A DNA stretch of 64,000 bases, taken from the NCBI GenBank assembly GCA_023078555.1, contig CM041196.1, positions 3,720,001-3,784,000 on the forward strand, read 5' to 3'. Under the pieces are notes generated by a model. It saw nothing but the letters and a program-made list of their open reading frames with translations. It was not told the DNA's origin and did not search any database. The DNA is from Ulva prolifera. Its lineage: Eukaryota; Chlorophyta; Ulvophyceae; Ulvales; Ulvaceae. Made by a program: the position numbers and the translations under genes. Of the stretch, positions 1 through 64,000 are shown in pieces (the stretch's first letter is position 1; each line of letters starts with the position of its first letter).

Positions 1-649
1 CGCGTTGGTGCGGCTCCCGGTGGCGTCCGCACCCGAGCGACGTGAATGCGGCGCGGCCTCGCTGGCCAAGCGTGTGCGCACCGCACGGGCGTGGTCGCTG
101 AACCCCGCTCGACGGCGGCCTGTGGCGCACGCGACGCCGACGCGTGTCGTCGTCGCCGGTGGCGACGGAGGGCCCGACGTGGTTGTCCGCCAATCGGAGT
201 ACGGCGTGGCGTGGTGCGAGGGCCTCCCCCCCGTCGACGGCGCCAGGCCTGCGAGCGGAGGCGGAGACGGCCAGTTGGTCGGCGGCGGCGGCGTCACGGC
301 CGGCATGCGTGCGGCCGCGGCGATCGTGAGGTGCGTCCAGGGCGTGATGCGGCGTACGCTCGCGCCGCCGCTGGCGGGAGGGCGGCCTGCGTGCATGCGT
401 GAGGTCGCGGCGTGGGGCGACGTTCTGCATTCAGCGTCTGGCGCTGTGCGTCGCGAGCGGGCGGCCGTCGAGTCGCGGCGGGCGGAGGCTGCTGCGGCGG
501 CGTCGAGGGCGCGGGGTTCGGGAGGCGGCGATGGTGGCCGCCGTGGCTCCGGGGGGGCCGTCATCCTGCCGTGGCATTGCGGCTGGAGTGCACGCGAGGA
601 GGCGGTGGTGGTGGGCGCGGACGGGGCGGGAGGGGGCGGGGTGCAGGGC
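1..649. other. GC-rich sequence upstream of copy A; no gene supported
   Basis: The frame of exon 1 of copy A stays open upstream to the window edge, but the composition is simple GC-rich sequence. Similarity to the other N-terminal copy (31458 onward) begins only around the Met at 650. A GTGCAG sits just before that Met (641-646), so an upstream non-coding exon is possible. I see no recognisable promoter element. Confidence 0.4.
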
Positions 650-2853
650 ATGGAGAGGCTGCGCGGAGGAGGAGACGCGGGAGCGCCCCATGGCTGGCAG
701 CGGGAGGTCTGTGAGGGGGACTCCAATGAGCCTGACGAGGGGCAGCCACGGACGCCGCCGGCGCACGCGGATCGCGCGAGCGAAGCCTTGACCGCAATGT
801 CGAGCGAGGCCCTCCGGAGAGAGCTGCAGCGCAGGTCTGGCGCGGGTGGCGAAGGCGCCAGCGACACGCATGTCGGCGTGGCCGCTGCGGCGCCGGGAGG
901 GCGCGGGGGGGCAGAGGTGGCGATGTCAGGGTGGCATTCCATGGGGGAGCCGTGGGTACAGGGGACGCCGGCGTTCCAGATGGGGGGGGGCGGCCTCAGC
1001 GGCGTGCCGCGCGTGGTGGGCCAGCCTGCCCCAGTGCACGCGTACGGCTCCGTGAGCCACGTGTACGGCGTCCCGCACGCCCCCGACGCCGCGGTCGGCG
1101 TGCCGCTCGACGGCCCGTGGGGGCACGGCGGTGGCATCCCGACGGCTGGCGCTGGCAGCGTGACAGGTGGGTGTCACCCTCCGCCCCCTGGTGTGAGCTT
1201 CTATCCGCCAGCATACCAGATCCCGGGGTTCGCCTACACGGCCCATCCGGCGATGTCGGGGGCCCCGTACGGTGGGTCGCCGCACCCACTCGTCCGCCAC
1301 GCCGCGATGCCCGGACCTGCCCCGCCCACAGTTTCTGTTGGAACCCCGTTCCGGGAGGTGCACGCGGCGGCGCCACTCCCTGGACGAGGGGGCGCAGCCG
1401 CGACACGGGGCGACAGTGCGAGCCGTTGGGTACGCCGGGCGGCCGATACGCCCGCCATCGAGTCCAGGGAGGCTTTTGTGGGCCACTTGTCGGAGGGCGG
1501 CTGTGCCGGGGAGGCGGGCGGGGTGGGGTCGCGGTCGGCGGGCGGCGCGCGCGACGGCGGCGGTGGCGCGCGGGGCCACCCGGCCCCAGAACCGGGGGCA
1601 CCTGCGTCCACAGGGCCTGGCACGCCTGCGCAGCCCGCGGTTCACAGCCCGCGGCGTACAGACGGTGGTGCACGCGGTGACGGCGACTCGGGCGACTGTG
1701 AGGTCTTGAGCGTGTCGAGCGGCACGCCCGACGGACACTGCGGAGGTGACGCGGCGGCGGACAGCGCCGGTGGCGTGCAGGGGCTCGCCTCCGCGGCGGC
1801 GGGCTGTCGCGCTGACGTTGCCGGCGGAGCCGTGCGCGACGCGGCACAAGGCGGCACAGCGCGGCGGCTGCCCCCCACCGGTGGCCAACGGGCCACGCTC
1901 GCGACACGCGGACTCACGGGACAGGAGCTCGGCAGCATCCTCGGCTGCAACATGCGGATGTCCAGCAGCAAAGGGGCGTTCGTGCGCCGGAGGGATCCCG
2001 CGAAGCGGGCGGCGCTGAAAGCGGACTTGAAATTGCGCAAGGGGAAGCGCCGGCGGAGTGAGGAGGGCCCTTCGGGGACCGTGGCGGCGGCGGCGGCTGC
2101 TGCCGGGCTGGAAGCCGCGGCGTGCGCGGCGACAGAGCGGGAACCCGTGGCATCGCCGCGCGGCTGCGCGGCCGCGACGACTCCGGGAGGCACACGGCAG
2201 GCTGCCCGCGGGCAGAAGAGGCCGGCGATGGCGGCCGTGACGAGAGGGCACACCAAGGCGGCGCGTCTTCGTAGCCTCGAGAGCGGCGGGGCGGCGGAGG
2301 CCGCGGGCGACGCGGTCCGCCGTGGCTCTGGTGTGGCGGATGCGCCCATGACGCGTCCAGCCGTCGCCGCCGCGGTCCAGGCGGGCGCGCACGGCTGCGC
2401 CAAGAGCCGTGCCGTCGCCCTCTCCAGGTCTGTCCTGGCTGCGTCCGACGATGACGCGCCTGCAGAGGCGTCACGCGACCGGGTGCGCCGCGGCGGCTCG
2501 ACGGTGGCCGCGGTCGACGTGTTCGCGTCGCTTCCAGAGGGCCCGGCCGCACGAGGAGGCGCTGTGGCCATCACAGGCCACGCTGCCAGCGGCGCACCTG
2601 GAGCGGCCATCACGGAGCGCCGTCGGGCGGCACCTGTGCCGGTGGGCGCCGCACGGCGGCCGTCTGCCGCAGCCGTGCCGGCGGGGGGAGGAGCGGCCGA
2701 AGAGGCGGAGGACGACACGACCGCGGCTGCAGCGTGGCACCGCGCGATTGGAGAGGACGACCGCGGCAGCGAGCCGGGCTGCGAGGACGGCGACATCTCG
2801 CCCGACATGCGTTCTCTGCTCGCTCTGCTGAAGACCCCGGCGACCTTCACGCA
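650..2853 (+). CDS. Copy A exon 1: low-complexity Gly/Ala/Pro N-terminal region
   Basis: About 734 codons, rich in Gly, Ala, Pro, Arg, with no recognisable fold. Three short parts are shared with copy B: the first 80 residues, a basic/helical patch (LTGQELGSIL here, LTAEELGKVL in B) and an acidic end (EDDRGSEPGCEDGDISPDM) just before the splice junction. The exon ends ..ACG CA|gtgcgtcc (phase 2) and joins exon 2 at gtgcag|G ATT GCA. The acidic end also aligns with exon 1 of the divergent minus-strand copy F, so this piece is probably constrained. The region is likely disordered. Confidence 0.6.
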
Positions 2854-3384
2854 GTGCGTCCCTCGAGGGGCTGTGTGCGGTGCCATGTGTAGAGCGTATG
2901 GTCTGGTATACAATATGATAGTATGTCGCCTAGGCACAGTGTTGCGGTGCTGTGGTACAGCGCGCGCGTCGCCGGACCGCAACGGAAGCTCGGGTATCCT
3001 TTTACAGCAACCCTGTATCCCGCTCGTGGGTGTACCAGGGCAGGCCCCTCCTGTGGACAATGCCAGCCATGCTAGCATGGGAGCGGCTCCACCGACGTCC
3101 ACTGTGAGACCGGGTGCGTGTACACAGGTCGTCGCTCATATGCCACTCTCAGTTACAAGCGTCCATGCTCATGCACGGTCGCTTACGCCGGCTCTTATTT
3201 ACCCCCCCCATTTTCCGCACCTATATGAGCGGAACCTTTCGATACGAGCGAGTTTGTTTTTCTTTTCACGAGATGCTTAACTTTTGGGTTGCATGAGAGT
3301 GGAGTGCATTGGCGTATGGAAGGTGGTCTGTCCAACCAACTGCGCATGCACGGAGTCAGGTCTGGAGCGCGCGCCCGTGTGCAG

Positions 3385-5669
3385 GATTGCAAAAGGCCTG
3401 GCGGAAGGAGCCCAGACAGCCGATGCGGAGGAGGCGGCCGCCCGAGGGAGCAACACCCTGACGCGCGCCTCCAGGCAGCCCACGATCGACTGGGTCGACA
3501 AGGACGCGCAGTGGTGGAGGGGGTGCAGCAAGGCGACGTTGCAGTCCGCCCGCCACGAGTGTGCTAAGCTGTTTGTGCTGTTTGTCCGGGCGTTCGTCGC
3601 CGTCGTGGTGTCGCAGCAGCGGGGCTCGGGCAATCAGGCGTTCAACACGGCCATCCTCGGCGAGTGGCGGGCGGCGCGTGAAGCGGCCGAGCCAGGCCCC
3701 GGCGAGACCGTCGCGCATGTCCCGATGAGTGCCGTCATCTACAGCTTCAGGCTCGCGGGCAGCAAGGTGTTCCTGATGACACTGCAGACCCTGGCCTGGG
3801 CTGGCCACATCGGGTGCTACTCGACGCTGCACGGGTACCGCCTCGCCGTGCAGCGCTCTGTGGACGCGTACTTCTCATTCCGGGCGGGAGATGGACAGGC
3901 GGAGGGAGAGGCGGTGCGGACCAGCGACTTTGTACGATCGAGCCGAGTGTATGTATATAGAGTGTATGTATTATATAGCGCATATATTATATCCATACTG
4001 ATACAGTAAGTGCGGTGGGGCGTCCTGCCGCATGCACCAGTACGGCACGTGACGTCCGCTTGCCGACTGCAGGACGCCCGACGCCGGTGCCAGCTCTTCT
4101 CACAGTATCGCTCTGTGGTGAACGAGTTCGTGGCCCACCTCAAGGCGGACGCAGCCTTCATCAGCGTCAAGCCGACCCCGCTGAAGCAGGGGGAGATGAT
4201 CGCCATCGCGGAGGAAGCGTCGTCGGGCGCGACGACGCCGCTGTACGGCCGGGTGGCCGCGTTCCTGCGCAACCTCAGCGGCGTGCGGAACCCCTCGGTG
4301 TCGGCGTGGCAGTGGCGCCACGTGACGTTTGTCGTCGTCGTCGTCGCCCGTGAGCGAGGCGACGGGAGTGTCGCAGAGGAGGTGCGGACAGCCGGCGCCT
4401 GGATGCGGTGCCCGTGCCCGCACAGGGCCCTCGTTGCGTTCGGCTTGACAGCGTGCTTCACGTGGGGCACGCCTAGGGCGGCTGATTACATTCTCCATGT
4501 CTCATATTAACACGTAATCACAAAGCATAACTACACTGTCAATTATCTGAAAAATGTTGCAGACTCGGGGTGTATTTTCCCCATAAATTACAAGGATATT
4601 TTTTTAAATTACAAGGATAGTCCGCAGGTGGACCATTTACAATCCCATTGATTACCATTTACAATGCATTGATTGATTGTACACTGTAATCGCCAGACAA
4701 AATTAATGATAACTGGTCTTGAGTTCATCACATGTCTTCAAATCAACATTCAATTACGACAGCATAATTCTCTGTAATTTGTGCTTCAATCCGTGTTGAA
4801 TTGTAATCCAACAGCCCTAGGCGAGGCGACCCCGGGGACCGCCGCCGTCGGCATGTGTCGCCTGTGTGCCCCCGCACCTCGGCATGTGTCGCCTGGTGCC
4901 CCCACACCCCGCCGGCACCTCGTCAATCGCCGACCGTGCAGGTGGGCTTCGGCATCGTGGTGCACCTGCAGCACGACAAGGCCCCGAACAAGTTCGGGGC
5001 GAAGGTCATCGCGATGAACCCGACGGGCAACCTCGTGACGTGCGGCGAGAGGGTCGACCTGAGCGAAGCGGAGGAGGACCACCGGCAGGATGTCGACGTA
5101 GCGAGCGTCGGGTGCCAGCTGCTCAGCATGGCGATGCATCAGGGCCTCCTGCTGCCCGAGGATCTGGAGCACCTCCCTGTGGGCACGGCGTTCACCCTGC
5201 CGGCGCTGATCGCGAAGCGCCGCGGGGCCGGAGCTGCTGCGCTGGCGAAGCGTTCGGAAGACATGTGCGCCGCCCGGAGCGCGTGTGTGTTGTGTGCGCA
5301 CGGCTGATTTCCGGCACCTGCCACGTAGCGAGCACTGACATGCGTGGCTGCCGAGTGCGGACGCGTGTCGCCACGTGCAGGTTCGTGTTCTGCCGTTGGC
5401 ACGGCATGGTGCCGCTGCGGTGCGTGCCGTCGTCGAGCTGGGCCGTCAGCGTGCTCATCGCTCGGTACTGTGCGGGGACCGGCGCCAAGATGAACGCACG
5501 GGACATGCGTGCGGGGTTCGCGTTCATGTTCATCACGGACAGCACCCTGCGCGGGCGGGAGCACAACAAGCTGGAGCTTGCGCTCAGGGGGCAGTGGTGC
5601 CCGACCGCAAAGACGGCCGAGACCCAGTATCTCCACCAGGGCCACTACAACGCGACCGTGGCGCATCGA
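3385..5669 (+). CDS. Copy A exons 2-5: tyrosine-recombinase-like core
   Basis: Exons 3385-3913, 4073-4381, 4942-5264 and 5381-5669 encode residues about 735-1218 of the reconstructed protein. Exon 2 and early exon 3 are mainly helical and would fit the core-binding domain. Exon 3 has the box-I pattern L.G-V-R-N-P-S-V-S-A-W-Q-W-R-H-V-T-F with Arg about residue 983. Exon 4 opens GFGIVVHLQHDKAPNKFGAKV, like the beta-hairpin Lys region (Lys about 1027 or 1031). Exon 5 has R-D-M-R-A-G (Arg about 1165), G-Q-W (Trp about 1194) and E-T-Q-Y-L-H-Q-G (Tyr about 1205). Order and spacing match integrase/Crypton-type recombinases, but the usual His three residues before the second Arg is Arg here. All four exons are open. 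I infer strand cleavage and exchange through the Tyr; a degenerate, inactive descendant is the alternative. Confidence 0.62.
4476..4817. mobile_element. AT-rich short TIR element in intron 3 of copy A
   Basis: A 342 bp AT-rich block in otherwise GC-rich sequence. The left end GGGCGGCTGATTACATT and the inverted right end GGGCTGTTGGATTACAATT form imperfect terminal inverted repeats, flanked by TA on both sides, consistent with a TA target duplication. It carries no coding capacity. Related copies lie at 36781-37693 and, as a remnant, 50549-50659. It appears to be a non-autonomous DNA element; superfamily not assigned. Confidence 0.6.
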
Positions 5670-5862
5670 GTGCGTGGCCTGTCTCGTGTGTCTTTGCGGG
5701 GACCCGCTGTGCCCAATGCTTGAACGTGCCTCCGCGGCTGTGTGTGTCGCCGCATGTGTCGCTGTCACCCTGAGGGCGCCGTGGCTGCCGCCCTGCTCTG
5801 CAGCGTCCCGGCGACTTCCCGGTCGCGGGGTGAACGGTGACGGGGGATGGCGTGCTGTGCAG

Positions 5863-7348
5863 CAAGTTCAGAGTGGAGGCGGGCGCTTTGTGGACATGCA
5901 CGGCCTTCAGAGGGTGGCGGCGCAGGCGGCTCAGATGAAGCGCGAAGGCAGCCGATATCACGGCAGCCTGTACTTGTGTGCAGCCGCTGGCAAGGCGTAC
6001 CTCGACTCGCCCGACGGGCAGGCGGCGCTGGCGGAGGCGGACGCCGCTTCGCACGCGCTGTGGGACGCGGCATGCACGCGCCACCGCGAGTCGGAGTTCG
6101 GCGGCCTAAAAGAGTACGGGTGGGCCAAGATCCGCGCGCTGTTCACCACGAATCGCCCCGGACCGCTGCACCTGTGGGGCCGGCCCGAGCACGTCCCACG
6201 CGAGGAAGGTACGCAGTAGGCTCCGCGCTGCGGTGTGCTCGACGGTGCAAGTGTTGCCGTTGCACACGCCACGAGCGGTGTCGGCGCGTCACGCGTGGCT
6301 GCGGGGGCCCCCGGGATGTGTTGCATTCATGCCGTCCATGCATCGCACCGGCTCCGTGCAGGCGCGTTGAGGGACTTCTGCGTGATGCTCGGGTCGATTG
6401 GGGGCCGGCAGAGTGTGTGGCTGAAGGCGTTGGACCTCGGGGACGATCGAGACCTTCTGTCGCTGATGCGGTCGGTCGACGATCGCACGGCGGAGGCCGT
6501 TGCTCTGCACACGGAGGTGCAGGCCGACCTTGTGACGGCCATGTGCAAGGTCGAGGAGGCGCAGCAGGCGGGCGACGTCATCGTGAGCCCAGGCGGCCAG
6601 CTCCTGCACGAGTCGCCGTCGCGGGAGCTCGAGACGGCGCAGGCTATGCTGGGCGTCGCGGAGAGCAAGGTCCTCGCCATCGCGGACGAGGACCGGCAGA
6701 AGGTGGTGGCGCAAGCGCGGCGCGCGGTGCAAGATCGGTGGGCCGCACAGCGGCGAGAAGTCGAGCTGCGTACGGGGGACTACACGTTCAAGGTACGCTG
6801 TGTGGGACCAGGCGATGCGTGTGCTCCAAGCCTCCACCACCTCGATGATGTTGCATTGCCCGATGCCGATGTCCCTTGCTCTCTGCTGAATGACACGCTG
6901 CACCACCTGGTGCACTACCTGAGACCGGAACACACCGCATCAGCGCCCCTGCTCCCCCATCTCTACTGCCCCTGGTTGATTGATCGCTGCATCCCCTGGT
7001 GTACTGCCTCAGACCAGGGCACGCCCAGGCGGTGCGTGTGCGAGCGGGGACGCGGGCGGGCGCCGGCGGTAGTGGGGGGCGGGGGGCGGCGATGCGCCCG
7101 GCGTTGCTGACGGTACGTGGTCGTGCTCGCAGGCCACGCGCACCGGAGTGAACGCCCTGCTCTCGTACCGCAAGGCCTTCCTCCAGCGGCAGGCGGAGTC
7201 TACGGGCCTCATGCCGGAGGGCCGGGCCGCGCTGCACATGCAGGACCACGCCCGCTCGGCGGGGGGGGGGCGGTGTTCGACCGCCTCATGGCCGCGCTCG
7301 TCGAGGACGACGGGCGCATGCTGGCGATCCTGAAGGTCCTCACTGGAG
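5863..7348 (+). CDS. Copy A exons 6-8: helical middle region with a frameshift in exon 8
   Basis: Exons 5863-6208, 6362-6792 and 7133-7348. Exon 6 ends with a strongly conserved stretch (LKEYGWAKIRALF, then GPLHLWGRPEHVP). Exon 7 (431 nt in every copy) is Ala/Glu/Arg-rich and likely helical or coiled coil. Exon 8 encodes a conserved block beginning ATRTGVNALLSYRKAFLQRQ. Exon 8 is 216 nt here but 214 nt in copies B, D and F; the two extra bases are in the G10 run at about 7261-7270 and shift the frame. Homopolymer length is also a common sequencing error, so this lesion needs raw-read support. I recognise no named domain in these exons. Confidence 0.6.
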
Positions 7349-7639
7349 GTGCGAATCCATGCATGCCGTGTTTGCCGTACGTAACTGGGGTGCAAAATGC
7401 ATGGGGCGCTGCTGTGCTCGGGACCCGCCTGATACGTTGCCAGGGCGCTGCGCACGCAAGTGATGGATGCGACCGAGGCTCCCGCCCGACATGCTGCACG
7501 CACGCAGCAGTCCTTCTCGCGGGGTGCACGCCCCGCCGTGACTATAGGCGTGTTGGCATGTGCCGAGGCGATGGGGCGCCGCGGCGCGGCGGCGGACGCG
7601 CGGGTACGGGGTCTCACGCGCGCGGTGGTGCATGTGCAG

Positions 7640-8157
7640 ACGCTGCGGCCCCTCCGGTGCTGCTGCCTGCGTACAAGACCGTCCTGGCGCGTGGGGAGGG
7701 GCACGTCGGCCGCGGCACTTGCGTTGCCCTCGCCAAGGTGGGTGGCGTGTTCAAGCACTGCGGACTGCCGGTGGGGCAGCGCGGGCGTGGGGCTCAGGCC
7801 TGCGACGGCCACCTGCGCGCCCCGACCATCATGGAAGCGGAACCAGCGCGGGGTGGCGGCGTGGTGTACACGCGCTTCTGCGTCTCGTGCGACTCCCGGC
7901 AGCCGCTCGAGAACTTTGAAGGCTTCCTCGTCCACTGCAAGAAGCACCCGAAGGGGCGCAGCTCGCGGGGACGCGCTCCTAAGGTGCCCGCGGCGGTCGA
8001 CGGGGAGGAGCTGCTGAGGCGCGTGCGGCCGGTGTGCGAAACGCTGGTGGCGCTCGAGACACCCGGTGATGTGCGCAGGGCACTGGTGACATGCGACGTG
8101 CGCACGTGCGAGTTCAACGTCGCCCGTGGCTCCGGCTTCTGCGAGGACCATGCCAAG
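7640..8157 (+). CDS. Copy A exon 9: first SBP-box-like zinc module and half of a second
   Basis: The 518 nt exon encodes C..(GTCVALAKVGG)..HCGLP..ACDGHLRAP..FCVSC..VHCKKH, a Cys/His order like the SBP box: a C..C..C-x2-H site followed by FC-x2-C..C-x2-H. Its last part, TCDVRTC..GFCEDHAK, is again a C-x4-C..C-x2-H half-module, whose second half (CICTNC..CCMC) is encoded after the intron in exon 10. Exon length is identical (518 nt) in copies B and F. The likely role is zinc-stabilised DNA binding, by analogy with SBP proteins; that is inference. Confidence 0.6.
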
Positions 8158-8988
8158 GTGTGCCTTCGCCGAGCAAACATCCGTAATGACAGATGTAGGA
8201 TCATGTGGTGTCCGTGTTTGGTGCATGCGTGTGTACTGTGCAGTCGTCACCACATGAAGCACTTGGTCCATTGGCTGATCGGCTGTGGCCAGCAGGCCAC
8301 CTAGGGGAAGCGAGTACGTGTGGTCATGTCCTTCAGCCGGGCCACACGTGGCCTTGCTGAAGCGGCATGCCAGGCTGTCTTTCCCTACGCAGCGCTGCTC
8401 ACTGCACTACCTTGATGCCTTGCTGCGTGTGGCCAACAGGCCACGGACGTCGAGCGTGTGCGTGACACACCCCACCCTTCAGCATGGCCACACTCGGTCG
8501 TGCTGAAGCCGTGCGCCGCCGCTGTTCACAGCATCACACTGCAACCTCTCTGTTCTGCACTCAGCCCGCCCTGGCATGCCGGTGGTAGAGGCTGGATGAA
8601 AAACGGTGGTGAACTGCGATTGAATGATGTGACTTCCGCTCCTGGCATGCCATATCTGTGGCGTACCCGGGCAACATCTGCACCCATGTGCCGCATTGTG
8701 AACACACAAGTATTGCGAAAGCCCTCCTGTCGTTGCAGTAGAAGCGCTCGATCCACAGTATGCCACAGCTGGCAAGACACCGCAACAAGCTCACAGCACA
8801 CTGCAATGTGAAAATCACGAGCCGACGCTGCCTTCACAACCTGGCCGTGCGAAAAAACCTGTCATCCGCGCTTGCTGAATCCGCGTGCAAGTGCATCCGG
8901 GCTTCGGCACCTCTCGGACCCGGTGTCACCCGAATCCGGCATGCGTTACGGAATGAACCGACACCTGCAGCGCGTGCGGTTGGTGCAG

Positions 8989-11900
8989 GGGTTGGTGACG
9001 GACGCGCGCGGCGAGGTCAGCTGCATCTGCACAAACTGCCGTGAGTTTGTGCCCGCGGCCTACGCCAACGCGAACGCGCTCCAGTGCTGCATGTGCCTGG
9101 AATCGCGGCGCGCACGTGACGAGCGCGCCTCGGACACCCTGGCGGACGCTGTCAGCAGGATCCCGGTCCCCCCAACGGGGGCGCTTGTGAAGGTGGGGAG
9201 GCGGTTGCCGCCTGGCTACCGCCTACCGTGGCTGCCCGACGTGCCTATGGGGGACGTGTGCGAAGCGGGTCGGTGCCGCATCGTAGGCTGCGGCGTGGAG
9301 CTGCTGGAGAAGGAGCTCAGCGCGGGCGTGTGCGACAAGCACCGCCGGCAGGTGGTGTGGGACCTCAGGCCGACCGAGTGTAAGCCGCAATTCTACTGCG
9401 TCGACTGCCGCGGATGGAGGGCGGCTGATCCATGGCCCCTCGTGAAAGGCAGGGACGGCACGATGAAGCGTGACTGTCGGTGCCAGAAGCACGCTGACCG
9501 GGAGGCTGCGGCGTGGGCGGTCGGTGCCGACGACTTGATCAAGCGTCAGTCGAATGTCAGAAAAGCTATTGTTTGTTGCAGGTCAGGACGCGCAGTCCTT
9601 GTTCAGGTCAGGTCAGTACAGCCAGCATCTCATACCTGCTGCGCACAGAGGTAGAACCGAGAGATGCTTAAAGGGAAGTGCTAGTACCGTGAAACAGTAG
9701 AGAGAATGGTTACAGATCTCAGTGTGCACATGCTTATATGCACACTGAACACTCAATACTCAAAGGTTACGGCGGGAAACCCTCGCACGATCTCTCTCGC
9801 TACATCGAGACGATCCTAGCTGGCGGCTTACCCCTACACTGGATCCGCGGATCGTTCGTGCATGGGTGCACCTGTCACCACACTGTTGCCCGCAGGCTCA
9901 TGCATTGTGACACTCCCCCATAAACCCTGCTATGTCTCCACTAGCTGGAGTTTATTGCGAACTTCTAACAAAGCAGGTCCGGGCAGCACTTTGGTAAACA
10001 CATCCGCTAACTGATCAACAGTGCCCACCCATGCTACCTTAAGTTCATCCATCTGGACATATTCCCGCACTCGCAAGTGCCGCACACGAATGTGCTTGGA
10101 TCTGTCAGTGGACACAGCATTCACTGCCAAAATATTGGCACTCTTATTATCACCCCACAGAGTCGGTTTATACGGGACGAGTTTTAGGTCGAGAAGCAAC
10201 TGCTTCACCCACATTAACTCGTTGGCTGTTGCACTCATCGCGATGAGTTCAGCCTCTGTTGTATCCCCAGCCACTATACTCTGCTTCTTCGAACGCCAGA
10301 GAACACAGTTCCCATACACCCGAATAACCATACCAGACACGCTTTTCAGATCAGCAGAGTTCGCAAAATCTGCATCTGAATAAGCCTCTATCAAACACCC
10401 GTGTCCCTCAGAGCCTACAAATTTTATTCCTAAGTTCTTTGTGGACTGCAGGTATCTCAGAACATGTTGCACAGCCAACCAATGTTCCTTCAGACTACTG
10501 GACATGTGCCGGGCCAGGGCATGTGCCACATAGCTGAGGTCAGGTCGTGTCACTCCTGCAATGTACTGGATGCTTCCTACAGCACTCATGAACCTGGAAT
10601 GCTCAGCAGCACTGGCTTTCTCCAGGTCCGGGTGCTCTTTCACACTCCTCAGTTGTTGCCGCGGCACTAACGGAGTGGGAGACTTTCGACAATCAGACAT
10701 ACTATACTTTTCAAGCAGGCTATGGATTTTGTTTCGCTGTGTCATGGTGATTGTCTTGGCCTTGCGATCACGCATGATCTCAGTGCCAAGTGCCCAGGCT
10801 AGTTCACCCAGGTCTCTGCCTTCGAATTTCGTGAGGATTATGTCGACAAGTTCTTGCAGCCCCGCAGTGCCGCTGAATATGAACAAGTCGTCGACCCACA
10901 GAAAGATAAAACAAAGACCAGATGTTCTAACATACAGTCCGGGATCACTCTGTGCGCACACAAATCCCATCTCTGCTAAGACCTTTACTAAAGCTTTATG
11001 CCACTCGCGAGCAGCTTGCTTCAGGCCATACAGGGTTTTATGCAATCTCCATACACGTGCTGTCCCGTCAGTGAAGTACGGGGGCTGTTCAACGAACACT
11101 TCCTCCTCCAGCTCACCATTCAGAAAAGCACACTGTATATCTATGTGTCATATTTCTAAATCTGCCTGAGCAGCAACTGACAGCAACACACGAAGTGTCG
11201 CATAGCTCCCAACAGGTGACCAAGTCTCAAAAAAGTCTACACCCTCTACCTGAGAAAAACCCCGCGCTACGTAGCGTGCCTTGTAGCGCTGAATCTCCCC
11301 CGCAGGCCCACGCTTGATCTTGAGCACCCACTTGCCCGAGATAGCCCGTTTGCCCGCAGGCAGATAGCACAACCCGAAGGTTCCGTGCTCACCCAGTGCA
11401 TCTACCTCCTCCTGCATGGCACGCAGCCATGCATCCCTGTCCGGACCCGCAAGTCCTTCCTTCATAGAAGGCATATCAGGGTCGGAGGAGGCCTTCTGCT
11501 TCCTGGCGGCAGCTGCTCGGCGCGACCCACGACGCTGAACACTCTGCTGCTCACCAGACTCCACATGCTGAGGCTTCAGGCCTGCACAGGACACTCCACA
11601 GTCAGCCGCGGCCGATGTGTCCTGATCGCAAGCTGAAACATCAATAGCAGCTACAACTGTTTCACTACTAGCAATGTCAGAGCCCGCAGGCTCATGCATT
11701 TGTACAGCTGCTACATCCGCAGCCAATGGAACAAGGCGTCTGCGTACAAGAGGACTGATTTTAATGCGAGGCAAGGCGGCTGGAATGGCCCTCACCTCGT
11801 CAGGCAAATCAACCCCAACTGCGGCTGAGGGGTCCGGATCCTCTCCCCCTAATTCGGATCCGGTCTCCACCTCATCTGGCTCATCCTCCCAGAAGGGCCT

Positions 11901-14900
11901 CGGCGCCTCAGCTCCTCGCAAGGGCTGAGCAACTGCCCCCGCGCCAGATGCTGAGGCCGCTGCCGAATTACTCCCAGAACGGACCCGCTGAGCCTCCAGA
12001 TTCTGATGAGCCGCAGCTCTTTCATCATCTGAGACGGTGTAGTCCATGCGCTGTTCGTCATCGTCATCATAGATGCCGGGACCGTCGTCATCCTCATCCA
12101 TGTCCTCGTCAGACGCACTGACAGACATTTGGACGGGGAACGCAACTTCTACACCAGGGTCGTGCAACACAGCATTGCGCGTGACAACATACCGCGCAGT
12201 GCGAGAGGGCGTAGCGACAGGATGATACACTTCGCCGTGAACACGAGGGGGAGCAGGAACGGCAGGGTGAGCAGCAGCTCTGGACATTGCACGCGTGCGA
12301 TGCAAAGCTGTTCTGGCTATTTCCGGTGTTGCCCTAGCAGGGTCACGCCGGATAATCTCCGCAGAGGAGCCAGCTCCAAATCGTGGAGAATACACAGCCT
12401 CACTAGGCTCAGGGTTATCCTGCCGGAAAGTCATTTCCATGACAGGAACCCTACCATGACCAGGGGGGGTGTGAAGCTGGTCACGCAGACGGCGCAACAC
12501 TCCCCCGTCATAGGTGTGCTCTGCCGCGAATGGAGGCACATCAGCGTCAGTAACACGCTCACCCTCATCGTCCCCCTCGAAAGCAACCGTGTAGGAGTTC
12601 GCAAACTCCTCAGGTTCCCTCTTGTCCACAACGGCGGACGCATCGTACTTGCGTACGTGCCGGATCATCTGATCCGCAGTGCACATCACTTGACGCACAA
12701 CAAAAACCCTACCCCCAGGAACGTCCTGGGCGTACACACGCTGCATGCTGGGGCCCAGACCAGCCCCGACCCAGTATGCAGGCACACCCCGCGGGGACAA
12801 CTTCCGCAGCTTGTCATCCCTAGGGTATGCATACACTTCAACCCCCCATGGACGCTGCTGCCGCAGCAGATCTTGGAACACCTCAACGGAGGTGTCACGG
12901 AAAAAGGCCATATAAGGAATGATATCCTTATCACAAGACCGCACCAAAAACTCATCTAATTCTGTCGTCGCAAGCAACTTGTACTTGCGTTTCTCCTCAT
13001 CCCTCAACTTATCGCGCTCAGCCTTTTTCATGCGCTTACCTTTCCCCAGGCTCCGTTCAGCTTCGTCAACGTCCGCAGACGCATTGACAGCATGCTGAGC
13101 TTTCAGGCCCTTGAGGATGCTCGCCAGTTTGTCATGGTACAATGCCGACGATGGCGTGAGATTGTGACCATGGACAACGCTGGCGAGGCATTCTATCCAC
13201 AGGAACAGAGGTAGGCCGCTCGCGAGCAGCACAGCACGGAGTGACTCAAAGGCCACTCCGATCCTCCTCTCGATCATGCCATTACAGCGATGAGCGGCTG
13301 TGGGGGTCAAGCGGTGAGTGATGCCACGACGCTGGAGGTAGAGCTTTAAGGCCGCGACCATAAACTCTCCCCCTTTGTCGGTGTGTAGGATGCGCACACC
13401 CGGTTCACCTGGCTTCACCACATTCACCCGAATGCGTTCGATAATATAAGAGATCATGGCCGCAGCCTCACTCTTTTTGCGCAGACCTACCACGAAAGTA
13501 TAACGGGTAAAGGCACACATCACAAACAAAACATATTTCACACCACCAATTCCTACCGGAGAGACAGGACCAGCTAAATCGGCATGCAGTTGCTCACCAG
13601 GCCACTTGGCCTGACCCATGAGCTCACGATCATTGGCAGAGAAGTTACCCGCAGGCACCTTGCCAATTCTGCAGCCGTGACACCGATTCCCCAATGGCTC
13701 GGAATCGACATCCAAATTCAAATGACCACAAAATTCACTATTAGATTGCATGCGTTTAAGGACCCAATTTGACTGGTGAAAAGACAAGTGTGCTAGAAAA
13801 GCAGGTTCCAGCAAGTATGCATCATGCGGGACCTCAGCTCCCCCAGCATTGGGTCGCTGCAGGTCAATGGCCGCGACCGCCACATGATGCCACTGCTGTT
13901 GATCCTCAATAACTGAGGTCGGACTGCTCTGGTTAGACCAGACTACCCCACTATTGACAGGCGCACCGACGAGAATGGGTTTTGTATCTACCGCCATTTT
14001 AAAAGCAAAAACAGGATGACCGTCTACATCTAATTCCTGATACTTGACGTCATCTTCCACGCCGGTAGCCATATCGCCCAAACCAGGGACATACAACACA
14101 TTCCTACGCGTGTCTAGGAACATCTGCTCTGATCTAAGACCCATCGTGCTGAGCAGGTTGTACGGACATTCAGGGGCATAGTAAACACCAGGGATTTCCA
14201 CATCCAGTGGATGCGTGTTCCCATGCTTGTCCACATAAGCACCTAGGTTCACCTGAATGGTTCCCCTACCCATGATAGAAAGCTGCCCTGGTCCCGCGAG
14301 ATTGGCAACTTTCTGACACGGGCCGTACTCAGTGAACATTTCCCGATTTCCTACTATATGCATGTCCGACCCACTATCAACAATGATGTTCCACGGCATG
14401 GACGCGTCCGGCTGTGGGTACTTGTCAGGCATTTCAATAGTGCAAACATCTCTGGCCGCAGCCTGTTTGCGTTGGGGGCAGTTCGCACGCAAATGTCCCT
14501 TCTTCTTGCAGAAGAAACAGGTCCTGGTCTCCTCGCGAGGAGCCTGGCCAGCTGCGAGAGCAGCGACCACAGGGCCGTCACCACGGTGCTGCTTGCGCCA
14601 GCCATGACCTGGTTTGCCCGCGGGCGTACCAGACCTAGCCTGCAGCGACCGCTGTTGTTTGAGCAAATCAGCATGCTCAGTCAAACGGGCTATTATAACA
14701 TGAGGGGAGGAGTGTTGAACTTCGCCGCGCACAGCGTTGAACTCCTCTCCCACCTCTAACAGTTTCAATCGAAGCCATCGCTGGCCCACATCGGCACCTA
14801 GTGCCTCCAGTTGAGTGTAAACACTCATCACTTCACCACAATACGTCGCAACGTCCTTGTTGTGCTGTGATAACGAATTGAACCGACTCCACAACCTGTG

Positions 14901-17434
14901 GATTTCGGCTTCGGTGCTAGGTCTGTACTTGGCAGTCAAGTAGGACCATGCTTCACACAAATGTGACATGCGATAGACAGTCGTCCTATCCGCGTCAGGC
15001 AAAGACATTAGGACCTGTGTCCTCGCCCTAGCATGAACACGCTGTTCGTCCGCAGACGGTGCGTGCTGCAACAAATGATCTAATTCGAACTGACCTAACC
15101 ACAAAAAGACTTTCTGTTCGTACGCAACGAAACTTTCAGTCTTGTAATTCCAATCAGGCAGTTTCCCTTTAGTCAAATCAGGTTCGCTACGACCCCGAGA
15201 TGCGCGCAGCGCCTCGGTTAACGTCTCGAGTGATATGAGTGACTCAGTGTGACCAGGATCGTTCACAACATGAGAGGAAAAAGGCACCTGCTGACTGCTC
15301 TGCCCAGTGTGGGAAGAGGGTCGTGGCCGGACAATTCGGCCGCCCCGGAGCAACATACCCGCAGGCTGTTCTCCGTCAGGGAGCTGCTGGTCAGCATCCC
15401 TGTCGACGAGAGGCTGCTGGTCAGCATCGTCACGCCTCTCCTCGCGAGGAGAGTTGGCGTTGGAGTTGGCGTTCGAAAGAGACATCCTGCATCAGGACAG
15501 ATGGTTGTTTGTCGCGCGCAGCAACTAACCAGTGGGATTGCTCGCAAGCAAACAGGTTGAGAGAACAAGCGAACGCGTTCGCTTTTCTCAGCGCTGATCA
15601 TTAAAACAAGCTTCTCGAATTGTATCTAACAACAATATGCTACGAGAGAGCTAAATGATGCCTGCGCTTTTGACCGCAGTCTGAGCGCCGGCAGAACAGT
15701 GGAATGCCCGCCGTGTCTGCGCACAGACATTGGCCGACGGCTTTCCTGAACAAGACTATAAACAGACATAACGCTAACTTCATCGATACCATGTCAGAAA
15801 AGCTATTGTTTGTTGCAGGTCAGGACGCGCAGTCCTTGTTCAGGTCAGGTCAGTACAGCCAGCATCTCATACCTGCTGCGCACAGAGGTAGAACCGAGAG
15901 ATGCTTAAAGGGAAGTGCTAGTACCGTGAAACAGTAGAGAGAATGGTTACAGATCTCAGTGTGCACATGCTTATATGCACACTGAACACTCAATACTCAA
16001 AGGTTACGGCGGGAAACCCTCGCACGATCTCTCTCGCTACATCGAGACGATCCTAGCTGGCGGCTTACCCCTACACTGGATCCGCGGATCGTTCGTGCAT
16101 GGGTGCACCTGTCACCACACTGTTGCCCGCAGGCTCATGCATTGTGACATCGAAGACGCGCGTCGGTCACATCCGGAAGGCGCCGAACAAGGCGCTGTTT
16201 GCGGCAGACGGCCTGGCGTGGATGACGTGTGAGACGCGCGTGGCGGCGGCTGCCCACGGGCCGCAAGCCACGGCTGCAGGCGCGAAGAAGGGGAACGGCA
16301 GGCCGCGGGCGATCTCTGGCGAGGCCCTGTGCCGTGTGCTGGTGTGCGACCAGCCTGCACAGGGGAAGTTCCTCTGTCGGGAACACAAGGAGGTCGTCGT
16401 GCATGAGGAGGTCGTGCCTGATGAGTGCGCGCAGCAGCGGCTATGCGCGACGTGTAAGAAGTTTGCCAACGCGTACAGCTTCAGGCCGGACGGGCGCTGT
16501 GGGGACCGCTGCACCGCCGTCGGCAATGTTCGGCGAAGGGCGCGGGAGGACACGTCGAGGCCCGGGCAGCGGGCGGGGAAGCGTGGCAGGGGCCGGGGCG
16601 CAGGGGGGGGGAGCGACCCAGTGTATGGGAACCTGCCCTGCATCGACGGCCTCACTCATCACGACCGCTTCATCCGCGGCGTGATGGTGGGGGTCGCGTG
16701 GCCGGATGACGCGGGGACGCCGACACGCCGGGACTGCGAGCATGTCGCTGCGTTCATGAGGGTCGGCCTCCTGCACGCCGCCGCCGAGCCCCCGGGGGCC
16801 AGGTGCTGCTACGAGGGCACGCAGACGCGCTGCGAGGAGCCGTGTGCAGAGGGGGCATGCGTGTGCGACGGCCACGTCGGCGCTATCGCGGTGAGCCTCG
16901 CAGACGCGGGCCTGAAATGGATCTGCCCCTCGTGCAGGCACACCAAGCTGCTGGAGGCCCGCGGCTCGGGCGTGTGCAGGGCATGTCACGCGCAGGCAGG
17001 GGGGGCGGGCGGCTCCAGCGCAGTGGTGGATGCGCGTGCCACGGCCACAGGTGCCGCGGTTCGCCCCGTGGAGGCGGACAGGGCTGGCATCAGCGGGGCA
17101 GGCAGCAGCGCTGCGATGCTCGCTGCGGACGCGGGCGGGGAAGACGACACGGACGAGTGGGTCCACCCGGGGTGGCTGGTAACGGAGGCCGTCGGTGCGG
17201 CAGCCGAAGCGCCGGTTACGTTCAAGATCGGCGGCTCGAAGGGAGTCGGGCAGCAGGCGGTGGTGGACGAGGCGGTTCGCACGTGCGCGGGAGAGGGCTG
17301 CACGAAGCAGCTGACGGCGCAAGACGGCCACGGGGGGTACTGCTTCGTCTGCCTGATCACCGATGCCCTGCACGCCTCGCCCCTGGACCTGCTCGCGATG
17401 CTGCTCGTGCCAGGCGCTGTTGTGAAAGGCCAAG
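8989..17434 (+). CDS. Copy A exon 10 (8989-9554 + 16155-17434): zinc-module array, interrupted by the copia element
   Basis: Joined across the insertion (one TCGAA removed), the exon is 1846 nt and wholly open: ..CGT CAG TCG AA|G ACG CGC.. Zinc modules in order: CICTNC..CCMC; CRIVGC..GVCDKH..FYCVDC..CRCQKH; CRVLVC..FLCREH..RLCATC..CGDRC followed by a basic NVRRRARED; CCYEG..CVCDGH..WICPSC..CRACH; and CAGEGC..YCFVC. The third and fourth are closest to the SBP box, including the basic tail. The segment after 16990 is Ala/Gly-rich linker. The exon ends CAA G|gtgcgtcg (phase 1). The uninterrupted counterpart in copy B (45378 onward) confirms that the two halves were one exon. Confidence 0.65.
9555..9912 (-). 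repeat. 3' LTR of the copia element
   Basis: 358 bp, TGTC..GACA ends as read on the plus strand. It is identical by eye to the LTR at 15792-16149. Read on the element's strand it contains GCATATAAGCATG (about 9730-9742), a plausible TATA box. Confidence 0.93.
9930..15485 (-). CDS. gag-pol: Copia gag-pol polyprotein with one internal TGA stop
   Basis: The frame runs 15485 to 9930, about 1850 codons with a single stop. Gag N-terminus; CX2CX4HX4C zinc knuckle (CFFCKKKGHLRANC) about residue 321; aspartic protease DSGSD about 370; integrase His/Cys region near 585-615, then catalytic D (LHADLAGP), D (HTDKGGEF) and E (NGMIERRIG) at about 635, 703 and 738; a long Asp/Glu-rich linker; reverse transcriptase from about 1345 (KWVLKIKR..YKARYVARGFSQ). 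The catalytic pair is WVDD where YVDD is usual. RNase H has YSDADFA and TTEAE. The TGA at 11148-11150 falls just before the HIDIQCAFLNGE motif and both sides are in the same frame, so it is one substitution, readthrough or an error rather than a frameshift. If translated as a stop, the product lacks the polymerase active site and RNase H. Confidence 0.93.
15792..16149 (-). repeat. 5' LTR of the copia element
   Basis: 358 bp and identical by eye to 9555-9912. The adjoining leader at 15486-15791 is the only non-coding internal stretch of more than 300 bases; apart from the possible primer site I see nothing in it. Confidence 0.93.
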
Positions 17435-17504
17435 GTGCGTCGCCGCTGCTGCTGCCGCTGCTGATGCTGCAGCTGCCGCTGATGCTGCCGCTGCTGCTGC
17501 TCAG

Positions 17505-17845
17505 AGTTGCATGAATACGCGTGCCTTTCGATTTCGGTACGTTTAATATGCGTATTTCATTCTAACGTACTTTATCAGCGTATAGTACGCGCGTACGTTT
17601 CGGACTTGGGCGTTTTGAGAGAGCCTAGAGCTCTGCACTGTGGTGCACCTCTAGCCACAAGGCCAAAGGAGGTTTTTCACGTCCCTTGCATTGCATGATG
17701 AGCCTGAGTAACCTGGTCATCTAATTGACTGTTAGTATATTGTATTGTTCTCTGCAACAGTGTGCCTAAGCACAGATGACAGTGACCGGCTTGGCGCCTC
17801 GGTGACGTCGACGTACTTTATCACGAAACGTACTAATGCAACTCT
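17505..17845. repeat. Intronic repeat shared with copy E
   Basis: This AT-richer block in intron 10 of copy A begins near TTGCATGAATACGCGT and includes GAGCCTAGAGCTCTGCACTG. A clearly related sequence lies at 63396-63715, in intron 4 of copy E. It has no coding capacity. Being at different introns of two copies, it is more likely a small mobile element than ancestral intron sequence. Confidence 0.5.
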
Positions 17846-17859
17846 GCTGCTGCTGCTGC

Positions 17860-18054
<195 letters not shown>

Positions 18055-18150
18055 TGCTTCCCTGTCTCGGTGTTCTTTTTTCCTGAAAGCAGTGATCGCC
18101 CCCCCTACCGCTGTGGCAGGTGCAGCCCCTCCATCCGGTGTCGCCTGCAG

Positions 18151-19224
18151 GTGTTGTGGACGCGCTGCTCCCGGATGGCACTGTGGACTTTGGCCACATC
18201 AGCTTGCTTCCGGTGCGGGGGCACGGCTCGGATGCCCGCGTCGCTGCCTCGCACCGCAATCGGGTGCAGGACCACCTCCTCCCGCCGGAGCTCCGGCAGG
18301 AGCGGCTGGACCGTGCGCTGACGCGGCGACAGGACATCGCCGCCGGGCGCATCGTGGCCGGAGCCCCGCTGGTGGGTGTGCCGGAGGGGCCCCTCGCGGA
18401 CGCCCTGCGGAGCAGGGTCCCCCCCTCGTGGCATTGTAGACATGGTGCGATAAGTCCCCCGGAAATGCACAAGCAGCATCTGCTGAGATATGCCGCGCTG
18501 AAGCACGTGTTTTGAGATGTTGGCCTATCGGGAAAGGCGCACAGGCTTGCTGCTCTGAGGTTTCGGCTCACTCCCCCTCGTGTAGTAGAGGCTGTGTCAT
18601 GAACGCACGTGTGCAGCCGCTGCCGGCGTGGACCTCGTGGCGTGCCTCCCGACTGTCGGCCAGTGGTCACTGCTGGAGGACGTGGTGGAGGAGGGCTCGC
18701 CGGACGTGGCCCTCCGGGGGATCACAGTGACGGGGGCCCGCTTGCATGGGAAGGGCATCCGCAACAGGCCGACGCCGTCGCTCACTGACTTTGGGCCCGT
18801 CGGCCTGATATCAAAGACGATCCGAGGGGTTGAGCTGACGATGATCCGGATCGGGCACGACGAGAAGAGGTCGGCAAGCTCGACCGGGCCACAACAGCCC
18901 ACCCCACCGTCCCTCGGCATCGCCGTCGGCACGGCTGCGATCACCGTCCGAGGTTGCTCACGCGACATCACGGTGGACGCCCCGTGCGCGAGGAACGTGG
19001 ACGCACGGTGGATGCAGCTCTGCCGTGATGCCGGCGAGATGCTGGTGTGCCACGCGTTCAGCCTCCATGGCTGCGCCTGCACACGGGCGATCCGGCGCAC
19101 GCCCCTCATCCACAACAGCTCGGCTCAGCTCATGCGCAGGCTCGGGGTGCTGGAGGCGCCGGCGCTCGCGCCGCTGCTCATGATGTTCGTGGTGGGGTGC
19201 GCACAGAGCTTGCTGCCGGCAGAG
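18151..19224 (+). CDS. Copy A exons 11-12
   Basis: Exon 11 (18151-18444) encodes GVVDALLPDGTVDFGHISLL followed by a basic helical part (..HRNRVQDHLLPPELRQERL..). Exon 12 (18617-19224) starts AAAGVDLVACLP. Its later part has paired Cys (SRDITVDAPC, CRDAGEMLVCHAF, HGCACTRAIRRTP). The exon 11 donor is CAT G|gtgcga and the exon 12 acceptor gtgtgcag, both conserved in copy B (47080 and 47193). No named domain recognised. Confidence 0.55.
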
Positions 19225-19609
19225 GTGATGCGTCTTGCAGGGGGCCGTCTGGGAGATCGGGGCCCGTGCTTTCGCCACGTCCCCCACGATGGGGTGGCTC
19301 GGCAACGTCGCGCTGTCCAACGCGGAGATCGTGAAGACCGCCGAGCGCGCCGCCCAGTGGGAGGCGACCGAGCAGAACTCCGCGGCGCCGGCGCCGTCGC
19401 CGTTCCCGTCCAGGTCCATGACGATCCTCCGGCCGACGGACGGGACCCAGCACGTGAAGCAGCACCTGGACGGCGGCGACTGTATCCAGGGTTGCGCCAT
19501 CGCCTGGCTGCAGTCCGGTCCGTTCCGGGGTCGCGCGTCGGTGGAGGGCCAGTTCTTCTGGATCAGCGCTGCCGGGGTGCGGGTTCCCGTCAGGAACGGG
19601 TTGTTGCTG
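18746..19609 (+). repeat. Inverted repeat arm 1 (864 bp)
   Basis: Covers part of exon 12 and of exon 13. The reverse complement is found at 21862-22725 with the same length; the one difference I saw is in the 16 nt spacer (GTCTTGCAG here, GTCGTGCAG there). The arms are separated by about 2.25 kb. Confidence 0.9.
19241..19609 (+). pseudogene. Copy A exon 13, truncated
   Basis: It begins GAVWEIGARAFATSP in frame with exon 12 once the 16 nt at 19225-19240 are removed. It breaks at 19609 before a T12 run. The minus-strand duplicate (21556-22230) carries the rest of the exon and a stop after RSRSRRAS, giving 225 codons in all. Confidence 0.5.
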
Positions 19610-21540
19610 TCAGCGCCCTTTTTTTTTTTTGCAGCCGCCGGGTTGATTTTCGAACTTTCTCAGTGACTTAGGCTCGCGGAACATGTGTTGGTAGTGCACT
19701 GTTGTTATCGCCCGGAGTCTCTTTTGCGGCGGGCGAGACCTTCCGCTGAGGCGGCGGGGGGGCGGCGGGGGGCCGCGGGGGGTGCGGGGGGGTCCGGGGG
19801 GTGCGGCGCGCGGCGACCCGGCGCGCGGGGCAGAGCACCGGCACAGCAAGAGAGCAGGACAGAGCAGCACGCAGAGAGCAGCACACAGAGAGCAGCGCAT
19901 TGTTTGTAATGAGAGCAGCACTCTGTAGAGGAATAGGCGGAGGAACGACGGTGGTATAGGCGGCCGCGTCCACTGTTGCATGGTGGACAGGGCAACGGAG
20001 GAGTACGCATCATTGTTATAGCCGCCGCACAGTGCAAGAGAGCAGCAGAGAGCAGCACACAGAGAGCAGCGCACAGAGAGCAGCACAGAGCAGCACGCAT
20101 CCAGCGCAATGGCATGTCGCACACTGTAGAGGACCAGGCGAGCTGCATGGAGCAACACACATCAAGTGCAACAGCATCAACTATTGCATGCTGTACACAA
20201 CAACGGAGCTGCACAGAGCATCACCCGTGCAGTGCACCAGCATCCACTGTTGCATTCTGGACACGGCGACAGGCGTGATCCCTAAGCCACCGACACAACC
20301 CCCAAAGCCACAGCCGTGCATCGGGAGAAGCAGATGCGGTGCCACGACAGTGCATCGTATACACACGGAACGGGCGGCCGAATTATACGTACACGGTTGA
20401 TAATGATGAGGTCTGGGTAGGAGACCATTCGAGCCTGTGCGGCTGCACGGAGCGACGCCCGCGCACGTCACCACACCCCCAATCCGACACACACTCCGAC
20501 ACACCCATTAGTCTGTGACCTGTCAGGACAGGTAGTGTTTAGGCAGTCCGTGCATGCGTAGTCTGTTTATGAAAGGTAGTACAGCTGCCCGCACAGCCCG
20601 ACCGCGCTGCACCGACGCCCCAGCTGTAGCAGCTCACAGCTGGGGCACAAGGCCATCTCAGGCGCGAGCTCTCAGCGGTAGCAGCTCGCAGCCGAGGGCG
20701 AAGCGCCGAGGCATAGCTGCGGCAGCGACGCTGTGTCCCGTGCGGTATGATACGTCATTTTTCTGGCGTACAACAATTTCTGGGAATTGTTCGAGGGTCC
20801 TCTCTTGTACGGCGCCCCCGGGCCATGTCTTTGTGCTGTCGTGATCCCAGTCGATGTGTTGTACAGAACACACGCGCCCGCGCGTGCTGCACAGAGCAAC
20901 AGAGAGCGGCACTCTTTTGACGGGGGGGGCGGGGGGTGTGTGATCGGCGGGGGGGGGGGATTTTTTGGGCAGCGCTACGGAACAGGTACGCGGCATTGCC
21001 TCGTCATTACCATATTACATTATTCAGTCCCAGGGACCAGTCGCTACGAGGCGCGGCGAGACCTGGAGCGGGCCGTGTCTTTTGTGAGATTCAGTATCCG
21101 AGTCCGGTGTTGGGAGGGCTCAGTCGTTCATGGCCCGACGCTGAACCGACAGTTCATACAGGCGGCGGCAGCGGCCAGAGGCTTGGACAGGGCAACAGAG
21201 CGGCATAGAGTGCAAACAGTCGATGTGTTGTACAGAACACACGCGCCCGCGCGTGCTGCACAGAGCAACAGAGCGGTGAGTGTACAGAACAGTAGAGCAG
21301 CATGGACAGGGCAACAGAGCAGCATAGAGTGCAAAGAGTTGGATGTGTTGTACAGAACACACGCGCCAGCGCGTGCTGCACAGAGCAACAGAGCGGCACT
21401 CTTTTGACGGGGGTGGGGGGTGTGTGATTGGCGAGTGGCACAGGGCATCACAGCGCTACGGAACAGGTACGCGGCATTGCCTCGTCATTACCATATTACA
21501 TGTGCACAAGGACGAACAAGACATATTCAGTGAACGGGTC
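19610..21540. repeat. Mosaic of short direct repeats between the inverted arms; no gene
   Basis: Contains CAGAGAGCAGCACA-type short repeats (19850-20110); three copies of a roughly 55 bp unit starting GATGTGTTGTACAGAACACA with an ACGCGC/GCGCGT palindrome (20853, 21221, 21342); and a duplicated block TACGGAACAGGTACGCGGCATT near 20974 and 21455, each followed by GTCGCTACGAGGCGCGG (21041 and 21551). The latter piece encodes the last codons of exon 13 on the minus strand, so it is a remnant of the gene end. No reading frame here is supported. Confidence 0.7.
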
Positions 21541-21555
21541 ACAGTCGACCAGTCG

Positions 21556-22725
21556 CTACGAGGCGCGGCGAGACCTGGAGCGCGTCGCGTACGCGTGGTC
21601 CCCGGCCGCCGCGCCGCCGTCGGCGGCTTCCACGGCGCCCACCTTCCGCTTCGAGGACGGCGTCGGGACACGCAGGTCCTTGCCCATGAACCCATTCACG
21701 CTCGGTTTCGCCCTCGCATCCGGGTCCTTGGCCAGGGCGGCGTTGAAGACGGACACGACGCGTTCCTTGGCGTAGAAGGCCATGCCGATGCGCATGGCCG
21801 CGGGGTGGGCGTACGTCGTCCCCCCCGTCGTGCCGTGCCGCAGCACCGCCGTCCGCAGCCACAGCAACAACCCGTTCCTGACGGGAACCCGCACCCCGGC
21901 AGCGCTGATCCAGAAGAACTGGCCCTCCACCGACGCGCGACCCCGGAACGGACCGGACTGCAGCCAGGCGATGGCGCAACCCTGGATACAGTCGCCGCCG
22001 TCCAGGTGCTGCTTCACGTGCTGGGTCCCGTCCGTCGGCCGGAGGATCGTCATGGACCTGGACGGGAACGGCGACGGCGCCGGCGCCGCGGAGTTCTGCT
22101 CGGTCGCCTCCCACTGGGCGGCGCGCTCGGCGGTCTTCACGATCTCCGCGTTGGACAGCGCGACGTTGCCGAGCCACCCCATCGTGGGGGACGTGGCGAA
22201 AGCACGGGCCCCGATCTCCCAGACGGCCCCCTGCACGACGCATCACCTCTGCCGGCAGCAAGCTCTGTGCGCACCCCACCACGAACATCATGAGCAGCGG
22301 CGCGAGCGCCGGCGCCTCCAGCACCCCGAGCCTGCGCATGAGCTGAGCCGAGCTGTTGTGGATGAGGGGCGTGCGCCGGATCGCCCGTGTGCAGGCGCAG
22401 CCATGGAGGCTGAACGCGTGGCACACCAGCATCTCGCCGGCATCACGGCAGAGCTGCATCCACCGTGCGTCCACGTTCCTCGCGCACGGGGCGTCCACCG
22501 TGATGTCGCGTGAGCAACCTCGGACGGTGATCGCAGCCGTGCCGACGGCGATGCCGAGGGACGGTGGGGTGGGCTGTTGTGGCCCGGTCGAGCTTGCCGA
22601 CCTCTTCTCGTCGTGCCCGATCCGGATCATCGTCAGCTCAACCCCTCGGATCGTCTTTGATATCAGGCCGACGGGCCCAAAGTCAGTGAGCGACGGCGTC
22701 GGCCTGTTGCGGATGCCCTTCCCAT
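21556..22725 (-). pseudogene. Inverted 3' fragment of the family (end of exon 12 plus complete exon 13)
   Basis: On the minus strand, 22725-22247 is the later part of exon 12, followed by the 16 nt GT..AG remnant and exon 13 from 22230 to the TAG at 21556-21558. Exon 13 holds GAVWEIGARAF, a Cys pair in GGDCIQGCAIAW, GGTTYAHPAAMRIGMAFYAK, and a basic C-terminus ending RSRSRRAS. It supplies the missing C-terminus of copy A. It has no promoter or upstream exons and starts abruptly at 22725, so it is a fragment. Confidence 0.65.
21862..22725 (-). repeat. Inverted repeat arm 2 (864 bp)
   Basis: Reverse complement of 18746-19609. Both ends of the homology are sharp: beyond 22725 the sequence becomes TGAGGATTTCC, and on the other side it continues into exon 13 sequence absent from arm 1. 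Confidence 0.9.
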
Positions 22726-22765
22726 TGAGGATTTCCTAACCCTCTACGTAACCTAGGGCCCCGGA

Positions 22766-23020
22766 CCGACCCCCTTTTGGGGGGGTTTTTTGATGGGCGG
22801 GGCGGGGGGGGGATTTTTCTGGCGGGCGGGGAGGCAGGGGATTTTTTGTATGGGCGGGAGGCGGGGGGGGGGGGGGGGGGGGGGGGGGGGATTTTTTGGC
22901 GGGCGGGGAGAGGATATTTTTTTTGATGCCGGGAGGCAGGGGGAGGGGGGGGGATTTTTTGGGTGGCGTGGAGGCAGGGGGGGGTGATTTTTTGGGCTGG
23001 CGGGGAGGCAGGGATTTTTT
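22766..23020. repeat. G-rich minisatellite with poly-G tracts, copy 1
   Basis: Repeats of a unit like GGCGGGGAGGCAGGGGATTTTTT, with an uninterrupted G run near 22867-22890. It is followed by TGTCAC-type satellite. The same pair of repeat types recurs in the same orientation at 28118-29430. Confidence 0.85.
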
Positions 23021-23290
23021 CCCGCCCGTGTCAGTGTAAAAATGTCACAAGCAGACACAGTGTACAGAATGTCACGAGCAGGCACAGACACACGACCGTG
23101 TCGGTGTAAAAATGTCACAGGCTGACACAGAGCAGACCGTGTCAGTGTAAAAATGTCACGAGCAGGCACAGACACGACCGTGTCAGTGTACAGAATGTCA
23201 CGAGCAGGCACAGTGTAAAAATGTCACGAGCAGGCACAGATGGGACCGTGTCAGTGTAAAAATGTCACAAGCAGACACAGATGCGAGTTT
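23021..23290. repeat. TGTCAC-type tandem satellite, copy 1
   Basis: Irregular tandem repeats of about 40 bp built on CCGTGTCAGTGTAAAAATGTC followed by ACGAGCAGGCACAGACACGA. They run directly into a roughly 100 bp duplicated segment (GTTTGTTTGGAGGCTCACAG at 23289 and 23384). Confidence 0.85.
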
Positions 23291-25220
23291 GTTTGGAGGC
23301 TCACAGCCGTAAGGCTACACACGCCGGATTATCCTGCATGGATGCGAAAGAGAACGAGAACAATAATCAGTGCCTGGAATCAGGTTTGTTTGGAGGCTCA
23401 CAGCCGTAACGCTGCACGCCGGATTATCCTGCATCGATGAGGAAGAGGACATGAATAAGCGCGCAGCTGCGTGAACCGCATGGGTGCAGCCGTCACCTAT
23501 GCATGTCCACACTCGAAGCTCCAACGGTGTGCGGCAGGGTCGCGGCTGGTGCACAGACGCACCGCTCGCCGCGACCTGCCAAGCGTTCAATGTTCCGCAG
23601 CCTGCCACGGTTGCATGTTGTGCTGTTTTGTTGACCCGTGCGCCCGGGGACGACGTGTCTGCCCGCCATGGCAGCAAGGCGTGGCTGTCGAGACTGATGC
23701 CGTTTCCAGGACGCCACCCGCCGTGGCCGGGCACCCGTCAAGACAACAGACACTCAGGCCCCATTCTGTTCATATTTTTTTTATTCTGTTCATATTTTAG
23801 CAGCCGATCGCCTGTGTCTCCGAGATAGCCGTGGTGTTGCAGACCGCGGTCATTTGCAGCCCGGAGTGCCAGAACAGCGTAGCCCGGCAAGCACACAGAC
23901 CCGCCATAAACAGCCCCAGCTGCAGCAGCTTGCAGCTGGAATGGCAGGAGGGACGTGCGGCCAGCTGCAGCAGCTCGCAGCTGCGCCGTGCGCGAGGCGA
24001 GGCTGCTGTTTCGTGCGGTACGCCTACACGCTCAGCCCGAAACAACCCGCCTGCGAACGTGATGTCGTCCTACATATTGATACGGTTGCTGTTTGGCCCA
24101 TGTAGCTGCTGTTTCAGTCGAGGCAGAGCTGTGTGCCTGTGACGTTGCGACGGCATGTGCCGGCTCGTCCGCGAGGCTGTGTGTCTGGCGCGACGCGCAT
24201 ACGCCGCAGCAGCCTAGCGATTTGTCGTCGCTGTTGGTGCTGTGGCGCTGGCACGCTGGTGAACGAGCTGCCGTCTGCATCGCACGGCCAGCTTGAGCCA
24301 TTGTCGGTGCAGTCAAACGGTACAACATGACCCGGCCGTTACACAAAGCATTCCTACACCGCGGTATAACGCACAATTGCTGCCGTATGTACTCTGGTTG
24401 CCACGCGCCGAGGCACTCGCGACACAACGACGACCGTTCGACACAGGCCCGCACCGGACGCTCCACGGCTGATTGTGCACAGCCAGCCCACCACCTAAAC
24501 AATCGCCTGCGTCTCGTGGTGCAGTAGGTCGCAATCGTGTGCATGTCTCTGTTCCTAGGCTGCGCAGGTGCACGTGCGGTCGCCGGCACGCTCTGCTTGT
24601 GCAGGTAGTCAGCCAACTGCTGCGACATGCACACGCCTGCGTCACCGGAAAGTAATCAACGTCTGCACGACCCGACGGTCTTTCACACGACCGTCGCAGC
24701 GATAGTCGAGGTCTGCAGGCCACGCAGGCCGCCTTGCACTCACATGCAGGTGCTGCCAGGCCAACGAGGAAGCGCACAAACAATGCAAAGCACAAGCTAC
24801 ATGAGAACAGCAGCCACGGATGATCGCCTGCATGCAAGGCACAACAAGCACCCACGCACCCCCACACCACACGCACGCACTTGCACTTGGTCCACCCCAC
24901 CCCCAGTACCCATGTGACACAGCGCCCTTGCAATGCACTGTTTGTGGACACACCGTGTTGCTGCGGTCAACACAAGGGTCTACCCAATGTGGCAGCGGTG
25001 CATCGGAGTCGCGCTGGGGAACACTTTCCATAGAATGTTACACTGCGATCCTCATACATGACGGCGCTCTGGCCACGGCACTGTCAGTAATGTACATCAC
25101 GGACGATCACCCGGAGGGGAACGCCGCTGGAATCAACAGCCACGTAAACGCAGCCACAGCAACGTAGTGCTGATGCACAGTTGACTGCCACGTCGCTGCG
25201 CCACCACCACGTACTGCGCT
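23291..25220. other. Non-coding stretch before the helicase remnant
   Basis: Starts with a two-copy repeat containing GGCTCACAGCCGTAA and GCCGGATTATCCTGCAT. Around 23925-23990 there are AGCTGCAGCAGCT palindromic motifs similar to those near 20625-20690. Short frames exist on both strands without conserved motifs, and I support no gene. Confidence 0.4.
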
Positions 25221-27953
25221 TTACTCGAAGAAATGAAACGCGATCTGCATGTCGTGCTCCCTGTCGTGGTCGACAGACGCGCGCGGCTGAGCACCCCCGC
25301 CGTCATGCCCCAGCGAGTGGCAGTGGTACAGGCGGCAGAACCCCTGCTCCTGCGCCCACTCCTGCACGTCCGCAGCCAGGCGCTCGGACGGCGCGCGCGC
25401 CGTGAACACCTCGTCATGCCAATCCGTGTCCTGTGCGAGCGCGATGCTAGCGATCGTCTGCACACGCGTGAGAGCGACCAGCAGTGGGGCCGCATGCGCA
25501 TCCCACGCCAACTGCACGTTGCCCACATCGGGGCAGTACACCACCAGCCGCTGGTCGACCACGGTCGCGCTGAGCATGGTGTTGGCCATGCGCACGACCG
25601 ACGGCACCAGCGGCACCTGCACCCGGCACGACACCAGCGCGCCCCCCTCGTCAACCACCCACTCTACCGCTGGTAGCACCTGCGGTGAGCCCGCGCCCCC
25701 GGACGCCATGCGGACGCGGCACTTGGGCACCAACACGCACTGGCCGTCGCCATGCGCCTCCACAAACCTCCGCACCGCCCGCTCCACCACGGCCACCAAG
25801 TCCTTCTCATGGCCTTCGACGGCATCCTCGCCGACGCGGTAGTGCACACCTCCCCCCCAGGCGACACCGCGGCGGTGTGCGTCCTTCACGAAAGCACGGA
25901 ATGCTTTCATGGCGGAGCTCACAACGGTTGCGTAGCGCACACGCTGAAAGCACACGATGACGCATTGCGATCCCCTGGGGTAGTTGGCGTTCAACCTGGA
26001 CGTCAGCAGGTACTGCTCACCCACCTGCAGGTCGACCACGTCCCAGCTGTTGTACACGAAGTCTTCCAGCCGCTGCATCATGTCCTGTCCCACCTCGTCG
26101 CCGTGCCTGCACCCAGGTGCCATCATACACCGCCTCACCTCCAGCCTCGACAACGGCCGACGGCGTTGGAGGCGTTGGGAATCCGTGCAGTGTTCGGGGC
26201 AACGGAAAACGGCCTATCCTGTCGGTCAGGCAGCGTTGGGAGCGCACCGAAACACAAAGGCTTGGCTCGCGGTCGACGTCGCGGCGGCGACAGGCGCGTT
26301 GGGCACGACCGCCTCTGCCTCACCACCGCGACCCACCCGATGCAGCTCCGCCGCCTTGAGCTCCGCCTGTAGCTGCGCCCTTGCGGCAGCTTCCGAGGCC
26401 GCCGCCTCGATGAAGCCACGGTAGTCCGAGCGGCCCTTGACCCTGTCGTACATCACCTTGGCTCCCTCCTTGGTGGCCGTGATGATGAGGGTCGGGTGAT
26501 CTTGCAGCGCGCGGTCGCCGTCGTCCCAGACGTATACCTGCTCGCCGTCCTTCTCGCGGCCAAAGCCCCTCATCTCTGTCACGTCTTCCATATCCACAGG
26601 CGCAGCGTTCTTGTCGGGCTCGTAAAAGGTGACAAATCGGAGGTTGGTCTCGACGTCCACCATTCGCTTTGCCACCACCGCCAGGTCGGTCGGGGTCCTG
26701 TTCGCACGAACCCGTTGTTCAGCGGCCGTCGGCGGCTTCGGATACAGACAGAGCCAGCCATGCGCGCATCAGGCAGGGGGGCGGGGGGAGCGCACGCTTT
26801 GTGCAACAGTCGATAGAGGAGGCCGGCCATGCGATACTGGCCGTGCAGCACGACGAAGTGGTAGCGCAGCGATGCGCTCGGCGGACCGCACACGTCCATG
26901 CACATCCTCCACGGCATGATCACGGAGGTGTCGCGCATCATCACTCGCCCGTTGGCGTCCACCTTTTGCACGCCGATCTCCCTGCAGGGACTCTGCTGCG
27001 GGTCGAGGGCGAATATGTGCGGGCACCTCCGCAGCACCTCCGCGTACGCAATCGTGTCTGTCCCGGTCGCCTGGGCGTGGGCCCTCCGCAGCTGCAGCAA
27101 GTACTGCCGCAGCAGCGGCGTCATGGCCTGCACCTCGTCCAGGACGTGTAGCTGGCGCGCCGCGATGGTGCGGGCGGCGTCATCCTCGAATGCCGGAGCG
27201 CCACGCTGCGTCCACGCCGACGCGCACATGCCGCTGGCGAGGGTCTCAGCGGGGTGGCCGAGGTTGAAGCGCATCAGCGCTTTGTGTACCATCAGCGACA
27301 CCATACGCGCACTGTACGCGGGAGCCACCCCGGGGGCGGCAGTGGCGCTCCAGAACGGCGAGCCGTGCGTAGCCGCGGCCATGGCGTCGATGAGGAGGCC
27401 AGACTTTCCACTGCCGGGGGGCCCGAGCAGGAAAACGACGTTGGCGACACCGCCCGTCGGTCGTGCCAGGTTGTAGAGGTCCTGCACACCGCAGCCACGT
27501 CAGGCAAGGGGGAACAGTGTACGCGCGGGACCAGGACAATCTGCCCCGGCGCCACAGAGCATCGTCCATAATATCGCGAGCGGTCGTGCACGGCGGGTGG
27601 TCATACACGCCTTTGAATGGACGAGCAAGGGCACACACGGAACACACCCAACCCGTGATTGGCGTAACCTCCTGGTTGTCCGACGCGGAGTGCGGGTGAT
27701 CAGCCACCGTGGCAAAGTACCGCAGCGCAGCACCGCCACTGTCCCTCGCGCGCTCCAGCGCCTGGCGAGTCTGTGCGCAGGTTCGCCCGGGCACTGCTAC
27801 CCTCCCTGCTGTCGTCGGCCACGCGATCAGGCTCCGCACAGGGGCCTGTACCGCGGCCGGCGGAGCCGGGCCGGCGCCGTGGAGGTGGGCGGCGACGGGC
27901 GCCGGGCTGACAGGGTTCTCGGCGTCGTCCGCAGCTGCGTCGAGGGTCACCAT
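25221..27953 (-). pseudogene. PIF1-like DNA helicase, frameshifted
   Basis: Read on the minus strand. A first segment (27953 to about 27523) has a CxxC (GWVCSVCALARPF). A second (27484 to about 26770) has Walker A GPPGSGKS, Walker B-like LHVLDEVQAM, FALDPQQSPC and LHGQYRMAGLLYRLLHKA, matching helicase motifs I, II, III and IV of the PIF1 group. The frame then moves near 26760-26800, next to G runs, to WLCLYPKPPTAAEQRVRANRTP and on to 26226. A third segment (26153-25221) ends in VPLVPSVVRMANTMLSATVV and APLLVALTRVQTIAS, at the place of the PIF1 C-terminal motifs, but the usual T.HK.QG.T core is not conserved. The role would be 5'-3' DNA unwinding, as in PIF1 and the helicase half of Helitron proteins. 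No HUH nuclease was seen. Splice sites between segments are not resolved, so some shifts may be introns. Confidence 0.6.
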
Positions 27954-28117
27954 TTTGTACAGCGCCCCCGGGCCGTGGCTTTTGTGAGATTCAGTATCCG
28001 AGTTCGGTGTTGGGAGGGAGCTGGGAACGCTCAGTCGTTCATGGTTTTGCTGAACCGACAGTTCGAATTGTGTTCGGGGGTCATCTTTTGTACAGCGCCC
28101 CCGGGCCGTCTCTTTTG
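27954..28117. repeat. Duplicated block upstream of the helicase remnant
   Basis: TTTTGTACAGCGCCCCCGGG occurs at 27953 and again near 28086, and the intervening GTGAGATTCAGTATCCGAG..GGTGTTGGG matches 21082-21115. This ties the block to the mosaic at 20800-21140. Confidence 0.6.
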
Positions 28118-28176
28118 ACGGGGGTGGGGGGTGTGTGATTGCCGGGGGGGGGATTTGTCTGTATGGCCGGGAGGCA

Positions 28177-28219
<43 letters not shown>

Positions 28220-28392
28220 GGCAGGGAATTTTTTGTATGGCCGGGAGGCAGGGGGGGGGGGGGGGGGGGGATTTTTTGGCGGGCGGGGAGAGGATATTTT
28301 TTTTGATGGGCGGGGCAGGGGGGGGATTTTTCTGGGGGGCGGGGCAGGGGGGGGGATTTTTTTTGACGGGCGGGGAGAGGATATTTTTTTTT
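28118..28392. repeat. G-rich minisatellite with poly-G tracts, copy 2
   Basis: Same unit family as 22766-23020, including a G run of more than 40 bases around 28176-28218. Strong potential for G-quadruplexes and for assembly error in run lengths. Confidence 0.85.
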
Positions 28393-29430
28393 ATGGACAC
28401 GACCGTCCAAAAATGTCACAAGCTGACACAGAGCAGACCGTGTCAGTGTAAAAATGTCACAAGCTCATCAAAATGTCACAAGCACGACCGTGTCAGTGTA
28501 AAAATGTCACAAGCAGACACAGACACACGGTCGTGACAGTGTACAGAATGTCACGAGCAGGCACAGACACACGACCGTGTCGGTGTAAAAAGGTCACAAG
28601 CTCATCAAAATGTCACAAGCAGACCGTGTCAGTGTTAAAATATCACGAGCAGACACAGACGCGATCGTGTCAGTGTAAAAATGTCACAAGCTCATCAAAA
28701 TGTCACAAGCAGACCGTGTCAGTGTTAAAATATCACGAGCAGACACAGACGCGACCGTGTCGGTGTAAAAATGTCACGAGCAGCCACAGACACGACCGTG
28801 TCAGTGTACAGAATGTCACGAGCAGGCACAGTGTACAGAATGTCACGAGCAGGCACAGTGTACAGAATGTCACGAGCAGGCACAGACACACGACCGTGTC
28901 GGTGTAAAAAGGTCACAAGCTCATCAAAATGTCACAAGCAGACCGTGTCAGTGTTAAAATATCACGAGCAGACACAGACGCGACCGTGTCAGTGTAAAAA
29001 TGTCACAAGCTCATCAAAATGTCACAAGCAGACCGTGTCAGTGTTAAAATATCACGAGCAGACACAGACGCGACCGTGTCTGGGTAAAAATGTCACAAGC
29101 AGACACACACACACACACACGACCGTGTCGGTGTAAAAATGTCACAAGCTCATCAAAATGTCACAAGCAGACCGTGTCAGTGTTAAAATATCACGAGCAG
29201 ACACAGACGCGACCGTGTCTGGGTAAAAATGTCACAAGCTCATCAAAATGTCACAAGCAGACCGTGTCAGTGTTAAAATATCACAAGCTCATGAAAATGT
29301 CACAAGCAGACCGTGTCAGTGTTAAAATATCACGAGCAGACACAGACGCGACCGTGTTAGTGTACAGAAAGTCACAAGCAGACAAACCCCGATTATCGGT
29401 GTACAGAATGTCACAAGCAGGCACAGCCAC
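28393..29430. repeat. TGTCAC-type tandem satellite, copy 2 (about 1 kb)
   Basis: Higher-order tandem array alternating ..AAAATGTCACAAGCTCATC.. and ..GTGTTAAAATATCACGAGCAG.. units. It ends in CGTGTCGCAGTCGCATGTGG. The apparent open frames along it are repeats of this unit and not proteins. Confidence 0.88.
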
Positions 29431-31457
29431 AACCGTGTCGCAGTCGCATGTGGCTGTCCAAACGAACGAACACATAGAGATGAATCACACTTTCATGTTT
29501 CGTACTGGAGCGGTGAGTCCACCAGGAGCCAGCTCGAGGTGCACAAGAATTCAAAATTTTTGGCATACGTCATCACAACGTCCTATGTCCCAACGTTGAG
29601 GTGGCCGTGGCCAAAAATTTTGAATGTTTGTGTGGCGGATGTACTGTACGTCTCAGCTCCCGGGGTGCGCCACCACCGAACAGGCGGGCAGACGGTGTGT
29701 GTAAGACATGAAGTCGCGGAGTGCCCGGAGCAGAGGTTGCTCAGGCTCGGGCCAGAGGCAGGGACGAGGATGCAGTGTGTGTGAGGCAAGGCTGTGTGAG
29801 ATGAGGAACCGCTGCAGGCAGGCCTGTGGATGCAGTGTGTGTCGGCAAGGCGCTGCATGCACCGCTGTCCGTGTCTGCCTGGCAGCAACCACGGTGCAAC
29901 CCTCGCCGCAGCCTGCGTTGCAGGCGTGGCCTCGTGGCTGTTGCAGCATGCACGGGAAAGTCGCAGGGATGCGGTGCATGCGTGCACACTGCCCCTCGCC
30001 ACACCTGCTTCACAACCGACGTCGCCAGCAGCAAGGCAGACCGAGGCACACCCGATGACAGTATACCTGGCACGACTCTTCGGCGGTGCTGTGTGTGTGT
30101 GTATGCCTCGATTCCATTCGAGGTCCAGCAGCATTCGCGTCCGCATCAGTGCCTGGCAGCAGTGCGTCTCACACCCTCTTCCACCCCCAGGTGGCGCTGA
30201 ATGTTCATGTAAGGATTCGGTTGTATAATCTGGAAGGCCACCAGCGGTGCGGCTGGCGGTGGGAGGAGTGGGCGAGCGCTGATGGTGGTGCGACATGCAG
30301 GCAGTGCTGAATGCGATAGCGGCAAAGCGGCCGTGAAGGATTGGACAGACACAGGAAAACTGTCGGTGGAGACGTTGGTCTGACGTCGGCGAACTTTGCA
30401 CGTCCAGGTCGCGGGCAGCTCGCACAGCTGGTGCAGCAACAGTGACCGACAGTGGACCACCGTCGGGTCAACGTAGGCAACTCCAGCGCTTGTACCGCAT
30501 GCAGATGCGTAAACTTGGGTCTCTGGAATTCTTGGTCGTTCGGGAATAGATGCGATGCAGCTTGTGGATTGCAGGCCATGGCCAGTGTACACAGGACGAC
30601 CTGACGACCAGGCTGAGGCCGTCTGCGTGTCCACGAGGAAGGTTGGTGGTGTGGCATTGGATGTGGGCCTCCAAGCGGTAGGCAATCATACAAGGGGCCT
30701 GTTTCGGTCGTCTGCCCAAACTCACAGCCGAACGTACGCCACACCCTCGTCAACCTCCACAGGGCGACTGGCAACGAGAGCATGCTGGTGGATTCAGAGC
30801 ACAGGGCAACTCATGGGACCGCCTCGACGTATGCAGTGATTTGACGGGGTTTCTTGCAGGCGGGTACAGCTGCGGAGGGTCGCGCGGACGGAGCCAGCGT
30901 GCGTCGCGACGGGCCTGTGGTTGCGAGCAGAGACTGCGGTACACTCTGGAGACTGGCAACTGGCAGGCGAGTAAGGACTGGCGGTGAGGTTGGTGATCCG
31001 TGCTGGCGACGAGGAGCCCGCGAAGAAGCACAAGGTCTGATACGGCGGACGCCTCCAGGTACGCTGCGAGATCCATCTGACCTCGTTCCAGGGCCAGTGC
31101 CAGTGCTGTTCCAGTGCATGCCGGCGGCATGGAGCGTGTCCCGCAGTCCTCGGCCCTGCCATGCTAGGTGCAACCCGTCATCCTCGCAGCCTGTGCGACT
31201 GGTTGCGCCCTGTGGGGTTTCGCACGGGGGACAGGGCAGCCTCGCACGGTGCCATCAATTTGCCAACTTTCGCGCGCGGCCCCGCGCGTGCCTCGTCTAC
31301 GATGGCCTGGCCTGTGGCCAGGCTCCCGGTGTGCAATGGCTCGGGCTGTGGCTTGGCTCCAGGTGCCCGTGCTGACTCCCTGGAGGTGCAGGCTCGGCGT
31401 GGAGGCGGTTGGGTGTGATCCGGAGCGCGTGGGCAGGGAGGCCCTTCGAGGATCGCG
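29431..31457. other. Intergenic stretch, no supported gene
   Basis: Contains a hairpin-capable inverted repeat (ATTCAAAATTTTTGGC at about 29549-29564 against GCCAAAAATTTTGAAT at 29610-29625) and imperfect duplications of GGATGCAGTGTGTGT (29769, 29828). Frames on both strands have no recognisable motif. Confidence 0.4.
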
Positions 31458-33962
31458 ATGCGCGCGTACGGGAGGCTGCGCGGAGCAGGCGACGCTGGAG
31501 CCCCGGACGGGTGGGAGGAGGAGGTGGGAGCGGGGGCGGCATCTCCCCCCCCCGAGGAGCGGCAAACGGTGCCGCCGACCCGCACGCATGGCCATGGCGA
31601 AGGCCTGACTGCGGTTCCGAGCGAGGACCTCCGGCAGGAGCTGCGCCGGAGGTCTGGCGCCGGCGGGACGAGAGGCAGCGACACGCGCATCGACCCGATG
31701 TGCGTTTCAGACGCGGCTGGGGTGGACGTGTACGTGCCGGCGCGGGCCCCGACGGACGGGAGGCGCGGCCTGGAGGCGCCTTCGGTACAGATGGCATTCG
31801 ATGGCTTCCAGTGGGTGCCGCGACCGGTGTGCCAGCCTGCACCGATGCTGGCACCGCCGGGGTACGCGTACGGCGGCGCGTACGGCGGCGCGTATGGCCC
31901 GGGAGTCGCCCCTGTGTTCCACGGCGGATCCTGGGCGCCGGGGGGGGGTTACGCGGTGTCCGTCGAATCGGCCGGCCGCGGGGCTGGTCCGCCACGCGGC
32001 GTGCGCGTTGCGAGTGCGGGCGGCGGCAGCGTGGCTGGCGGGTACAGCACCCTGGAGCCCGGCCTCCCTCCTCACCCTGCGCTGTCGGGGGCGCTTCAGG
32101 GTGTCCCACAGCATGCCCCCAACCCTCCGTGGTCCGGCATGGCGCCCCACCCCCCAACCTTCCTGATGAACCCCCAAGCGTACCCCGGCGCCGTGTTCCC
32201 GGGCCAGGTCGTGATGTATCCGTCGCCGTCGGGACCCGGCGTGTGGATGCCGCATGATGGCGGCATGGTGCATCGAGGGGCGGTCGTACGGCCCCAGGCC
32301 ACCGAAGCTGCCTTAGTGGGCCGCCGGGAGCGGCACGTCGGAGGGCCGCGTCCTCGCGGCGTGCCAGTCGGGGGCGTTCCTCCGGAGGCGGACTGCGCCG
32401 GGGAGACGGCCGCGGAGCAGCGTGGGCGGGCAGAGAGTGGCGCACACGGCGCTGTCGACGAGGGGGCTCGCGCCAGCGGCGGCCGGGGCGGGGGGGGGGC
32501 AGGCTGTGGCCCCGACAGCGGCTGCGACCGGCCGAGCCATCGTCACTGCACGACCCCGGGCTTCAGAAGCTACGTCGGTGGGCCGCCGTGAGAGGCGCGG
32601 CGGAGGGGCGCGCTCACGCATCGTGTCAGGCGCGCGCCTTTCGGCGGAGACGGCCTGCGCCGGGAAGACGGCCGCGGAGCGGTACGGGCGGGCAGAGAGT
32701 GGCGCACACGGCGCTGTGGGGGAGGGAGGTCCCGCCAGCGGCGCCAGTGGGGACGATGGGCAGGCTCTCGCCCCCGCAGAGGCTGCGACCGGCGACGCAT
32801 CTGCAGCGCACGAGGTGCTGGACATCGAGAGCAGCTCGCCAGACGGCAGCGGCGGGGGCGGACGGGCACATGGCTCTGCCGGGTCGCGGGGGAGGCACAC
32901 AGCCGAGGTCAGAAGTCGTGCGGCTGCCCAGGTTGGGCGGGGTGCCGTCGATGCGGGCGGCCCACAGCGACCGAGATCCGACTTGGGGACGGCGCGAGCT
33001 GCACCGCCGGCACGCGTCGTTAGACGCAAGCCTGCGCGTGGACTCACGGCGGAGGAGCTTGGGAAGGTGCTCGACCGGGAAGGCGAGATGCAGTATTCTG
33101 CGGGCCGGGGGGGCCTCGTCAGTCGGGAAGCGTACAGGCCTGGTGGCGGGGAGGCCGAATCCGCCCCCGCGCCCGAGCCACGCTCTCGACGGGCCGAGTT
33201 AATGCAGGTGTTAGCGGAGCGGATTGCAAGGAGACAGCGGGGCGAGGCGGATCCGCCGGCTGCGGGCGCGGTCGAGCAGGCTCCAACAGGGCGGAAGAGG
33301 CCTGCGGAGGGGACTGTACCCACAGCGGCCGACGAGAAGCGGCGCGCCAAGGGCATGACGACGCGTGCGCGTGGCACTGTGGACTCGCCCGTTACAGAGG
33401 GGGCAGCGGCAGCGTCAGCGCGGGCCAAGAGGGCAGCGGGACATGTGGCGGGCGGCAGTGGGCGCGCAAAGGCGCCGCGTGTGCGCAGCCCCCCAGGGGG
33501 GCACCAGGGGCCGTCAAGGGCAGCTGCCCCGGCCGATGCCCGTGCCAGAGGTCATACCAAGGGGGCGCGCCTGCGCAGTATTGGGCGTGGCGGGCCGGCA
33601 CAGGCGGGCCGGCACAGGCGGCGGCGGGCCGGCACAGGCGGTGGCGGGCCGGCACAGGCGGCGGCTGCCGACGTCGACGCGCCCTCGGGAGGCGCCCCTC
33701 AAGCCGCGGATGCCGGAGCACGCATACTGGTCCCTGCCAATATCAGCCCGATGCAGGCGGGCGGTGCGCACGAGCTTGGCAGCGGGAGGTCGGCATCCGC
33801 TGGGGCGGACGCGGATGAGGATGAGGCAGAGGCGGGCGCGGCCTGGCATGACGCCATCGGGCAGGAGGACCTCGGCAGTGACCCGGGCTGTGAGGATGTG
33901 GACCTATCGCCGGAGATGCGCTCGCTGCTGGTCCTTCTTAGTGACCCAGCCAATTACACATG
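31458..33962 (+). CDS. Copy B exon 1: low-complexity N-terminal region with internal duplication
   Basis: Begins MRAYGRLRGAGDAGAPDG, aligned with the start of copy A. Pro/Gly/Tyr-rich in the first part. A segment of about 200 bp is duplicated: 32283-32480 (TEAALVGRRERHVGGPRPRG..AESGAHGAV) and about 32540-32740 (SEATSVGRRERRGGGARSR..AESGAHGAV). The frame changes at the G10 run between the two. The end (GSDPGCEDVDLSPEMRSLL) is the conserved acidic part. The donor is ACA TG|gtgcga. Confidence 0.6.
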
Positions 33963-34036
33963 GTGCGAAGCGGGGAGTGCATGCTGTGGAGGTCTGTGTG
34001 GGGACGAGTTGCTGTGGACTGTGGCGCTGTTCCGTT

Positions 34037-34498
<462 letters not shown>

Positions 34499-34518
34499 CG
34501 ACATCGAGGTCTGTGCAG

Positions 34519-35250
34519 TATCGCCGAAGGCTTCGCGGAGGGCGCCCAGGCCGCTGATGCGGAGGAGCTTGCTGTTCGAGGCGGGAACCACCTGACACGT
34601 GCGTTCAGGCAGCTGACGGTCGCGTGGATCGACGAGAACGCGCGGTGGTGGAAGGGGGCCAGTAAGGCCACAATCGCGTCCGTGCGCCATTCCTGCGCTA
34701 AGGTCTTCGTTGTGTTCGTCCGGGCGTTTGTCGCGGTCGTCGTGTCGCAGCAGCGTGGCCAGGGTGACCAGAGTTTCAACACGCTGATGGTCAACGAGTG
34801 GCGTGCTGCGCGTGCTGCGGCGGAGGGATCCCCCGACGACGGCATGCAGTATGTTCCGATGAGCGCGATCATATACAGCTTTCGCCACGCTGGCAGCGCC
34901 GTCTTCCTCATGACGCTACAGACCCTGGCCTGGGCTGGCCACATCGGCTGCTTCGGGACGCTGAACGCGCACCGCCTCGCACTGGAGTGCGTCGTGGACT
35001 CCTACTTCACCGCGCGGGCGTCTGCGGGCCAGTCGGCCGAGTGTCAGGTGCGCTTCAACGGCTCTCCAGGAGCGCCCCCCCAGCGTGTTTGGACGCGCCT
35101 GATGAGTGCGTATGGTGTGGCCGGTGTCAGACGGGGGGGCTGCACTTGCAGGAGGAGCGCCGGCGGTGCCACTTGTTCAGGCAGTTCCGCCCTGCCCTGT
35201 GCGAATTCGTTGCCCACCTCAAGGCGGATGCGGCGTTTGTCAATGTCAAG

Positions 35251-35307
<57 letters not shown>

Positions 35308-36274
35308 TGAAGAGGGGGGAGATGATGGCCATCGCGGAGGAGGCCGCGTCCGGCGCGACGACGCCGCTGTACGGCCGAGTGGCGGCCTTCCTGCGCAACC
35401 TCAGCGGCGTGCGGAACCCGTCCGTCACGGCGTGGCAGTGGCGACATGTGACGTTCGTTGTCGTCATCGTCGCGCGTGAATGCGCTGACGGGGGTCTGGT
35501 GGAGGAGGTGTGTTTTGTCGCTCTCCTGCTCTCCAGTCGCTGGTGTAGGGCCGATCTGATCGGGCGGCTGTCGTAGGTGGGGTTCGGTATCGTGGTGCAT
35601 TTGATTCATGACAAGGCGCCGAACAAGTTTGGGGCCAAGGTCATCGCAGTGAATCCGACGGGCAACCTGATGACGCACAGCAAAGACAGTGTCACCCTCG
35701 ATGACGACGACGCTGCTCACCGACAAGATGCCGACATAGCCAGCGTCGGGTGTCAGCTGCTCAGCATGGCGATGCACCAAGGCCTGCTGCGGCCAGAGGA
35801 CCTGCAGCACCTCCCCGTGGGCACCGCCTTCACCGTGCCAGCGCTGATCGCGCGGCGCCAAGGTGCTGCAGCTGCCGATCTCGCCGAGCGCGCGCGTGAC
35901 ATGTGTGCTTCTTCCCGTGCGCTACGCGGCGGATTCGCTACATTCAGGGGGTGCATGACCGGAAGGAGGGGGGTTGCATGTGCAGGTTTGTGTTCTGTCG
36001 CTGGCACGGGATGCTCCCCCTCCGGCACGTGCCGTCATCCAACTGGGCCATCAGCGTGCTGATCGCGAGGTACTGCGCGGGGACGGGTGGGAAGGTCAAT
36101 GCGCGTGACCTGCGGGCTGGATTTGCCTTCACCTTCATCCTTGAGAGCAACCTCGCGGGGCGGACGCACAACCAGATCGAGCTTGCGCTGAGGGGGCAGT
36201 GGAGCCCGGCTGCCAAGACCGCTGAGACGGTGTATCTGCACCAAGGCCACTACAACGCGGCGATGGCTCACAGG
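34519..36274 (+). CDS. Copy B exons 2-5: tyrosine-recombinase-like core
   Basis: Exon 2 is 529 nt and exon 5 is 289 nt, as in copy A. Exon 3 contains the C57 run after VNVK; copy A has a Pro-Thr-Pro codon stretch there. Downstream the box-I motif is intact (LSGVRNPSVTAWQWRHVTF). Exon 4 has IVVHLIHDKAPNKFGAKV. Exon 5 has NARDLRAGFAF, RGQWSPAAKTAETVYLHQGHY. As in copy A, Arg replaces the His of the HxxR box. Confidence 0.6.
35251..35307. repeat. 57-base poly-C run inside exon 3 of copy B
   Basis: Uninterrupted C run. In copy E the same place reads AAGCCCCCACCTTTGAAG and in copy A AAGCCGACCCCGCTGAAG. At 57 bases the frame meets TGA; one base fewer would keep it open as poly-Pro. Confidence 0.9.
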
Positions 36275-36423
36275 GTGCGTGGGGGGCCACCCCTGCCGTT
36301 GCAGGCGTCGTGTCGAATGTGGCTGTGTAACGTTGCACTCGTGGCGTCCCCGGTCGACGCTGTCGGTGCCTTTGTGCCGCCTTAGCTGTGGGTGTGTGAG
36401 AAGTGGTGTGGGTTGGTGTGCAG

Positions 36424-38513
36424 CAAGTGCAGAGTGAAGGCGGAGCCTTCGTCGACATGAACGGCCTCAAGGAGGTGTCCGCACAGGCGAGTCAGCTGAA
36501 GCGCTCTGAGAGTCGCTACGCTGGCAGCCTGTACCTCTGCGCTGCTGTCGGCAAGGCCTACCTCGATTCTGCGGACGGGCGTGCAGCTCTGGCTGAAGCT
36601 GATGCTGCCTCACGTGTGCTGTGGGCGGCTGCGTGCGAGCGCCACCGCGAGTCAGACTACGGAGGCCTGAAGGAGTATGGGTGGGCTAAGATCCGTGCCA
36701 TGTTCCACAACAACCGCCCGGGCCCGCTGCACCTGTGGGGACGCCCCGAGAACGTCCCGGAGGAAGATGGTGCGCTGTCCGGGGCTGCTGAATTACAATT
36801 AAACACTGATTAAAGCACAAATTACAGGGAATCATGCAGTTACAATTACATGTAATTTGTTTTTACATGTTATTTTGAAAATATGTGATTAACTGAAGAC
36901 CCGTCATTGTTAACTTTGTCTTGCGATTACAGTGTACATCATAATTAAGTTAAGCAATGAATGCGCTAATTTAAATGGTCCACCGGCATACCAAGGACTA
37001 TGCTTGACAGAACTTGTAATTTCTGGGGATAGTATCCCCATGGAGAGGACAATGTTTATTTACGACACTGGATGCAAGCTTCCACGTGGACTATTCAAAT
37101 TCCACACCAAGCAGGACACATGATTGCGTTGTGAGGCAGCCCCCGTTTTTGGTGCAGCCCAGTGATATGATCGTTGTACCACTGGACTGCCACATCGTGC
37201 CTGTCATGCTGTTCTACGAAGCCCAGCATCTGCGTCATTGCCGAGAACATTGCCCGGCGGCAAAGAAGTCTGCACTAGAGCTTACACTAGACTGCTGGTA
37301 CTGTCCACCTATCTAGGCCATTGGCACACAGCCTAATCCACGCCTGGCGAGCACAACTACAACACTCGGCTTGCTGCACAGCACCCCCCGCTGGCACGTT
37401 GACAGAGGCGGTATAATATCATATTGTATACTATACCACATACGTAGTATGTAGCAATGGCCTGTGTCAGTGTCGATTAAATTCGCGAATGTTGAGTAGC
37501 TGACAGGCCGACAAGGCAATTATAGGAAATCATTAATTGCTTAGTTAAGTGTTATTTTGACACCGGGAAAGCTGATTTAATTCAATGTAAACGATGTCAA
37601 TTCCGGTACTTTTGCTTACAGATGATTGACAGTGTAATTATACGTTGTAACTAAGTGTGAATCTGAGACGTGGAGAATGTAATCAGCAGCCCCAGCGCCG
37701 TCGTTCGTGCGCTCTGGCGTGCCCAATGATTGGCATGGATGTGGGAGGGCCAGCTTCGCCCTTTTCGGGAGGCCCACAGGGACCTGACGCAGCGTGGCGG
37801 TGTGTGCAGGCGCTCTGAGAGCATTTTGCTTGATGCTCGGGGCCACCGGTGGCAGGCAGGCCGTGTGGCTGAGGTCCCTAGACCTCGGGGAGGACGTCGA
37901 TCTCCTGTCGCTGCTACACACGGTCGACGATCGCACACCCGCAGCCGTCGCGCTGCACACAGAAGTGCAGGCTTCCCTCGTGACGGCCATGATCCGGGTC
38001 GAGGAGGCCCAGCAGCTGGGCGATGTCGTCGTGGCCGGGGACGGCACGATCCTCCGTGACTCGCCGTCGCGGGAGCTCGAGGCGGCGCAGGCCGTGCTGG
38101 TCGTCGCACAGGGCAGGCTCCTCAGCATTCCGGACGTGGAGCGGCAGCAAGTGGTGACGCAGGCGAAACGCGCGATCCAGGACCGGTGGGCTGCGCAACA
38201 GCGTTGCGTGACACTGATCTCAAATGGCTGCGAGTTCAAGGTGCGCGTGTGGGAGCTGGCATGAGGCCGGGGCGTGGCCGTGTGTGCGTTTGTGGGACCG
38301 GCCACCTGTGCATGTGCGGGGGCGGCCACAGGGGCTGTGCGGGGTACATCGTGCTCATACATGCAGGCCACGCGCACTGGCATCAACGCGCTGCACACCT
38401 ACCGCAAGGCACTGCTCCAACGGCAGGCGGAGGGAACCGGCCTGATGCCAGAGGGCCTGGTCGCGCTGGATATGCGTGATTATGCTCGGTGTGCCGGCGG
38501 ACCTGTGTTTGAC
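36424..38513 (+). CDS. Copy B exons 6, 7 and first part of 8
   Basis: Exon 6 is 346 nt and exon 7 is 431 nt, identical in length to copy A. Exon 8 starts ATRTGINALHTYRKALLQRQ and is cut after GTG TTT GAC by the CACTA element. All three pieces are open. Confidence 0.65.
36781..37693. mobile_element. AT-rich TIR element in intron 6 of copy B
   Basis: 913 bp with inverted ends GGGGCTGCTGAATTACAATT and GGGGCTGCTGATTACATTC (right end inverted). The right end and part of the interior match the 342 bp element at 4476-4817 in opposite orientation. No clear target duplication remains. Short frames inside have no recognisable motif. Confidence 0.6.
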
Positions 38514-38884
38514 CACTACAAGAAACCTGACCGGCCCAAGGAAGGACAAGGTGCCCCTTATGACTTGGGGGCTCGTTGGCAGAGGGCTGTAGTGCCCCAT
38601 GCTAGTTCAGGGGCGGTTTCAGGATTCGGCAGCTGGGGGGGGTTCCGGCTCCAGGGTCACTTTGAAAGTCAGGTGCACATATGGGCCCCACGATGAGGGG
38701 GTGTTTGCTTGGGCATCCACCAAGCTGCTCCATAAGGGGCCGTATTTGTGCCACCATGCCATGGCACATTGGTACCACGTGAAACGGTGCGATGCCCTGC
38801 TATGGACAATCGGGTCGCATTGAATATTACTATCTTGACAGATAAGGCACGTAATCGATTGAATGCGCGAACTGTGCACCGTGG

Positions 38885-39451
38885 GTGCTGATGACTGTTT
38901 CTGGCGGTTTGGTACATCGACGCACGGACATTGAGCAGGTGTCCCGTGGGTGGTGTGATGGGTCGGCTGTACAGATTCATGAATGCGTAAATCCTGGTCA
39001 TGCTTCGCTTGATGTCGGCTTTCGTGGCGATCCTTGCGGCCGCCCGGAGGGAGCCAGCAGCGTTTGTAGCCGATGCATGCAGCTAACGCGGATGCGGCTT
39101 TGGGCTCGACATGATTATCGACTCGCGCAGGCCTGCACTGTGATCACGTTCCCACCGGTGCGTGTGCTCAGTCAGGTGATCCAACGGATGGCTTATGCGC
39201 CCCTAGTCTTCTTCATGCGCGGAGAACGGACTTCATTAGTCGGCGTGGATTTCGCGTTGCTGCGAGTGAATCAATTAGTGACCAGCGTGCTTCCCCAGTG
39301 GCCGCCAGACGCCAATATCCGAAGCAATGTAGTACGTTCCGGTAGGCTACATGCTCATGCTTCATCTGCCTTGGCTTGTGTGTTGCGCCACAGTTGCTCG
39401 TGGCTGGTGTTCCATGATGACGCCTGCAGCAAAACGCCATTTGAGGTGTAA
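38885..39451 (+). CDS. Hypothetical frame inside the CACTA element
   Basis: 189 codons starting MLMTVSGGLVHRRTD. It has several Cys (CVNPGH, VCSRCMQL) but no convincing zinc spacing and no hit that I recognise. It could be an exon of element-encoded protein or chance; splice sites are not evident. The flanking 39452-40002 and 40446-41140 hold nothing I can support. Confidence 0.2.
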   Translation: MLMTVSGGLVHRRTDIEQVSRGWCDGSAVQIHECVNPGHASLDVGFRGDPCGRPEGASSVCSRCMQLTRMRLWARHDYRLAQACTVITFPPVRVLSQVIQRMAYAPLVFFMRGERTSLVGVDFALLRVNQLVTSVLPQWPPDANIRSNVVRSGRLHAHASSALACVLRHSCSWLVFHDDACSKTPFEV

Positions 39452-40002
39452 ACAATGAAAACGATTGTTACACTGACATGCAGGTGATGATGCTCCACTG
39501 ACGTATTCCTTCGGTGTATCGTGATCAGTGTTGCAGCGGCAGTTTGCTGCTACACTCCACCTAGCCCAAGGCATCATGATTATGGCAGCAGTAGAAGCTA
39601 CTTGATCACAAGCTACGGAAGGTGTAGTTTACGGTGCAGTGGATAGCCCATTAACGATGAGGTAGGCTGCTGGCAAGTATTATTTGTGAGTATCCACGCT
39701 GAATTCTTGATGTGTGGAGATGCTATGTCTAGCTAGGGCATGGAACTCGTGTCGTGTCCAAGTGATACAGCAAAATGCTTTGAACACCATTTGCTGGCTG
39801 CTCATGTAGGTCCTGCGTTCCTGTTGGTTGTAGGTGCTCTGTGCGATAGGCATGGACCTCTATAGAAATCACGTGTTGATGTCTCTACTCATAAACTTCG
39901 TCCAGCTCGGGTAAGCCACATTATCAGCACAAGTACCTATATATGGTGTTACATGGTCGTAACTTTTCAACCGAAGGTTGACAGCTTCAAAGTGGGAATG
40001 AA

Positions 40003-40445
40003 AAACTGCACAGTTCACTGCACATGTGAGTTGCCGAATGGATTTGCAGCTCAGGTGCGCCAGTGGCAGCCTCAGCTCCTTCACAAAAAATTCAGCATGC
40101 TCACAGAAGCGGGAAACCAGCATGCACGTGCGACGTATGCAGCTAGCACCTGACCCAGCCTTGGGCTGCTGGAGCTCAAACTGCACAGTTCACTGAACAT
40201 GTGAGTTGCCGAATGGATTTGCAGCTCAGGTGTGCCAGTGGCAGCCTCAGCTCCTTCACAAAAAATTCAGCATGCTCACAGAAGCGGGAAACCAGCATGC
40301 ACGTGCGACGTATGCAGCCAGCACCAAACCCAGCCTTGGGCTGCTGGAGCTCAAACTGCACAGTTCACTGCACATGTGAGTTGCCGAATGGATTGGCAAC
40401 TCAGGTGTGCCAGTGGCAGCCTCAGCTCTGTCACAAAAAAATCAG
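40003..40445. repeat. 175-bp tandem repeat, about 2.5 units, in the CACTA element
   Basis: Units start at ACTGCACAGTTCACTG near 40005, 40180 and 40355, spacing 175 bp, with few differences. Reverse-strand frames in it merely repeat the same peptide. Confidence 0.9.
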
Positions 40446-41140
40446 CATGCTTGTAACAGCTGCCATGCGTAACATGTACATTTGCACCCAGGGAATGGTG
40501 GGACGTGTGTTTTGTGGACATGAAAGTGAACTCTGCGTATGGCAGGTGGACAGTGGAGAGGAGTCCATGCCGGTAGAAAAGGCAAATCTGTACAGATCAG
40601 TGTCACGAGTCGCGACACGTTTGGATTTGATGCAGTTTACATCCACGATTCTTTATTCTTCCCTAGAAAACTTTATCGAAGTATGATTTGGTGTGAAACA
40701 CCGCGTCAAGCTGATTTAATTCCCACACACATTTCTGACTTGCCAGCTTTCGAGGTAAGCATCAGCAAGGCTGATGTCCCCAATGCTTGAAAAACTAATA
40801 TTCGTAGAGGCAACCTTACTCCCCGCTTCCCTCTTAATTTGAGACCTGAAGAATGGGAAATGGCATCGATTTTGCCCCTCGGCAAATGTACAGAGAGTTG
40901 GGTTTCCACCATTTCAGATTTATATCATGCTCGGATGCACCTGGCGCCTGCAAACACAGCCACAATATATTATAATTACAGCCTCTTGACTTTTTCAGGT
41001 TAGCTGTGGCGAGACACAGGTGGTGTCATTGACGTGTGCTAAAGGGCAGCAATCACAGACACATAAAAGGAGCAGCCACCATACCGCTCGTGCCATTTTT
41101 TGATGGCGTCGACGTTGCCCTTTGACTTCAGCACGATGAT

Positions 41141-42722
41141 GTGACGGCAGACATGGACCGTCGCGACTGGATGGCGGAGCTGGGGTCTGGTGCTGCCTAC
41201 GCCATCGCTGTGGGGTATCCTCCCCCTACGCCACACGCACGCGGTGGCAACGCGCCTGGAGAACTTTGTCACGCCCAGCGAACGTCACTGAATCTGGCGA
41301 CGGAATCCGGTCACAAGCGAGCGCATCTCCGCAGCATTGTGGTATGACCGTCTACTCGTCGAGTGTGAGTTACTCCCAGATTTGCCACCATGCAAGCCGG
41401 CGAAGACGCTCCCGGGCTCCGGCCGTATACACTGTTTATTAAGGTGATTGACATTTTCTCAGATGGCAAACTCCTCGTGACAGCCGATACGTATACGAGC
41501 AAGCCACTAGGGGTGCCAGCAGATTGCCGCAGCCACGCTGAGGAAGTAATCTTGACTATATTGAGCGATGTCGGCAGGGCAGGGTCGAAGGAGTTCAGCG
41601 TGGAAGGCAGCTTGGTGAAGAAACAATTTAGTCTTCGGGAGATCATGGAACGAATCTACGCCATGAGACTCGAGGCAGCCGAGCCGGTGCACGAGGTGCT
41701 CACGCGACTGCAGAACACTACCCAGATTTAGGGCCACTACGAATCACGTCTGACGACGAAGAAGAAAGGTCGCGGTCTGGAAAAGCAGACCAAAGGTCGA
41801 TGCGCAGCAGGCCAAGTACGAGGTAAGCAGCCACTTTAAAGCTGGCATTTGCACCAAGCGCGTTTCACGTTCAATATTGGGCGAGCACTCGCGAGTGGTC
41901 GACAGTCGCATTCCGCGCCGTCTAACCGTTGGGTCTCTCGTAATGAATGGTTAACAGTGCCCCATATTCAACGTGCAGAATCCAGCAAGGAGGGAAGCTG
42001 GGCTGGCAACTATAGCGTACATGCCATCAAGCCTGTCCAAGGTAGCTCTCAATGCAGCATTGCAGGCCGATCCCGAATATCGCGTCAAGGTCAAGTTTCT
42101 GCCAAAGGCAGTAACATTCTGGGGACCAGAAGACCGATGGTGGCTACCGGGAATGCCTATTGCCAAGCTTGGGCTGCGGGCCAAGCTGAGCTCTGACCTG
42201 TTTATCGAGGTCCTCACCCTAGTCTGCCTTCGCTGTTTTCCACAGAATTTACATGAGCAGTACTCAGGTGATCTCTGAACAATCAACTTTAGGATGCAAT
42301 GGATTGCAAATGTCAGGTGCCACTCCTTGCAGAACATTGAAGACGCCATCGTTGGCTTCCAGAAGTTGCTGGCGCTCGCCTCATATGGCGAGGCAATGCG
42401 GCGCGATTTGGCGACGAAGCATCTTGATTATCAGACGAAAAAGCTGCATTTGAAAGTGCTGTCCAAGTATGACATCTTTGCCCTTTCCGTGTCGGTATCC
42501 TTCGCCAATGTCACGATTCTGTCCTCTGATTACGAATATGCCTGTGTAGGGCCACAGATCTCTAGAGAACATGCGCTCGAGATCCAGAGCAGCTTGTCTG
42601 ATGGACTTTTTACTGTCTATTGGAGAGAAAGAAGCACTCGGTACACACCCAAGTGCATCCAAGTTGACAGGAGGGGGCCCCCTCCCGGGCACCTTCAGAG
42701 TGCAGTTCAAGGCTTTATTTGA
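41141..42722 (+). CDS. Hypothetical, possibly spliced, gene inside the CACTA element
   Basis: Four consecutive plus-strand frames look more protein-like than their surroundings: 41155-41347 (MDRRDWMAELGSG), 41390-41731 (MQAGEDAPGLRPYTLFIKVI), about 41970-42208 (ALNAALQADPEYRVKVKFLP) and 42294-42722 (MQWIANVRCHSL). GTGCAG just before 41977 and gt at about 42209 could be splice sites. I recognise no transposase motif. If real, this is the best candidate for an element-encoded protein. Confidence 0.25.
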
Positions 42723-44344
42723 CAGCAGCTGTATCAACAGCATACAGTCTAGCTGCCATGGGTACGGCCACTGCGACGTGTGTGCTGTTCTTGCCCTAGC
42801 AGCAGCCTAGTGCACGTGGCGCCATGTTTGTACCCAAGATGACATGTTTCGATGTGCAGGTGCACACATAGAATCCAACACAGAACAGTGCAACACAGAC
42901 CCACAGCTAAGCTTGCCATGTGCCAAGGTGTGTCACCAAATGTTGCATGTCCCCACTCCCTGCCTTGCAGCATAAGCGCATTGAGCATTCTTGCTCGCAT
43001 TGAATTCGCAGTTTTAACCATGTCCAGGTTTGCTCACTGTCAATAGATGCTGTACATAGTCGTGAGGCACTCTCTATGTCGCATTTCTGGTTTCCATTGC
43101 AATTATGGCATTTGTTGGTGTATCCTTCCCTGGCCACATCTTTCTGCTACGGCGGTCCAGCTCTGTTGCACACAACTATATGCCAGCAGCAATGAGTTCT
43201 GATTTGGCATTTCATGCAGAGGAAGAGGACGTCAGGGCGGCAGAGGTCGAAGAAGTATTGAGGCTAGATGCAGAGGTGCAGAACAAGACCACAGAGAGAG
43301 GCTGAGGCACATTTGAAGATTTTGTTTTGGACCGTTTTGTGTTGCTTGCTGATTCATGTGTTGTTGTGATAGTGCAGCCCCCTCTCACCCTGCAGTGGCT
43401 TGTGCGACCAGGTGTCATAGGAATGAGGGACGGGTATTAGCTGCCTCCAGCCTACAGATTGTAACCTTCACAAGCCATATGAGAACAGTAGGTCGCTTAT
43501 CAGTACTGTACGGCTGCATGCTACATGTTTTCGAGCTCTGGAAGCACCACCATGATCTCCTCCTAGCAGTGCAGAGGAATGTGACCCTAATTGCATCAGT
43601 GGCAGATTCTGCCACCAGCTCATAATAATTGGCCCTGATACCCGTGAAACTGCCATTGGGCCAAGGGCACTTCCAGCCCCTTGGTAGTAAGGGTCACTTC
43701 TGTGCTCACATAGGAGCAGAATCATGGTGATGTGCCACAGCCTCCTTCTGCCTACTTCTATGCCCTGAAGCACCATCTTATAGTCACAAGGAACTCAAAT
43801 TACACCAATGTTTGGTTGACACGTTTGCCACGATCTATTGCATAGGTGGAAGACTTCCAGCTCGATCCCGCCACGACGAACACCACCCACCTCGGCGACT
43901 TCCAAGCATGCATCCAGCCGTCCAGTGCCGAAATCCCGTACACCACACAACGCTGCATATACTTACGCAGCTACCTACATCGCCCACTGCTTTCGCATCG
44001 TTTATGCGTTATGAGCATTGCGCGTAGACCGGCTAACCATATAGTTATTGCCCCACGGAGCTAAGCTCTGTATGATCCGAAGCGATCGCTGCACGCCAGA
44101 GTCGCCGCTTGCCACCACTAACGGACCTGTTACGTTTCATGTACTTGATGTATTGAATGGATCTTGTTTCTGTACAGAATAACGCCACTCACGACCGCAG
44201 CCGGCTTCAGCCCCTTGCCAGTGTCAGCCCCAAAGTTCAGGCAAATGTGCCCCCAGAGCTACACTCGGACTCATCCAACTGCACCAAGTGCGCCTCACAA
44301 TGTGCCCCTTCTGTGCGTCTGGGCCAGTCAGGTTTCTTGTAGTG
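42723..44344. other. Right part of the CACTA element, no supported gene
   Basis: A short acidic frame at 43105-43305 (ends EEDVRAAEVEEVLRLDAEVQ) is noted but unsupported. The rest is non-coding up to the terminal repeat. Confidence 0.35.
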
Positions 44345-44347
44345 GAC

Positions 44348-47080
44348 CGACTGATGGCAACACTCGTCGTGGACGACGGCCGCATGACGGCGATCCTGCG
44401 GGTCCTCACAGGCGGTGCGTATCCATGCAAGCTGCGCGGGTTGCTTCAAACGTTGCGATGCATGCATGCATGCACGGGGGGCTGCAACGGCAGATGCGTG
44501 CGCACGTGCATTACATCTAGTCGCCGTTGTGCAGATGCTGCGGCCCCGCCGGTGTTGCTGCCCGCATACAAGACGGTCCTCGCACGTGGGGAGGGTCACG
44601 TCGGGCGTGGCACGTGCGTCGCCCTCGCCAAGGTGGGCGGCGAGTTCAAGCAATGCGGGCTGCCGGTGGGGCAGCGTGGGCGTGGCGCACAGGCCTGCGA
44701 CGGACACTTGCGCGCCCCGACCATCATGCGGCCCGACCCGAAGCAGGGTGAGGACATCGTGTACTCCCGTTTCTGCGTCTCCTGCGATTCCCTGCAGCCG
44801 CTGGAGCATTTCGAGGGCTTCCTCGTCCATTGCAACAAACATGCGAAGGGGCGAAGCTCTCGGGGACGTGCTCCCAAGGTGCCTTCGGCGGTCGACGGGG
44901 AGGAGCGGCTGAGGCGCGCGCGGCCGGTGTGTGCGACGCTGGTGGCGCTGGAGACGCCAAGCTCTGTCCGCGCCGCACTGACGACGTGCGACGTGCGCAC
45001 GTGCGGTTTTAAAGCCGCCCGAGGGTCCGGGTTCTGTGAGGGCCACGTGCAGGTGTGGTCCCCCGCTTCCCTTCTTGTGGAGCGGCTTGTCTGCCTGTGC
45101 TGCGTGCGTGCGTGTGATCTCATGTGGCTACCGGGGCTGTGCTGCTGCCGGCAGCAGGTATGTATGCATGCATGTACATCGTATGAACCGCAGCCACCCG
45201 GACATCGGCGGCTCCCAGCTTCGGGATTGAGTCGGGTGTGTAGGGTACCTGTTCATCTGACGCTGGCATGGGCCAGGGAATGAATCGACACGCACTGCAC
45301 CGCCCTACAGCTTCGCATGACCACCGACAGGCACGGAATGCACGACTGCCACATCAGTGATGCGCTCCGTTGTGCAGGTGCTAGTGACGGACGCAGGCGG
45401 CAAGGTCAGCTGCATCTGCACGAACTGCCACGAGTTCGTGCCTGCGGAATACGTCAACGCGAACGCGCTGCAATGCTGCATGTGCCTGGAATCGCGGCGT
45501 GCACGTGACGAGCGCGCCTCGGACACCCTTGTGGACGCTGTGAGCAGGATCCCGATCCCCCCGGCGGGGGTGCTCGTGAAGGTGGGGAGGCGGCTGCCGC
45601 CCGGCTATCGCCTACCGTGGCTGCCCGACGTGCCTATGGGGGACGTGTGCGAAGCGAGTCGGTGCCGCATCGTAGGCTGCGGCGTGGAGCTGCTGTCGAA
45701 GGAGCTCAGCGCGGGCGTGTGCGGCAAGCACCGCCGACAGGTGGTTCGGGACCTCAGACCGACAGAGTGCAAGCCGGAATTCTACTGCGTCGACTGCCGT
45801 GGATGGAGGGCCGCTGATCCATGGCCCCTCGTCAGAGGCAGGGACGGCGAGATGAAGCGTGACTGTCGCTGCCCAAAGCATGCCGATCGGGAGGTTGCGA
45901 CGTGGGCGGTTGGTGCCGACGATGTGATCAAGCGTCAGTCGAAGACGCGTCTCCGACATGTCAGGAAGGCGCCAAACAAAGCGCACTTTGCGCCAGATGG
46001 CCTGGCGTGGATGACGTGTGCGACGTGGACGGCAGCGGCTGCCCGCGCGTCGCAAAGCACGGCTGCCGCCGGGAAGAAGGGGGCCGGCAAGCCGTAGGCG
46101 TGCGCTGACAAGGTGGCCATGTGCCGTGTGCTGGTGTGCGACCAGCCTGCACACGGGAAGTTCCTCTGTCCGGAACACAAGGAGCTCATCGTGCATGAGG
46201 AGGTGGTGCCCGACGAGTGTGCGCAGCAGCGGCTATGCTCGACGTGTAACAAGTTCGCCAACGCGTATGGCTTCAGGCCGGACGGCCGCTGTGGAGACGC
46301 CTGTACCGCCGTCGGCAATGCACGGCGAAGGGCGCGGGAGGACACCTCGAGGCCTGGGCAGCGGCCGGGGAACCGTGGCCGCGGACGGGGCGCCGGTGGG
46401 AGCAGCGGCACTGTGTATGGAAAGCTGCCAGGCGTTGACGGTGTCCCGCATTGCGACCGATTCATCGGCGGCGTGCTGGTGGGTGTGGCGTGGCCTGTCG
46501 ACGCGGGGAGGCCGAGTCGACAGGACTGCGAGCATGTTGCTGCATTCATGAGGGTTGGCCTCCTGCACATCGCCTCCGAGCGGCCTGGCGCCAGGTGCTG
46601 CTATGAGGGGAAGCAGCGGCGCTGCGAGCAGCCGTGTGTAGAGGGGGCGTGCGTATGTGAAGGCCACATCGGCGTCGTCGCGGTCTGCCTCGCAGACGCG
46701 GGCCTCAAATGGATCTGCCCGTCGTGCAAGCACACCAAGCTCCTGGAGGCCCGCGGCTCGGGCGTCTGCAGGGCATGTCACGCCCGTGCACAGGCTGGAG
46801 GTGACGCACACGCCGGGGTGGATGCGCAGGGCACGGCCGCAGCTCCCCGTCCGGGGGCACGGCTCGGACGCCCGTGTTGCAGCCACGCACCGCAATCGCG
46901 TGCAGTACCACCTCCTCGCGCCGGAGCTCCGGCAGGAGCGGCTGGACCGTGCACTGACGCGCCGACAGGACGTCGCGGCTGGACGCGTTGTGCCCAGGGC
47001 CCCGCTGGTGGGCGTGCCCGAGGGCCCCTTGGCGGACGCTATGCGGAGCAGAGTCCCTCGCTCGTGGCATTGCCCGCATG
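44348..47080 (+). CDS. Copy B rest of exon 8 and exons 9-11: zinc-module array, broken
   Basis: Exon 8 resumes at 44348. Exon 9 (44535-45052, 518 nt) has GTCVALAKVGGEFKQCGLP..ACDGH..FCVSC and the half-module TCDVRTC..GFCEGH. Exon 10 from 45378 continues CICTNC..CCMC; CRIVGC..GVCGKH..FYCVDC..CRCPKH. Then a TAG at 46095-46097, then CRVLVC..FLCPEH..RLCSTC..CGDAC and CCYEG..CVCEGH..WICPSC..CRACH in the same frame. Near 46850 exon 10 sequence joins exon 11 sequence directly (LPVRGHGSDARVAATHRNRV in another frame), so the distal part of exon 10, intron 10 and the start of exon 11 are deleted. Confidence 0.6.
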
Positions 47081-47193
47081 GTGCGATGTTGTCAGTGATT
47101 GCACGACCCAAGCTATTGGGTCGGTCGCATGGTTGCATGCGGTCCTTACCCTCACGATGTGACGCTGGGCTGTAACGCCTCGCACGTGTGCAG

Positions 47194-49124
<1,931 letters not shown>

Positions 49125-49150
<26 letters not shown>

Positions 49151-50530
49151 TCCGCACTCGACAGATCCGCGATCGGCCGAGCGAGCGCGCCGTGGCGCCG
49201 AGTCGAGCGCTACACGCCCCCGCGCTCCTGTGGCTCCACTGTTCATAGGCGAGAAATCGTCTATGACAGCTCCTAAAATAAATGCCCCCACCCCAAGACA
49301 CATGGCGAGTACTGTAATCCGCACTCGACAAATCCGCGATCGGCCGAGCGAGCGCGCCGTGGCGCCGAGTTGAGCGCTACACACCCCCGTGTCCTGTGGC
49401 TCCACTGTTCACAGGCGAGAAATCGACTATCACAGCTCCTGAAATAAACGCCCCCACCCCAACACACATGGCGAGTACTGTAATCCGCACTCGACAGACC
49501 CGCGATCGGCCGAGCGTGCGCGCCGTGGCGGCGAGTCGAGCGCTACACACCCCCGTGTCCTGTGGCTCCACTGTTCACAGGCGAGAAATCGACTATGACA
49601 GCTCCTGAAATTAATGCCCCCACCCCCACACACGTGGCGAGTACTGTAATCCGCACTCGACAGACCCGCGATCCGTCGAGCGAGCGCGCCGTGGCGCCGA
49701 GTCGAGCACTACACACCCCCGTGTCCTGTGGCTCCACTGTTCACAGGCGAGAAATCGACTATCACAGCTCCTGAAATTAATGCCCCCACCCCAACACAAA
49801 TGGCGAGTACTGTAATCCGCACTCGACAGACCCGCGATCGGCCGAGCGAGCGCGCCGTGGCGCCGAGTCGAGCGCTACACACCCCCGTGTCCTGTGGCTC
49901 CACTGTTCACAGGCGAGAAATCGACTATCACAGCTCCTGAAATTAATGCCCCCACCCCAACACACATGGCGAGTACAGTAATCCGCACTCGACAGACCCG
50001 CAATCGGTCGAGCGAGCGCGGCGTGGCGCCGAGTCGAGCGCTACACACCCCCGTGTCCTGTGGCTCCACTGTTCACAGGCGAGAAATCGACTATCACAGC
50101 TCCTGAAATTCATGCCCCCACCCCAACACACATGGCGAGTACTGTAATCCGCACTCGACAGACCCGCGATCGGCCGAGCGAGCGCGCCGTGGCGCCGAGT
50201 CGAGCGCTACACACCCCCGTGTCCTGTGGCTCCACTGTTCACAGGCGAGAAATCGACTATCACAGCTCCTGAAATTAATGCCCCCACCCCAACACACATG
50301 GCGAGTACTGTAATCCGCACTCGACAGACCCGCAATCGGCCGAGCGAGCGCGCCGTGGCGCCGAGTCGAGCGCTACACACCCCCGTGTCCTGTGGCTCCA
50401 CTGTTCACAGGCGAGAAATCGACTATCACAGCTCCTGAAATAAATGCCCCCACCCCAACACACATGGCGAGTACTGTAATCCGCACTCGACAGACCCGCG
50501 ATCGGCCGAGCGAGTGTGCCGTGGCGGCGA
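49125..50530. repeat. 166-bp satellite array, about 8.4 units
   Basis: The anchor AGTACTGTAATCCGCACTCG recurs at 49141, 49308, 49474, 49640, 49806, 49972 (variant AGTACAG), 50138, 50304 and 50470, spacing 166 bp (167 for the first). Units are over 90% alike by eye. The two-strand 60-70 codon frames that recur every 166 bp are artefacts. The array truncates copy F on one side and touches the stop of copy B on the other. Confidence 0.95.
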
Positions 50531-50548
50531 GCATAGTGATAGCGATAA

Positions 50549-50659
50549 TAGATTTTGTTTACAGATGATTATCAGTGTGATTATATTGTGTAATGACAGT
50601 GTGATTATACTGTGTAATTAAGTGTTAATCTACGATCTGGGGATTGAATCCGTAGCCCT
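50549..50659. mobile_element. Remnant of the AT-rich TIR element
   Basis: ACAGATGATTATCAGTGTGA and TGTAATTAAGTGTTAATCTA correspond to the right end of the element at 36781-37693, with a short internal duplication. It lies next to exon 9 of copy F. Confidence 0.5.
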
Positions 50660-50762
50660 TCAGGGATTCCATCTCCAACACAACACATGTGGTACCTGTC
50701 AACAGGGGGCTAAGTGCATGGAGCCCCAAAAATGTGATGATGTCAAGGGGTCCGTATCGCAC

Positions 50763-51280
50763 CTGGCGGTGCTTTCCGCAGAATCCGGTTGCGCCTTGCA
50801 CGAGGCTACCACATCCGCTGACATCACAGTATTCTAGACCCCTGCGTGTGGACCGCGGTGTCTCTCCAAACGACAGAGTGCTGCACTTGTCTCGTTTTTT
50901 GACGACAAGCTCCTCGCCGTCGATCTGTGCGGGCACCGAAGGTTTGCGCCCCCGGACGCTTTTCCCCGCTTCGTGATCCGTGCAGTGTGCGCAAAACCCC
51001 AAAAACTTCTTCAAGGGCTGGAAGGCTCCGTGTGAAACACAATAGCGCCAAAACTTGCGGAAGCCTTCTTTCTTGATATCCCCCGTTAGCACCGTGGGAG
51101 CTCGCAGGTGTCCGTCGCAGGCCTGCGCCTCCTTGCCCCGTGACACCACCGGCAGCCCGCAGGCGACGTGCTTGCCATCACGCACGACCAGCGCCACGCA
51201 TGTGCCGCGACCCTCATGCTCTTCGTCTCGCACTCGTGTGCTCTTGTATGATGGTAGGAGCACAGGCGGTGCAGGCAATT
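50763..51280 (-). CDS. Copy F exon 9: SBP-like zinc module
   Basis: 518 nt, open. Order GRGTCVALVV..VACGLP..ACDGHLRAP..RYCVSHGAFQP..FCAHCTDH and the half-module YCDVSGCGSL..GFCGKHRQ. The second Cys of the FC-x2-C pair is His here. The donor is CAG|gtgcga. Confidence 0.6.
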
Positions 51281-51400
51281 CTGCACAGGCAAACGCCGGG
51301 CGGTGGACCCCCGGTCCGTGCGATGAACACCGGACTGAACACCGGTTTCATGCATTGTCATGCATCGTCATGAATTGTCATGCATGTAAGGCATCACGTC

Positions 51401-51427
51401 GGGGGGGGGGGGGGGGGGGGGGGGGGG
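51401..51427. repeat. Poly-G run next to exon 8 of copy F
   Basis: 27 G in a row on the plus strand, just inside intron 8 of copy F. Confidence 0.85.
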
Positions 51428-54400
51428 TGGTCGTACGTCCGGCGAGTATCGCAACCATCCGTCCCATTTGGTTGTCGCCGTGTACAAGTCCGGCCATCAT
51501 GTTCTCGAACGCAACCCCTCCCACAGACTTGACATAGTCATGCATGTTCAGGGCCTCGCGGCCTGCTGGCATGTACCCCGAGTTTTCCGCTTGCCGCTGC
51601 AACAATGCTCTGCGGTACCGGAGTACGGCGTTGATGCCGACGCGTGATGCCTGCACCCCACATCTGTATGCATGTTGTGCGCATGTTGCGTGGGCTCGGG
51701 CCAAATGCTGCGCAACTGTGTGCCAGTGGCATGCTGCTCGAATTCGGGGTGTTTCGCGGATGTTGTAGCACTCAGCCACCAAGCCCACGTGAGGCGGTCA
51801 CTGCATCGGTGTGTTTGTTGGCGCAACGCACCGTGAAGGTATAGTCTTTGTACTTCACCGTTGCCGTCTTGGAGGCACGCCGTGCTCTTGCTGCAGCCGC
51901 TGCTTCCGCGCTCTTCAGCACCTTGTTACGGGCCCCTTCAGCCACCTTCAACAAGGACTGTCGTGCCGTATCCAGAGTCAGCTTGGCGGCTTGGATGTCA
52001 TGTTCAGGAGAATCTCGAATGACGGTTCCGTCCACACACACGATTCCCATTGTGCCTGCTTCAGCATCACGGACCTTCTCCATTGCTTCCACCAGCTCGT
52101 TGCGCACTTGAGCGTGCAATGAGGCCGTCTTTGCGTCGCGCCCATCGGCAGTGCCGAGCAACGCGACGAGGTCCATGCCGGGTGGCAGCTCCAAGATCGT
52201 CAACCAGGCGGTCTGTGTGCGCGTGGATGCTCCAAGCATCGAGCAGAAGGCCCTCAGCTTCTCTGCATGGCCAACAACGGTTTCAGCGCGTGCAAGGTGC
52301 ATCATGCATGCGATCGGTGTGTACACGGTCAAGAACATGACTCATCGTTGTTCGTGGGAACGTTGCACAATTGCTACATTCTATGTGGGTTCTGTCATTG
52401 CCGTCTCGTGATCAATGGCCTGGAATGCCGTCAACATGACAACCAAGAGATTGAGCCCATGCTGAAAACAAGGCAGCCTGCATAAGCTATGGGCGTGGAT
52501 GGGCGCACGTTTCGCGGATGTTGTAGCACTCGGCAAGTGCTCCGGCCGGCCCCACAGGTGCAGCGGCCCCGGTCCCGTCTTGTGCAGGTCTCGGATCATC
52601 GCCCAGCCATATTCGAGCACGGACCCCCCTGGGCCGGACGCATGTGCGGCGCATGCTGCGTTCCACATGTCGCAGGACGCCGCATCGGCGCGTTCGAGCT
52701 CCCGTTGCCCCGTCGGCGACAACAAAAACATCTGACTCACACTTGCGCTGAAGTACAGGCTTGCCGCGTGGGGATTTTCGTCCCTAGGAACGCTTCCCGC
52801 AGTTGCAGCCACGTCCTGGAGGGCTTTGTTGTTGACGAACTCGCCAGCACTCGTGCCCCGCGTCCGCTGAAAACCACGATGTTTGAGAAAAGTGTAGTGG
52901 ACACGGACACAAAGAACATCAATATTAGGCGATGGCAACATCACATTGACCACGTTCTCTGATGCTATTTTGACCTCATGATCAACGCCGCCATGCCTCA
53001 AGTTGGCCCTACCCCTTCCCCAAATAGTTCACATTTCCATACTACCTGACATATGCATGAACAACTACGCCTGCTCCCGTCACCACCGTCGCATATTGCC
53101 ACTCTCAACAGCATTTGTACCCGAAATTACCGAAGTACATGTGAGGGTATAATATGTCCCTTGGGGAGTGTATTGTGGCCGGTGCGCCTGATCAAGATAG
53201 TTGGTGGACACGCACGCTAAACTATACTTACAAAAGAGTGAACGGGTGAAAACAAATACCGAAACCGAATCCCAAGTTACATCACGATGCTGATTGTAGT
53301 GTAAACCGAACGTGAACGGTGGATTCGGTGCCTAGATTTGGTGCCTGTGTGAGTCATATGCATGGATGTGTGTGGCTCACCTTGTGCGCCATGACAGCGA
53401 CGTAGTACCCTTGATTCAGGTAGGTGGTCTCTGCAGTCTTTGCGGCGGGACTCCATTGACCAGTGATGCTGAGCTCCACGGCGTTATGCATTTGTCCGCG
53501 CACGTGCGCTCCCGCGATTTCCACAAACGCAAGTCCCGCGCGCATCTCTGTCCCCAGGGCGTTGTTGTCAGCACCGGCGCTGTAGCGTTGCAACCAAGTG
53601 GAGATTGCCCATTCCGGGGTGGGGATGGGCCGCAAGGGTATCATACCAAGCCAGCGACAGAAGACAAACCTGCATGCGGTTGTGTCGATCACATGCTGGC
53701 ATACGTCTAGGTGTCTGCAACCGCACGCACGCATGTGCCGATCGGCGGAGGCATGTCAGTAATTATAGCCATAGCATCCTTATTGAACCTCATGCTTTTT
53801 GGGTGGTAAAGCATGTCTGATTTTGTTCCGAACATATGCCTCCGGTAGTGTAGTGTCGACGGCTGACTGCTGTGGCTGAGTACAAACTTCGGTGAGTGTA
53901 GTTGGTCGTGTAATTTCTAGTGTTGCAAATCAAGGCACCCGGAAAAGCAGGTCAGGGCTAATTTAGAACCCTGCGTTGTAACTGTCTCCACTTTAAAACC
54001 ATCATATTAAGGGGATTTCAAGGGCATTACCCTTTGTTCAGGCAGCGAATCATGCAATGTTGTCTCGTTGCATTTAACCCGCGGGAAATTTGCACGTGTG
54101 TCGCGATGCAGTCTCGGCCACCTCGCGACGGCTGTGTGTGCAAATGTACCATGCCAGCCTAGGGGGGCAGGGGGCATACATTGTCATCGCTCTTGTTGCG
54201 AGTTCTGCGGATCCGGCGGCGCTTCGTCTCCGGATGAGTTCCGGAATCGTGAAAGCCCCCCCCATCTTGAGGCCTTTCAGATCGTCCGGCATCAACAAGC
54301 CTTGGTGGAGCGCGCCATTGTGACGAGTTGGCACCCGACGCTTGCGACGTTTGCGTCCCAAGTACCGGGCTCGAGACACACCGCGCCGGTGGGGTTGGCA

Positions 54401-57186
54401 CCGAAGGTTTTTGGACCTAGTGAATTCGGTGCTTTGTCCCTCTGCAAGTGCACCACGACACCAAAGGCGACCTGCACCGGTCATACGTTATGTCCTGGCG
54501 ACGCGTGTCGACACCCGCTCACACGGACAATGTTCAAACCGAGTGTAGCATGACGGTCACAACATCAACTCTGAGTATACGTTGGCAAGTGAAGCGTGCC
54601 TCGTCTTTCTTTGTGCCCCGAACGGCTGTGACAACAAACGTGACATGCTTCCACTGCCACGCTACAAACCGTTGGATTCCGTGCTCCACACAAGGCGCGC
54701 ACGAATGCAGCCACGCGGCCGTACAATACAGTTGTAGACCCCGAGGTTGCGTCTTCCGCGATCGCCTGCATCTCTCCGCGTTGCATTGGTGCAGGCTTGA
54801 GTGACACAAACGCGTCGACCGACTTGAGATGGGCCACGAGGGTCCCAAACATCCCGCAATGGCTCTCGAACAATGAGGCGCGTTCCATTGCTTTCTGCAT
54901 GTGTGAAATGATGTTGACAATGAGCTCACACTAGGTTGATGACAAGCAAAATGCAACAGTGTCTCAATCGGCATGCGATGAATTTACATGGTGGGCGAAA
55001 CAACGGCACGCAAGTGTGTATGCATGCATATATGGACACACGGGAGGTGGGCAACAGAGACGTCGTGCATATGCATGAGGATGCGATTGTGATTGTCATT
55101 GGCATTAACAGTGGAGGTGGCAACTGGACAGGGGCCGCACATAGGATTCATCCGTCTGCCTTTTGCGCGAATGTGTCCTTGAGAAGTACACCTTAACCGT
55201 GCACGTGACGACAAACCGGAGCATCGTCAGAGAGCTGTATGTGCCAAGGTGGCCGGCCCACATCATGGCATAAAGGGCGTGCATGAAAGGCACGCTGCCG
55301 CAATGCCTCTGGCTGTTGATGATAGCCCCCATCGGGACTCTTCCGTCAGGACTTGAGTTGCGTGCTCTCTCCCACTCTTCGATCATGGGGTCGCTCGATT
55401 CGTGGAACTCTGGGTGGTGTCGATGCGACACGATGACCGCGACCAAGGCGCGGATGAAACGGACAAAGAGTCGCGCCATATTCTTGTTTTGCGACGTGTA
55501 CCGCCCCTTCAGGAGATTGCTCCATAGGGCTTCGTTGTCAACCCACTCGAGCTCTGGTGGTAAAATGTCCCGCTCGATGTTCCACACCTTGCGGGTGTCC
55601 GATGTTTGCACGGTGGCCGTGTGTGCACCCTTGATCATGCCATCCACGACCCTACATGCATGACATCATGACATCAGCCACCCGCCGTTCAACCGGCATT
55701 CCACGTGCATGTCGGCAAATAGTACCACTCGTGAGCTATGCTGTTACATTGCTCTTCTTCTGACCGCCGGGTGCATTGGCTGTCCGGAAATGGCTACTAT
55801 GCACGCAAGCTGCCAACAATCAATTAATGCCTTTGAGCTCGCCACCCTACATTTCGTGCAAGGGCCAAGACTCATGCATTGTCCATGTAGCCTCGACGAC
55901 ACCAGAGCGCGTGTGGCAAATGGGACATACATATTGAGATGAAAACACAGGAACGTAAACATGAATCACTTATTGCGGAGTACAAACCAATCATGTAATT
56001 CGATATTTCGCTTCATGTTCCTTGCACGTTCCTTGTGACGTCGGACTAAAGGAGCGCATGCATCAACACGAATGTGCACTACAAGCTAGATATCCTCATC
56101 GCATGTCCAAGTATTTTGCGCGGAACTATGGCAGAAGGATATTCGATTATGTCGGTTGAACTATGGAGGTTTTCATGTAGCCGAAAATATGGTATGAAAG
56201 TAGCGCTCTATAGTATGGTATGAAGGAAGCGCTCTATAGTAAGCTGCATTCCCGACACCATCCTGGTAGCACTTGCCGACCACTCCGCACATGGCTTGGC
56301 CGCAAAACATTTGTTCACCGGGGACCAGTACAACGCATAGACATCGGACTATTGTTGTTGTGCCTCGGTGAATGCAAGGTTTCAGGGCGCACCGTTTCAA
56401 TTCGGCGGGGTCATCGAAAAGGTCGCTCAAGGCTTCCATGTCGGCATCGTCTGCGTTGGCCTCACTGCCACTGTCGTCTTCTCCCTCGTCCGGCAACAAC
56501 TCGTCCGCGAATGCTTCCGCTTCGGCGCCAAGGCCCTCGCCATTGATATCTTCGCCCGTATCGGAGTCAAGCATCTGTACCCGTTGACGGCCGTCGGTGG
56601 TGTCCATGTCGCCGTCGTCAGAATCATCAAGGACCGTAGCCGGGACGCGACGCGGAGTTGTCATGTCATTGTCCGAGTCATCCAGGATCGCGGCCGCGAC
56701 ATGATGCTAAGCTGTTGATTGGTGTGTGTCGTTGGTGGCTGCTTCAGGGTCAGCTTGGTGTGGTGGATGTGCGGTGACAGTGTGTCCCACCTCGACGATG
56801 TTGTCGTCTTCGTCATCTTGCAGACTGATTGACACTGGCTCGGGGCCGGTTTCGGCCGTCCCCGGTGTTGCACCGGTCGGTGCGCCTGCGTCGTCGCCGC
56901 CCTCTTCATCACGGCCACGCTTCAACGCCCGTTGGTGCTGCGACATGTTCTTCGGGACGTGACGCAAGGAACGCGACGGAGCGGAAGCGCGGGTAGAGGT
57001 GGTTGCTGCCGTTGATGCAGGGGGCGCATCGGTTGGTGGGGCACCGTCGATGTCCTCACTCTCTGTGTCGGTGACCACGATCACATCACCACCTCCCCGA
57101 ACCCTCGAGGGTGCAGTGTGCACATGTGCTGCCCTCGGAGAAGGTGTGGAGAAAGACAGGTTGCTCGTTGCATCTTTTGTGAGGTT

Positions 57187-57647
57187 GGCTGCGCGCGACA
57201 AACGACCGTCTGTCCTAATGCAGGATGTCTCTCTCAAACGCCAACTCTAACGCCAACTCTCCTCGCGGGGAGAGGCGTGATGATGCTGACCAGCAGTTTC
57301 TCGTCGACAGGGACGCTGACCAACAGCTCCCTAAAGGAGAACAGCCTGCGGGTATGTTGCTCCGGGGCGGACGAATTGTCCGGCCACGACCCTCTTCCCA
57401 CACTGGGCAGAGCAGCCAGCAGGTGCCTTTTTCCTCTCATGTTGTGAACGATCCTGGTCACACCGAGTCACTCATATCACTCGAAACGTTAACCGAGGCG
57501 CTGCGTGCATCTCGGGGACGTAGCGAACCTGATTTGACGAAAGGAAAACTCCCTGAATGGAATTTTAAGACTGAAAGTTTTGTTGCGTACGAACAGAAAG
57601 TCTTTTTGTGGTTAGGTCAATTCGAGTTAGATCATTTGTTGCAGCAC
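57187..57647 (+). mobile_element. Truncated copia fragment (leader and start of gag)
   Basis: Matches the complete element from GCTGCGCGCGACAAAC in the leader through the gag start (57225) to FELDHLLQH, then stops abruptly at 57647. Neither LTR is present. It differs at several positions (for example GEQ preceded by K instead of D), so it derives from another family member. It lies between the 5' end of copy F and exon 5 of copy D; the gag frame runs into copy D out of frame. Confidence 0.9.
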
Positions 57648-60600
57648 ATTCGTGTTCTGCCGTTGGCATGGCATGGTGCCGCTACGGTGCGTGCCGTCGT
57701 CGAGCTGGGCCATCAGCGTGCTCATCGCACGGTACTGTGCGGGGACGGGCGCAAAGATGACCGCTCGGGACATGCGTGCCGGTTTTGCATTCATGTTCAT
57801 CACTGACAGCACCCTGCGCGGCCGGGAGCACAACAAGCTGGAGCTTGCGCTCAGGGGGCAGTGGTGCCCGACCGCGAAGACAGCTGAGACCCAGTATCTT
57901 CACCAGGGCCACTACAACGCGACTGTGGCGCATCGAGTGCATGGCCACTCCTCACGCCTGTGTCTGTTGCGGGGACTCGTTGCCTGATGCTTGAGCGTGC
58001 CCCCGCGGCCTGTCCGCGAGTCTGGTTGATCTGGTGCTGTCATCATGCATGCGTCGTGGCCGCCGCCCTGCTCTGCAGCGTCTCAGGGACCTCCTGGTCG
58101 CAGGGTGAACGGTGACGGGCGTGGGTGTGCTGTGCAGCAAGTTCAGAGTCGAGGCGGGCGCTTCATGGACATGCACGACCTCCAAAGGGTGGCGGCGCAT
58201 GCGGCCCAGATGAAGCGCGAAGGCAGCCGATACCACGGCAGCCTATACTTGTGCGCAGCCGCTGGCAAGGCGTATCTGGACTCGCCTGATGGGCAAGCGG
58301 CTTGCGGAGGCGGACGCCACCTCGTTCGCGCTGTGGGATGCGGCATGCACGCGCCATCGCGAGTCGGACTTTGGCGGCCTGAAAGAGTATGGGTGGGTCA
58401 AGATTCGCGCGCTGTTCAACACGAATCGCCCCAGACCGCTGCACCTGTGGGGCCGCCCCAAGCATGTCCCACGGGAGGAAAGTACGCAGTAGGATCCGCG
58501 CAGCGGTGTGCTCGACGGTGCCGTTGTTATCGTTGCACCCGCCATGAGCGTCGAGGCGCGTCACGCGTGGCCGCGGGGAGCCACTGCGATGTGTCGCATG
58601 CCTCATCAGCTGCTCCCGCCAGTCATTGATCGCATCGGCTTGGTGCAGGCGCGCCGAGGGACTTCTGCCTGATGCTCGGGTCGATCGGGGGCCGGCAGGG
58701 TGTGTGGCTGAAGTCGTTGGACCTCGGGGACGATCGAGACCTGCTGTCGCTGATGCGGTCCGTCGACGATCGCACGGCGGAGGCTGTCGCTCTCCATACG
58801 GAGGTGCAGGCCGACCTTGTGACGGCCATGTGCAAGGTCCAGGAGGCGCTGCAGGTGGGTGACGTCGTCGTGAGCGCCGGCGGCCAGCTCCTGCATGAGT
58901 GCCCGTCGCGGGAGTTCGAGACATCGCAGGCAATGCTGGACGTCGCGGAGAGCAAGCTCCTCGCAATCGCGGACGAGGATCGGCAGAAGGTGATGGCGCA
59001 AGCGCAGCGCGCGGTGCAGGATCGGTGGGCCGCACAGCGGCGAGAAGTCCAGCTGCGCACTGGGGACTATACGTTCAAGGTATGTTGTATAGGACAAGGT
59101 GATGCGTGTGCGAGCGTGGACGGGGGGCAGCGATGCGCGCGACGTTGCTGACAGTACTCGGTCGTGCTCGCAGGCCACGCGCACCGGAGTGAACGCCCTT
59201 CTCTCCTACCGCAAGGCCTTCCTCCAGCGGCAGGCGGAGTCTACGGGCCTCATGCCGGAGGGTCGGGTCGCGCTGCACATGCAGGACCACGCCCGCTCGG
59301 CGGGAGGGGCGGTGTTTGACCGGCTCATGGTCGCGCTTGCCGAGGACGACGGGCGCATGCTGGCGATCCTGAAGGTGCTCACGGGAGGTGCGCGTCCATG
59401 CATGCCGTGTCAGCTGTACGTGATTGAGGTGCAAAATTCATGAGGCGTTGCTGTGCCCGTGACCTGCCTGCACCGGCATAACGTACTCCGCTGTGACAAA
59501 GCGCGACATTAGGGGGAGCGGCCCCTAGCTGGAACGCTGCGCATGCGGCGCTTGGATGCAACAGAGGCTCACGCCCAACATGCGCGCACGCAGCAGTCCC
59601 TCCCGCGGGCCGCACGCTCTGCTGTGACAACATGCGTGTTGGCATGTGCCGATGTGGCGCCGCGGAGCGGGCACGGACGCGCAGGTACAGCTTCTCACGC
59701 GCGCGGTGATGCATGTGCAAACGCTACGGCCCCTCCGGTGCTACTGCCTGCGTACAAAACCGTCCTGGCGCGTGGGGAGGGGCACGTCGGGCGCGGCACA
59801 TGCGTCGCCCTGGCCAAGGTGGGTGGAGTGTTCAAGCATTGCGGGCTGCCGGTGGGGCCTGAGCCCCACGCCCGCGACGGCCACATGCGCGCCCCAACCA
59901 TCATGGAATCGGAACCAGAGCGGGGTGGAGGCGTGGTGTACACCCGCTTTTGCGTCTCATGCGACTCCCGGCAGCCGCTGCAGAACTTCGAAGGCTTCTT
60001 CGTCCACTGCAACAAGCACCCGAAGGGGCGCAGCTTGCGGGGACGTGCCCCCAAGGTGCCCGCGAGGGTCGACGGGGAGGACCTGCTGAGGCGCGTGCGG
60101 CCGGTGTGTGAAACCCTGGTGGTGCTGAAGACACCCGCCGTTGTGCGCAGGGCACTGAAGACATGCGACGTGCGCACGTGCGAGTTTGAGGTCGCCCGGG
60201 ACTCCGGCTTCTGCGAGGACCATGCCAAGGGGTGTTTCACGCCTGCCTGCACAGCGTGGCGCCTGCATGCTGGTTTGGTTTGTCAACCGGGGTTGTGCTG
60301 GCGCTGGCTAACAGTATGCATGCCTGCATGATCGCATGCATTGCACTCATGTAGACTTCGACACCTCACGGACTCGGTCCCAGCTAATTCTGGCATGCGC
60401 CACGGAACGATTGAACCTGCTCGCCCCGCACGCCCACCCACAGGCACAGTATGCGCGACCGCTACATCAGTGTAGCTGCCGCAGTCACAGTCCTGGAGCG
60501 CGTTCGGTTTGTGCAGGTGACAGACGCAGCTGGCAAGGTCGGCTGCATCTGCACGAACTGCCGCGAGTTCGTGCCTGCGGACTACGTCAACGTGAACGCG

Positions 60601-61965
60601 CTGCAATGCTGCATGTGCCTGGAATCGCGGCGTGCACGTGACGAGCGCGTTTCGGGCACCCTGAAGGACGCTGTGAGCAGAATCCCGATCCCCCCGGCGG
60701 AGGCGCTCGTGAAGGTGGGGAGGCGGTTGCCGCCCGGCTATCGCCTACCGTGGCTGCCCGATGTGCCTATGGGGGACGTGTGTGAAGCGGGTCGGTGCCG
60801 CATCGTTGGCTGCGGCGTGGGACTGCAGTCGACGGAGCTCAGCGCGGGCGTGTGCGACAAGCACCGCCGACAGGTGGTGTGCGACCTCAGGCCGACCGAG
60901 TGCAAGCCGGAATTCTAATGCGTCGACTGCCGCGGATGGAGGACCGCTGATTCATGGCCTCGCGTGAAAGGCAGGGACGGCAAGATGAAGTGTGACTGTC
61001 GGTGCAAGAAGCACGCCAATCGGGTTGCTGCGACGTGGGCGGTCGGGGCCGACGATATGATCAAGCGTCAGTCGAAGACGCGCGTTCAACACATCCGGAA
61101 GGCGCCAATCAAGGCGCTCTTTGCGGCAGACGGCTTGACATGGATGACGTGCGAGACACGCGTGGCGGCGGCTGCACGCACGTCGCACAGCACGGCTGCT
61201 GTCGGGAAGAAAGCGGCAGGCAAGCCGCAGGCGATCTCTGGCGAGGCCTTGTGCCGTGCGCTGGTGTGTGACCAGCCGGCACATGGGAAGTTCCTCTGTC
61301 GGGAACACAAAGAGCTCATCATGCATGAGGAGGTCGTGCCCGACGAGTGCGCGCAGCAGCGGCTGTGCTCGACGTGTAACAAGTTTGCAAACGCGTATAG
61401 CTTCAGGCCGGACGGCCGCTGTGGGGACCGCTGCACCGCCGTCGGCAATGTCCGGAGACGGGCGCGGGAGGACACCTCGCGGTCTGGGTCGCAGACTGGG
61501 AATCGTGGCAGGAGACGGGCTGTCGGTGGGCGTAGTGACAAGGAGCATGGGAACTTGCCATGCATCGATGGCCTCAATCATCACGACCGGCTCATCGGCG
61601 GCGTGATGGTGGGTGTGGCTTGGCCGGATGCCGCAGGGATGCCGACGCGCCGAAACCGCCAGCATGTCGCTGCGTTCATGAGGGTTGGCCTCCTGCACGC
61701 CGCCGTTGAGCCCCCGCGGGTGAGGTGCTGCTACGAGGGCACGCAGGGGCGCTGCAAGCAGCCGTGTGTAGAGGGGGCATGCGTGTGCGAAGGCCATGTC
61801 GGCGTCATAGCGGTGAGCCTCGCAGACGCGGGTCGCAAATGGATCTGCTCCTCGTGCAAACACACCAAGCTGCTGGAGGCCCGCGGCTCGGGTGTCTGCA
61901 GGGCATTTCACGCTTGTTGCGTGGCGTGCGGCTCCCCCGATTGTTGCCCGCGGTGCTACCTTTGC
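57648..61965 (+). pseudogene. Copy D: truncated family copy, exons 5-10
   Basis: Closest to copy A. Exons: 5 57648-57936, 6 58138-58481, 7 58649-59079, 8 59174-59387, 9 59721-60229, 10 60517-61917 (truncated; a stop follows at 61963-61965). Lesions: no exons 1-4; 2-bp deletion in exon 6 near 58300 (344 instead of 346 nt); exon 9 acceptor CAG changed to CAA (59718-59720); donor after exon 9 altered (AAGGGGTGT); 18-bp micro-inversion with 9 bp loss near 59858-59875; TAA for Tyr at 60916-60918 inside FYCVDC. Exon 8 keeps the 214 nt length lost in copy A. Core residues of exon 5 are those of copy A (RDMRAG, GQW, ETQYLHQG). Clearly dead. Confidence 0.75.
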
Positions 61966-62013
61966 TGACTTTGTCCATGTAACACAGTCACAGAGTTTTG
62001 CGGACGTGTGCAG

Positions 62014-64000
62014 CATCGCGGAAGGCTTCGCGGCCGGCTAGGCTGCGGATGCAGAGGAGCTGGCCGCCCGAGGAGGGAACCACCTTACTCACGCGTTCAG
62101 GCAGCCAACAGTCGCGTGGATCGACGAGAATGCGCGGTGGTGGAAGGGGGTCGGTCAGGCTTCGAACGCGTCCGTGCACCGCACCTGCGCCAAGGCTTTT
62201 GTACTATTTGTCCGTGCTTTTGTCGCAGTCGTCATCTCGCAGCAGCGAGGGCAGGGTGACCAGAGTTTCAACAACCTGATGATATGCGAGTGGCAGGCTG
62301 CGCGTGCAGCCGCCGATGGAAGCCCCGTGGACGGGGTGCAACGTGTCCCGATGAGCGCGATCATATACAGCTTCCGCCACGCTAACTCCGTCTTCCTGAT
62401 GACGCTGCAAACCCTGGCCTGGGCTGGCCACATCGGCTGCTTCGGTACGCCGAATGCGTACCGCCTCTCACTGGAGTGCGCTGTGGACTCGTACTTCATG
62501 GCCCGTTCGTCCGCAGGGCAGTCGGCCGAGATTCAGGTGCGACCCGGTGGCCTAGCAGCAGCCCCCCACCTTATGCATGCATACGCCTGAAGGGTGCCTA
62601 TGGTGTTGGCGAAGGTTTGACGTTGTGGCTTCGCTTGTACGAGGAGCGCCGCCGGTTCCACCTTTTCAGGCAGATCCACCCCGCCCTGTACGAATTTGTC
62701 ACCCACCTCAAGGCCGATGCGGCATTCGTTAACATCAAGCCCCCACCTTTGAAGAGAGGGGAAATGACTGCCATCGCGGAGGAGGCGATGTCCGGTGCTA
62801 CGACGCCACTGTACGGCCGGGTGGCGGCCTTCCTGCGCAACATCAGCGGCGTGCGGAACCCGTCCGTGACAGCGTGGCAGTGGCGACATGTCACGTTTGT
62901 CGTCGTCATCGTCGCGCGTGAAGGCGCAGACGGGGAGTTGGTGGAAGAGGTGCGCCGCTGATCGGCCACAGGTGTTGGGCACGCCTAACCAGGTTGTTGT
63001 TACAGGTGGGTTTCGGGATTGTGGTGCATCTGACACACGACAAGGCACCGAACAAGTTCGGGGCCAAGGTCATCGCGATGAACCCGACGGGTCACCTCAC
63101 GACTCACAGCGAAGACAGCACCACCCTCAACGTTGATGACGCTGATCACCGCCACGATGCCGACATAGCCAGCGTCGGGTGTCAGGTGCTCAGCATGGCG
63201 ATGCACCAAGGCCTGATGCGGGCAGAGGACCTGCAGCACCTCCCCGTGGGCACCGCCTTCACCGTGCCGGCACTCATCGCACGGCGACAAAGGGCCGCAG
63301 CTGCTAAGCTGGCCGAACGCGCACGCGACATGTGTGTCTCAATCCCCTCAATGCACAGCGGCATCAGCGATGGCAAGTTGGTCCTTGAACGGCTGATTTG
63401 CATGAGTACGCGTATTTCTTGATTTCGGAACGTTTCACATGCGGTCCTTACGTGATTTATCAATGTATAGAACGCACGTACGTTTCACACTGCAGCGTTT
63501 TTGGAGACCCTGGGCCTAGAGCTCTGCACTGTGGTACACCCCTACCTGCCATAGCACGATGAACCTGAGCTGCCTATGATGATCTGATTCCCTGCTTCTT
63601 CATTGTACTGTTCCCTGTAACAGTGTGATGTAGCATAGATGACATCGACCGTTGCCTACCAAGCCTGGCCATGTTGCCTACACAACGTACTTTGAACCCA
63701 CCAACGTGCCGTGCGTGTATTCCAGATGTAACGGCATCGAGCATGCATGTACAGGTTTGTGTTCTCTCGCTGGCATGGGATGCTCCCCCTACGACTCGTG
63801 CCGTCATCCAATTGGGCCATCAGCATGTTGATCGCGATATACTGCACGTGACCTGCGATCCGGATTTGCCTTCACCTTCATCCTCAAGAGCAACCTCGCG
63901 GGACGATTGCACAACCGGATCGAGCTCGCACTCAGGGGACAGTGGAGCGCGTCTGCGAAAACTGCCGAGACGGTGTATCTGCACCAAGGCCACTTCAACG
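62014..64000 (+). pseudogene. Copy E: partial family copy, exons 2-5, continuing past the window
   Basis: Closest to copy B. Exons: 2 62014-62536, 3 62641-62949 (309 nt), 4 63006-63331 (326 nt), 5 from 63755. Lesions: TAG at 62039-62041 in exon 2 (CAG in B); the acceptor before exon 3 reads TTGTAC instead of TTGCAG; a 26-bp deletion in exon 5 at about 63846 removes the stretch before the box-II Arg and shifts the frame. Box I (ISGVRNPSVTAWQWRHVTF) and the Lys hairpin (HDKAPNKFGAKV) are intact. No exon 1 is seen upstream; exon 2 follows the broken end of copy D within 50 bases. Confidence 0.7.
63396..63715. repeat. Intronic repeat, second copy (intron 4 of copy E)
   Basis: Related to 17505-17845: shares GCATGA.TACGCGT, GATTTCGG.ACGTTT, CCTAGAGCTCTGCACTGTGG and TGTA.TGTTC.CTG.AACAGTGTG. 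No coding capacity. Confidence 0.5.

Follow-up and report, generated by a model that had tools for sequence, protein, structure and literature searches.

Eukaryotic mobile elements are classed by their core enzyme. DIRS and Ngaro are large eukaryotic retrotransposons which bear a tyrosine recombinase (YR). Starship captains (DUF3435) are YR-like recombinases of large elements, being themselves shorter and having their cargo encoded separately; we know of no captain that is fused to a helicase. Helitrons, the Rep-helicase elements, encode a single protein that combines a domain of strand-transfer type with a Pif1-like helicase. The comparisons at hand for YR-derived host proteins are yeast Ndc10 and the animal Crypton-derived genes. 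The SBP box consists of paired Zn sites of the pattern C-x4-C..C-x2-H, followed by C-x2-C..C.

The window analysed here, a stretch of 64,000 nucleotides of Ulva prolifera DNA, contains copies of a multi-copy gene family which predicts one giant protein composed of an N-terminal part, a YR-like domain, an SBP-like array and a Pif1-like helicase. This combination fits no element class tested here. Like Cryptons and Crypton-derived genes, for which domestication is known, the family has a eukaryotic YR-type core and no reverse transcriptase, but its predicted protein of 3.9 kaa includes a zinc array and a Pif1-like helicase, and no YR profile tried matches it. Whereas in a Crypton the YR is the sole recognisable enzyme domain, the predicted protein has the helicase besides its YR-like core; in the Crypton survey (PMC3212892) the word “helicase” is absent from the main text. 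With DIRS and Ngaro the family has in common that it is large, eukaryotic and YR-bearing, yet these possess a reverse transcriptase, of which no RVT match up to E 10 was obtained in 19 ORFs covering all 16 exons, so that a DIRS-type element was rejected. Helitrons resemble the family in that one protein has both a Pif1-like helicase and a domain of strand-transfer type; here, however, a YR-like core takes the place of the HUH Rep, and the copies form chromosome-specific clusters. As no Rep family of Pfam matched the same 19 ORFs up to E 10, a Helitron was rejected as well. Starship captains share the YR-like recombinase of a large element, whereas the present protein is longer, fused to a helicase and, in all six members of the YR alignment, devoid of a Pfam match to DUF3435 up to E 10. 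A YR joined to Pif1 or any other helicase, or to an SBP domain, was not found described in the open-licence literature searched.

The gene model refers to copy A1, which is 99% identical to copy A of the window and located on the same contig 73 kb upstream. Spliced from 16 exons, it gives a stop-free predicted protein of about 3927 amino acids, in which a long N-terminal part is followed by the YR-like core, the SBP-like zinc modules and the Pif1-like helicase. The N-terminal region (exon 1) showed no recognised domain, and the Pfam matches of exon 7 (E 0.04) and exon 8 (E 0.01), being below the cut-off, are attributed to chance. Fifteen introns are atypical of a transposase. Encoding by an endogenous large DNA virus or a virus-like element appears very improbable to us: giant proteins, recombinases and helicases do occur in such viruses, but the gene models are intron-rich, scans of viral contigs with the helicase profile and with the YR profile found no relatives, and no viral gene was recognised adjoining the copies, the neighbours having been looked at unsystematically. 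A viral origin was therefore set aside. Copy A is arranged in the window as follows.

1 to 2853, plus strand: exon 1, 3' part; N-terminal, its first part also matching the C4 copy
3385 to 3913, plus strand: exon 2, preceding the YR core
4073 to 4381, plus strand: exon 3; YR-like domain begins, box I Arg (GVRNP..W.W..VTF)
4942 to 5264, plus strand: exon 4; Lys of HDKAPNK
5381 to 5669, plus strand: exon 5; box II Arg (RDMRAG), GQW, Tyr (ETQYLH)
5863 to 7348, plus strand: exons 6-8 (5863-6208, 6362-6792, about 7133-7348), exon 8 frameshifted
7640 to 8157, plus strand: exon 9; first SBP-like zinc modules, SBP match of 20.3 bits against a cut-off of 27
8989 to 9551, plus strand: exon 10, 5' part; SBP-like modules
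9552 to 16149, minus strand: Copia-type polyprotein insertion inside exon 10, missing from A1
16150 to 17434, plus strand: exon 10, 3' part; SBP-like modules
18151 to 18411, plus strand: exon 11
18617 to 19609, plus strand: exon 12 (to about 19240; start estimated), joined to another gene's last exon (19241-19609)
21559 to 22735, minus strand: fragment A', chimeric and inverted, exon 12 followed by the other gene's last exon

Three defects break copy A: the Copia insertion, a frameshift and, at its 3' end, the fusion with another gene. The frameshift relative to A1 sits in a G homopolymer of exon 8, and fragment A' carries an 865-bp arm identical to 18746-19610. The sequence-only reading had let the gene begin near position 650; the Met found there is internal, the true start being predicted at about position -133, i.e. 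upstream of the window. Besides this upstream start it had overlooked the helicase half at the 3' end. What it took for exon 13 on the minus strand (22735-21559) turned out to be chimeric, exon 12 of the family being joined there to another gene's last exon, so that splicing copy A with this fragment, as that reading had suggested, would result in a chimeric product. Its count of at least five copies in the 64 kb, on the other hand, was correct, as A, B, C (on the minus strand), D and E all carry YR exons, and the multi-copy nature of the family was borne out by a search of the genome with YR exon 5, which yielded 58 matches, mostly in chromosome-specific clusters. The remaining features of the window are the following.

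25227 to 27938, minus strand: 3' half of copy F', exon 13 and Pif1-like helicase exons 14-16
31473 to 48874, plus strand: copy B; YR exons 34514-36298, SBP-like modules 44531-46853 (SBP PF03110 match at 44681-44872, 27.4 bits), exon 12 47181-48053 and the start of exon 13
49122 to 50531, no strand given: array of a 166-bp satellite, 8.5 copies
50760 to 55656, minus strand: copy C, exons 2-9
57649 to 61914, plus strand: copy D, exon 5 onward
62069 to 64000, plus strand: copy E, exons 2-5 with a break in exon 5, leaving the window

Within the window the helicase is matched only on the minus strand (27938-25227). The 460 bp preceding copy D (57188-57647) match part of the Copia insertion of copy A at 94%, in inverted orientation.

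In exons 3 to 5 of copy A the motif order is present as the sequence-only reading had given it. The residues R, K, R, W and Y follow each other in this order and are invariant in all six spliced subfamilies. Furthermore, R..QW..Y is kept in 29 of the 30 exon 5 loci that were fetched out of the 58, the single exception having an internal stop. The first position of box II (His/Lys of HxxR) is not conserved, being mostly R and otherwise K, S or another residue; among YRs in general this position varies. Compared with a bacterial YR profile, exon 3 aligns in the exact box I register, and none of 60 column shuffles did as well, while 20 of 60 shuffles were as good for exon 4 and 13 of 60 for exon 5. 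For the whole core, hhalign gave an alignment equalled by 2 of 100 shuffles in local mode and by 98 of 100 in global mode. A search of the genome with the PF00589 profile returned nothing at E 0.1, and the core found no YR match in Pfam, in PHROGs or among solved structures. The AlphaFold model, comprising exons 4-5 only, reached a pLDDT of 48, and Foldseek retrieved nothing with an E below 6.

The silence of Pfam and PHROGs, the shuffle-level scores of exons 4 and 5 taken alone and the outcome of the structure prediction would agree with a likeness to YRs that consists of chance short motifs. The core would then be another domain, and the protein, a helicase carrying zinc modules, might for example serve the host in replication or chromatin, or belong to an unknown element as its helicase. 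We deem this improbable, as five residues in order and at approximate spacing are retained throughout the subfamilies and exon 3 matches precisely at box I. Of the YR-type core proposed beforehand, the invariant residues, the box I match and the low dN/dS given below speak in favour, whereas the profile databases and exons 4 and 5 do not add to it; we accordingly hold the YR reading of the core with moderate confidence.

The Cys/His array which had been likened to SBP boxes was confirmed. Its modules were counted with the two-site SBP pattern given above, the first spacing being relaxed to C-x3-6-C. This led to 2, 4, 3 and 2 modules in the copies A1, C4, C5 and C6, compared with maxima of 1, 1, 2 and 1 in shuffled sequences; in none of the four copies was the count attained by any of 2000 shuffles. 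Although the paired Zn pattern is common to the array and the SBP-box domain (PF03110), the predicted protein contains an array of about five degenerate modules, which score close to the Pfam cut-off of 27 or less. Two C1 copies attained 27.9 and 27.4 bits in a PF03110 search of the genome, and the scanned ORFs 23.4 and 20.3 bits. The genome search also revealed two canonical SBP genes.

For the C-terminal helicase, the best structural matches in Foldseek are to Pif1 (SF1 RecA-like fold), RadA and Cdc6 being nearly level with it (E 3.7e-4 and 4.2e-4; TM-scores 0.3-0.4). The motifs Walker A, DEVQ, DPxQ, R and TRV are arranged in the order of the Pif1-family SF1B helicases. Motif order and structure are hence shared with that family; in contrast to it, the helicase here follows a YR-like core and zinc modules towards the C-terminus, and its Pfam matches of P-loop/SF1 type are weak. 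AAA_19 was recorded in 12 of 14 members and AAA_30 in 9 of 14, mostly weakly, and PIF1 (PF05970) is absent among the matches listed, which comprise 25 of 43 families. A scan of prokaryotic contigs with the helicase profile gave no result.

The subfamilies are largely restricted to single chromosomes, unlike reverse transcriptases (RVT_1), which served as dispersal control and are, with 150 of 452 candidates scored, spread over C1-C10. Local duplication or gene conversion therefore fits this confinement as well as transposition does. The comparisons revealed no element ends, no target-site duplications, no circles and no empty sites for the family, the homology of the C1 copies reaching the edge of the fetched flanks. 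Most of the tested exon pairs are under purifying selection (dN/dS < 0.35 in 10 of 12), intron phases are common to the copies wherever they were compared, and relatives of the 166-bp satellite were found only in the C1 and C6 clusters. Together with the chromosome-specific, non-dispersed clusters, these observations count in favour of the main rival explanation, which we nevertheless regard as rather unlikely: a domesticated, tandemly amplified host family whose YR-derived DNA-binding and remodelling protein would serve chromosome structure or repeat maintenance, e.g. in satellite-bearing regions, without transposing. Against it, the copies are many, several of those in the window are broken, and fragments of the family are also present on C1 at 12.1 Mb, on C3 and on C6. 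Moreover, all catalytic-type residues are retained, while in Crypton-derived DUF3504 domains, as described in the text of the Crypton survey, most of the tetrad has been lost (PMC3212892).

The likeliest explanation, to which we give about an even chance, is that the family is a selfish element of recombinase-helicase type that amplifies locally, or has recently descended from such an element. The zinc array would find its targets in sites repeated within the unit or its spacers, and the YR domain, by cleaving DNA and resealing it via a 3'-phosphotyrosyl link, would excise or insert the unit. The helicase would unwind the intermediate or help to re-replicate it, and copies re-entering nearby would accumulate as local arrays. 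Going further, and with somewhat less assurance, we propose that Helitrons may have a YR counterpart, a new class of DNA element in eukaryotes, whose giant protein of YR, SBP-type array and Pif1-type helicase may locally recombine and re-replicate its own unit and so generate chromosome-specific mega-arrays with linked satellites, possibly at centromere-like regions. Acting in this way, it would constitute a new route of DNA copying without a DDE- or HUH-type transposase, could explain how chromosome-specific arrays and satellites originate in algae, and would show the plant SBP DNA-binding fold recruited as a repeated targeting array. Even a domesticated family would amount to an unusual, predicted giant DNA-remodelling protein with dozens of copies under selection.

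Two places on C6 are non-colinear: at 1.78 Mb the 9 kb downstream matched nothing, and the DNA upstream is a patchy match of 74-98%.

Screening the window by tblastn with the exons of copy A detects exons of the tyrosine recombinase (YR)-like core in five copies (A, B, C, D and E), as the sequence-only reading had claimed for these 64 kb with its "at least five", as well as a 3' fragment, A'. A further 3' half of a family gene, F', is present on the minus strand, flanked on either side by complex tandem repeats with periods of 26-319 (window 22779-23280 and 28204-29390). The window occupies C1:3720001-3784000 of a genome which comprises 88.9 Mb in 44 contigs. Copy A is broken, while A1, located upstream on the same contig (within C1:3641001-3666000) and sharing 99% identity with it, is its uninterrupted relative. 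Missing from A1 is the segment at window 9552-16149, which in copy A encodes a polyprotein of the Copia type with Pfam matches to RVT_2, rve and copia gag. In addition, exon 8 of copy A is frameshifted relative to A1 and its exon 12 is joined to the last exon of a different gene. The 460 bp immediately 5' of the truncated copy D (window 57188-57647) match a stretch of the Copia insertion at 94% in inverted orientation and probably constitute a solo LTR which cut this copy.

With splice sites selected from homology, intron phase and open reading frame, we predicted a gene model of A1 which consists of 16 exons (C1:3647009-3663740) and encodes 3927 aa free of stops. Its introns start with GT in 14 of 15 cases and with GC in one, and all 15 end with AG. 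The end of exon 15 is uncertain, as four alternatives are each open (3917-3933 aa). Where compared, the phases of introns 2-4 are identical among A1, B and the copy on contig C4, as is that of intron 1 in A1 and B. The exon order recurs in the C4, C5 and C6 copies, with the first part alone of the helicase being detected in the C4 copy.

Features of the predicted A1 protein
Exon 1, about 995 aa: no recognised domain
YR-like core: box I Arg at ~1244, Lys at ~1287, RDMR at ~1423, GQW and Tyr at ~1453-1466
Residues ~1837 to 2570: Cys/His array
Residue ~3256 to C-terminus: helicase; motifs Walker A (3275), DEVQ (3370), DPQQ (~3415) and TRV (3846)

The proposed assignment of the core to the tyrosine recombinases is supported in part. 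Arg, Lys, Arg, Trp and Tyr are invariant across six subfamilies which are 36-54% identical to copy A. The box II Arg is separated from the Trp by 29 residues and the Trp from the Tyr by 11, both close to the 22-23 and 9-13 residues of known YRs. Compared with a profile of XerD and five plasmid recombinases, exon 3 aligns in the exact box I register and beats 60 of 60 column shuffles. In contrast, exons 4 and 5 alone remain at null level (20/60 and 13/60 shuffles as good, respectively). The whole core is equalled by 2 of 100 shuffles in local mode, yet by 98 of 100 in global mode, where it fails. In a further comparison, the score is barely higher than that of a control (22.7 versus 19.9). Neither a PF00589 search of the whole genome nor Pfam and PHROGs searches of the core returned a YR match, the predicted structure of exons 4-5 is a poor model, and the box II His of YRs is not conserved in the family. 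Since evidence thus exists both for and against, we refer to the core as "YR-like".

The SBP-like nature of the zinc array, likewise proposed from the sequence, is upheld by pattern counts. The strict pattern occurs twice in A1, four times in the C4, three times in the C5 and twice in the C6 copy, compared to shuffle maxima of 1, 1, 2 and 1, the observed number being reached in 0 of 2000 shuffles. By eye, the A1 array comprises about five modules and a partial one. In the genome search, two C1 copies score marginally above the Pfam SBP cut-off, and in ORF scans the scores fall under it. Elsewhere, the genome contains two canonical SBP transcription-factor exons (E 3.6e-15 and 2.1e-14), which point to the green lineage. 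A 663-aa open frame at C6:5824467-5827640, which resembles frames at three more places, matches SBP weakly (E 6e-4) and giant-family exons not at all; perhaps it is another element using the SBP fold.

Cryptons, DIRS elements, Helitrons and Starships each differ from the family in a tested feature, and searches of an open-licence paper library returned nothing relevant to the combination. Among 16 related public proteins, seven reach 92% identity or more with a locus of this genome, indicating the same or a very near organism. The other nine show 38-71% identity to the loci compared, which represent part of the genome's copies, and make it probable that other organisms carry the family as well. 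For one of these nine, P0007, identity with the C4 copy reaches 92% across the first 101 residues, whereas the best value over the full length is 72%. Pairwise dN/dS values (Nei-Gojobori) of 0.19-0.34 for the helicase exon and of 0.05-0.29 for the YR exons, except for exon 3 of the A-C4 pair (0.54) and one pair with saturated dS, indicate that the family proteins are maintained.

Genome-wide, as lower bounds, we obtained at least 58 matches to exon 5 on C1, C2, C4, C5, C6 and small contigs (these 58 representing at most 57 copies, as copy E is split), at least 61 to exon 4 of the C6 subfamily and at least 39 to the helicase, C3 included. Subfamilies are mostly restricted to single chromosomes, while reverse transcriptases, used as a control, spread over C1-C10 (150 of 452 candidates scored). 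Copy spacings recur on C2 (28-29 kb) and C15 (18 kb), and the remaining spacings vary. In the C6 subfamily, exon 4 sequences from places 5.8 Mb apart share 99-100% identity, but these places are not colinear, the match being patchy upstream and absent from the 9 kb downstream of one of them. Fragments closely similar to the A1 helicase are located at 12.1 Mb of C1 as well as on C3 and C6, which implies that some movement or recombination between places occurred. Local multiplication, and the presence in a single maintained protein of a helicase, an array that would recognise sequence and a core of the strand-exchange type, suggest that self-directed recombination with replication may be at work. 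The main rival, a domesticated host role, accounts for the clusters about equally well. Neither element ends nor target duplications, circles or activity were observed, and the C1 copies are homologous up to the edge of the stretches compared.

A second gene, with open frames at C1:3712567-3717610 (minus strand), lies head-to-head upstream of copy A; three pieces of it gave nothing above the Pfam cut-off. Its last exon recurs at window 21559-22230, with relatives beside other C1 copies, in the C2 and C6 clusters and dispersed on C1, C2, C3, C4 and C8. Upstream of A1, C1:3641001-3642862 contains three tandem copies of a ~617-bp repeat, and DNA matching this region is also found upstream of A and of A2, another C1 copy. 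Copy C is adjoined by a 166-bp satellite (window 49122-50531) with kin at C6:7636215-7637269; within this search, its relatives (77 and 38 matches by two monomers) are confined to the C1 and C6 clusters. This satellite, near nucleosome length, is 73-83% identical between C1 and C6 and runs mostly antisense to the adjoining family genes.
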